Origin: Candidatus Electronema nielsenii
GTDB lineage: Bacteria > Desulfobacterota > Desulfobulbia > Desulfobulbales > Desulfobulbaceae
Direction: 5' to 3'
Length of the DNA: 37,052 nucleotides
NCBI GenBank assembly: GCA_026122915.1
Contig: JAGIXO010000005.1
Span: 1-37,052, forward strand
Below are positions 1 through 37,052 of the stretch, piece after piece. The notes beneath the pieces are model-generated. The model saw nothing but the letters and a program-made list of their open reading frames with translations. It was not told where the DNA came from and made no database searches. Positions within the stretch are counted from its first letter, which is position 1. Each line of letters opens with the position of its first letter. Made by a program: the position numbers and the translations under genes.

Positions 1-1
1 G

Positions 2-226
2 CAAAGAGGTATTCATCTCATGCCGATCAGAAAGAAAAATTCAAAAAGAAAACATGGTGGTTTTGTTGAAAACGGCAAAAAATTCATTCGGAAGCGCATT
101 GAATCAGCATTCAGCGTGATTAAACAGCTATTTCCAGCACATATTCACGCTGTCACGCATCAGGGGTTTGAGCTGAAAGTTCTTTTGTTTGTTTTAGCAT
201 ATGGCATTGAAAAAGCAATGTTTTAG
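2..226 (+). mobile_element. C-terminal fragment of DDE transposase (IS982/IS4-like), 5' part outside the window
   Basis: Frame is open from base 2 (QRGIHLMPIRKKNSK...). RKRIESAFSVIKQLFPAHIHAVTHQGFELKVLLFVLAYGIEKAMF resembles the C-terminal RxRIExxFS helix and hydrophobic tail of IS982-type transposases. Confidence 0.7.
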
Positions 227-248
227 GTAGCAACTTGGGTAAGGAATA

Positions 249-650
249 ATGTCTCAAATCGTCAAAGATATATTGTTTGAAATTCAAGAGTGCAGATTAT
301 CAGGAAATGCTTTGACGTGCCGCACAACTGCTACTAACAAGAAGGACGATAGGGATATCAGAATTTATAAGCACGAATGTCCTTGGTGCAGCAATGAACT
401 GCGAAGCAAAATATTTGATAATTTATCAAACGAACAAAATGTATCGTCAATAGAGTTCGCAAATAAGAAATCAAATGAAGAGTACGTTGACCACATGCTT
501 GTTTTAGAAGTCCAAACGAGATTGGATTTTATTTTTGAGGGAATAAACATCAAGGCAAATAAACTGGCACTGCTTGAATTCACATGCGGAGAAATTGAAA
601 GCGACAATGAATTTAAGGTTCAATTTAGAGATATTCCTATATCAAGGTAG
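249..650 (+). CDS. hypothetical protein, no recognised family
   Basis: 133-aa ORF with no signal peptide; beta-rich-looking sequence with a CPWC motif. Lies directly downstream of the transposase fragment. Confidence 0.5.
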   Translation: MSQIVKDILFEIQECRLSGNALTCRTTATNKKDDRDIRIYKHECPWCSNELRSKIFDNLSNEQNVSSIEFANKKSNEEYVDHMLVLEVQTRLDFIFEGINIKANKLALLEFTCGEIESDNEFKVQFRDIPISR

Positions 651-782
651 GTAGGAGAGCCTTGCGATCCCCCTCCTTCTGCGTCGTGATACTCATCACG
701 ATTCGCCCGGATCGAGTAACCTTTTGCAGCGGCATAGAGGGAAGCGGCTTCCTTCTGCGCATTGATTCATTAACACAGGGAA

Positions 783-1289
783 ATGGCAGAAAATAACGAC
801 AGTAAATGGGACAAGAACTTTGTTGCTGCTGTGGTAGTCGTTGGCGCGGTTGTCACAATCGCAACTCCTGAGCTGCGGAAGCTTTTTTGCTTGGAAAAGG
901 ACAACCCCGCACCTCAGCAGCAGACAGTGCAAACAGTTCCGCAGCCTTCGCCGACACCTGCGGAATCAGCAGCAGAGCCGAAACCAAAACCGCCAGTGGT
1001 TCATACGGCAAAAGAACCTGCTGTCCCGTATGAATGCACCATCGGCGACAACAAAAGCGAGTTTGTCGAAGAGGCGAATACTAACCTTTCTGTTAAGTTT
1101 CATAATATCGGAGGAGAGGATACTGCCATCGTCACTATTACACCTGATGTCAAGGAGCAAATAATTCTTCCAACAGTTGGTAGCGGCAGCAAGGAGTTTT
1201 CCTCATCAACCGGGATTTTCCTTTTCCACGTCCTCAATGTGGATTGGAACAGCAGGACAGTCACGGTTCAGGTGAGCCGGAAATCGTAA
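783..1289 (+). CDS. hypothetical membrane-anchored protein: N-terminal TM, Pro/Gln/Ala-rich linker, C-terminal beta domain
   Basis: Hydrophobic FVAAVVVVGAVVTIA near the N-terminus, then PAPQQQTVQTVPQPSPTPAESAAEPKPKPP linker, then a probable beta-sandwich domain; purine-rich stretch ACACAGGGAA upstream. Confidence 0.6.
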   Translation: MAENNDSKWDKNFVAAVVVVGAVVTIATPELRKLFCLEKDNPAPQQQTVQTVPQPSPTPAESAAEPKPKPPVVHTAKEPAVPYECTIGDNKSEFVEEANTNLSVKFHNIGGEDTAIVTITPDVKEQIILPTVGSGSKEFSSSTGIFLFHVLNVDWNSRTVTVQVSRKS

Positions 1290-1308
1290 TAAAAATTGGA
1301 ATGATTCT

Positions 1309-2538
1309 ATGAAAAAAGGCTACTTCGGACAATGGGGCGGGGCGTTCATCCCGGAAGTGTTGCATCAAACCTTTGCCGAGCTGAACGCGGCCTACGAGGC
1401 GGCGCGGGCCGATGCCAGCTTCTGGCAGGAATACGTTGACCTGATGGCCAACTATTCCGGCAGGCCCACGCCATTGACTTATGCGGAGAACCTCTCCAAG
1501 CAGCTCGGCGGGGCGCGGATTTACATCAAGCGAGAAGACCTCAACCACACTGGCGCGCACAAGGCCAACAATGTCATGGGCCAAGGCTTGTTAGTCAAGC
1601 GCATGGGCAAGAAGCGGGTCATCGCTGAGACCGGTGCTGGTCAGCACGGTGTGGCTACGGCAACGATGGCCGCCCGCTTCGGCTTTGCCTGCACGATTTA
1701 CATGGGCGAAGAGGACGTGGCCCGGCAGCGGCCCAATGTCTTCTGGATGGAGAAGCTCGGCGCGACCGTGGTGCCGGTGAAAGACGGCTCGCGCACCCTC
1801 AAAGACGCGATCAACGAGGCGTTTCGCGATTGGGTAGCGAGCATGGACACGACGCATTATGTCCTTGGTACGGCCTGCGGGCCGCATCCCTTCCCGGAAA
1901 TGGTGGCGTGGTTTCAATCCATCATCGGCCAAGAGGCGCGGCGGCAGATCATCGAGCAGCGCGGGGCTATGCCGGACAGGGTTTATGCCTGCGTCGGCGG
2001 CGGCTCGAACGCGATGGGCATCTTCCAAGGTTTCCTTGATCAGCCAGAGGTGGAGCTGATCGGCGTGGAAGCGGGCGGCAAAGGACTTGACACCGGCAAA
2101 CACGCCTCCCGAATGCTGACTGACCGCGCTGCGGCAGGTATCGCCCAAGGCTACAAAACCATGTTCCTGCAAGACAGCGACGGCCAGATGCTTGACACGC
2201 ATTCGATCTCCGCAGGGCTGGATTATGTCGGCATTTCGCCGATACTCGCTGATCTGGGCGAGAAAGGCCGGGTGCGCTTCGAGGCGGCCACGGATGAGGA
2301 AGTGCTCGCGGCCCTTCAGCTGACCATGAAGACGGAAGGCATCATCCCGGCCTTGGAATCGGCCCACGCCTTTGCCCAGGCGATCAAAGAGGCACCGCAG
2401 ATGTCCCGCGAGCAGGCGATTATCATCAACATGTCAGGCCGGGGCGACAAGGACATCTTCACCATCGCCCATGCCTTTGATGATCCGTCGTGGAAGGAGT
2501 TTATTATCGGACGGGCTGAGGAGTATCGAACGAAATAG
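1309..2538 (+). CDS. trpB: tryptophan synthase beta chain
   Basis: GYFGQWGGAFIPEVL, KREDLNHTGAHKANN (PLP lysine motif), ETGAGQHGVATA, CVGGGSNAMG and SGRGDKD are classic TrpB motifs. Confidence 0.97.
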   Translation: MKKGYFGQWGGAFIPEVLHQTFAELNAAYEAARADASFWQEYVDLMANYSGRPTPLTYAENLSKQLGGARIYIKREDLNHTGAHKANNVMGQGLLVKRMGKKRVIAETGAGQHGVATATMAARFGFACTIYMGEEDVARQRPNVFWMEKLGATVVPVKDGSRTLKDAINEAFRDWVASMDTTHYVLGTACGPHPFPEMVAWFQSIIGQEARRQIIEQRGAMPDRVYACVGGGSNAMGIFQGFLDQPEVELIGVEAGGKGLDTGKHASRMLTDRAAAGIAQGYKTMFLQDSDGQMLDTHSISAGLDYVGISPILADLGEKGRVRFEAATDEEVLAALQLTMKTEGIIPALESAHAFAQAIKEAPQMSREQAIIINMSGRGDKDIFTIAHAFDDPSWKEFIIGRAEEYRTK

Positions 2539-2708
2539 GCGCGTCTGCTGCGCATGAGGCGGAAAGAAGGAAAAAATGAACGACATATTGCCAAAGAGCA
2601 GGATATGCGATACACAGAGACTGCGCTGACTTTTTATTTGATGAAAATTCGCGGCTGAACCTTGACTGCGGGCGGCTTTTCCCGCTGAAGATTCCGGCAA
2701 TCCGGCCT

Positions 2709-3349
<641 letters not shown>

Positions 3350-3359
<10 letters not shown>

Positions 3360-4342
3360 ACGAGCATCCCTTTGTCCTCGCCGAAGCGGTGGAGGCTGCT
3401 GTGCGCACAGTTTCGGTGCTATCGCAGGAAAAGGGGCTGGACATTTTTGTCGATATCGCGCCCTCTGTCCCGGCGATGGTCGATGGCGACAGTCTGCGTT
3501 TCCGCCAGATCATCCTGAATCTCCTCAGCAATGCGATCAAATTTTCTGAAAAAGGCCCAATTCGCATAACTGTCGTCCCGGACAAAATCGGGCCAGAGAC
3601 GATTGCGGTGCGGGTGGCGGTAATCGACCGAGGTATCGGAGTTAAGGCGGACAAAATCAGCTCGATCTTCAGTGCCTTCTCGCAGGAAGACAGTTCGGTT
3701 TCGCGCAAATTCGGCGGTACGGGCTTGGGTCTTGCTATCTGCCGCCAGCTTTGCGAGCTGATGGACGGCACGATCAGCGTACAGAGCGAACAAGGCAAGG
3801 GGACAACGTTTACCTTTGTTGTTATTTTCGGCCTTACTTCCCAAGAGTTGCCGCAGAAAAAAGTTGTTGCTTCGTTAGAGGAGATCAAGCTCCAGCCGGT
3901 GCGTATTCTGTTGGTTGAAGATAACCCGGCCAACCGCTTCCTGCTCCGGGTGGTATTAGAAAAGGACCAGCATCAGGTGATAGAGGCGATCGATGGCGTG
4001 GAGGCACTACATGTCCTGCTCGACGATGACCGTTTCGACCTGATTCTATCAGATGTACAGATGCCTCGCTTAGACGGCTACAGCCTGACGCGGCTTATCC
4101 GCTTCTGTGAACAGGGAGAAGAGCTGGATGACAATACCTCTGATAAATTAGAAGCCAGCTTGATTGACCGATTACGCCGCCGCTTGCACGGTCGGCACCG
4201 CTTGATCATCGCCATGACCGCCAATGCTATGAGTGGAGATCAAGAAAAATGCTTTGATGCAGGCATGGATGACTACTTGACTAAACCTATTGACAAAAAA
4301 CAGCTCGCTTGCACTCTGCGTCGCTGGCTGCCTGCGGCCTGA
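3350..4342 (+). CDS. hybrid histidine kinase, C-terminal part (HATPase_c + REC)
   Basis: N-box [24 protein letters not shown]-boxes [46 protein letters not shown], then REC domain [14 protein letters not shown]...[17 protein letters not shown]...MTANAM...DDYLTKPID. Confidence 0.9.
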
Positions 4343-4488
4343 TTTGGCTTTGAGAGGATGCGACACGCGGCTCTGTTGTAGAAAAAATCACTCGCACGAC
4401 AAAGCAGACTTTCCTTTTCAGCGGGTTCGTTTTAAATATAGATCAGCAGCCGGTTTCATTGGCACTGCCATCAACTTTTGGAGAACTC

Positions 4489-5502
4489 ATGGATCATCGC
4501 CACAACCTACCCGACTTTATCGCGGCCTTGCTGCGCCCGGAAGCCTATCCGCATCCCGCCGCCGATGTGCGGCTGGTGCAAACTCACATTTCCTTCGTCC
4601 TCATCGCAGGCGATTTCGTCTATAAATTCAAGAAGCCAGTTGATTTCGGTTTTCTTGATTTTTCCACCTTGGAGCGACGCAAGCGTTGCTGCGAGCAAGA
4701 GCTGCTGCTCAATCGCCGCCTCTGCTCGGAAATTTATCTCGACATGGTCAAGGTGACGCAGGAAAACAGTGGCTTTGCCCTCAACGGTACCGGCAACGTG
4801 GTGGAATACGGCGTAAAGATGGCGCGGATGCCAGAAGAAGGCATGATGATCAATGTGATCAAAGCGGGTAAATTAGACCGCGAGCAGATTGATGCCATTG
4901 TTGATCGGCTGATTCCCTTTTATCAGCAGGCAGAACGCAGCCCAGAGATTGATGCGTTCGGTGCCGCGACCGCTGTAGCGGTTAACATTTTGGAAAATTT
5001 CAGCCAAACCGAGGGGTTCATTGGCAAAGGTAGCCTGACTCGCGAGCAATTTGACCGCATCTCCAGCTGGTCAAAAGCCTTTCTTGCGCAAGAAAATCGC
5101 TTCAATCAGCGCGTTGCGGGCGGCTACATCCGTGATGGCCACGGCGATTTATATTCGGCCAACATCTGCATTGCGGACAAGATTTATATCTTTGACTGCA
5201 TCGAATTCAACCAGCGCTTCCGCTATTGTGACGTGGCCAGCGATGTGTCCTTCTTAGCGATGGATTTGGATTTTCACGGCTTGCATGAGTTGTCCGAATA
5301 TTGCATCGACCGTTTCAGCCAGCTTTCAGGCGACAGCGGCCTGCGCGGAATGCTGAACTTTTACAAGTGCTACCGTGCTTATGTGCGCGGAAAAATTGGC
5401 CTCTTCACTGCGGCTGATCCGGCGGTTGACGAGGCGGTACGCAAAAACTGCACCGAGGCAGCGGCTAAATATTTTGCGCTCGCGGAAAGCTATGCCGTCT
5501 AA
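4489..5502 (+). CDS. aminoglycoside phosphotransferase (APH)-like kinase-fold protein
   Basis: VQTHISFVLIAGDFVYKFKKPVDFGFLDFSTLERRKRCCEQELLLNRRL and GYIRDGHGDLYSANICIADKIYIFDCIEFNQRFRYCDVASDVSFLAMDLDF match the N-terminal half of 'bifunctional APH/ATP-binding' proteins. ATG at 4489 has a GGAG upstream. Confidence 0.85.
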   Translation: MDHRHNLPDFIAALLRPEAYPHPAADVRLVQTHISFVLIAGDFVYKFKKPVDFGFLDFSTLERRKRCCEQELLLNRRLCSEIYLDMVKVTQENSGFALNGTGNVVEYGVKMARMPEEGMMINVIKAGKLDREQIDAIVDRLIPFYQQAERSPEIDAFGAATAVAVNILENFSQTEGFIGKGSLTREQFDRISSWSKAFLAQENRFNQRVAGGYIRDGHGDLYSANICIADKIYIFDCIEFNQRFRYCDVASDVSFLAMDLDFHGLHELSEYCIDRFSQLSGDSGLRGMLNFYKCYRAYVRGKIGLFTAADPAVDEAVRKNCTEAAAKYFALAESYAV

Positions 5503-6064
5503 GCCAACAATGTATGTTTTCTTCGGCCTAATCGCGTCAGGGAAATCGACGCTGGCCGAGCTGTTCGCCGCTGAACGCGACTTGCCGTATTTCAACTCTG
5601 ACCGGGTACGCAAAGAGCTGGCAGGCATTGCGCCGACGGAACGCCGTCCGGCTGACATGGGCGAGGGAATTTATACCCCAGAGTTGAGTGCTAAAACCTA
5701 TCAGACGATGCTCGACCGGGCGGAGCAGGCAGTGCAAAACGGCGCGGCTGGCGTGGTGTTAGACGGCTCGTACAGCATTGCAAAAGGACGCAGCGCGGTC
5801 AGGACGTTGGCAGAAAGTTTGGGTGTAACAACGCTGTTCATCCTCTGCGCCTGCTCAGAAGCGGAAACCAAACGTCGCCTTGCGCTGCGGGCCAGCGACC
5901 CGAACGCGGTCTCGGATGGCCGCTGGGAGATATTTGTCCGCCAGAGAGAGCAGTTCGAGCAGCCTGATGAGCTGCCGCCGGAAATGCTGCTCCGGCTGAA
6001 CACGGAAGCGGAGCCGGAGGCATTGCTCAGACAGATCAACCCCTCACCAAGGAACCGGAAATGA
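5492..6064 (+). CDS. AAA family ATPase / zeta-toxin-like P-loop kinase
   Basis: P-loop FFGLIASGKSTLAELFA, DGSYSIAKGRSAVRTLAESLGV, Arg-rich lid; start ATG at 5492 overlaps the stop of the APH gene. Confidence 0.8.
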   Translation: MPSKPTMYVFFGLIASGKSTLAELFAAERDLPYFNSDRVRKELAGIAPTERRPADMGEGIYTPELSAKTYQTMLDRAEQAVQNGAAGVVLDGSYSIAKGRSAVRTLAESLGVTTLFILCACSEAETKRRLALRASDPNAVSDGRWEIFVRQREQFEQPDELPPEMLLRLNTEAEPEALLRQINPSPRNRK

Positions 6065-6498
6065 CCAAAATCTACCACCTCAGCTATCCGAAAGAGAACT
6101 CCAGCCAGCCAATCATCTGCCAGCTCGTCAAGCATTACGATGTGGAGTTCAACATCCTCAAGGCGGAAATTCTGCCGCAGCGCGACGGCTACGTGATTCT
6201 GGAGCTGAAGGGCCTCAAGGAGAATATCAACGCCGCGCTTGATTATTTCAAAAGCTTGGGAGTCAAGGCGGAGCGCATTGCAGGCCGAGTGCATAGGGAT
6301 GAGAAAAAATGCTTTCAGTGCGGAGCCTGCACCGGCATCTGCCCAGTCGGCGCATTGCACATTCAGCAGCCAGAAATGACGGTCGTTTTTGAGCCGGAGA
6401 AATGCACTGGCTGCGGACTATGCGTCACAGGCTGCCCAGTGCGGGCGATGGCGGTTTCCTTTGATCCGGCCACTGAAGAAAGCTGCGTCATGGCCTGA
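6061..6498 (+). CDS. NIL domain / 2x[4Fe-4S] ferredoxin protein
   Basis: N-terminal NIL-like ACT fold followed by CFQCGACTGICPVGAL and CTGCGLCVTGCPVRAM; ATG overlaps the preceding stop (ATGA). Confidence 0.9.
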   Translation: MTKIYHLSYPKENSSQPIICQLVKHYDVEFNILKAEILPQRDGYVILELKGLKENINAALDYFKSLGVKAERIAGRVHRDEKKCFQCGACTGICPVGALHIQQPEMTVVFEPEKCTGCGLCVTGCPVRAMAVSFDPATEESCVMA

Positions 6499-6539
6499 GG
6501 AGTTCACCCCAGCAACAACGCGCAACAAAGGAAGGCTTT

Positions 6540-6926
6540 ATGAATTCCAGCAGCGGCTCGGCATCTTTTTTCAACAAAGTTCCTTGGACCTTTTTCGTCA
6601 TCATTTATCTCGTGGTGACGCAGGTTATGGAGATTCCTTTAGACGGCGTGCCGGGATTTGTCCTGATCGGCCTCGGCGTGTTCGTGCTCTTTGCCGAATT
6701 CTTCAAGTCCGGCGACATCGGCTTGGCGGTTTTCATGATTGACGTGGTCACGTCCGTGATCGGGCTGGTGGCCGCCACTGTCCTGCTCTGCTATTTGGTC
6801 TGGGAAATGGGCCAGCCGCTGACCTTTTACCATTGGTTCGGCTACACCATCCTGCTTGGCGACGCTATTTTCAGCCCGCTCAACTCCTTCCGCACCGCAT
6901 TGCGGAATTTTGGCGTGGGAGCGTGA
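6540..6926 (+). CDS. small polytopic membrane protein, unknown function
   Basis: 128 aa with about 4 hydrophobic segments (WTFFVIIYLVVTQVM, FVLIGLGVFVLFAEFF, VVTSVIGLVAATVLLCYLVW). Confidence 0.7.
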   Translation: MNSSSGSASFFNKVPWTFFVIIYLVVTQVMEIPLDGVPGFVLIGLGVFVLFAEFFKSGDIGLAVFMIDVVTSVIGLVAATVLLCYLVWEMGQPLTFYHWFGYTILLGDAIFSPLNSFRTALRNFGVGA

Positions 6927-6935
6927 AGGATTGTC

Positions 6936-8069
6936 ATGCCGCAATCGTTAGACAGGCTGACCATCAAAGGCTTCAAGTCCATTCAGTCGCTGGAGAATTT
7001 CGAGCTGCGGAATCTGAATGTGCTGATTGGCGGCAACGGGGCGGGAAAAAGCAATTTCATTGATTTTTTTCGCCTGCTGCGGGCCATGATGGAGCTGCCG
7101 TTACCCGGTATTACCAACGCAAGCCTGCAATCGTATATTGCCGGCGGCGGCGGCAGCGATGCCTTTTTATTCAATGGGTCGTATGTCACACCTTGGATTG
7201 AAGTCGAAACAATGTTTGGCAAGAACGGTTATCGTTTTAAACTAGTTCCTACTGTAGAAGAAGTTTTTTATATTTGTGATGAAGCAAGATATTATGCTGG
7301 CGGAAAAGCAAAATGGTGGGAATTAGGCAGCGGATATTCTAAACCAGAATTGCTTGAAGATAAAAATAAACCGGGAGCTTCTGGGTATCGTAGTGCTTCA
7401 TATTACGTTTACAATGCTATTTCTTCATGGAAGATTTACCATTTTCACGATACCAGCAAAGACGTGCCAATTGCACCGATGCGTGGCTGGGAGACTATTG
7501 ATGATTCAGAATATCTCCGATTTAATGCGGCAAATATCGCTCCATTTCTATATTCTTTAAAAGAATATTGTACTGATTCGTATCGACAAATAATTGATTC
7601 TGTTAGTTTGGTTGCGCCATTTTTTGGAGATTTCATTCTCAAGCCAAACGCGCAGGAAAAAGTGCGGTTGAACTGGCATCAGAAAGGCTCTGATTATCCC
7701 CTGCGGCCATACCATCTTTCTGACGGCACGCTGCGTTTCATCTGCCTTGCCACAGCACTGCTTCAGCCAAATCCGCCCTCAACGATGATCATTGATGAGC
7801 CGGAACTGGGGCTGCATCCTTACGCCATCGAAATATTGGCGGAGCTGATTCAAGCAGCGGCGGAAAAAACACAGCTTATAGTCTCCACGCAATCTCCGGC
7901 CTTGGTTGACTGTTTCCAGCCGGAAGATGTGGTGGTGGTCACAAGAGAAAAAGGCGCATCCGTCTTCAAGCGGCTGAACGCGCAGGAGCTGTCCGCCTGG
8001 CTTGAAGACTACTCTTTAGGCGACCTCTGGCGCAAAGGTGTTATTGCAGCAGGTCCTTCTTATGAGTAA
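6936..8069 (+). CDS. AAA family ATPase (AAA_21/OLD-like, SMC-type head)
   Basis: Walker A NVLIGGNGAGKSNFIDFF; signature-like HLSDGTLRFICLATALL; Walker B TMIIDEPELGLHPYAIEIL; STQSPALVDCF switch region. Confidence 0.92.
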   Translation: MPQSLDRLTIKGFKSIQSLENFELRNLNVLIGGNGAGKSNFIDFFRLLRAMMELPLPGITNASLQSYIAGGGGSDAFLFNGSYVTPWIEVETMFGKNGYRFKLVPTVEEVFYICDEARYYAGGKAKWWELGSGYSKPELLEDKNKPGASGYRSASYYVYNAISSWKIYHFHDTSKDVPIAPMRGWETIDDSEYLRFNAANIAPFLYSLKEYCTDSYRQIIDSVSLVAPFFGDFILKPNAQEKVRLNWHQKGSDYPLRPYHLSDGTLRFICLATALLQPNPPSTMIIDEPELGLHPYAIEILAELIQAAAEKTQLIVSTQSPALVDCFQPEDVVVVTREKGASVFKRLNAQELSAWLEDYSLGDLWRKGVIAAGPSYE

Positions 8070-8757
8070 GGTGGAAGTATGCATTATTGTGGAAGGGCCG
8101 ACTGAGCAGATATTTGTCCGTGATTTTCTTGCCCCGGCAATGTCCGAGAAAGGAATCTATCTCCACTCCGCCCGCATTGGCAGTCCTGGTCATAAAGGTG
8201 GCAACATCCGCTTTGAGCGGGCCAAGAACGACATCGGCAATTTCCTCAAGCAGCGGCCAGACATCTACGTGTCAACAATGTTTGATTATTTCAGAATTGA
8301 TTCGAACTGGCCGGGAAAAGAGCAGATCAGCGGGCAAGTGAAAAGCGGAGTTAGGCTGGCCGCCACTCAAAAAGCTGAACTGCTTGAAACTGCGACGCGC
8401 CATAAAATTGTTATGAGCTTCGGCGGCAACAATGCCGACCGCCGCTTCATTCCCTACATCGCCATGCACGAGTTTGAAGCCCTGCTCTTCAGTGATCCCG
8501 TTGTGCTGGCGGAAAAGATCAAGGTTGAGCCGAAGTCTGTGCAGCAGATTCTTGCCAAATGCGGCAGCCCGGAAGAAATCAATGACCGCCCGGAAACCGC
8601 TCCGTCGAAACGAATTGCCGCGTTGACGAGCGGATACAAGAAGATTGTCATGGGCAGCAGCATTGCTGAAGCCATCAGCATTGCAACCATGCGTCGGCAG
8701 TGCCCACATTTCAATCAATGGCTGACCAATCTTGAGCAGCTTCACAAAGAGATATAA
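8062..8757 (+). CDS. DUF4276 family protein (TOPRIM-like), partner of the upstream ATPase
   Basis: CIIVEGPTEQIFVRDFLAP, STMFDYFRIDSNWPG, IPYIAMHEFEALLFSDP are DUF4276 hallmarks; start ATGAGTAAG overlaps the ATPase stop. Confidence 0.88.
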   Translation: MSKVEVCIIVEGPTEQIFVRDFLAPAMSEKGIYLHSARIGSPGHKGGNIRFERAKNDIGNFLKQRPDIYVSTMFDYFRIDSNWPGKEQISGQVKSGVRLAATQKAELLETATRHKIVMSFGGNNADRRFIPYIAMHEFEALLFSDPVVLAEKIKVEPKSVQQILAKCGSPEEINDRPETAPSKRIAALTSGYKKIVMGSSIAEAISIATMRRQCPHFNQWLTNLEQLHKEI

Positions 8758-8781
8758 ATTTCAACCTTTGCAAATACCGCT

Positions 8782-9084
8782 ATGAATACTTGGAACAAAT
8801 CTTCTTGGAAAAACAAAACCGCTCTTCAGCAGCCTGAATGGCCTGCGTCAGAACTGCGCGAAGCTACGGAACTGCTCTCGCACCTGCCGCCGTTGGTGGC
8901 TGCGGGTGAAATCCGCGAACTCAAAGAACATTTAGCTAAGGCAGCTAAAGGCGAGGCTTTTTTGCTCCAAGGCGGCGACTGCTCAGAGGAGTTTGTCCGC
9001 TGCACCGCTCCGAACATTAAAAGCACCATGAAAGTGCTGCTGCAAATGGCCGCGATTTTGACCTATGCGGGCGCAGGCCGGTGA
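8782..9084 (+). CDS. class II (plant-type) DAHP synthase, N-terminal part; frameshifted
   Basis: WNKSSWKNKTALQQPEWPA and FLLQGGDCSEEF, IKSTMKVLLQMAAILTYAGAG are DAHP synthase II motifs; continues in another frame from 9081. Confidence 0.9.
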   Translation: MNTWNKSSWKNKTALQQPEWPASELREATELLSHLPPLVAAGEIRELKEHLAKAAKGEAFLLQGGDCSEEFVRCTAPNIKSTMKVLLQMAAILTYAGAGR

Positions 9085-10145
9085 TCAAGGTAGGCAGGAT
9101 GGCAGGCCAGTACGCTAAGCCGCGCTCCAGCCCCACCGAAATGGTAAACGGCGTGGAGCTGGCCAGCTACCGGGGTGATATGTGCAACTCGCAGGCCGCT
9201 GATCCTGAAGCCCGCAAAGCTGACCCGCAACGGATGCTCAAGGGCTACTATCTTTCTGCCGCCACCCTCAATCTACTGCGAGCTTTCGCCCAAGGCGGCT
9301 TTAGCTCGCTGCACAATGTGCATAAGTGGAATCAAGAATTTGTTAAAAATTCGCCGGTCGGCGGCTCCTACGAGCAAAGCGTGGCCCGGCAGATCGAGCG
9401 GACGCTGACCTTCATGGAGAACATCGGCATCCACACCGACATGCCGCAGATCAAGGAGGTGGAGTTCTTCACCTCACATGAGGCCTTGTTCTTAGATTAC
9501 GAGGAATCGCTGGCCCGCGAGGATTCAGAGGACGAAGTGCGGGGCCGCTGGTACGATTGCTCCGGCCACATGCTCTGGATCGGCGACCGCACCCGGCAGT
9601 TGGGCGGTGCGCATATTGAATTTCTGCGCGGGGTGCGCAATCCGCTGGGGATGAAGGTGGGGCCGTCGCATGAAATCAGCAACATCCTTGATGTGATCCA
9701 GCAGCTCAACCCGGACAACGAAGAAGGCAGAATGACCCTGATCACCCGCTTTGGCGCGGGCAAAGTGGAGCAGTATCTGCCGCCGCTGATTCGGGCCGTC
9801 AAAGGCGAGGGACTGAATGTGCTCTGGTGCTGCGACCCGATGCACGGTAATATTCGCAAATCCTTGAGCGGTTGCAAAACTCGCAGCTTTGAGGATATTC
9901 TGTCAGAATTACAACAATTTTTTGCCGTTTGCCAAATAGAAGGCGCAGTACCGGGTGGGGTGCATTTTGAGCTGACCGGCAAAGATGAGCAAACCGGCGA
10001 TGTGACCGAATGCACCGGCGGCGCAGCGGGATTGAGCGATGAGCAGCTGGGCCGCAACTACTGCACTGCCTGCGATCCTCGTCTAAATGCCGAGCAGTCC
10101 TTAGAAATGGCCTTTAGAATTGCTGAGATGATCAAAGAAAGCTGA
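9081..10145 (+). CDS. class II DAHP synthase, C-terminal part
   Basis: KVGRMAGQYAKPRSSPTE, HEALFLDYEESLAR, WIGDRTRQLGGAHIEFLRGVRNPLGMKVGPS, WCCDPMHGNI, GGVHFELTG, YCTACDPRLNAEQSLEMAF. Confidence 0.93.
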   Translation: MIKVGRMAGQYAKPRSSPTEMVNGVELASYRGDMCNSQAADPEARKADPQRMLKGYYLSAATLNLLRAFAQGGFSSLHNVHKWNQEFVKNSPVGGSYEQSVARQIERTLTFMENIGIHTDMPQIKEVEFFTSHEALFLDYEESLAREDSEDEVRGRWYDCSGHMLWIGDRTRQLGGAHIEFLRGVRNPLGMKVGPSHEISNILDVIQQLNPDNEEGRMTLITRFGAGKVEQYLPPLIRAVKGEGLNVLWCCDPMHGNIRKSLSGCKTRSFEDILSELQQFFAVCQIEGAVPGGVHFELTGKDEQTGDVTECTGGAAGLSDEQLGRNYCTACDPRLNAEQSLEMAFRIAEMIKES

Positions 10146-10155
10146 TGATGAAGCA

Positions 10156-10183
10156 CAAGTGGCGATTCGTGAATCGCCACTTG
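10156..10183. repeat. perfect 13-bp inverted repeat (28-bp near-palindrome) between convergent DAHP synthase and ftsK genes; possible bidirectional terminator-like structure
   Basis: CAAGTGGCGATTC-GT-GAATCGCCACTTG, arms exactly complementary; no clear T-tract. Confidence 0.75.
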
Positions 10184-10242
10184 ATACGAGGAAAATGCAA
10201 GATCAGCTTAAACTATGCAGCCTTGATAAGGTTTTTGCTCTC

Positions 10243-12405
10243 TTAATCCAACGGTACCAACACTTCCCTTGACCTTGAACCATCAGACGGCCCGATGATG
10301 CCATCCCGCTCCATCATATCGATCATCCGAGCGGCGCGGTTGTAGCCCACCCGTAGCTTACGCTGGAGCATCGAAATCGAAATCTGACGGGTTTCTTTGA
10401 CCACCGCTACTGCCTGATCGTAGAATTCATCGTATTCATCCTCGCCGTTTTCGCCGCCTGCAGCTTCCTCCTCAGTAATTTTGAGAACCGATTCGTCGTA
10501 GTCAGCCCCGCCCTGTGCTTTCAGGAAATTGATAATCCGCTCAGTTTCTTCCTCGGAGATGTACGCCCCGTGGATGCGCTGGAGCTTGGCGGCACCCGGC
10601 GGCATAAAGAGCATGTCGCCCGCGCCGAGGAGATGTTCGGCTCCAGAACTGTCGAGGATAGTGCGTGAATCGACCTTTGAGGAAACTTTGAAGGAAATCC
10701 GAGTGGGAAAGTTGGCCTTGATCAAGCCGGTGAGAACATCGACTGAAGGTCGCTGCGTAGCCAAGATGATGTGCATTCCGGCGGCCCGTGCCATCTGCGC
10801 CAAGCGGGCAATTGAAGTTTCTACGTCCTTGGAAGCCACCATCATCAAGTCGGCTAACTCATCGACAATGATGACGATGTAAGGCAGCTTTTCCTCGGAA
10901 GTTTCGTTATAGGAGGTGATGGATTTGACCCGCGCTGCCTCCAGCAGCTTGTAGCGTCGCTCCATTTCTCGCACCGCCCAAAGCAGGGCGCGACTGGCCA
11001 TCTTTGGCTCAACCACCACCGGATGGAGCAAATGAGGAATGCCCTCATAGGTCGAAAGCTCGATCCGCTTGGGATCGACAAGGAGCAGGCGCACTAAGTC
11101 CGGCGTAGCTTTGTAGAGGATGGAGCAGATGAAAGCATTAATCGCCACCGACTTGCCCGCGCCCGTGGCTCCGGCGATAAGCAGATGCGGCATCTTGGCT
11201 AAGTTGGCCACGGCGGGCTGACCAACGACATCAACACCGAGGGCAATAGTCAGGAAGGAAGCTGAGTTCTGGTACGCGCTACCGAGCAAAATGTCGCGGA
11301 GAAAAACCGTTTTGCGCTGAGGATTGGGTATCTCAATGCCAATGGCCGCTTTGCCGGGAATTGAACCGACCACCCGCACCCGATCTACCTTCAGCACCAT
11401 CGCTATATCATCAGCCAAGTTGACGATCTTGTTGATCTTGATACCCGCTGCTGGGGCAAATTCGTAGGTTGTTACCACCGGCCCTGGCGAAACTCCAACT
11501 ATTTCTCCTTCAACCGCAAAGTCGAGCAGCTTGGCCAGCAAGATTTTGCTGACTTCATCATAATGCTGCCGGTCGATTTCAATGTCTTCTTGGTTATTCT
11601 CCTCCAGCAAAGAAATCGGCGGTAACTGGAAGTCCCGTTTGATGATTGGCTTCTTTTTAGGCAGATTATCGGATGTTGCGGTTGATTCCGACTCGCGGAT
11701 AAAAGGCAGCTTTTGGACAATAACCGACAGGCTCGGCAAAATCTTCATCGCTTCTTCAGCCTGCGGCGGCGGCAGTAGAGCTTTGCGCTGCTCCCGCTCT
11801 GCCTGCCAATCAGCCAGTTTTTCCTGTGCAACCAAGGCTCCTTCCGCTGTTGTTTTCACTGCCGCCGTTGTCTGTTCCCACGTCCAAGCGGCAAATGCGA
11901 GGGGTGAAAAACGGATGGCTGCCATGAGCGAAAAGAGCAAAAGCAACAAGAGAAGCAGCACCGAACCAACCGTACCCAGCACACCTTCCAGTAGTCCCCA
12001 GATCAGGTGGCCGAGAAAGCCACCCGGCAGGATGGAATTTATTGAAAAAACAAGCTGCTCTGCCCAAGCCAGTAACCCCGATGCAGCCAGTAAAACACCG
12101 GTCAGCCCGGCAACGATGAAAGGTAGGCGATCAAAAACGGCGCGGGCGGTGAGGACAGCAATGGCAAGATAGAAGAGCAGCAGCGGTGGGAAAAACGAAA
12201 TCAGTCCAAAAAAGGAGAGCAGATAACGGGCCGTGTAATGACCGAAGTGACCACACCAGTTTTCCGCCGGAAGCTGGGGTAAGGGCTGCTGGCCGAGCAG
12301 AGGCAGGCTGTAGCTGATCAGACTGAGCAGCAGAACTGCGCCGAGAAAGAGGCAGGTGACTGCCGCCGCCTCTTGATGCAGAGCTGCTTGGTTGCGCGGA
12401 GGCAT
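10243..12405 (-). CDS. ftsK: DNA translocase FtsK/SpoIIIE
   Basis: N-terminal TM segments; LLIAGATGAGKSVAINAFICSIL Walker A; IVIIVDELADLMMVASKDVE Walker B; HIILATQRPSVDVLTGLIKANFPTRISFKV; C-terminal gamma winged helix (SISMLQRKLRVGYNRAARMIDMMERDGIIGPSDGSRSREVLV). Confidence 0.97.
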   Translation of the reverse strand: MPPRNQAALHQEAAAVTCLFLGAVLLLSLISYSLPLLGQQPLPQLPAENWCGHFGHYTARYLLSFFGLISFFPPLLLFYLAIAVLTARAVFDRLPFIVAGLTGVLLAASGLLAWAEQLVFSINSILPGGFLGHLIWGLLEGVLGTVGSVLLLLLLLLFSLMAAIRFSPLAFAAWTWEQTTAAVKTTAEGALVAQEKLADWQAEREQRKALLPPPQAEEAMKILPSLSVIVQKLPFIRESESTATSDNLPKKKPIIKRDFQLPPISLLEENNQEDIEIDRQHYDEVSKILLAKLLDFAVEGEIVGVSPGPVVTTYEFAPAAGIKINKIVNLADDIAMVLKVDRVRVVGSIPGKAAIGIEIPNPQRKTVFLRDILLGSAYQNSASFLTIALGVDVVGQPAVANLAKMPHLLIAGATGAGKSVAINAFICSILYKATPDLVRLLLVDPKRIELSTYEGIPHLLHPVVVEPKMASRALLWAVREMERRYKLLEAARVKSITSYNETSEEKLPYIVIIVDELADLMMVASKDVETSIARLAQMARAAGMHIILATQRPSVDVLTGLIKANFPTRISFKVSSKVDSRTILDSSGAEHLLGAGDMLFMPPGAAKLQRIHGAYISEEETERIINFLKAQGGADYDESVLKITEEEAAGGENGEDEYDEFYDQAVAVVKETRQISISMLQRKLRVGYNRAARMIDMMERDGIIGPSDGSRSREVLVPLD

Positions 12406-12424
12406 TTTGTGTCAGTTTGCAATG

Positions 12425-12466
12425 AAATAAAAAGAAAATCAGCATATTGCACAATCGCAACATGCT
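12425..12466 (-). terminator. putative intrinsic terminator downstream of the LtrA-like gene
   Basis: On the - strand: AGCATGTTGC-GATTGT-GCAATATGCT (10-bp stem with one G-U pair), followed by GATTTTCTTTTTATTT. Confidence 0.6.
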
Positions 12467-12513
12467 AATGAATGTTCAATTATAATCCGCAACTAACTGA
12501 TGCCGCAAGAGCT

Positions 12514-13722
12514 TTATGATCCTTGAACTCTTTCATTAAGTTCCTGTCCGAACCACACCCACAGCCCGTAAATCATTTGACAGGCAACAAGAGCGAACAG
12601 CACAAGAAGAAATGCAAGCGGACTGCTGGCTATACTCTCTGTCCATCCAAGAGCCGTTGCTAGTAAACCGGCAAGCAATTTCAGAGTAGGACTCAGAACC
12701 GGATGCGTTGGCTCATCTTTGCCTCTGCGTAAGGTCAGTTCTAACAAAGCCATTGCGATCAAGGCGCAGCCAATCGCAACAGCGACAAGCTGCCGCACCT
12801 CTACAGCAAGCAGGTCATTTCGGCCAATTGCAGATGAAATTCCAGCCCCGGCAGCAGCTATAGCCATGACCAAGGGCAAATGCAGATAGCCCCAAGCAAA
12901 CCCCCATCCTGTTCCGGGCTTTGGTGGGCGGCGACCGATAAAATCAAAATAAATCCACCAGAAGCCAAAACCAAGCGCCACACCCAAGGATGCCTCCAGA
13001 AAAAGCGGCAGTGTCAGTTGCCGCACCTCGGCCAAGCCATTGACAACGCCGACAACCATCTCACCAAGGACGATAAGAACAAGCAGACCAAATCGCTCCG
13101 GTCGTTTCGATGAACTTAAACGAGGCAATTTCATCTGATGCGCTGCTGTTGTCAATGGTGTGAGCAAATCGGAACACAATGCAGCAGCAAAAAGCCAGAA
13201 GCCAAGATATGTTCCGATAAAAGCTGCGGGCAATGACAGAGCGGCTGAAATAATAAATCCAATGATGAATCTGCTTCCTGTTGGTCGAAATAAAGGAATG
13301 TGGAAAACTGCCCGCATCCATAACAAGGTCAGAATAAGACGAGCGGTTGTGTAAGATAAAACAATACCTTGAAATCCTTCCTGAACACCATGATGAGCAA
13401 AAACAGACAATCCTATCACCGGCAGCATCAGCAGGAAGGTGAACAGACGAATTTCAAGTCCGTTGGATTCAAACCGCTCATTATAATTTGTGAATCCTAT
13501 CCATATCCACCAAGCTGGTATGAACAACATGGAAAATTCTGCTGCGCCTTGCCATGATAAATGCTCATGCAGACCATGCGATATCTGCGCAATGGATGCG
13601 ACAAAAAACAGATCGAAGAAAAGTTCGAGCCACGTCACTTTTCGATGCTCTCCCTGTTCTTCTTTATAATTGAGTGCCGGCAATTCCCAAAGAATACGTT
13701 TAGCCATAAACTGCTCATTCAA
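12514..13722 (-). CDS. low temperature requirement protein A (LtrA) family membrane protein
   Basis: RKVTWLELFFDLFFVASIAQISHGLHEHLSW and WWIYFDFIGRRPP are LtrA-family motifs; many TM helices. Confidence 0.88.
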   Translation of the reverse strand: MNEQFMAKRILWELPALNYKEEQGEHRKVTWLELFFDLFFVASIAQISHGLHEHLSWQGAAEFSMLFIPAWWIWIGFTNYNERFESNGLEIRLFTFLLMLPVIGLSVFAHHGVQEGFQGIVLSYTTARLILTLLWMRAVFHIPLFRPTGSRFIIGFIISAALSLPAAFIGTYLGFWLFAAALCSDLLTPLTTAAHQMKLPRLSSSKRPERFGLLVLIVLGEMVVGVVNGLAEVRQLTLPLFLEASLGVALGFGFWWIYFDFIGRRPPKPGTGWGFAWGYLHLPLVMAIAAAGAGISSAIGRNDLLAVEVRQLVAVAIGCALIAMALLELTLRRGKDEPTHPVLSPTLKLLAGLLATALGWTESIASSPLAFLLVLFALVACQMIYGLWVWFGQELNERVQGS

Positions 13723-13737
13723 CAGTTGAATAAAACA

Positions 13738-13774
13738 TAAAAAAACGGTTGGACACTGGAAGCGTCCAACCGTT
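13738..13774 (-). terminator. strong intrinsic terminator at the 3' end of the long minus-strand cluster
   Basis: - strand: AACGGTTGGAC-GCTTCCAGT-GTCCAACCGTT followed by a T-rich run; perfect 11-bp stem (13744-13754 / 13764-13774), 9-nt loop. Confidence 0.85.
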
Positions 13775-13814
13775 CACGCAAGTTTTGATATCGCACATCA
13801 AAGTTGCCGAGCCA

Positions 13815-14636
13815 TCACCATCCGTAGCGTTTCAATCCTTTTTCCAGCACCTCAATCATCAGCTCGCCGACCAGCCTAGAATCTTGCGTGGAACGTCCGG
13901 TCAGAAACGGATAATCGAGAATTGTGGAAATAGTATGGCCCACGCCGCCGTGATATTTTCCATCTGGCCCGGTGGCATCGCGCAGAATGTATTCCAGCGG
14001 ATAGAACGGCGGCCCGAAATTCAGGGGACTCGTCAGGAAGCCCGTGCCGTCCTTGTAGTCATATTCACGCGCATGACCGGTGACATGCTTGCCCCAGATG
14101 ATGCTCTTGCGGTCAGTCCAGTCGCGGGCAAACGCCAAGCAGGTGACGCTGTAGCATTCCGCCACAATCAGCTTGCCTTGCGCAAGGAAACCGAGAATCA
14201 CGTCATGCAGCCGCTCGTTGTTGACCATGTCCACCATCGGGCCGCTGCCGCCAGGCAGCAGGAGCGCGTCGTATTGCTCCAGCTCCTTCCAGCATTGGTT
14301 GCGCTTGTTGTGATACGCTTCCAGCTCAAGCCCGAAGTTTGGAGAATTGAAATACGGCATCTGCGGAAACCATGCCGAGAGATTGACCGGATTGTCCAAT
14401 CTCGTGGATTCATCCACCTCTCTGGTACGTTTCGCATAATGCTCATCCGTGACCACTTTGTGCAGCGGCGGATCAAAATAGCCGACCTCCATGCTGGGCG
14501 GCAAAGCATGGGCGCGTTTGCCGGTCGGAGTCATGAACACTGTTTCGTAGCCCTTGGCATCCAGCACATCCAGCGGGCCGACCAGCTCTTCGCCCCAATA
14601 GCCCCATTCTGACAAACAGCAGAGAATCTTTTTCAT
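13815..14636 (-). CDS. DJ-1/PfpI family protein (class I amidotransferase-like)
   Basis: MKKILCCLSEWGYWGEELVGPLDVLDAKGYETVFMTPTG; DALLLPGGSGPMVDM; nucleophile elbow IVAECYSVTCL. Internal ATG at 14636 preferred over 14717. Confidence 0.85.
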   Translation of the reverse strand: MKKILCCLSEWGYWGEELVGPLDVLDAKGYETVFMTPTGKRAHALPPSMEVGYFDPPLHKVVTDEHYAKRTREVDESTRLDNPVNLSAWFPQMPYFNSPNFGLELEAYHNKRNQCWKELEQYDALLLPGGSGPMVDMVNNERLHDVILGFLAQGKLIVAECYSVTCLAFARDWTDRKSIIWGKHVTGHAREYDYKDGTGFLTSPLNFGPPFYPLEYILRDATGPDGKYHGGVGHTISTILDYPFLTGRSTQDSRLVGELMIEVLEKGLKRYGW

Positions 14637-14664
14637 CCTGATGCACCCTCCAATTTTTATTAAT

Positions 14665-15093
14665 TCATTCCAGCGGCACTGGATTTTTTTCGTCAATGTA
14701 CCCTTGGGCCAGTTCAATAATGTTGCCTTCCGGGTCGGCGATCCAGACTCCGCGCCAGCCTTTCAGCCAAGCATCAAAGTTGAACGGCCCCAAGGTAACG
14801 CAGGCATCACCGCCCATTTCAGCCAGCTTATCATCCACGCTGTCCACGGCAAAGGCTATGTGCCGCCAGCCTGGATACCACTGCCCGTCCTCCTTCATCG
14901 ACGGCACAGGTGATTCCTCCTTGGCCTGAAACAGTTCCAGATAAAAATCGCCTGATTTCAGAAAAATGATCTGCGTGTCGCCAACCGGCACGACCCGCGC
15001 CCGCCTGAAGCCGAAATGCCTACAGTAAAACCGCTCAATGACGGCCATGTCCTTGCAGGCGATGCCGACATGATTGAATCTCGCTTTCGTCAC
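14665..15093 (-). CDS. VOC/glyoxalase superfamily protein
   Basis: FNHVGIACKDMAVIERFYCRHFGFR ... HIAFAVDSVDDKLAEM ... GVWIADPEGNIIELAQ. Confidence 0.92.
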   Translation of the reverse strand: MTKARFNHVGIACKDMAVIERFYCRHFGFRRARVVPVGDTQIIFLKSGDFYLELFQAKEESPVPSMKEDGQWYPGWRHIAFAVDSVDDKLAEMGGDACVTLGPFNFDAWLKGWRGVWIADPEGNIIELAQGYIDEKNPVPLE

Positions 15094-15103
15094 AAAAGCC
15101 TCC

Positions 15104-15673
15104 TTATCGCTCGCTCAACATGTCAATGATCCTGCGGGCAAAGAGATGGCAATGCCCACCTGTGCGTCCGGTGACAAGATCGCCGTCCACCACGACATCC
15201 TCATCTGTATAAACCGCGCCGTAGTTTTTCGCGTCGCCAATCAAGTTGTTGTGGCAGGTCAGCCGTCTTCCCTGAACCACTTCAGCAATCGGCGAGGTCA
15301 GCCACAAACCGTGACAGATAATCCCTTTAATGATGCTTTTTTCGGCAAAAGCCCGTTGAAGGAATGCAGCAGCAGGTGATATGCGGTTGACATCTTCGGT
15401 ATATCTGAGACGGTCTGCAACAATCGCGGAAGGGACGATAATAGCTGAGAAAGAACGAAGCGTTTCATCATCCATGTCCTCAAAGCTCTCGCGGCATTCA
15501 AAAGGAACCTGCCATTCATGACCTTTGAATATCAGCGAATTCTGTCCCCAGAGACGGGTTAGAAAATGCAGTTCTGCCCCTTCTTCAGGAAAGCGGTGCT
15601 CGTAATAGAAGATTTCCTTCTCATAGTAATCGCCCTCCATTAGAATGGCGATCTTCTTTCCTTGCAATCTCAT
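15104..15673 (-). CDS. DJ-1/PfpI family protein
   Basis: KIAILMEGDYYEKEIFYYEHRFPEEGAELHFL; IIKGIICHGLWLTSPIAEVVQGRRLTCHNNLIGDAKNYGAVYTDEDVVVDGDLVTGR. Confidence 0.93.
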   Translation of the reverse strand: MRLQGKKIAILMEGDYYEKEIFYYEHRFPEEGAELHFLTRLWGQNSLIFKGHEWQVPFECRESFEDMDDETLRSFSAIIVPSAIVADRLRYTEDVNRISPAAAFLQRAFAEKSIIKGIICHGLWLTSPIAEVVQGRRLTCHNNLIGDAKNYGAVYTDEDVVVDGDLVTGRTGGHCHLFARRIIDMLSER

Positions 15674-15687
15674 TCGGATATCCTTTT

Positions 15688-16122
15688 TTACAGCCGGGCA
15701 AAACCTGGCGCATATTTGAACGGCTCAACTGTGGCGTTATAGGTGACAATCTCCAGTCCGTAGGCGTTCTTGCCCGACGCTCTGACCGTCCACTGCTGCG
15801 TGGCATCTATTGACACCCGCTTGCTCTTGGCTTCCGGGGCCACCCACCAGCTGGCCTGCCATCCGACCACCACATTCACGACCGCCGTTTCGCCTTCAAG
15901 ACGCGCATCGACTGTCTGAACATAATGATTTTCATCGAAAAAAATATTGGTGACCCGGTCGTACCATGCCTTGAAGCTTTTGAAATCCCGAATATCACCG
16001 TCCGGGAACTGCATGTTCAGACCTTCATCGGCCAAAAAGGCATATGCATCAGCCAGTGGAACATGAAAGTCCAAGGCACGATACCAAGCTGCGACAAATA
16101 TCCTGATATTCTCTTCGTTCAT
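15688..16122 (-). CDS. SnoaL/NTF2-like domain protein
   Basis: MNEENIRIFVAAWYRALDFHVPLADAYAFLADEGLNMQFPDGDIRDFKSFKAWYDRVTN; internal start at 16122 preferred because the longer ORF overlaps the ADH gene. Confidence 0.75.
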   Translation of the reverse strand: MNEENIRIFVAAWYRALDFHVPLADAYAFLADEGLNMQFPDGDIRDFKSFKAWYDRVTNIFFDENHYVQTVDARLEGETAVVNVVVGWQASWWVAPEAKSKRVSIDATQQWTVRASGKNAYGLEIVTYNATVEPFKYAPGFARL

Positions 16123-16156
16123 ACTGTAATCCTCATGTCTCCTCTTTTCAGGAAAG

Positions 16157-17362
16157 CTAACAAGCTGATTTGAGGATATGGAGAACATCTTCTTCCTCAA
16201 GTTTCTTGAAAGTTCCCATTGTGCCAAAACGAAGTGCCCGCTTTGCAGCGATCGGCAGTATATCTGGATCAACCCCGGCTTCACTCCAATTCGTTGGAAT
16301 TCCGAGTGAAGACCAAAACTCAATGGTCTTGTGAATTCCTTCCATGCCGAGTTCAATATCACCCCTCCCGTTACGTGGGATATTCCATACTTCCGAGGCA
16401 TAGCGTGCGAAACGTGCCGGATGATCGCCAATTACGTATTTCATCCAAGCTGGGAAAATAATAGCCATGCCCAAGCCATGATTGAGGTCTGTTAACGCTG
16501 TAATCTCATGCTCAATAAAATGAGAAGTCCATTCTGGGATCACACCGGTAATGTTCTGTGCACTGCATGACCAGAGAGCCGCATACATCAATTCTGCACG
16601 GGCCGCATAATCTTCTGGATACGAAATAACACGAGTACCACAGGTGATAATTGTTTTCAGAGCACCTTCTTTCATTCTATCCAGATATTCCGTGTTTTCG
16701 GACTGGCTGAAGTATTGCTCAAAATAATGCGTCATCATATCAGCTATACCGTATGCGGTCTGGGCTGCCGACAAGGTATAGGTCAAGGTTGGATCACAAA
16801 TCGAAAATCTCGGATAAAATACCGGATTCATATGCAGCAGTTTCTCGTGCGGTGTGCCTTCCTCCCATTTCGTTACGACAGAAGTTAAATCGAACTCAGA
16901 TCCGGTGCCTGCCTTTGTTATCACTACACCTATCGGAAGTGCCTCACGAGGGATATTCTTCTCGGCATCAGGCACACGCCTGAGAAAATCTGAGAAAGCA
17001 TTCCAGATATCAAAATCTGATTTTGCACCAGCAGCAATTGCTTTCGCAGTATCGCTCACGCTTCCGCCGCCAACAGCGAGAATAAAATCAATCTTCTCCT
17101 CATGGCAGAGATCAATGCCTTTGTAAACCATATCCATCCTAGGATTCGGATGCACTCCTCCAAAATCAATCCAAGAAATATCTGCATCTTGAAGCAGATT
17201 GACGATCCTGTCATAGACACCATGCTGCCTGATATGCTTTTCTCCGTATACAAATAGGACTTTTCTGCCATACGGAAGAATTTCTTGAGCAAGATTATTA
17301 ATCTGCCCATTGCCAAACAAAATTTTTGTCGGCGAATGATAAACAAAATTTTCCATCTGCAT
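16157..17362 (-). CDS. iron-containing alcohol dehydrogenase
   Basis: FVYHSPTKILFGNGQINNLAQEI; ILAVGGGSVSDTAKAIAAGA; GTGSEFDLTSVVT; DLNHGLGMAIIFPAWMKYV (metal-binding His region). Confidence 0.95.
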   Translation of the reverse strand: MQMENFVYHSPTKILFGNGQINNLAQEILPYGRKVLFVYGEKHIRQHGVYDRIVNLLQDADISWIDFGGVHPNPRMDMVYKGIDLCHEEKIDFILAVGGGSVSDTAKAIAAGAKSDFDIWNAFSDFLRRVPDAEKNIPREALPIGVVITKAGTGSEFDLTSVVTKWEEGTPHEKLLHMNPVFYPRFSICDPTLTYTLSAAQTAYGIADMMTHYFEQYFSQSENTEYLDRMKEGALKTIITCGTRVISYPEDYAARAELMYAALWSCSAQNITGVIPEWTSHFIEHEITALTDLNHGLGMAIIFPAWMKYVIGDHPARFARYASEVWNIPRNGRGDIELGMEGIHKTIEFWSSLGIPTNWSEAGVDPDILPIAAKRALRFGTMGTFKKLEEEDVLHILKSAC

Positions 17363-17370
17363 ATCCTCCT

Positions 17371-18234
17371 TCAGGATTGAATAATTCCTATCTGACGCAT
17401 TAAGCTGAAATCATTTTCGTTGACATGAACTGTCAGTATTTTCCCCTTTGACATTGTAAAAATGTCAATACCATAATCCTCTATGAATTTTTCTGTAGGA
17501 GCTGCTCCGAGAAATTCTCCTTTGTGCGTTCCTGTTATCTTCCAGCGTACGGCGACCTTGTCGCCGTCAACCGCTTCCCGGTCAATACTGAATTTGATAT
17601 CCGGAAACGCGTTTCTAAGGTATTGAACAAAACCTTTGAACCCTTCAGGCCCGCGAAACGGTTCGGGTTGAGTCGGGATAATGAATTGAAAATGAAGATC
17701 GATAATCTCATCAATCACTTCAAGATGCCCTTGATTCATTACCTCATTGATATAGCGATGAGCGACTGCCAAATTGGCCTTCTCATCTGGAGGGGGCGGG
17801 GCGACCGGAAAAGGAAGCACCCCAAGCTGAACCATAAGCCCAACTGTATCCTCGTTTACCAACGCCTCAACAATCTTGCCATTTTTTATCCGATGCCAAG
17901 TCATTCCATCAATCTCAAACTTCTTGCCTGATGCTTGGATATCCCCTTTGACAGTATGCAGTGCTCCCCCTGTATGTGTGCCACCACCACGCCAGCGTGT
18001 GACAACGGTGTCTCCACTGGAGACCATGTCCTGAACATGAATGTAAAAATCAGAAAAGCAGGAATGCAGCATCATCACTAAATCCTTAAATCCATCTGGA
18101 CCTCTGTATGATTCAGGATGTGTCGGCAATGTAAATATGAAATCAGGAGACAATAATTCGTAAAGCGTGTCCATGTTCGCCATATTCATGATTTCTGTGA
18201 AATAGCGCCTTGCTATAAGTCTGTTTTCTTCCAT
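17371..18234 (-). CDS. tandem SnoaL-like ester-cyclase-family protein (two NTF2-fold repeats)
   Basis: Repeat 1 ARRYFTEIMNMANMDTLYELLSPDFIFTLPTHPESYRGPDGFKDLV; repeat 2 AHRYINEVMNQGHLEVIDEIIDLHFQFIIPTQPEPFRGPEGFKGFV. Confidence 0.88.
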   Translation of the reverse strand: MEENRLIARRYFTEIMNMANMDTLYELLSPDFIFTLPTHPESYRGPDGFKDLVMMLHSCFSDFYIHVQDMVSSGDTVVTRWRGGGTHTGGALHTVKGDIQASGKKFEIDGMTWHRIKNGKIVEALVNEDTVGLMVQLGVLPFPVAPPPPDEKANLAVAHRYINEVMNQGHLEVIDEIIDLHFQFIIPTQPEPFRGPEGFKGFVQYLRNAFPDIKFSIDREAVDGDKVAVRWKITGTHKGEFLGAAPTEKFIEDYGIDIFTMSKGKILTVHVNENDFSLMRQIGIIQS

Positions 18235-18284
18235 AGCAATATCCTCCTCCTGTCCTTGCTGTGTTTTTTTTGAAAAAATTAACC

Positions 18285-18668
18285 TTACTGATTTAACTGC
18301 TCAAGAAAAGGCTTGAACGGCACAGAATCATGGAAGTTTGACATATAGGCAATTTTTCCATCTCTAAAACGAAAGTAATTCATTACTTCAGCCTCTATTG
18401 GCACACCAGCAGCATTGGCTGCAGAAATATGAGAAACAACAGCTCCTTCATTTCCGCTGACTATGATATACCTTGGAATATTCTGAAACTTTGAATACAT
18501 CTTCCCCATTCCCTGCATCATTGGCCGCAAAGCTGCCAAGCCTTCAATATGCCCAGCCAGCTGCTCATCCATGACCATGTCATCGGCGAACAAATCGCAC
18601 CATTTATTCCAATCACCATTATTGGCATGCACGTAATACATCTCAATCAGCACTTTTGTTGTCATCAT
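18285..18668 (-). CDS. SnoaL/NTF2-like domain protein
   Basis: MYYVHANNGDWNKWCDLFADDMVMDEQLAGHIEGLAALRPMMQ...NYFRFRDGKIAYMSNFHDSVPFKPFLEQL. Confidence 0.85.
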   Translation of the reverse strand: MMTTKVLIEMYYVHANNGDWNKWCDLFADDMVMDEQLAGHIEGLAALRPMMQGMGKMYSKFQNIPRYIIVSGNEGAVVSHISAANAAGVPIEAEVMNYFRFRDGKIAYMSNFHDSVPFKPFLEQLNQ

Positions 18669-18703
18669 CGCCTCCCTTCCTTATGGTTTGTCTTCAACAG
18701 CAG

Positions 18704-20389
18704 TCAGCGCGGCACCTGACTGCCGATCATCATGTCAATCAAAAATGGTCCATCATGGGCCAATGCTTTTTCAATAGCCGGATGCACCTGATCCGGTGTT
18801 TCCACTTTCACCCCTGGCACACCCATTGACTGAGCCAAACTGACAAAGTCAATAACTGGATCCTTCAATGAGAAGGAATCAGGGAAGGCATGTTCCTTAA
18901 CTCCGACCTGATCTTTCCAGTATTGCAGAACATTGAGCTTCAAGAGCATGTAGCTCTGGTTGTTGCAGATGATGAACTTCGCCCCAATTTTGTGATGCGC
19001 CGCTGTCCACAGGGCTTGAATAGTGTACATGCTGGCACCGTCGCCGCTCACGCTGATGACCGTTTTCTCAGGGTTGGCTATTTTTGCTCCCAAAGCACCG
19101 GGAATGCCAACTCCCAGCGAGCCGCCGCGCACTTGGAAGAAATGGTTGGGCTTAGTCGGTGGACAGTAGCGGGTCAGCTGCGTGGAGGAAGTCAGAGCTT
19201 CATCAAAAATAATCGCATCCTCCGGCAGCAAGGCAGCCAGCTCTTCCATAAAGCGGGAGGGATGGAGCGGAATTTCATCGCGCACCGCGCTGTCTGCTGC
19301 AATCTGAGCAGCCCGTTTTTTTTCTTTGGCAACCCGCAGCTCTTCCGCACGGCCCGCAGCGGCCTGCTTCTGCTCGGCAGTCATGACCGTTGCAAGCGCA
19401 TCGGCGAGCAGCTGCATGGTCAGTTTCGGATCGCTGACGACACCGAGGTCAACCGGATGGTTCTTGGCGATTTCATGGGCATTCAAATCCACATGAATGA
19501 TTTTTGCATCAGGGGCATAAATGTTCTCCAACCTGCCGAAGACTTCCGGCACCATGTACGTGCCGCAGACAAAATTCACATCACCCTTGGAAGTGATCGG
19601 ATAGCTTGCCTCGCCGAACATGTGACCGGTCTGCCCCTGATACAGGGGATGAGTGTAGCTCATATTCAACTCGCCGGAATCCACGCTCCAGACCTCCGCG
19701 CCCAGCAGCTCGGCCAGCCGAGTCAGCTCCTCCTGAGCTCCGGAATACGCCACACCGTCGCCCATGAAAATCATCGGCTTGCGGGCGTTTGCCAGCAGCT
19801 CAACCGCCTGCTGGATGAAATCATCGCCCGGCACAACGCGAGTCGAGGGAATGAACGCCGGATACACCTCTTCCACCACCGGCATGTCCAAAAGATCAGC
19901 AGGCAGACAGACATAGACCGGCCCCATCGGCGGAGTGGCGGCGATTTTCACTGCCCGGCGCAGGACGCGCAAAGTGGATGCGGCATCCGTCACCATAGTG
20001 GCCCATTTTGTGACCGGCTTGGCAAAAGCTACCAAATCGCCGTACATCTGGGCTTCCAGCGGCAGATACTTCAGCCCGGCATCGCCGCCGATGATGACCA
20101 AAGGCGCGTGGCCGCGCATGGCTTGGTACATCGCGCCGATGGTGTTGCCCAAGCCGGGCGAGCTGTGTATCTGCACCAAGGCCGGTTTTTTTGTCGCTCT
20201 GGCATAACCATCGGCCATCATCAAAGCCACTGACTCCTGCAAGGTCAGGATGTACTTCATCTGCGGATAGGCGGCCAAGGCATCAAGAAAGCCCTGCTCG
20301 ACTGTGCCGGGATTGCCAAACATATGATCCATTCCGTCAGCAAGAAACTGCTCGATGATGGCGAAACGGTATGTTTTTTTATCGTTCAT
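18704..20389 (-). CDS. thiamine-pyrophosphate enzyme, benzoylformate decarboxylase/acetolactate synthase-like
   Basis: FGNPGTVEQGFLDAL, LQESVALMMADGYARAT, QIHSSPGLGNTIGAMYQA, GSLGVGIPGALGAKIANPEKTVISVSGDGASMYTIQALWTAAHHKIGAKFIICNNQSY (GDG...N TPP motif). Confidence 0.93.
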   Translation of the reverse strand: MNDKKTYRFAIIEQFLADGMDHMFGNPGTVEQGFLDALAAYPQMKYILTLQESVALMMADGYARATKKPALVQIHSSPGLGNTIGAMYQAMRGHAPLVIIGGDAGLKYLPLEAQMYGDLVAFAKPVTKWATMVTDAASTLRVLRRAVKIAATPPMGPVYVCLPADLLDMPVVEEVYPAFIPSTRVVPGDDFIQQAVELLANARKPMIFMGDGVAYSGAQEELTRLAELLGAEVWSVDSGELNMSYTHPLYQGQTGHMFGEASYPITSKGDVNFVCGTYMVPEVFGRLENIYAPDAKIIHVDLNAHEIAKNHPVDLGVVSDPKLTMQLLADALATVMTAEQKQAAAGRAEELRVAKEKKRAAQIAADSAVRDEIPLHPSRFMEELAALLPEDAIIFDEALTSSTQLTRYCPPTKPNHFFQVRGGSLGVGIPGALGAKIANPEKTVISVSGDGASMYTIQALWTAAHHKIGAKFIICNNQSYMLLKLNVLQYWKDQVGVKEHAFPDSFSLKDPVIDFVSLAQSMGVPGVKVETPDQVHPAIEKALAHDGPFLIDMMIGSQVPR

Positions 20390-20394
20390 TTTAC

Positions 20395-22452
20395 TCAGGC
20401 TCCTTGCTGCTTCTGTTGTCTGGCCACATCAGCGTTTTTGTTTTCTGCTCCCCATCTGATCATCAGCATGGTGATGTCATCTGACTGAGGTTCTTGCACT
20501 GCATGTGCTCTGACCTCACGCAAAATACCGTCAATTACTTCCTTGCAGGGTTTGTCTTGCATACTGAAAAAACTTTCAAGCAATCTTTTATCGCCGAACA
20601 ACTGCTCTTCTTTGTTCATGGCTTCTGTTACGCCGTCAGTGCAGAGGAAGATTGCTTCGCCCGGCGGAAGAACAGCCGAAAATTCCTTATAGCTGATGCC
20701 AAGCGTGGAACCAACCGGAGGACCGCTCACATCTTTTCTGAAGAAAGGGGCGTTGCCGCCATTTGTGAACAGAGGCTGCGGCGCATGACCGCAATTCACA
20801 TAACATAACTCACCAGTAGTGACATCAAGAATACCAAAAAATAAGGTGACGTAATCTAAATTTTGATTGTCATAGCAAAGAAATTTATTGAGCTGGTTAA
20901 TTATTTCTCCAGGTGAATCACATCTATCATTTTGAAGGAAGCTGATGTCGATTAACTTTTTAACAACCGTCATCATTAAAGCAGCAGGAACTCCCTTGCC
21001 AACAACATCTCCAATCGCAATGCAGATATGCTTTTCGTCAATTTCAAAGAAATTATACAAATCACCGCCAACTTCCCGTGCAGGAAATATTTCCGCATGA
21101 ATTTCAATCTTCTTTTCTGGAGGGCAGGAAAAATTTCTTGGCAAGCTGCGATGCTGGATATCTCTGGCGACATTTAGTTCTTTTTCTATTCCTAACAATT
21201 TTCTATGCGATTCAAACAACTCAGAAATTCTTACAAACCAATTTAGCCAATATTCTGGTACATCTGGAATGACTATTTTTTCATTCTTTGTTTCCTTTTC
21301 TATATATCTTACTAATTCTTCAGCAGGATATATTAATTCTTTAAAAGTTATTTTTTTAGTATAAAAAATAATTATCAACAAAGCAGTCAATAGAATAAAA
21401 AATACAGTCGCTACTCTTGAAATAATCAATTTAAAATAAGTACCTTTTTCGGAAATAAAAATAATCCTCCAACGAGGAGCATTTTCTATCCTATTCCAAA
21501 TATATAAATAAGAATATATTCTCAATATACTGAGAGGTTCTTGTTCTTTATTTAATATATTTTCTTGCATTTTACCTGGGATAATATCTTCTATTTTGTA
21601 AATTTTTTCAAAAGAAAGATCGGGGGAAGCAATCACCTGGTTATATTCATTTACAATTAAAAGTGACCCTTTTGTATCATCAAAATTATTTACATATTTA
21701 TTTAGATATCCACTAAGTTTCTCTAATGTAATATCAATTCCTATAACACCAATAAGTTTATTATCTACATAAACTGGTTTTAATGCTGTAAACATTAATC
21801 CTTTTCCGAATACATCGTAATATGGACCATATAACCAGATTTCTATTTTTTTGTTTTTTTCAAAAAAGATCTTGCATTTTTCAAGGAAAATCGATTGTTT
21901 TTCAAAATTCTTAAAACTGACTAGTTTTGATGTAGTCCATGGATAAATATTCTTAAAATTATTTACAGACAAATAGTATATCCATTCAGAATTTTTTATA
22001 TTATGCTTTGTTGACTCAAACAAAGGATTCAAACTTATTGACATATTAATCTCATCTCTTAATTTTACAGAAAAATCAAGAGGATTCCCTTCTCCTATAA
22101 TATTTCCTGTATATTTCCTGTATTGATATGGAATGTTATCAAGACTGTATATATTATCATTCATTGATAATGAATTTAAAATCTTACTATTACCAGAAGA
22201 CTCAAGTCCTATAAAAAAGTTTTCCGCTTTAATTTGCATTGAATTTATATTTGAATTTATATTCAACATAAAATTATCAACAGCCATTGTTCTTGATTTA
22301 ATTCCTTCAATTATTCTTGTGTTATTATTGCTTATTATTTGATGTATCTCGATCAATGCAAGAAAAATAGATATAAATAATACAACTGTAAACACAATGA
22401 ACATTTTTCTGTTGTATCGTGATATAAAATTTTTTTTTGAATTTTTCATCAT
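20395..22452 (-). CDS. SpoIIE-type PP2C serine phosphatase with extracytoplasmic dCache-like sensor (RsbU/IcfG-like)
   Basis: TM1 FIVFTVVLFISIFLALI, sensor with PVYVDNKLIGVIGIDITLEKL, TM2 VATVFFILLTALLIIIFY, then EKELNVARDIQHRSLPRNF, GGDLYNFFEIDEKHICIAIGDVVGKGVPAALMMTVV, YVNCGHAPQPLF, FLCTDGVTEAMNKEEQLFG, SDDITMLMIRW. Confidence 0.93.
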   Translation of the reverse strand: MMKNSKKNFISRYNRKMFIVFTVVLFISIFLALIEIHQIISNNNTRIIEGIKSRTMAVDNFMLNINSNINSMQIKAENFFIGLESSGNSKILNSLSMNDNIYSLDNIPYQYRKYTGNIIGEGNPLDFSVKLRDEINMSISLNPLFESTKHNIKNSEWIYYLSVNNFKNIYPWTTSKLVSFKNFEKQSIFLEKCKIFFEKNKKIEIWLYGPYYDVFGKGLMFTALKPVYVDNKLIGVIGIDITLEKLSGYLNKYVNNFDDTKGSLLIVNEYNQVIASPDLSFEKIYKIEDIIPGKMQENILNKEQEPLSILRIYSYLYIWNRIENAPRWRIIFISEKGTYFKLIISRVATVFFILLTALLIIIFYTKKITFKELIYPAEELVRYIEKETKNEKIVIPDVPEYWLNWFVRISELFESHRKLLGIEKELNVARDIQHRSLPRNFSCPPEKKIEIHAEIFPAREVGGDLYNFFEIDEKHICIAIGDVVGKGVPAALMMTVVKKLIDISFLQNDRCDSPGEIINQLNKFLCYDNQNLDYVTLFFGILDVTTGELCYVNCGHAPQPLFTNGGNAPFFRKDVSGPPVGSTLGISYKEFSAVLPPGEAIFLCTDGVTEAMNKEEQLFGDKRLLESFFSMQDKPCKEVIDGILREVRAHAVQEPQSDDITMLMIRWGAENKNADVARQQKQQGA

Positions 22453-22484
22453 ATTATATATGTATAATTTGCAATTGATTGTTT

Positions 22485-22910
22485 TTAACAAAAATTTACA
22501 TTAAGACAATTTACATTAAATCCATCCATATATTCATATCTAAATTCGTCAACGCCTGTTATTGCAAGATAGATACCGAGTCCTCCGATGCGCCGCTCTT
22601 CAGTAGGTTTACTCAAACACGCTTTCTCCATCTCCAGCTTATGTCGTGGATCAAAAGGAACACCTTGATCCCTCAGTTGAATAATCAGAGAGTTTTTTTT
22701 AATTTCACAAGCCATGAATATTTTCGCGTCCTCCTCGTTCAGACCGCTGTAGAGGATAATGTTGGTTGCAATCTCGTCCACCGCCAGCTGAAGCTTGTAG
22801 AGCTTCTTTTTATCTATCGGCAAACCGGCGGCAGCGGTAGCCACATAATCCCGCATGTCCTTCAGTGCATCCAAGCTGACCGGAAATGCCTTTTCTTCTG
22901 AGAGCGGCAT
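22485..22910 (-). CDS. HATPase_c anti-sigma-factor-type serine kinase (RsbW/SpoIIAB-like)
   Basis: LQLAVDEIATNIILYSG (N-box), IIQLRDQGVPFDP, ERRIGGLGIYLAITGVDEFRYEY (G-box). Start 22910 has GGAGGAGCC upstream. Confidence 0.9.
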   Translation of the reverse strand: MPLSEEKAFPVSLDALKDMRDYVATAAAGLPIDKKKLYKLQLAVDEIATNIILYSGLNEEDAKIFMACEIKKNSLIIQLRDQGVPFDPRHKLEMEKACLSKPTEERRIGGLGIYLAITGVDEFRYEYMDGFNVNCLNVNFC

Positions 22911-22961
22911 GGCTCCTCCAAGGCCAAGGCGGCGGAAACACTCCACCCCTTGGCCGACGAA

Positions 22962-23303
22962 TCAGAACTTTTCTACAACAGCTGCGTCGTAGCTGTCTAA
23001 CATGGTCACGCTGTGCTCCAGACCGGTCATAGTGATGGTGTCAACAACCTGCTCTTGGGCCTCGATCACGTAAATATCCACCGAGCTGCCGAGCTTCTGC
23101 TTGGCAAAAACTAAAACTCTCAGACCTGCGCTGGCCATGAAGGACAGGCCGCCCAGCAGCAGAGCAACGCGTTTGGCCTTATTCGCAATAGCTTGTCCGA
23201 TAAGCCCTTCAAATTCTCGATAAGTGCTGGAATCCAGCTTGCCGCTCAGAGTTATTCTCGCAACACCATTCGAGGTCATATCCAAAGATGATTCAAAACT
23301 CAT
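22962..23303 (-). CDS. STAS domain anti-sigma factor antagonist
   Basis: MSFESSLDMTSNGVARITLSGKLDSSTYREFEGLI...LLLGGLSFMASAGLRVLVFAKQ; start 23303 with AGGAGA upstream (alternative start 23327). Confidence 0.9.
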   Translation of the reverse strand: MSFESSLDMTSNGVARITLSGKLDSSTYREFEGLIGQAIANKAKRVALLLGGLSFMASAGLRVLVFAKQKLGSSVDIYVIEAQEQVVDTITMTGLEHSVTMLDSYDAAVVEKF

Positions 23304-23323
23304 GTTCCATTCTCCTGTTGTCA

Positions 23324-25519
23324 TCAATTGTTCTTCCTTCCGACCAGAACAAACACTGAACGCCCGCCTGCAATGACCTGATGCTGATCATCCAGCACCG
23401 GCTCCTCGCCATGCGCAAAAATATCCTGCGGCGAGGCCATGCTGGTGTTGACCGCCATGCGCCATGTGTATTCAGGCGGCAGGACAGGCAGCTCAAACGG
23501 CAGGGCATCCCAGTGCATGTTCATGGCCACGTAAATGAAATCATCTGCGCCGTATTCTTCTTTCTTCTTGACATACTGGCCGTTGAGCATGAAAGCGACC
23601 ACATTGCCGCTCCAATCGGCATTCCATGCTTGGGTGCCGTGCCATGTGATGTCGGCATAGCCGGTGCCTTTCCAGTCCTGATTGCTGAAGTAATGGCTGT
23701 TCCGCAGAATCGAATGAGCGTGGCGGAAGGCGATGATCTGCTTGAAGAAGCGCAGCAGCTCGCTGTTCTTTTCCGTCAGCGACCAGTCCAGCCAGTTCAG
23801 CTCATTGTCATGACAATAGGTGTTGCTGTTGCCGTACTTGGTGCTGCCGACCTCGTCGCCTTGCAGGATCATCGGCACGCCTTGGCTGACCATGAGCATG
23901 GTCACGGCGTTTTTGATCTGCCGCCGCCGCAGGGCGTTGATGCCCGGATCGTCGGTCTCGCCTTCCCAGCCGCAGTTCCAGCTGTTGTTGTCGTTGTCCC
24001 CGTCCTGATTATTTTGTAAATTTGCCTCGTTGTGCTTGCCGTTGTAGGCCACTGTATCATACAGGGTGAAGCCGTCATGACAGGAAATGAAATTGATCGA
24101 GGCGGTTGGCCCGCGCGACCCGTACAGGCCCGGCGACCCTTGCAGCACTTGGCTCATCGCCCCGGCCTGTCCTTGATCGCCTTTCAGGAAACGGCGCAGG
24201 GTGTCGCGGCTCTTGCCGTTCCATTCCGACCAGCGGCCATAGTTTGGAAAGGAGCCGACCTGATACAGCCCGCCTGCGTCCCACGCCTCGGCAATCAGCT
24301 TGCATTTGCCCAGCACCGGGTCAAAGGCCAAGGCCTCCAGCAGCGGCGGATTGTCCATCGGCGCGCCAAATGCGTTGCGGCTGAGGATGGAGGCGAGATC
24401 AAAGCGGAAGCCGTCAATGTGGTACTCAGATGCCCAGTAGCGCAGAGCGTCAAGAATCATGCCACGCACAATCGGGTCGTTGCAGTTGAGAGAATTGCCC
24501 GTGCCGCTGAAATTTTGGTAGTATCCTTCCGGCGTGAGCATGTAGTAAGTCTGATTGTCAATTCCCTTGTAGGAAATGACCGGTCCGCGATGATCGCCTT
24601 CCGCCGTGTGGTTGAAGACGACATCCAAAATGATCTCAATGCCGTGCCGGTGCAGCTCCTTGACCAAGGTTTTGAGTTCATCAGCGACCATGGTGCCATC
24701 GCCGGTTTTGCCGGTCGCCGCAAAGCCTGCCTTTGGCGCGAAGAAGCCTACGGTGGAATACCCCCAGTAGTTCATCTTCACCCATCTGCCTGTGGCCTCG
24801 TCGTATTTGGAGAACTCGAACTCATCAAACTCGTAGATCGGCATCAGCTCGACGCAGTTGATGCCCAGCTCTTTGAGATAGGGGATTTTCTCCCGCATTC
24901 CGGCAAAGGTGCCTGCCCGGCCTTCCCGCACCCCGGATGACGGATGCTTGGTGAAGCCGCGCACATGCGCCTCGTAGATCACCAAGTCTTCCTTGGGGAT
25001 TTCCGGCGGCCTGTCGCCTTCCCAGTCAAAGTCGTCAAAAATGATCCGGCTGCGGTGCGGATAAGGATCGCTCCAGTCCGGCATCTTGCCCCATTCGTCG
25101 CGTCCGCCGATGGCCTTGGCGTAAGGATCCATCAGGGTTCTGGCCGGATCAAAGCGGAAGAAGCCCGGCTTGCCCTGCTCGCTGTGCGGATAGGCCGGAT
25201 TGTCCATGCGGAAGCCGTATTCGATCTCCTCATGATCCAAATCCAGCACGGTCATGGTGAACACATTGCCGATCCGAAAATCAGCCCAGTCCGGCTCCCT
25301 GCTGGCCGCTTTGAGGAACTGGCCCCGGAACGGGATCACAGCATACGGCTCCCGCTCGCCCCGCCGGAAGAGCAGCAGGCAGCAATAGCTGGCGTTGCGG
25401 GAGAAGACCGAAAAATTGATGCCGCCTGGCACGAGCGTGGCCCCGAAAGGATAGGGCTTGCCGGGCCTCAGCTTGAACTCTTGGAAAAGATGGGTTGGAT
25501 GAACGTCAATCCTGTCCAT
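23324..25519 (-). CDS. glgX: glycogen debranching enzyme GlgX (isoamylase family, GH13)
   Basis: GKPYPFGATLVPGGINFSVFSRNA; EAHVRGFTKHPSSG; YWGYSTVGFFAPKAGFA; DVVFNHTAEGD; DGFRFDLASIL; LIAEAWDAGGLYQVG; FISCHDGFTLYDTVAYN; MLMVSQGVPMILQGDEVG. Confidence 0.95.
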   Translation of the reverse strand: MDRIDVHPTHLFQEFKLRPGKPYPFGATLVPGGINFSVFSRNASYCCLLLFRRGEREPYAVIPFRGQFLKAASREPDWADFRIGNVFTMTVLDLDHEEIEYGFRMDNPAYPHSEQGKPGFFRFDPARTLMDPYAKAIGGRDEWGKMPDWSDPYPHRSRIIFDDFDWEGDRPPEIPKEDLVIYEAHVRGFTKHPSSGVREGRAGTFAGMREKIPYLKELGINCVELMPIYEFDEFEFSKYDEATGRWVKMNYWGYSTVGFFAPKAGFAATGKTGDGTMVADELKTLVKELHRHGIEIILDVVFNHTAEGDHRGPVISYKGIDNQTYYMLTPEGYYQNFSGTGNSLNCNDPIVRGMILDALRYWASEYHIDGFRFDLASILSRNAFGAPMDNPPLLEALAFDPVLGKCKLIAEAWDAGGLYQVGSFPNYGRWSEWNGKSRDTLRRFLKGDQGQAGAMSQVLQGSPGLYGSRGPTASINFISCHDGFTLYDTVAYNGKHNEANLQNNQDGDNDNNSWNCGWEGETDDPGINALRRRQIKNAVTMLMVSQGVPMILQGDEVGSTKYGNSNTYCHDNELNWLDWSLTEKNSELLRFFKQIIAFRHAHSILRNSHYFSNQDWKGTGYADITWHGTQAWNADWSGNVVAFMLNGQYVKKKEEYGADDFIYVAMNMHWDALPFELPVLPPEYTWRMAVNTSMASPQDIFAHGEEPVLDDQHQVIAGGRSVFVLVGRKNN

Positions 25520-25522
25520 GTC

Positions 25523-25864
25523 TCAGCCCAGCCCTTGGAAACCGGCTTCAACAGTATCGAAGACTTGAAAAAAGGGCAGAAACCCGGTCGCCTCCATGTT
25601 GTCCCTGATGCCGTCGGGCAGCGCGGCCAAAGCGACAGTTTTGCTCTGCCCCTGCTGCGTCTGCTGATGCGTGACCAGCATGGCCCGCAGCCCTGCGCTG
25701 GACATGAACGAAACTTGGCTCAGGTCAAGCAGCACTATGTCTGCCTCACACAGAACTTCCAGCATCTTTGTTTGAAAGGCGGGCGCGGTCTTGCCGTCAA
25801 TGAAGCCGCAAGTTATGACCAGTGTCACCTTGTCTGCCTGTTTGACAGTTATCTCCATGTCCAT
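25523..25864 (-). CDS. STAS domain anti-sigma factor antagonist
   Basis: VTLVITCGFIDGKTAPAFQTKM...IVLLDLSQVSFMSSAGLRAMLVTHQQ; conserved phosphoacceptor-type SSAGL. Confidence 0.92.
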   Translation of the reverse strand: MDMEITVKQADKVTLVITCGFIDGKTAPAFQTKMLEVLCEADIVLLDLSQVSFMSSAGLRAMLVTHQQTQQGQSKTVALAALPDGIRDNMEATGFLPFFQVFDTVEAGFQGLG

Positions 25865-25866
25865 GC

Positions 25867-27693
25867 TTATTTTCCTCCAGTCGGCTCAATCTGTACTTTC
25901 ACCGTCACCCGCTCGCTGATATTGTTGAGGGAGACGGTCAGTCTGTCTGCGTTGAAATGCTTGTATTGCTTGTCATCCACCCAAACTTGGCTGATGCGGA
26001 CGGTGCCTGCGGGCAGGATGTCCGGCGCGACCCGCAGCAGGTTGTTCGGCAGCACGCCCGGCAGCGGCTTGAAATGGAGCGTCAGCGGCTTTTTGGTGAT
26101 CAGCAGATTGGTGCAAACCTGTGCTAAATAAGCCAGTTCGCAGGAATGATAACCGCTCATGGAGTGGCTGCCCTTCAGCCGCTCGTTGCCCATCAAGTAA
26201 GGGATGCCGTTAGCCAGCACGTTGAAATAGACAGCCCCGCCCTCATGATCCGGGAAGAAGGCGTTGTAGAAGGCTGAGGATTCTCTGGCGATGCGCAGAT
26301 ATTCCTCGTCACCCAGCACTCCGTGCAGAATGAGATAAGCGAGAATGCCCTGCTCCTGCTGCCACCACGCCTTGCGGTCATGAAAGCCCATGCGGTGGCA
26401 GGTTTCGCCCTCGCGCAGCTTGCGCTCCATGACATCATACCAGCCGCCGCGCTGAAGGTCACAGCCCACTTTGGGCATGACCTCAGCGATTTTCCGGGCA
26501 AACTCTTCGTATTCCTTTTTGGGCAGCTCGCCGAACATCCGCATCAGGTTCCAAGCAATTTTCAAATTGTGGCCGACCACGCCCCGGTTTTGCTGCCACA
26601 TATAGGTGGTGTCATGCGACCAGTCTTCATGAAATTTTTCCTGTACGAACGGGCTGTTGTCGTAATCAGGGAAATATTTGACGATAGTGTCAAAAGTGTA
26701 TTCCAGCATCCTGCCGTAGCGGTGATCGCCGGTGGCAAGATAGAGGTTGATCAGATAGGCCGGGGCGTGGTCGCCGACCGAATTCCAGTTCTTCTTGGCG
26801 CGGTTGGCTCCGAGCGAGGCGCTGCGCGGGTCAAGGGTGATTGGGTCAAGGTGTGAGAAATAGCCGCCTTTTTCCTTGTCCAAGAAGAAACGGTCAAACA
26901 GTTCCACCGTCTGCCGCGCATCTTCAAGAATGCGCGGATCACCGGTGACGCGGTAGGTCTGCACCGGACCAGCCAAGGCATAAATCTGTTCATAGGCAGG
27001 AATGGTATCAAAATCATCGTAGAATCCTGAAGCAAGGATTTTGGTTTCCCGTTTTCCTTGCACATCAATGCCATGATACCAGTAGGTGACACCCTCATCC
27101 ATATCAACAAAGCGCATGTGCTCACGCAGATATTCAGTCCCTTTCTCGGCGCCTTCAAGGAAACGCTCGTCGCCGGTCAGCATGTAGGCTGAGGCAAAAC
27201 CATAGACCAAGCGGGAGATGGTATCTGTCTCCTGCTTGTAGTTGTCTTGCTGCTTTTTACCATCCAGCGTGATGATCGTTCTGTAATTCTTGTAATCAAC
27301 AGGTCCGTCGCCAAACTGCGCCTTCAGATAGAAATCAGCAATAGCATGAATCTGCTTGACCCACCAATCTTGTTTTTCAAACAGATATTCATCAAGTCTT
27401 GCTCCGCTGAAAACTAAATACTGCGCCTCAATGGCATATCCGTTTGTCTCAGGATAAAAAATGCCATAGACAAAAATATGTCTTCCAGCCTCCAGCATGT
27501 CGCGCATCTGCTCGCCGCACTTCTGGCGAGGCTCGTTCAGATTATTGGCAATCCATGCGTCTGTGCTTGATGAAAATTTAACTGCATACTCACGATCATC
27601 AGAGGTCTTTAGGGTAAATATGTCGCTGCCTCTGTCAAATGAGGAGACGTATCCAGATATAGTATCTGAAAACTCAAAGTTTATCTTGTTCAT
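25867..27693 (-). CDS. N-acylglucosamine 2-epimerase (AGE)-family-like protein, probable (alpha/alpha)6-barrel, with an extra N-terminal domain
   Basis: SRLVYGFASAYMLTGDERFLEGAEKGTEYLREHM; HRYGRMLEYTFDTIVKYFPD; VVGHNLKIAWNLMRM; RKAWWQQEQGILAYLIL; EGGAVYFNVLANG are AGE-like repeats. Confidence 0.8.
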   Translation of the reverse strand: MNKINFEFSDTISGYVSSFDRGSDIFTLKTSDDREYAVKFSSSTDAWIANNLNEPRQKCGEQMRDMLEAGRHIFVYGIFYPETNGYAIEAQYLVFSGARLDEYLFEKQDWWVKQIHAIADFYLKAQFGDGPVDYKNYRTIITLDGKKQQDNYKQETDTISRLVYGFASAYMLTGDERFLEGAEKGTEYLREHMRFVDMDEGVTYWYHGIDVQGKRETKILASGFYDDFDTIPAYEQIYALAGPVQTYRVTGDPRILEDARQTVELFDRFFLDKEKGGYFSHLDPITLDPRSASLGANRAKKNWNSVGDHAPAYLINLYLATGDHRYGRMLEYTFDTIVKYFPDYDNSPFVQEKFHEDWSHDTTYMWQQNRGVVGHNLKIAWNLMRMFGELPKKEYEEFARKIAEVMPKVGCDLQRGGWYDVMERKLREGETCHRMGFHDRKAWWQQEQGILAYLILHGVLGDEEYLRIARESSAFYNAFFPDHEGGAVYFNVLANGIPYLMGNERLKGSHSMSGYHSCELAYLAQVCTNLLITKKPLTLHFKPLPGVLPNNLLRVAPDILPAGTVRISQVWVDDKQYKHFNADRLTVSLNNISERVTVKVQIEPTGGK

Positions 27694-28183
27694 GCTTTAT
27701 TGTTCGTAAAATTTTAAGTAAAAATATCTTATGTCAGTTACTGACCTCATTGTTCTGACAGTTAATCGTCACCAATACATCATAATTTGCCTATATATTA
27801 CGAATAATAAAAAATGTCAATTTTTTTTTTTCAAAAGGAATGGGAATGATTATTATTAATACAACAAGGCTTACGCAAAAACTAAGGAGTTAAATGGAAT
27901 CTGAGTCAATAGGAGCCTAAGACCTAAAATACAATTTGTCACCTGCTTGACTGGAGTTTTGTCTATATCTTTTAGTTAGAAAAATCAACTACACACTGAC
28001 GAACTGGCAATGGTTCACCATTACCCCCTGCATGGGGCTTGACTTGGATAACAGTATCTAAAAAAAGCACTATCCGTATTTTTCATCTTGCCCCCGCTGC
28101 CGCCGCGTTTTATATTAACATCCCTTGTTAAGGATGCAGTCAAATTATTCTCAAACTAACAACAATGAGGAATAATCACTATC

Positions 28184-28579
28184 ATGAAAAAGATGTGTTT
28201 TGCAGTTCTCTTTGTTCTTTTTATGACGGTAGCAGCTTATGCGGAAATTAATATCAATACTGCTACTAAAGATGAATTGAACTCATTAGCCGGGATCGGG
28301 CCGATAAAAGCTGAAGCTATCGTGAAACATCGTCAAGAAAAAGGTCCGTTCAAAAGTATTGACGAACTAAAGAACGTTTATGGTATTGGGGACAAGCTTT
28401 TGGACCGAATCAAAAGTGATATTACAGTCGGCAACGTAGACGTAGCGACAGAGGCAAAATCAACCGCTAAAGCTAATGCTACGACAGCGCAGGCGGAAGT
28501 GAAGGCACAGGAAAAATCAGCACAAGCACCAGCTACTAACAAGAAGGCAGAAAATTTACCTGTACAGCAGAAACAGTAA
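28184..28579 (+). CDS. ComEA-like helix-hairpin-helix protein with signal peptide
   Basis: MKKMCFAVLFVLFMTVAAYAE signal; ININTATKDELNSLAGIGPIKAEAIVKHRQEKGPFKSIDELKNVYGIGDKLLDRIK tandem HhH; Ala/Lys-rich tail. Confidence 0.92.
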   Translation: MKKMCFAVLFVLFMTVAAYAEININTATKDELNSLAGIGPIKAEAIVKHRQEKGPFKSIDELKNVYGIGDKLLDRIKSDITVGNVDVATEAKSTAKANATTAQAEVKAQEKSAQAPATNKKAENLPVQQKQ

Positions 28580-28585
28580 ATTGCA

Positions 28586-28616
28586 AAGCAAGGGCAGAAT
28601 CTACCTGCCCTTGCTT
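28586..28616 (+). terminator. terminator-like hairpin downstream of the ComEA-like gene
   Basis: AAGCAAGGGCAG-AATCTAC-CTGCCCTTGCTT perfect 12-bp stem; weak U-tract. Confidence 0.6.
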
Positions 28617-28680
28617 GAATATCATTCCGTACATCGCTCCGCTCCAAGATCGGCAGTTCCTGCCGCCCGACCATCTTTGT

Positions 28681-29763
28681 TTAAATCCACTTTTTTCTTT
28701 TGAAATAAACAAATAGGCCAAGGCTAATAGCCAGCATGAGAGACCAGATCATGCAATAGCCATAATGCCATTTCAACTCTGGCATATATTCAAAGTTCAT
28801 TCCGTACACGCCGACAATAAAAGTCAAGGGAATGAAAATTGTAGATATAATGGTGAGCATTTTCATGATTTCATTCATGCGATTACTGATACTGGACAGA
28901 TAGGTATCGTGCATTCCGCCAAGAATATCTCTACAGGTTTCTGCCATATCAATAATTTGGATCGTATGGTCGTAGAGATCACGCCAGAAAACTTTCGTTT
29001 CTGCCTGAAGCAAAGTTGAATCACTTTTTGCAATGATGCCGACTTCTTCACGAAATGGCCATATAGCTTTGCGAAGATGCAAAATATCTCGTTTAAGTTG
29101 ATGAATTTCTCTTATGTCTTCTGGTCTTGGTTCAGCAAGTATCTGTTCGTCGATATCTTCAATGCGATCACCGATACGTTCAACGGTTAAGAAGTAATGA
29201 TCAACCACAGCATCCATGAGAGAATAGGCGAGGTAATCAGATTTCAGCAGGCGAATGCGACTTGTGGCGGCCCGAATGTGATTCCGCACCGTATCAAAAA
29301 GATCACCTTCATCCTCGATAAAGGAAATGACATAATTTTTTCCAAGAATCATGCTAACATGTTCAATAACAAGATTGTTCGCTCCATCATAGGACATCAT
29401 CTTGAGAACAATAAACAGATAATGTGAAAATTCTTCGACTTTTGGCCTCTGCGTCGTATTGACGATATCTTCCAGCGTCATCGGATGAAGATCAAAACAT
29501 TTTCCCAACAATTCAATCTGATTAATATCATGAATGCCGTTGACATTCATCCACGTTATTCCAGGTACTTTGGCAAAAACAAGACATTGATTCACCGTAG
29601 TATCACGTAATTCATTCAGCTCAGTTTCGCTATAATGGATGATATCAATGCTGGCCTTATCTTGTTTTTTTTCCCCGATAAAAAGCATTGTTCCCGGAGC
29701 CATGCCGATTTTAATGCCTGCACCGATAGGCTTTCTTTTCTTTTTCTTTATAAATCGTGACAT
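28681..29763 (-). CDS. corA: CorA-type Mg2+/Co2+ transporter
   Basis: PGITWMNVNGIHD, PMTLEDIVNTTQRPKVEEF, TIISTIFIPLTFIVGVYGMNFEYMPELKWHYGY (GMN motif). Confidence 0.95.
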   Translation of the reverse strand: MSRFIKKKKRKPIGAGIKIGMAPGTMLFIGEKKQDKASIDIIHYSETELNELRDTTVNQCLVFAKVPGITWMNVNGIHDINQIELLGKCFDLHPMTLEDIVNTTQRPKVEEFSHYLFIVLKMMSYDGANNLVIEHVSMILGKNYVISFIEDEGDLFDTVRNHIRAATSRIRLLKSDYLAYSLMDAVVDHYFLTVERIGDRIEDIDEQILAEPRPEDIREIHQLKRDILHLRKAIWPFREEVGIIAKSDSTLLQAETKVFWRDLYDHTIQIIDMAETCRDILGGMHDTYLSSISNRMNEIMKMLTIISTIFIPLTFIVGVYGMNFEYMPELKWHYGYCMIWSLMLAISLGLFVYFKRKKWI

Positions 29764-29829
29764 TGCAAGGCCTTATTGTTTGATTCATCCTTACCTGCAT
29801 GTTAAAACACGGTCAGGATAATCAGGTTG

Positions 29830-31605
29830 TTATTTCTCGTTGAAGCCCCAGTACGGATAATCGAGCTGATACGAGGCAACTAAGCCCGGACTGTGTTCGC
29901 GGCTGGCCACTAACCAAAGATCGTTACACCGCAGCTCGGCAGGTTCTCGGTTAAACGGGTCCCACTGCGGCAGCAGCACCATTGCATTGTCGGCAGAGTA
30001 TTCGATATCACCGGAACCCTTGAAGGCACCAAGCTGCGGCTGTTGATCGTATTGGCCATCCTCGCGGCGAGTCAGCTCAGAGATGACAAGAAAAGAGGCG
30101 TTGAACAAATCACGGAGTGACTCTAACTGCCGCAGCCAAGCATCAATGCCAGTACGCCGTTCAGCAAAATCTTTAAATGGCAGTTTATGTAAGCTATCAA
30201 TCACCACCATGATGCAATCGGCATTGGTCTGATGACGGAGAAAATCGATGTGGCTGCGCATGAGTTCTGGACTTAATTTGCGGTCTGTGACCACCCAGAA
30301 CCAAGGCAGAAGCCGCTGAAGTTCTACCTTACCCGCCTGTAACCTCGCACGTTCCTCTTCGTTCAGTTCGCCAATTTTGATTTGCTCGACAGACAGTCTG
30401 CTCAGACGACAGAGAATGCGTTGATAAATTTTCTGTCTGCCGTTCTCAAAATCATAATAAATCACTGGAATTTTGCGCCGGGCCATCTCGCTGGCAATCT
30501 GGATGAAAAAGCAAGACTTACCCGCCTTAGGCAAGCCACCCATGATGTTGATTCCGTGCATTCCTCCCAATGCCGTATCTAATTTGGCAAAACCGGAGCG
30601 CATGGCCGCATGGCTTTCGCCGCTTTCTAACTTGAGCTGCTCCTCAAATTGGAGAAATTCCCGTTCTGGCGAGCTGAAAGGCGAAAAGGACTTTGCTTCA
30701 CGGATCAAGCGAAAGACCGCCTTCTGGAAATCGTTGCCCAGCTCGGCGGCCATTTTAGTCAGGCAATACTGCTTAGGCGCGGAATCCGGCCAGCGGATCA
30801 TTCTGACTTTGAAGCCTAATCGTCCGGCAAAATCCCGCGCTGCGGTTTCTGATTCTGGATTCTTGCTAACACAAACGAAGAGCGTTTTAATCCAAGCCAA
30901 TCGCTCTGCTTCCAAATTGACAAAATCCGCTGCTGATACCAAAGCGATACTGGGTAGGCCGAGCTGTTTCAACGTGAGTAAGTTATCTTCTCCCTCGACG
31001 ACGATCAAACTGCCATTTTCGCAGCGCATGATCTCTTGGAGATTGAAAATACGAAAGCTGGGCGCGGAAAATTCCTCGTTACCGTGCCAAAATGTATCGT
31101 CTGGCTGATAAGGATGGACACAGTGGGCGGCGTAGCAGTTACCGTCTTCTTGGAAATAGGGATAGACCAAGTAGCGGCCATTGAAGCCAATTCGCATTTC
31201 TTCCAGCACCGCCTTAGAAATGCCCATCGCGGCAAAGCGGATGATTAAATCAGCAGTCAGCTTTTCATGAAAGCTGATAATTTCACTGTTGATGTTTTTA
31301 GTCGGATAATTGATCTTGGCGGTAGCGTAGTCGCGATCTGGGTCGACACCGGGCGCGAGACTCAGGCTGAGGCGAGACTGTCGAGCGAAATGGAGAGGAA
31401 AGCCGCCGGGTGTGCAGCGGTGCAAACACCGGTAATAGCCATAAAAATGACTTTCTGGGTTGGCGAATACCACCAGCAGCCGTTTCACGCCGCCCTTGCC
31501 TTGCTCGTGACAGAAAGGACATTCCGCCATCAGGAAGCTATTTTTTAGCACTGCGCCGGGCAGATGCATGCTGTAGAAGGCAAGAATGGGATCAATGCGG
31601 CTCAT
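29830..31605 (-). CDS. primase/helicase-like protein: CHC2-like zinc motif, TOPRIM-like region, DnaB/RepA-like RecA-fold ATPase
   Basis: CPFCHEQGKGG...YYRCLHRC; SLIVVEGEDNLLTLKQLGLPSIAL; Walker A IMGGLPKAGKSCFFIQIA; Walker B CIMVVIDSLHKL; LVISELTRRED. Confidence 0.82.
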   Translation of the reverse strand: MSRIDPILAFYSMHLPGAVLKNSFLMAECPFCHEQGKGGVKRLLVVFANPESHFYGYYRCLHRCTPGGFPLHFARQSRLSLSLAPGVDPDRDYATAKINYPTKNINSEIISFHEKLTADLIIRFAAMGISKAVLEEMRIGFNGRYLVYPYFQEDGNCYAAHCVHPYQPDDTFWHGNEEFSAPSFRIFNLQEIMRCENGSLIVVEGEDNLLTLKQLGLPSIALVSAADFVNLEAERLAWIKTLFVCVSKNPESETAARDFAGRLGFKVRMIRWPDSAPKQYCLTKMAAELGNDFQKAVFRLIREAKSFSPFSSPEREFLQFEEQLKLESGESHAAMRSGFAKLDTALGGMHGINIMGGLPKAGKSCFFIQIASEMARRKIPVIYYDFENGRQKIYQRILCRLSRLSVEQIKIGELNEEERARLQAGKVELQRLLPWFWVVTDRKLSPELMRSHIDFLRHQTNADCIMVVIDSLHKLPFKDFAERRTGIDAWLRQLESLRDLFNASFLVISELTRREDGQYDQQPQLGAFKGSGDIEYSADNAMVLLPQWDPFNREPAELRCNDLWLVASREHSPGLVASYQLDYPYWGFNEK

Positions 31606-31623
31606 ACAGCTCCTCAGCGACAG

Positions 31624-32520
31624 TCAGACTTTTCGGAGAAGATGGTTCAGGGTAGTCGCTAAATCTGGCTCGCGGAAGACGTAGCCTGATGCAAGTAGCC
31701 TGCTTGGTGTTACCTTTGTGCTCGCGAACAGCAACTCGCGGCCCATTTCGCCCAAAAGCAGTTCAAGTAGAAAGCGGGGCGCGGGTAAAAGAGCCGGGCG
31801 GCAAAGCACCTTGCTCAAGGCTTTGGTGAATTCTCGATTCGTAGCTGGGCAAGGAGAAACCGCGTTGACCGGGCCGTGTAGTTCCTCATGCTGAAGGATA
31901 TGTTTGATGATATGCGGGATTTCATCACGACTAATCCAGCTCATCCACTGTTTGCCGCTGCCCATTACTCCGCCTAAACCCAGCTTGAAAGGTGGCAACA
32001 TTTTTGCCAAGGCTCCGCCTTCTGTGCTGAGAACAATGCCAAAGCGGAGGTTGACCACTCGAATGCCCGCAGCTCTCGCAGGCTGCGCTGCTGCTTCCCA
32101 CTCCTGAGCCACGTGGGCGAGAAAGCCTGTGCCAATGCTGCTGGCCTCGGTCAGTTCTTCGTCGCCACGGTCGCCATAGATACCCACTGCCGAGGCGGAG
32201 ATAATCACTTTGGGCTTATAATCAGCCTGAGCAAAAAACTGAGCAAGCAGCCGGGTACTGTCAACGCGGCTTTGCCGGATGCGCTCCTTGCGGGCCACAG
32301 TCCAGCGGTTATCCGCGATGTTCTCCCCAGCCAGATTAATCACTGCGTCAACCTGTTTGTCCGGCCCCAGCTCAATGATTTGCCGGTCTATATCCCCCCA
32401 GAACGGCGCGGTGTGCGTAGTGTCACGGCGCAGGGCAAGCACCTGATGGTCTTGGATAGACAAGGACTGCATCAATGCCCGGCCCACCAAGCCAGATGCG
32501 CCGGAGATGAGGATGTTCAT
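31624..32520 (-). CDS. TIGR01777 family NAD(P)-dependent epimerase (YfcH/SDR39U1-like)
   Basis: MNILISGASGLVGRALMQSL; VDAVINLAGENIADNRWTVARKERIRQSRVDSTRLL; SASAVGIYGDRGDEELTE; GGVMGSGKQWMSWISRDE. Confidence 0.95.
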   Translation of the reverse strand: MNILISGASGLVGRALMQSLSIQDHQVLALRRDTTHTAPFWGDIDRQIIELGPDKQVDAVINLAGENIADNRWTVARKERIRQSRVDSTRLLAQFFAQADYKPKVIISASAVGIYGDRGDEELTEASSIGTGFLAHVAQEWEAAAQPARAAGIRVVNLRFGIVLSTEGGALAKMLPPFKLGLGGVMGSGKQWMSWISRDEIPHIIKHILQHEELHGPVNAVSPCPATNREFTKALSKVLCRPALLPAPRFLLELLLGEMGRELLFASTKVTPSRLLASGYVFREPDLATTLNHLLRKV

Positions 32521-32541
32521 GACTAATCTCCCCGCCTGTGG

Positions 32542-33156
32542 TCAGCAGCAACCTTCATTTTCTTGCGTTGCTCGTCGAGTCAGTACGTCTAATGCTCCGA
32601 AAAGCCTTGGGAGATTGTCGATGGTGAAGTTCTCTGGCTCCTTCGTGAAGACATCAGCCCGCAGTCGGCCAAATTGCCACAGATTGGCATCGGTCACAAT
32701 GCCGTACACCGGCCTGTGTGGGCTGTTGTTGATCTTCTGTGCTGCTACCATTTCAGCCATACATTGGCCCCAGCCCTGCTCAAAATCATTCTTCTTCGCC
32801 TCAACCACCATGACAATAGGTGTTTCCAAGACCGTCTTACCAAGATTAGACTTCTTCGAGAAGATATAATCCGGGGTTCCAGAAAGCATGGCATCAAAGG
32901 CAATGCTCTTCTGTATCCAGAAAGAGCAACTGCCATAATGGTGCTTGTACACCTCTCGGAGCAAGGGAGAGATAATGGTTTCACTGCGGGCGGCTTCAGA
33001 CGAGAAGATGTCAATGTTCTTTCGATTAAAGGCAAAATCATCCAAGAAACTTTGCGGCGGCGGTAGTTCGATTGCGGCAATGAACACCTCCTCTTCATAG
33101 CGAATTGCGTAACGCTTCTGAACTTCGGCTATGCTTTTAAAGTCACTGAATGACAT
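32542..33156 (-). CDS. hypothetical protein with PD-(D/E)XK nuclease-like motif
   Basis: SEAARSETIISPLLREV...GTPDYIFSKKSNLGKTVLETPIVMVVEAKKNDFEQGWGQCMAEMVAAQ: D...ExK and downstream Q-containing helix. Confidence 0.65.
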   Translation of the reverse strand: MSFSDFKSIAEVQKRYAIRYEEEVFIAAIELPPPQSFLDDFAFNRKNIDIFSSEAARSETIISPLLREVYKHHYGSCSFWIQKSIAFDAMLSGTPDYIFSKKSNLGKTVLETPIVMVVEAKKNDFEQGWGQCMAEMVAAQKINNSPHRPVYGIVTDANLWQFGRLRADVFTKEPENFTIDNLPRLFGALDVLTRRATQENEGCC

Positions 33157-33193
33157 GATCTAACCTATGTTATTTTTTAATCGAACAATTGCC

Positions 33194-34471
33194 TCACAAA
33201 CTCCCGTCTGCCAGCCCCTTTTCCAGCAAATGTTTGACATCATAAACCACTGCTTGCGGGCGGCACATTCGCGTCAACTCCGCCCGGCCTATCCCGGCAA
33301 ACTGCCGGTGCGCAACGGCCAGCACCACGGCATCATACCGATCTTCTGGCAGCTCATTGATCATCGTGACACCGTACAGTCGTTCTGCCTCGCCGAGTGC
33401 GGCCCAAGGATCATGCACCTCAATATTTGCCCCGTACATGATCAGCTCATCAATGATATCCGTCACCCGCGTGTTGCGTAAATCTGGGCAGTTCTCCTTA
33501 AAGGTAAGACCGAGAATGAGAATCTTGGCATCTGCTACTTGGATGCGTTTTCTCAGCATCAGCTTAACCACTTCCGAGGCTATGTGGCGGCCCATGTTGT
33601 CGTTCAGCCGCCGCCCTGCCAAGATCATCTCTGGATGATAGCCGACCTGCTGCGCCTTGTGCGTCAAATAATACGGGTCAACGCCGATGCAGTGACCACC
33701 AACTAAGCCGGGCCGGAAGGGCAGAAAATTCCACTTGGTGCCAGCGGCCTTCAGTACTTCCAGCGTGTCAATACCGAGGCGATTGAAGATCAGAGCCAGC
33801 TCGTTGATCAAGGCGATGTTGACATCGCGCTGGGTATTCTCGATCACCTTGGCCGCTTCAGCTACCTTGATACTGCTGGCCTTGAAGGTGCCTGCGGTGA
33901 TGATCAAGCCGTAGAGCTGATCGACAAATTCGGCAATCTCCGGCGTGGAGCCAGAAGTCACCTTGACAATGGTCGGCAGGCGGTGTTCATGGTCGCCGGG
34001 ATTGATGCGCTCTGGACTGTAACCGGCAAAGAAGTCGCGGTTAAAGATCAAGCCGGAAACCTGCTCCAAGATTGGAATGCAGACTTCTTCGGTCGCACCA
34101 GGATAAACCGTTGATTCGTAGATAACCACATCGCCTGACTTCAACACCTGCCCGACGGTGCGCGAGGCTCCTTCCAATGGAGTGAAATCAGGTCGTTTGC
34201 TGTTGTCAACCGGCGTGGGTACAGCGATGATGAAGACATTGCAGGAGCGCAGCTCATCGATGCTGCTGGTGAACTGAAGCTGTCGGGCTGTGGTCAGTTC
34301 TTCGGTGCTAACCTCAAGGGTTGTGTCTATGCCTTGGCGCAGCTCGGCGATGCGCTGTGCCTTGAGATCAAAGCCAGTGCAAGGCAGTTTTTTGCTAAAT
34401 TCCACCGCTAACGGCAGGCCGACATAGCCGAGGCCGAGCACGGCCAGCTTAGTTGATTGCAAATCGGTCAT
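33194..34471 (-). CDS. nucleotide-sugar dehydrogenase (TviB/WbpA-like UDP-GlcNAc/GalNAc dehydrogenase family)
   Basis: [114 protein letters not shown]. Confidence 0.95.
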
Positions 34472-34497
34472 GTTATTCTCTCTTGAAATAGTTATGA

Positions 34498-35166
34498 TCA
34501 AACTCCTCGGCTTAGGCTTGGCCAAATCTGGGTGTGAAGCTGCAATTGCAGGCGCATTGGCAGCCGCTCCTGCAAGATGATTGCCGCCAACCGCGCCGGG
34601 GACAGTCTGCCGATAACCGGCGAAAACAGCACAGGCGCAAGCTGCGTTAAGCACTGCTCGCGGACAATCTGCACTGCCCAAGTCACATCCTTTTCAGAGC
34701 TAAGGACAAACTTGATTTCATCTTTGCTGCCTGCGGCTTGGCGCTGTTGGAGCACTTCGATGTTGCCCCAGTCGTTGCGCGCCATCATGCCGGAGTCCGG
34801 GCATTTAATATCCAAAATCACCCCGACTGCGACTGGAATCCGCGCAATGCTCAGGCTGCCGCCGGTCTCCAAAAGCACCTCGCGGCCCTGCGCCAACAAA
34901 GCATTCATCAGTGGATAGACCGCCTCTTGCAGCAGCGGCTCGCCACCAGTGATTTCTGTCATCACACCGGAGAAATCCTCCAGCCAAGCCGAGACTTCAG
35001 CTACGCTCATCCGCCTGCCTTCTTCATCCCAAGTATAGCTGGAATCGCAATAGGTGCAGCGCAAATTGCAGCCGCAGAGCCGGACAAAAGCGCAGGGCAG
35101 GCCAGCGCGGGTGGATTCGCCTTGAATCGAGTAAAACAGCTCGGAAATGTGCAGCGTGTCGGTCAT
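34498..35166 (-). CDS. queE: 7-carboxy-7-deazaguanine synthase QueE (radical SAM)
   Basis: [72 protein letters not shown]. Confidence 0.96.
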
Positions 35167-35534
35167 TGGCCGTAGTAAATCACGCCGCTGGAGTCGGTCT
35201 CGCGCACTTCTATCGAATAAAGCTGATACCGCGCTGTGGTCAGCGTCTCGTGTAGCTGCTGAAAGAGAAACTGGGCAATATGCTCGGACGAGGGATTGCG
35301 GTCTTGAAAGGCAGGATGCTCGTTCAGGTCGTGGTGATCGAGCGCATCTACCACTGCATTGACCTGCTGCTTCAGCACCTTGAAATCAACGCCCATGCCA
35401 AGCTGGTCGAGCTGCTGAGTACGTACCGTGACTTTGACCTTCCAGTTATGGCCGTGCGGCCTTTCGCAGTTGCCGGGGTATTCGCGCAGATGATGACCGC
35501 CGGAGAAGTGCGTTTTGATGAAGATATCAAACAT
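35163..35534 (-). CDS. queD: 6-carboxy-5,6,7,8-tetrahydropterin synthase QueD
   Basis: FIKTHFSGGHHLREYPGNCERPHGHNWKVKVTV; GMGVDFKVLKQQVNAVVDALDHHDLNEHPAF; PSSEHIAQFLF; overlaps queE by 4 nt. Confidence 0.96.
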   Translation of the reverse strand: MFDIFIKTHFSGGHHLREYPGNCERPHGHNWKVKVTVRTQQLDQLGMGVDFKVLKQQVNAVVDALDHHDLNEHPAFQDRNPSSEHIAQFLFQQLHETLTTARYQLYSIEVRETDSSGVIYYGQ

Positions 35535-35631
35535 ACTTTCTTTATCCTTTTTGCAGAGGTTATTTTTGCAGTTACTTTAAACGGCAGTGCAAGAATTTGC
35601 AAGCGTTTGAAAAGCATATCCTTTGCCAGCC

Positions 35632-37052
35632 CTACTGCCTGAAATCAAACTGGTAGACAAGAAACGAGCGGTCAAGGTGACGGATAACTTTTTTGAGACC
35701 CAGCAGATTCGTCACAGTGAAATTGATCTCCCACGTGCAAAAGTCCGCACCCGGACTACCACCGATCCAAACAACCTGCACCACGTGAAATTCCTCCGGC
35801 CCTTCAGCCAAGCGGCTGAACAGGTACTTAGCCGTGACATCAGTCACCACGAACTTCTGCGGCTTCGGCACCAGAGTAGCACTCAGCCGCCACCGTACCT
35901 CAACTGCGTCTTCGCGCTGAAACTTCAATTTCTTCAGCTGAAAACAATCCTTGCAGTGCAGAGAGATGCCTCGTGCGCTCAACAGACCAACTAAGCCTTT
36001 GTCTAAAGGTGTGGGGCGGCAGCAGGCTGATGACTTGACTACCACAGGATCAAGCGTGGTCAGCTCGATACGGTTGAGAATACCAGTAGGCTGATGAAGG
36101 AGCTGATCTTTGCTCTGAAGTAGACCGCTGCGAATTTCATAAATCAACTCACGCATCTGGATGCGGCCTTGTCCTACCCGCTGAAGCAGCTCCTCCCGCG
36201 AGTTGATGCCAAAGTAGAAGAGAATATTCTCCATCGCTGGATGCTCAGTCAGATCAAAGGGCAGACCGTAACGGCGCATTTCCTGCTCCAGCACTGATTG
36301 CCCGGTACTGATAGAGACATGTTTGATTCGCTCACGAAAGGCTCTGGTTAAGGCACTGCGCGCCTGCGGAGTTTGGCAGCAGCTTTGCATGTCCAGATCA
36401 AAATCAACCGGAGTGTCTTGGCGAAGAATCTTCACGACGCTGCCATCTTGAAGGATGTCGCCCGGCTCGGCTCGGCGGTTGCCGATCATTGCGCCACAAC
36501 AGCTATGGCCAATGTCAGTGTGAATGCGGAACGCGAAGTCCAGCACTGAGGAATGCACGGGCAGGCAGATCAGGTCACCATCAGGGGTATAGGTGTAGAT
36601 TTCTTTGCGCCCGCTGGCAGCAATCATATCCCGGTAAGAAACTTCTTCGTCATTGCCAAGAATATCGAACATCTCTTGCAGCTCAGTGAGGAATCGATCC
36701 ATCTTCCGGTTGGCTGGATTCCAATCTTTGACTAAGCCGCAATGAGCACTGCGGGCCATCTCATTGGTACGAATCTTAAACAGATATTTGTTGCCATCGA
36801 TAATTGCTTTGGCATGTAACCCCTGATAACCAGTGGGTTTAGGATTAGCGATGAAATCACGGATAGTACGCGGTACCGGCGGATAAATTTCATTTATGAT
36901 GCCAAGGAGCTGATAGCAGCTAATCCGGTTGGCGGTGGTGATGAGGATTTCTTGTGGAATCTCGATTTCTGTCCGCAGCAAGTGGTTTTTCAGATCATAG
37001 TAGCCCCACAGCCCTTTGGTGCGCACCACCACGTCTGCTGTGATCTCCGCCG
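35632..37052 (-). CDS. RelA/SpoT-like (p)ppGpp synthetase/hydrolase family protein, 5' end outside the window
   Basis: SCYQLLGIINEIYPPVPRTIRDFIANPKPTGYQGLHAKAIIDGNKYLFKIRTNEMARSAHCGLVKDWN (synthetase domain end), then TGS-like KEIYTYTPDGDLICLPVHSSVLDFAFRIHTDIGHSCCGAMIGNR. Frame stays open to the window edge. Confidence 0.85.
   Translation of the reverse strand, partial: AEITADVVVRTKGLWGYYDLKNHLLRTEIEIPQEILITTANRISCYQLLGIINEIYPPVPRTIRDFIANPKPTGYQGLHAKAIIDGNKYLFKIRTNEMARSAHCGLVKDWNPANRKMDRFLTELQEMFDILGNDEEVSYRDMIAASGRKEIYTYTPDGDLICLPVHSSVLDFAFRIHTDIGHSCCGAMIGNRRAEPGDILQDGSVVKILRQDTPVDFDLDMQSCCQTPQARSALTRAFRERIKHVSISTGQSVLEQEMRRYGLPFDLTEHPAMENILFYFGINSREELLQRVGQGRIQMRELIYEIRSGLLQSKDQLLHQPTGILNRIELTTLDPVVVKSSACCRPTPLDKGLVGLLSARGISLHCKDCFQLKKLKFQREDAVEVRWRLSATLVPKPQKFVVTDVTAKYLFSRLAEGPEEFHVVQVVWIGGSPGADFCTWEINFTVTNLLGLKKVIRHLDRSFLVYQFDFRQ

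Follow-up and report, generated by a model that had tools for sequence, protein, structure and literature searches.

The window analysed here, the whole stretch of 37,052 nucleotides from Candidatus Electronema nielsenii, carries on its minus strand an icfG-type partner switch operon that is extended by a tail of eight genes. The tail proves to be a genuine module, conserved and associated with both the partner switch and the glycogen enzymes, and the catalytic residues of its enzymes are kept. We tentatively read the whole, with a probability of roughly 45%, as a switch-gated alpha-glucan mobilisation unit with co-inherited carbonyl enzymes, in which STAS proteins would gate AGE/GlgX. A mobile extended version of icfG in about ten phyla, some with culturable hosts (Dyadobacter, Runella, Spirosoma, Nostoc, Streptomyces), reveals the enzymes that accompany the switch and puts the role of the AGE and DJ-1 genes within reach of experiment.

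Organisation of the operon and its icfG-type core

All genes described here lie on the minus strand. The core starts with an AGE-family sugar 2-epimerase/isomerase of 608 aa (25867-27693; Pfam GlcNAc_2-epim), followed by STAS protein a, of the anti-sigma-antagonist type with a phosphorylatable Ser in SSAGL (25523-25864; Pfam STAS), the glycogen debranching enzyme GlgX (23324-25519; TIGR02100), STAS protein b with its Ser in ASAGL (22962-23327; Pfam STAS), an RsbW/SpoIIAB-type HATPase Ser kinase (22485-22946; Pfam HATPase_c_2) and a SpoIIE/PP2C-type phosphatase with a membrane Cache-type sensor, the IcfG equivalent (20395-22491; Pfam SpoIIE). These genes adjoin one another in the icfG-type order AGE-STAS-GlgX-STAS-kinase/phosphatase, and across the collected loci the core genes are tightly adjacent. 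In the case of AGE, additional beta domains are found at both the N- and the C-terminal end, and the fold is closest to cellobiose 2-epimerase and to the Runella glucose-2-epimerase. GlgX scores narrowly below the TIGR02100 cut-off (624 against 641 bits).

Behind the phosphatase the same strand continues after a short gap, as originally predicted, with a length of 5 nt (20390-20394) instead of the six given before. The eight-gene tail, its order and its tight spacing were all seen as predicted: a benzoylformate-decarboxylase-like TPP enzyme (18704-20389), a SnoaL_2 (NTF2-like) protein of 127 aa (18285-18668), a tandem double SnoaL protein (17371-18234), an Fe-ADH of the YqhD/butanol-dehydrogenase group (16157-17362), an NTF2-fold protein (about 15688-16122), a DJ-1/PfpI protein of YhbO type (15104-15673), a VOC/glyoxalase-fold protein (14665-15093) and a ThiJ-like large relative of DJ-1 (13815-14636). 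The tail ends at the strong intrinsic terminator that had been announced (13743-13775), with a perfect stem of 15 bp, a 3-nt loop and a T run at 13775-13743 (MFE -23.8 kcal/mol, z = -5.9). A promoter/terminator scan found no convincing internal terminator on the minus strand in any gap from 27.7 to 13.8 kb. Beyond the terminator lies a gene for an LtrA membrane protein (12514-13722; Pfam LtrA), probably an accessory member of the module; LtrA is found inside or adjoining the cluster at six of the collected loci.

Since the 1990s the icfG cluster has been associated with the metabolism of carbon and glucose. The original prediction knew of no named system with this composition, which cannot stand for the switch half because Synechocystis PCC 6803 has this part as its icfG cluster (slr1852-slr1862), reported as a single operon. 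Both share the AGE epimerase, STAS, GlgX, STAS, the SpoIIE-type phosphatase and the RsbW-type kinase, and the kinase, phosphatase and STAS relations of the Synechocystis cluster have been measured (PMC12329169). For the extension with the tail the claim does stand: a named core is followed by an undescribed extension, and no description of the extended cluster was found in the open-licence literature.

Core-only cyanobacterial icfG-type loci, compared by sequence in cyanobacteria other than Synechocystis itself, differ from the window in being without the TPP enzyme, the ThiJ-like protein, the NTF2/SnoaL set, VOC and GMC/Fe-ADH. Most of them have a DJ-1 gene directly upstream of AGE, whereas in the window DJ-1 belongs to the downstream tail, so that its position differs and not the gene content; the named icfG cluster is not defined by DJ-1 before AGE. 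A carboxymuconolactone-decarboxylase gene and a conserved slr1852-like protein of ~190 aa are further members of some core-only loci.

Conservation and spread of the module

Of the 87 collected loci, 45 have five or all six of the tail families, despite truncated contigs, and tail and partner switch stand together in 24 loci, so that the tail is conserved next to the switch as the original prediction required. The neighbourhood is conserved in Cyanobacteriota, Bacteroidota, Chloroflexota, Pseudomonadota, Deinococcota, Planctomycetota, Actinomycetota, Myxococcota, Omnitrophota, Nitrospirota and Verrucomicrobiota. In 13 control loci around other TPP enzymes (TPP paralogues), fetched at up to 20 kb with some short contigs of 5.6-19.8 kb, the tail set was absent, bar one 23-bit VOC match and generic SDRs. 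A chance neighbourhood, for which one could argue that the individual families are common, has next to no probability and was rejected: the same set recurs in about ten phyla, in the numbers given above, against none in the controls.

AGE was present in all 12 tail genomes tested and is, together with GlgX, among the most constant partners of the cluster. The AGE of the window shares 58-65% identity with most AGE genes in tail-bearing loci of other phyla. Conversely, the idea that the tail belongs to every icfG cluster was rejected, as the TPP gene is missing from most cyanobacterial cores: of the cyanobacterial genomes examined, 4 of the 19 that have the AGE core contain the strict TPP subfamily, and none of the 20 that lack this core.

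In six searched relatives from the window's own family no copy of the module was found; its distribution is therefore patchy, and it was probably acquired horizontally. The core in the gene order of the window is rare (3 of 58 genomes), and the AGE and TPP trees give different nearest relatives for the window. The rarity in this order and the disagreement of the trees suggest that separate transfers may have brought core and tail together.

Partner switch and AGE-STAS fusions

Both STAS proteins of the window have the phosphorylatable Ser and the kinase has an intact ATP site, as in icfG-type switches. In stand-alone copies, the SS of STAS protein a is kept in 45/45 and the Ser of STAS protein b in 38/39; the kinase conserves the N-box E58/N62, D93 and GGLG in 24/24. 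The phosphatase matches SpoIIE with 149 bits (Pfam) and dCache_1 weakly, and its true start may be nearer to 22452 than to 22491.

The arrangement resembles the RsbVWU and SpoIIAA-AB-E switches, where a STAS protein with a phosphorylatable Ser, a HATPase kinase and a PP2C phosphatase are likewise encoded in one operon. It differs from them in that no sigma factor gene was seen in the window operon, GlgX is flanked by two STAS genes, and at sister loci STAS is fused to a metabolic enzyme. In these fusions a STAS domain forms the C-terminal part of AGE itself, at loci that have no separate genes for STAS, kinase and phosphatase. None of the 8 loci with a fused AGE-STAS has a separate STAS gene, whereas all 40 loci with an unfused AGE do (40/40). 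The phosphorylated serine is usually missing from the fused STAS. According to the AGE tree, at least 2 to 3 changes explain the fusions, the fused copies thus going back to few events. STAS-like matches of 36-42 bits were also seen in high-GC loci, on ORFs that overlap AGE; these were regarded as spurious and removed by score. No description of AGE-STAS fusions was found in the open-licence literature.

As the fusion replaces the separate STAS genes, it suggests that the switch may act directly on the AGE sugar enzyme. At somewhat under even odds, we consider it possible that the switch gates a metabolic enzyme and not a sigma factor: the unphosphorylated STAS would be a detachable subunit of AGE (perhaps also of GlgX), permanently fused with loss of the phosphoserine in some lineages, and the tail would be an undescribed pathway for glycogen-derived sugar. 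The fusions thereby predict a concrete interaction and a non-sigma output that is rare for a partner switch. A STAS protein directly regulating a non-sigma target is described for MlaB in MlaFEDB (PMC7367683); its target is an ABC ATPase, unlike the sugar enzyme proposed here.

A somewhat unlikely alternative is a classical partner switch that frees an alternative sigma factor, the enzymes being adjoining members of a stress regulon and not one pathway. The Synechocystis icfG kinase Slr1861 binds the sigma factor SigC and phosphorylates STAS proteins, a documented transcriptional output that speaks against a direct-enzyme output (PMC12329169). Ethanol raises the transcripts of slr1853 and slr1854, butanol too raises that of slr1854, and salt lowers expression of the slr1852-1862 operon (PMC3564720, PMC3726282, PMC8670252); sigma-70-type genes also occur elsewhere in the window genome. 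On the other side, no sigma factor was found among the recurrent neighbour families, which were read by eye, and many tail loci without the switch still have AGE and GlgX and carry STAS as a fusion to the enzyme.

Enzymes of the tail

The TPP enzyme forms a distinct subfamily of its own at 50-75% identity, with 75% to its Anaerolineae homologues; it conserves E52, H75, D450 and N477. Benzoylformate decarboxylase (MdlC) is the closest solved and curated family and shares the catalytic Glu and His, from which the TPP enzyme is set apart by its separate subfamily and by a score of 318 bits against the NCBIfam equivalog cut-off of 493. Directly upstream of the TPP gene, a ThiJ-like gene was found in 77 of 85 other loci; the ThiJ-like protein of the window has the set E17-C161-H188.

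In the SnoaL_2 protein D34, H40 and H113 are conserved in 15/15. The protein at 15688-16122, originally taken as a third SnoaL, matches no Pfam family in its window copy; the NTF2-like fold was borne out by an AlphaFold model (pLDDT 95). It is conserved in about 60 loci, where D18 and H66 are invariant or almost invariant. NTF2-fold dehydratases (scytalone dehydratase, LinA, BaiE) have this fold in common with it at 10-14% identity, and its Asp and His stand 48 residues apart, a spacing also known from LinA and BaiE. It is a putative dehydratase with a candidate D18/H66 pair.

The DJ-1/PfpI protein has the catalytic set E20, C120 and H121 in all readable copies and scores under the curated subfamily cut-off. 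VOC has the four metal ligands of the glyoxalase I set H/Q-E-H-E (H8, E53, H78, E127), H8 being replaced by Q in 12 of 44 relatives, and reaches 41 bits against the cut-off of 140 of its best curated family.

The predicted Fe-ADH is present in the window but, of all the genomes examined, confined to this one: no other collected locus has a homologue, and it was rejected as a conserved member of the module. It falls in the broad YqhD group, below the YqhD NCBIfam equivalog cut-off (257 against 645 bits), with 7w9x as the nearest solved structure. Elsewhere, the redox position is held by a GMC oxidoreductase or other dehydrogenases; no GMC oxidoreductase was found elsewhere in the window's genome, whose assembly is 69% complete.

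Proposed sequence of reactions

In the switch-gated mobilisation unit that we favour, the sensor phosphatase would dephosphorylate the STAS proteins and the kinase would put the phosphate back. At least one STAS protein would bind and directly gate AGE/GlgX, so that sugar would be released and isomerised only on a signal. The released sugar would then be oxidised, in most genomes by the GMC enzyme, and dehydrated by the NTF2/SnoaL proteins. The DJ-1 and VOC proteins would take care of dicarbonyls produced on the way, a 2-keto acid would be decarboxylated to an aldehyde by the TPP enzyme, and in the window genome the YqhD-type Fe-ADH would reduce this aldehyde. Reactive-carbonyl detoxification, as originally proposed, would be a possible role of the tail. 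Because the NTF2, DJ-1, VOC and GMC families are chemically promiscuous, this order of steps is one of several.

The same enzymes could instead serve a dedicated catabolism of an oxidised sugar (a keto-sugar or sugar lactone), running through oxidation, dehydration, a 2-keto acid, decarboxylation and reduction towards carbon or fermentation. GMC oxidoreductase, the NTF2-type putative dehydratases, TPP decarboxylase and a reductase do make a chemically sensible chain, and a gluconolactonase-family gene and a glucose 1-dehydrogenase lie nearby in Nostoc. We nevertheless consider it quite unlikely, as a pairing of DJ-1 with VOC is more often a mark of carbonyl repair and no recurrent sugar kinase, aldolase or sugar transporter was seen in the cluster when read by eye. 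Highly doubtful is a natural-product pathway, in which SnoaL cyclases, GMC, EthD and a TPP carboligase would build a secondary metabolite. Polyketide pathways contain SnoaL arrays, EthD and GMC proteins, SnoaL copies are expanded at some of our loci, and Nif11/NHLP leader-like genes lie near two Nostoc loci; reading by eye, however, gave no recurrent polyketide synthase or peptide synthetase, and the constancy of AGE and GlgX as partners also speaks against it.

Organization of the tail in the window

Eight tail genes had been predicted on the minus strand (20389 down to 13815), downstream of the core formed by the AGE epimerase, GlgX and the partner switch (27693 to 20395). All eight are there at the positions given, and all but one have Pfam matches. 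The gap between the phosphatase and the TPP enzyme is 5 nt, not six, and intergenic gaps within the tail, read from the sequence, range from 8 to 50 nt. A terminator scan from the AGE gene to the tail end found no convincing internal terminator in the gaps, while the one at 13775-13743 is indeed strong (z = -5.9). LtrA (12514-13722) starts about 20 nt past this strong terminator; because six other loci also have LtrA within or next to the cluster, the terminator may work as an attenuator rather than as an end.

The exception is the third predicted ‘SnoaL’ (15688-16122), for which no Pfam match was obtained, but whose AlphaFold model (pLDDT 95) has an NTF2-type fold. In structure comparison its matches are NTF2-fold proteins, among them ketosteroid isomerase-like ones, the scytalone dehydratase-like 3ef8, the bile-acid dehydratase 4leh and LinA. 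D18 and H66 are conserved across homologues, and their spacing of 48 residues is the same as that of the Asp-His pairs in LinA and BaiE. Tandem arrays of 4 to 7 SnoaL/NTF2 genes occur within the cluster in loci L002, L012, L036, L049, L051 and L059, hosted by Chloroflexota and Bacteroidota.

Conservation across bacteria

A plasmid protein search delimited the TPP subfamily by a sharp break, with 49-66% identity within it versus about 32% for all other TPP enzymes. Its neighbourhoods on Nostoc, Runella, Deinococcus, Gemmobacter and Streptomyces plasmids hold varying subsets of one gene set (ThiJ-like, DJ-1, VOC and NTF2/SnoaL proteins, AGE, STAS and GlgX). On two Nostoc plasmids, Nif11/NHLP leader-peptide genes adjoin the cluster (L001, 14537-15197; L003, 3063-3779). 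Scanning GTDB species genomes yielded 80 loci, from Cyanobacteriota, Bacteroidota, Chloroflexota, Pseudomonadota, Deinococcota, Planctomycetota, Actinomycetota, Myxococcota, Omnitrophota, Nitrospirota and Verrucomicrobiota. Also among them is L075 (VLTH01000003.1, titled UNVERIFIED_CONTAM Acetivibrio alkalicellulosi), which carries full core and tail and whose phylum assignment is untrustworthy.

Loci were mapped with profiles of the protein families, made from the window's proteins plus homologues. ThiJ directly precedes TPP in 77 of the 85 loci holding both, unlike in the window, where it is the last gene of the tail. AGE and STASa are neighbours in 25/26 loci, as are STASa and GlgX; STASb neighbours the kinase in 22/23. 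The tail is conserved beside the partner switch, both lying within one locus in 24 cases, a figure lowered by 10 kb flanks and contig ends and inflated by several near-identical Dyadobacter loci. Thirteen control neighbourhoods, centred on different TPP enzymes from the window's phylum and some of them on short contigs, have no member of the set. The observation is real, and wider than the original prediction could know.

Relation to the icfG cluster

The core is already known: the order AGE-STAS-GlgX-STAS-phosphatase-kinase is that of the Synechocystis icfG cluster. Its members include the kinase Slr1861, which is linked to SigC, the STAS proteins Slr1856 and Slr1859, the IcfG phosphatase and an isoamylase (PMC12329169), and slr1852-1862, including the AGE gene slr1855, are treated as one salt-repressed operon (PMC8670252). 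The claim that no named system has this composition therefore fails for the core and holds, within the open-licence papers searched, for the extension, which consists of TPP, ThiJ, NTF2/SnoaL, VOC and a redox enzyme. Altogether, what is new is this extension, which adds to a known cluster, is widely distributed and has putative chemistry.

The window's AGE type was found in 19/244 cyanobacterial genomes. The strict TPP subfamily occurs in 4 of these 19 (the fourth being G395, whose tail is locus L014) versus 0/20 without the AGE core, and a weaker ThiJ-TPP pair lies beside AGE in two further cyanobacterial core loci. DJ-1 is part of the cyanobacterial core, because it directly precedes AGE in most core-only loci. 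A very conserved protein of about 190 aa, probably the slr1852 family, is present in the core-only loci L106-L110, L112-L114, L117, L119 and L120; the one copy tested had no Pfam match, and in some core-only loci the protein is fused behind EthD-like domains.

AGE-STAS fusions

Where the switch genes are not present separately, the AGE ORF is 700-790 aa long and carries at its C-terminal end a STAS domain that in most cases lacks the phosphoserine (L005, L017, L018, L027, L028, L074, L076, L081, L083, L085, L086, L090, L116, L118 and L121). Where enough flank was available, separate STAS, kinase and phosphatase genes were missing from 8/8 fused loci, and a separate STAS was present in 40/40 unfused ones. 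The phosphorylated Ser is kept in stand-alone copies (STASa 45/45, STASb 38/39), whereas just 6 of the 15 fused domains that could be aligned have it; the rest have E, P, D, K, A, T or I there. Placed on the AGE tree, the fusions require two or three changes at the least; a third, divergent AGE group is neither fused nor accompanied by a separate STAS. These gene fusions are evidence, short of proof, that STAS and AGE act together physically. Most surprisingly, the AGE enzyme itself may be the target of the switch.

Catalytic residues and the redox slot

Conserved residues are E52, H75, D450 and N477 in the TPP enzyme (18704-20389), E20, C120 and H121 in DJ-1, E17, C161 and H188 in ThiJ, H/Q8, E53, H78 and E127 in VOC, and H442 and N484 in GMC. 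The redox slot varies between loci: most have GMC, some an aldo-keto reductase or zinc alcohol dehydrogenase, and among the loci mapped only the window has a YqhD-type Fe-ADH (16157-17362). The AGE model, partly of low confidence, is closest to cellobiose 2-epimerase and Runella glucose-2-epimerase, and shows extra beta domains at both the N- and C-terminal ends.

Origin of the module

The AGE core and TPP subfamily were absent from six genomes of the same family as the window's assembly (1.76 Mb, 69%-complete). In the window's order, 3/58 genomes have the core, and the other two carry tail genes beside it. The window TPP groups with Anaerolineae (99% SH-aLRT) and its AGE with Trueperaceae and Deinococcus (98%). 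The module was likely acquired horizontally, with core and tail perhaps coming from different sources; sampling may also account for the difference between the trees.

In the SpoIIE phosphatase gene (20395-22491), the N-terminal sensor half is far more AT-rich than its surroundings (GC about 0.38 over 20001-22000), a composition which suggests that the sensor domain was swapped in. Elsewhere in the window (2709-4342), a response regulator-HisKA ORF is followed by an overlapping HATPase-receiver ORF, apparently a hybrid kinase broken in two by a change of frame, or else by a sequencing error.

Follow-up and report, generated by a model that had tools for sequence, protein, structure and literature searches.

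An apparently horizontally acquired 14-gene icfG-type partner-switch operon in a Desulfobulbales-like bacterium and its possible coupling to sugar and carbonyl enzymes

Since the 1990s, research has treated the icfG cluster as a locus of carbon control in cyanobacteria. Genes resembling it lie on a contig of Candidatus Electronema nielsenii, of which a stretch of 37,052 nucleotides (the window) was analysed, and raise the question of whether this is an icfG-type cluster and, if so, what its partner switch might control. All six reading frames described in an initial annotation were found intact on the minus strand at the coordinates of Table 1, in the order AGE, STAS1, GlgX, STAS2, kinase and phosphatase. 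They are packed as tightly as described: using the likely start codons, the core gaps range from 2 to 51 nt, with 2 nt between AGE and STAS1, 3 nt between STAS1 and GlgX, 20 nt between GlgX and STAS2 (ATG 23303), 51 nt between STAS2 and the kinase (ATG 22910) and 32 nt between kinase and phosphatase (ATG 22452). The six-gene unit stands as a core, but the run continues downstream and comprises 14 same-strand genes from 27693 to 13815. The gene for a TPP enzyme begins 5 nt past the phosphatase gene and is followed by seven further genes. All 14 frames are open and, judging by the short core gaps and the single long terminator-like hairpin past the fourteenth gene, may be read as one transcript. 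An Rfam scan of the window found no RNA.

Table 1. Features of the icfG-type operon and its ends, in order of transcription.
Feature	Positions	Strand	Family or remark
AT-rich upstream region, presumed promoter	27694..28058	-	colinearity with sister species G004 starts at 28058
AGE-like sugar 2-epimerase (putative), Slr1855 type, 608 aa	25867..27693	-	PF07221, 4.8e-20
STAS1, Slr1856 type, 113 aa, motif SSAGLR (Ser55/Ser56)	25523..25864	-	PF01740, 3.3e-14
GlgX/isoamylase-type debranching enzyme, Slr1857 type, 731 aa	23324..25519	-	TIGR02100, 2.9e-187, just below cut-off
STAS2, Slr1859 type, 113 aa, motif ASAGLR (Ser58)	22962..23303	-	PF01740, 1.3e-12
RsbW/SpoIIAB-type serine kinase, Slr1861 type, 141 aa	22485..22910	-	HATPase_c_2, PF13581, 3.4e-17
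Membrane phosphatase, IcfG type: periplasmic dCache sensor and SpoIIE/PPM domain	20395..22452	-	PF07228, PF02743; SpoIIE 1.4e-43
TPP enzyme, benzoylformate-decarboxylase-like, 561 aa	18704..20389	-	PF02775/PF00205/PF02776
SnoaL-like protein, 127 aa	18285..18668	-	PF12680
Double SnoaL-like protein, 287 aa	17371..18234	-	PF07366; 64% relative in locus L019
Iron-containing alcohol dehydrogenase	16157..17362	-	PF00465
SnoaL/NTF2-like protein, 144 aa	15688..16122	-	its relative without Pfam family
DJ-1/PfpI protein, Slr1854 type, 189 aa	15104..15673	-	PF01965; reciprocal best hit in S. salina
Glyoxalase/VOC protein, 142 aa	14665..15093	-	PF00903; 54-62% relatives in AGE loci
ThiJ/PfpI-like protein, ~272 aa, start approximate	13815..14639	-	PF17124; 55-76% relatives in AGE loci
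Terminator-like hairpin (stem of 15 pairs followed by a T run), probable operon end	13743..13775	-	longest such minus-strand stem in scanned region

The initial annotation took the core for an icfG cluster, and protein comparison confirmed this: each of the six core proteins and its counterpart in the Synechocystis salina cluster are reciprocal best hits, with identities of 63% (AGE), 61% (GlgX), 49% (STAS2), 41% (kinase), 37% (STAS1) and 30% (phosphatase). The order AGE-like, STAS, GlgX, STAS is that of the icfG cluster. Kinase and phosphatase genes are indeed exchanged relative to Synechocystis, but this is not distinctive, as such an order is common; among the matches listed, the kinase comes first in 12 cyanobacterial loci and the phosphatase in 15. 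Because cyanobacteria show both orders, this feature does not define the icfG family. The cluster of Synechocystis sp. PCC 6803 (slr1852-slr1862), a single, salt-repressed operon (PMC8670252), shares with the window the DJ-1, AGE-like, STAS1, GlgX and STAS2 proteins, a SpoIIE-type phosphatase and an RsbW-type kinase. The window differs in that its kinase gene precedes that of the phosphatase, the phosphatase has a periplasmic dCache sensor, the DJ-1 gene is located at the run's 3' end, genes for a TPP enzyme, three SnoaL-like proteins, an iron-containing alcohol dehydrogenase, a glyoxalase and a ThiJ protein are added, and the host is not a cyanobacterium. The RsbU-RsbV-RsbW and SpoIIAA-SpoIIAB-SpoIIE switches consist of the same three kinds of protein with conserved motifs, whereas the window has two STAS paralogues, its switch genes are interleaved with the core enzymes, and no cognate alternative sigma gene is present in its gene run.

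The STAS proteins fall into two distinct types. STAS1 reaches 131 bits with its own model and 48 with the STAS2 model, STAS2 scores 151 bits with its own model and 50 with the other, and among the matches listed both the SS of the STAS1 motif (73 of 73 sequences) and the STAS2 phosphoacceptor serine (62/62) are invariant. The kinase retains its N box (DEIATN 45) and G boxes (DQGVP 81, GGLG 109), the phosphatase its metal motifs (GGD 462, GDVVGKG 481, TDG 605, SDD 657) and GlgX, which is 42-44% identical to the GlgX of the host genus itself, the GH13 motifs FRFDLA 371, IAEAWD 409 and CHDG 480. The AGE-like protein is laid out as a beta domain, an (alpha/alpha)6 barrel and a second beta domain. 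Its AlphaFold model (pLDDT 83) matches glucose-2-epimerase best among PDB entries (8h1n, E 3e-15), and besides the (alpha/alpha)6 fold the catalytic His of the GH motif is present (GHN at 374, with H375 unchanged across 47 sequences). Identity to that enzyme is 21%, its D254 is not conserved in the alignment, and region 481-508, which bears on the second catalytic His, is modelled with low confidence. By fold match, the protein is a putative sugar epimerase. The sensor half of the phosphatase gene has a GC content of only 25%. A swapped sensor was suspected from this AT-richness; alignment to the dCache phosphatases of other clusters (460-523 residues) argues against a different architecture, and the AT-richness is kept as an oddity.

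Contrary to the initial annotation, the context is not exceptional outside cyanobacteria. AGE-STAS-GlgX together with the switch is also present in Chloroflexota, Deinococcota, Pseudomonadota, Omnitrophota and Elusimicrobiota, and in further lineages within the order of the host. Among the matches listed, GlgX lies within 8 kb of AGE in all 83 related loci from about eight phyla, and strict AGE-STAS1-GlgX adjacency is found in 63 of 84 loci, the window included; these tallies cover the best 80 of at least 541 AGE relatives and are biased towards the window's kin. Such conservation shows that the arrangement is not due to chance. The occurrence of the cluster in many phyla means that it is not bound as such to photosynthesis or to the concentration of carbon. 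Literature searches for the icfG cluster outside cyanobacteria found none; this does not prove that none exist.

The downstream genes for the TPP enzyme, SnoaL-like, DJ-1/ThiJ and glyoxalase proteins accompany the cluster in other phyla too. Among the matches listed, relatives of the TPP enzyme (58-67% identical) occur in seven other AGE loci and those of the 127-aa SnoaL-like protein (57-69%) in eight, while the iron-containing alcohol dehydrogenase is the sole operon gene with no relative in other AGE loci. The SnoaL/NTF2-like protein has 76% identical counterparts in both Chloroploca loci and occurs in at least 13 AGE loci altogether. DJ-1 family members are found in at least 65 AGE loci, and in two other genomes (L158, L159) the DJ-1 gene sits between kinase and phosphatase.

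The host, as the initial annotation had supposed, is not a cyanobacterium: its 16S sequence carries the Desulfobulbaceae probe target and indicates a Desulfobulbales-like, sulfate-reducer-like bacterium. The AGE and GlgX trees agree in placing the operon near Trueperaceae and Gammaproteobacteria, apart from the host's order, and a grouping of AGE with its order-mates was rejected (p-AU 4e-5). These nearest relatives (L011-L014, L016; AGE 72-75%, GlgX 69-71% identity) have the same AGE-STAS-GlgX-STAS-kinase-phosphatase order, and in L011, L012 and L014 the ThiJ and DJ-1 genes are close by; TPP, SnoaL and iron-containing alcohol dehydrogenase genes were not detected near them, unlike in the window. 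Ankyrin-repeat proteins are encoded next to ThiJ in L011 and L014 and past the phosphatase in L012. In the sister species G004 the operon is absent; blastn detected 95% DNA identity over 28058-32521 and no match leftwards of 28058 on the compared stretch. The position in both trees and the sister species lacking the operon argue for horizontal acquisition, apparently of a self-contained switch. Nearest relatives outside the host's phylum might also point to foreign DNA that was misjoined to the bin during assembly, as might the left side of the window, which shares only FtsK with the compared stretch of the sister species. Such an artefact is very improbable, since on this contig the sequence on either side is that of the genus (FtsK and CorA are 98% identical to G004), the 95% identity extends across 4.5 kb on the right and bin contamination is 0.7%.

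Whether the import works in its new host is a separate matter. The cluster is sporadic in the host's class (three other genomes of 265), which, like the low GC content of the sensor half, would fit a recent, passive or decaying acquisition without working output. We regard this as improbable in view of the 14 open frames, the core motifs for catalysis and phosphorylation, which are intact, and an operon makeup like that of others.

What, then, does the switch act on? In Synechocystis, Slr1861 phosphorylates Slr1856 and Slr1859 (PMC12329169), IcfG removes phosphate from Slr1856 and not from Slr1859, and growth at low carbon with glucose is impaired only when slr1859 is deleted (PMC12329169, PMC11619594); the literature still gives the targets of both STAS proteins as unknown (PMC12329169). 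Slr1861 also binds SigC and controls RNAP-SigC, which demonstrates a transcriptional output for the kinase orthologue (PMC12329169) and constitutes a serious rival to docking of STAS2 on AGE. By analogy, the kinase of the window could be an anti-sigma factor holding an RpoD-family sigma factor that is freed by STAS1 and STAS2, with AGE and GlgX merely co-transcribed or regulated. Candidate sigma factors exist: only RpoD-like and RpoH-like ones were found in the host genome, and members of the genus carry two RpoD-like and one RpoH-like factor. On the other hand, a sigma gene is absent at the locus and none was recognized in the orthologous clusters read. The phosphatase is the sole SpoIIE protein in the host genome, a 69% complete MAG, so that absences there weigh little; in the genus as a whole, neither another SpoIIE phosphatase nor a stand-alone RsbW-type kinase was found, and the remaining STAS domains are mostly in transporter-length proteins. 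Without other partner-switch parts in the genus that could have kept a cognate sigma factor, a resident system of this kind is unlikely.

A new mechanistic clue comes from gene fusions. Among the matches listed, 11 AGE proteins of relatives carry a C-terminal STAS domain, and all 11 domains fit the STAS2 model far better (38-120 bits) than the STAS1 model (10-37). Ten fusion loci have gene context, and none of them showed a separate switch kinase or phosphatase. The acceptor serine is replaced by Thr, Pro or Lys in nine of the 11; the fusions indicate linkage, not the active state, and the fused STAS may have a new job. As STAS2 is always the partner, docking of STAS2 (Slr1859 type) on the AGE-like epimerase may be assumed, and the fusions thus suggest the enzyme on which the switch acts, a question open in Synechocystis. 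Fusions at kinase-less loci are left unexplained by a purely sigma-directed switch, which we consider less likely than docking. A division of labour is possible, if hardly the likeliest outcome: STAS1 would serve kinase, phosphatase and a sigma arm, and STAS2 an enzyme arm. The two distinct STAS types, the selectivity of IcfG, the slr1859 phenotype and the restriction of AGE fusions to STAS2 among the matches listed would agree with it, whereas phosphorylation of both STAS proteins by Slr1861 speaks against such a separation.

Our preferred reading, to which we assign a probability of about one half, is a horizontally acquired 14-gene icfG-type operon in which STAS2 docks on AGE and the switch is coupled to glucan and carbonyl enzymes. 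The membrane phosphatase would sense a signal through its periplasmic dCache domain. The kinase would phosphorylate STAS1 at Ser56 and STAS2 at Ser58, and the phosphatase would dephosphorylate one or both of them. Unphosphorylated STAS proteins would then dock on their targets, STAS2 directly on the AGE-like sugar epimerase, which would couple the switch to debranching of stored glucan by GlgX. Released sugars and reactive carbonyls would be processed by the epimerase, the DJ-1/ThiJ proteins, the glyoxalase and the TPP enzyme. We infer the direction of control, the role in carbonyl processing and the docking of proteins that are not fused. Serine-phosphorylation control of storage-glucan use, as proposed in the initial annotation, would be consistent with the conserved motifs and catalytic residues, the controlled enzyme being a presumed one.

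The spread of the cluster over many phyla, the operon's downstream half, the gene transfer and the AGE-STAS2 fusions go beyond the initial annotation. Tentatively, the icfG switch may be a multi-phylum metabolic switch in which STAS2 regulates AGE-like epimerases through phosphorylation-dependent docking and controls a glucan-debranching and carbonyl pathway, either in place of a sigma factor or in addition to one. The accompanying enzyme genes define a pathway to assay, and the AGE-STAS2 fusions make the question of the STAS target answerable by one experiment. Since the host genus shows no partner switch besides this one, it provides a clean background in which the targets of the imported switch could be sought.

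Domain searches of the window verified all six genes of the initial annotation: an AGE-like protein, STAS1, GlgX, STAS2, a HATPase_c_2 kinase and a dCache-SpoIIE phosphatase. The icfG-type operon is real, intact and bigger than was first described. Probable starts of three genes deviate slightly from the longest open reading frames (see table). The phosphorylation motifs are SSAGLR in STAS1 (Ser55/56) and ASAGLR in STAS2 (Ser58), and the N and G boxes of the kinase, the metal motifs of the phosphatase and the GH13 motifs are all intact. The sensor half of the phosphatase has a GC content of 25% (third positions 19%) within a region of about 50%; for comparison, the kinase has 43% and the phosphatase catalytic half 44%. 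At two order-mate loci, an NMT1/THI5-like periplasmic binding protein, identified in L008 and judged by eye in L007, is encoded between kinase and phosphatase and is perhaps a ligand-sensing partner of the latter.

Coordinates of features in the window and at two order-mate loci
Feature	Location	Position
STAS2, probable start (ATG)	window, - strand	23303
Kinase, probable start (ATG)	window, - strand	22910
Phosphatase, probable start (ATG)	window, - strand	22452
Phosphatase sensor half	window, - strand	21180-22452
Fe-alcohol dehydrogenase	window, - strand	16157-17362
End of same-strand run	window, - strand	13815
Longest terminator-like stem of the strand	window, - strand	13775-13743
AAA ATPase and DUF4276 pair	window	6936-8757
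Hybrid histidine kinase	window	2709-4342
Overlap of its two frames	window	around 3350-3359
Colinearity with sister species at 95%, then diverging	window	from 28058 rightwards
NMT1/THI5-like protein	L007	7482-8813
NMT1/THI5-like protein	L008	7979-9001

The same-strand run continues beyond the core without a strong terminator-like site before its end, and the longest terminator-like stem lies just past it. The core is followed by genes for a TPP enzyme, SnoaL 127, a double SnoaL, an Fe-alcohol dehydrogenase, SnoaL-like 144, DJ-1, a glyoxalase and ThiJ. In other phyla, close relatives of most of these genes adjoin AGE (TPP enzyme, 58-67%; SnoaL-127, 57-69%; SnoaL-144, up to 76%; DJ-1, 66-71%; glyoxalase, 54-62%; ThiJ, 55-76%); only for the Fe-alcohol dehydrogenase were no relatives found in other AGE neighbourhoods. 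In Synechocystis, the slr1852-1862 operon is reported to be one co-regulated unit (PMC8670252). In Synechocystis salina, the three genes immediately upstream of AGE are an unassigned one of 203 aa, one for a carboxymuconolactone decarboxylase and one for DJ-1.

Elsewhere in the window, the AAA ATPase and DUF4276 pair matches the candidate anti-phage defence system HEC-01 (HEC-01A, E 4e-134; HEC-01B, E 7e-75). The hybrid histidine kinase (receiver-HisKA, then HATPase-receiver) is split by a frameshift or assembly error.

Scanning 85,488 species genomes yielded at least 541 AGE relatives, of which the best 80 were examined. GlgX was located within 8 kb of AGE in 83/83 AGE loci outside the window. 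The full six-gene set could be recognised in Cyanobacteriota (27/51), Chloroflexota (6/10), Omnitrophota (3/5), Deinococcota (2/5), Pseudomonadota (2/4), other genomes of the host's order (2/3) and two further genomes, one with a contamination flag in its title; many incomplete sets are due to contig ends. The order of kinase and phosphatase varies inside phyla. The icfG-type identification was right, but the premise of an exception to a cyanobacterial context fails, since the same cluster is found over many phyla.

Among 398 sampled genomes of the host's phylum, six, host counted, had a match; in two of the other five, the core is present and DJ-1 lies between its kinase and phosphatase genes. 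Three loci of this phylum (L160-L162) encode distant AGE homologues (36-41% identity) with ThiJ and a GH13 protein, a TPP enzyme (2/3), DJ-1 (2/3) and, variously, SnoaL; no switch was recognised there. Such loci, which hold the enzymes without a recognised switch, suggest an older enzyme set to which the switch was attached, and their gene set is possibly the ancestral one.

The operon was acquired horizontally and is a single case of a cluster spread across many phyla. The window AGE is 72-75% identical to those of Trueperaceae and Gammaproteobacteria, compared with 61% to order-mates. Both AGE and GlgX trees group the window copy with these lineages, the latter with full support, and constraining the AGE of window and order-mates together was rejected (p-AU 4e-5, based on a quick tree). 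The operon is absent from four same-genus genomes; one, the sister species G004, has FtsK and CorA 98% identical to the window's. The host 16S contains the target of the Desulfobulbaceae probe DSB706. As the genus's own GlgX is just 42-44% identical to that of the operon, the imported GlgX is a second type.

The AlphaFold model of AGE (pLDDT 83, pTM 0.89) matched glucose-2-epimerase (8h1n, E 3e-15, 21% identity), cellobiose 2-epimerases and mannose isomerase. It is plausible that the enzyme is a 2-epimerase whose substrate is glucose or the reducing ends of released glucans.

The switch could act by direct enzyme docking or by sigma control. Synechocystis Slr1861 is a kinase for Ssr1600, Slr1856 and Slr1859 and also an anti-sigma factor for SigC, and IcfG dephosphorylates Slr1856, not Slr1859 (PMC12329169). 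When carbon is low and glucose is supplied, growth suffers from the loss of slr1859 but not from that of slr1856 (PMC11619594), which fits STAS2 as an output arm. The genus genomes encode only RpoD-like and RpoH-like sigma factors. The switch is self-contained, because these genomes have no SpoIIE phosphatase besides the operon's own and no small RsbW-type kinase elsewhere (the best other matches sit in long open frames); this makes a sigma target less likely.

AGE is fused to a C-terminal STAS domain in eleven proteins, of which eight are cyanobacterial, one is from a planctomycete, one from Dictyobacter and one, a fragment, from the host's own family (G014). The eight cyanobacterial loci (L053, L072, L073, L075, L079, L081, L084, L089) show GlgX, then the fusion, followed in most by a response-regulator/thioredoxin-reductase-like protein, a cyclic-nucleotide-binding histidine kinase and LtrA; none has a partner-switch kinase. 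By profile scoring, all fused domains (11/11) are STAS2-type, and a separate kinase or phosphatase was found near none of the ten fusions with context. The phosphoacceptor Ser is kept in 62/62 unfused STAS2 proteins, but 9/11 fused domains have Thr, Pro or Lys at this position. Read most simply, this suggests that unfused STAS2 would dock on AGE under phosphorylation control, and that fusion would fix this docking in loci that lost the kinase. The fusions favour direct enzyme docking over sigma control for STAS2.
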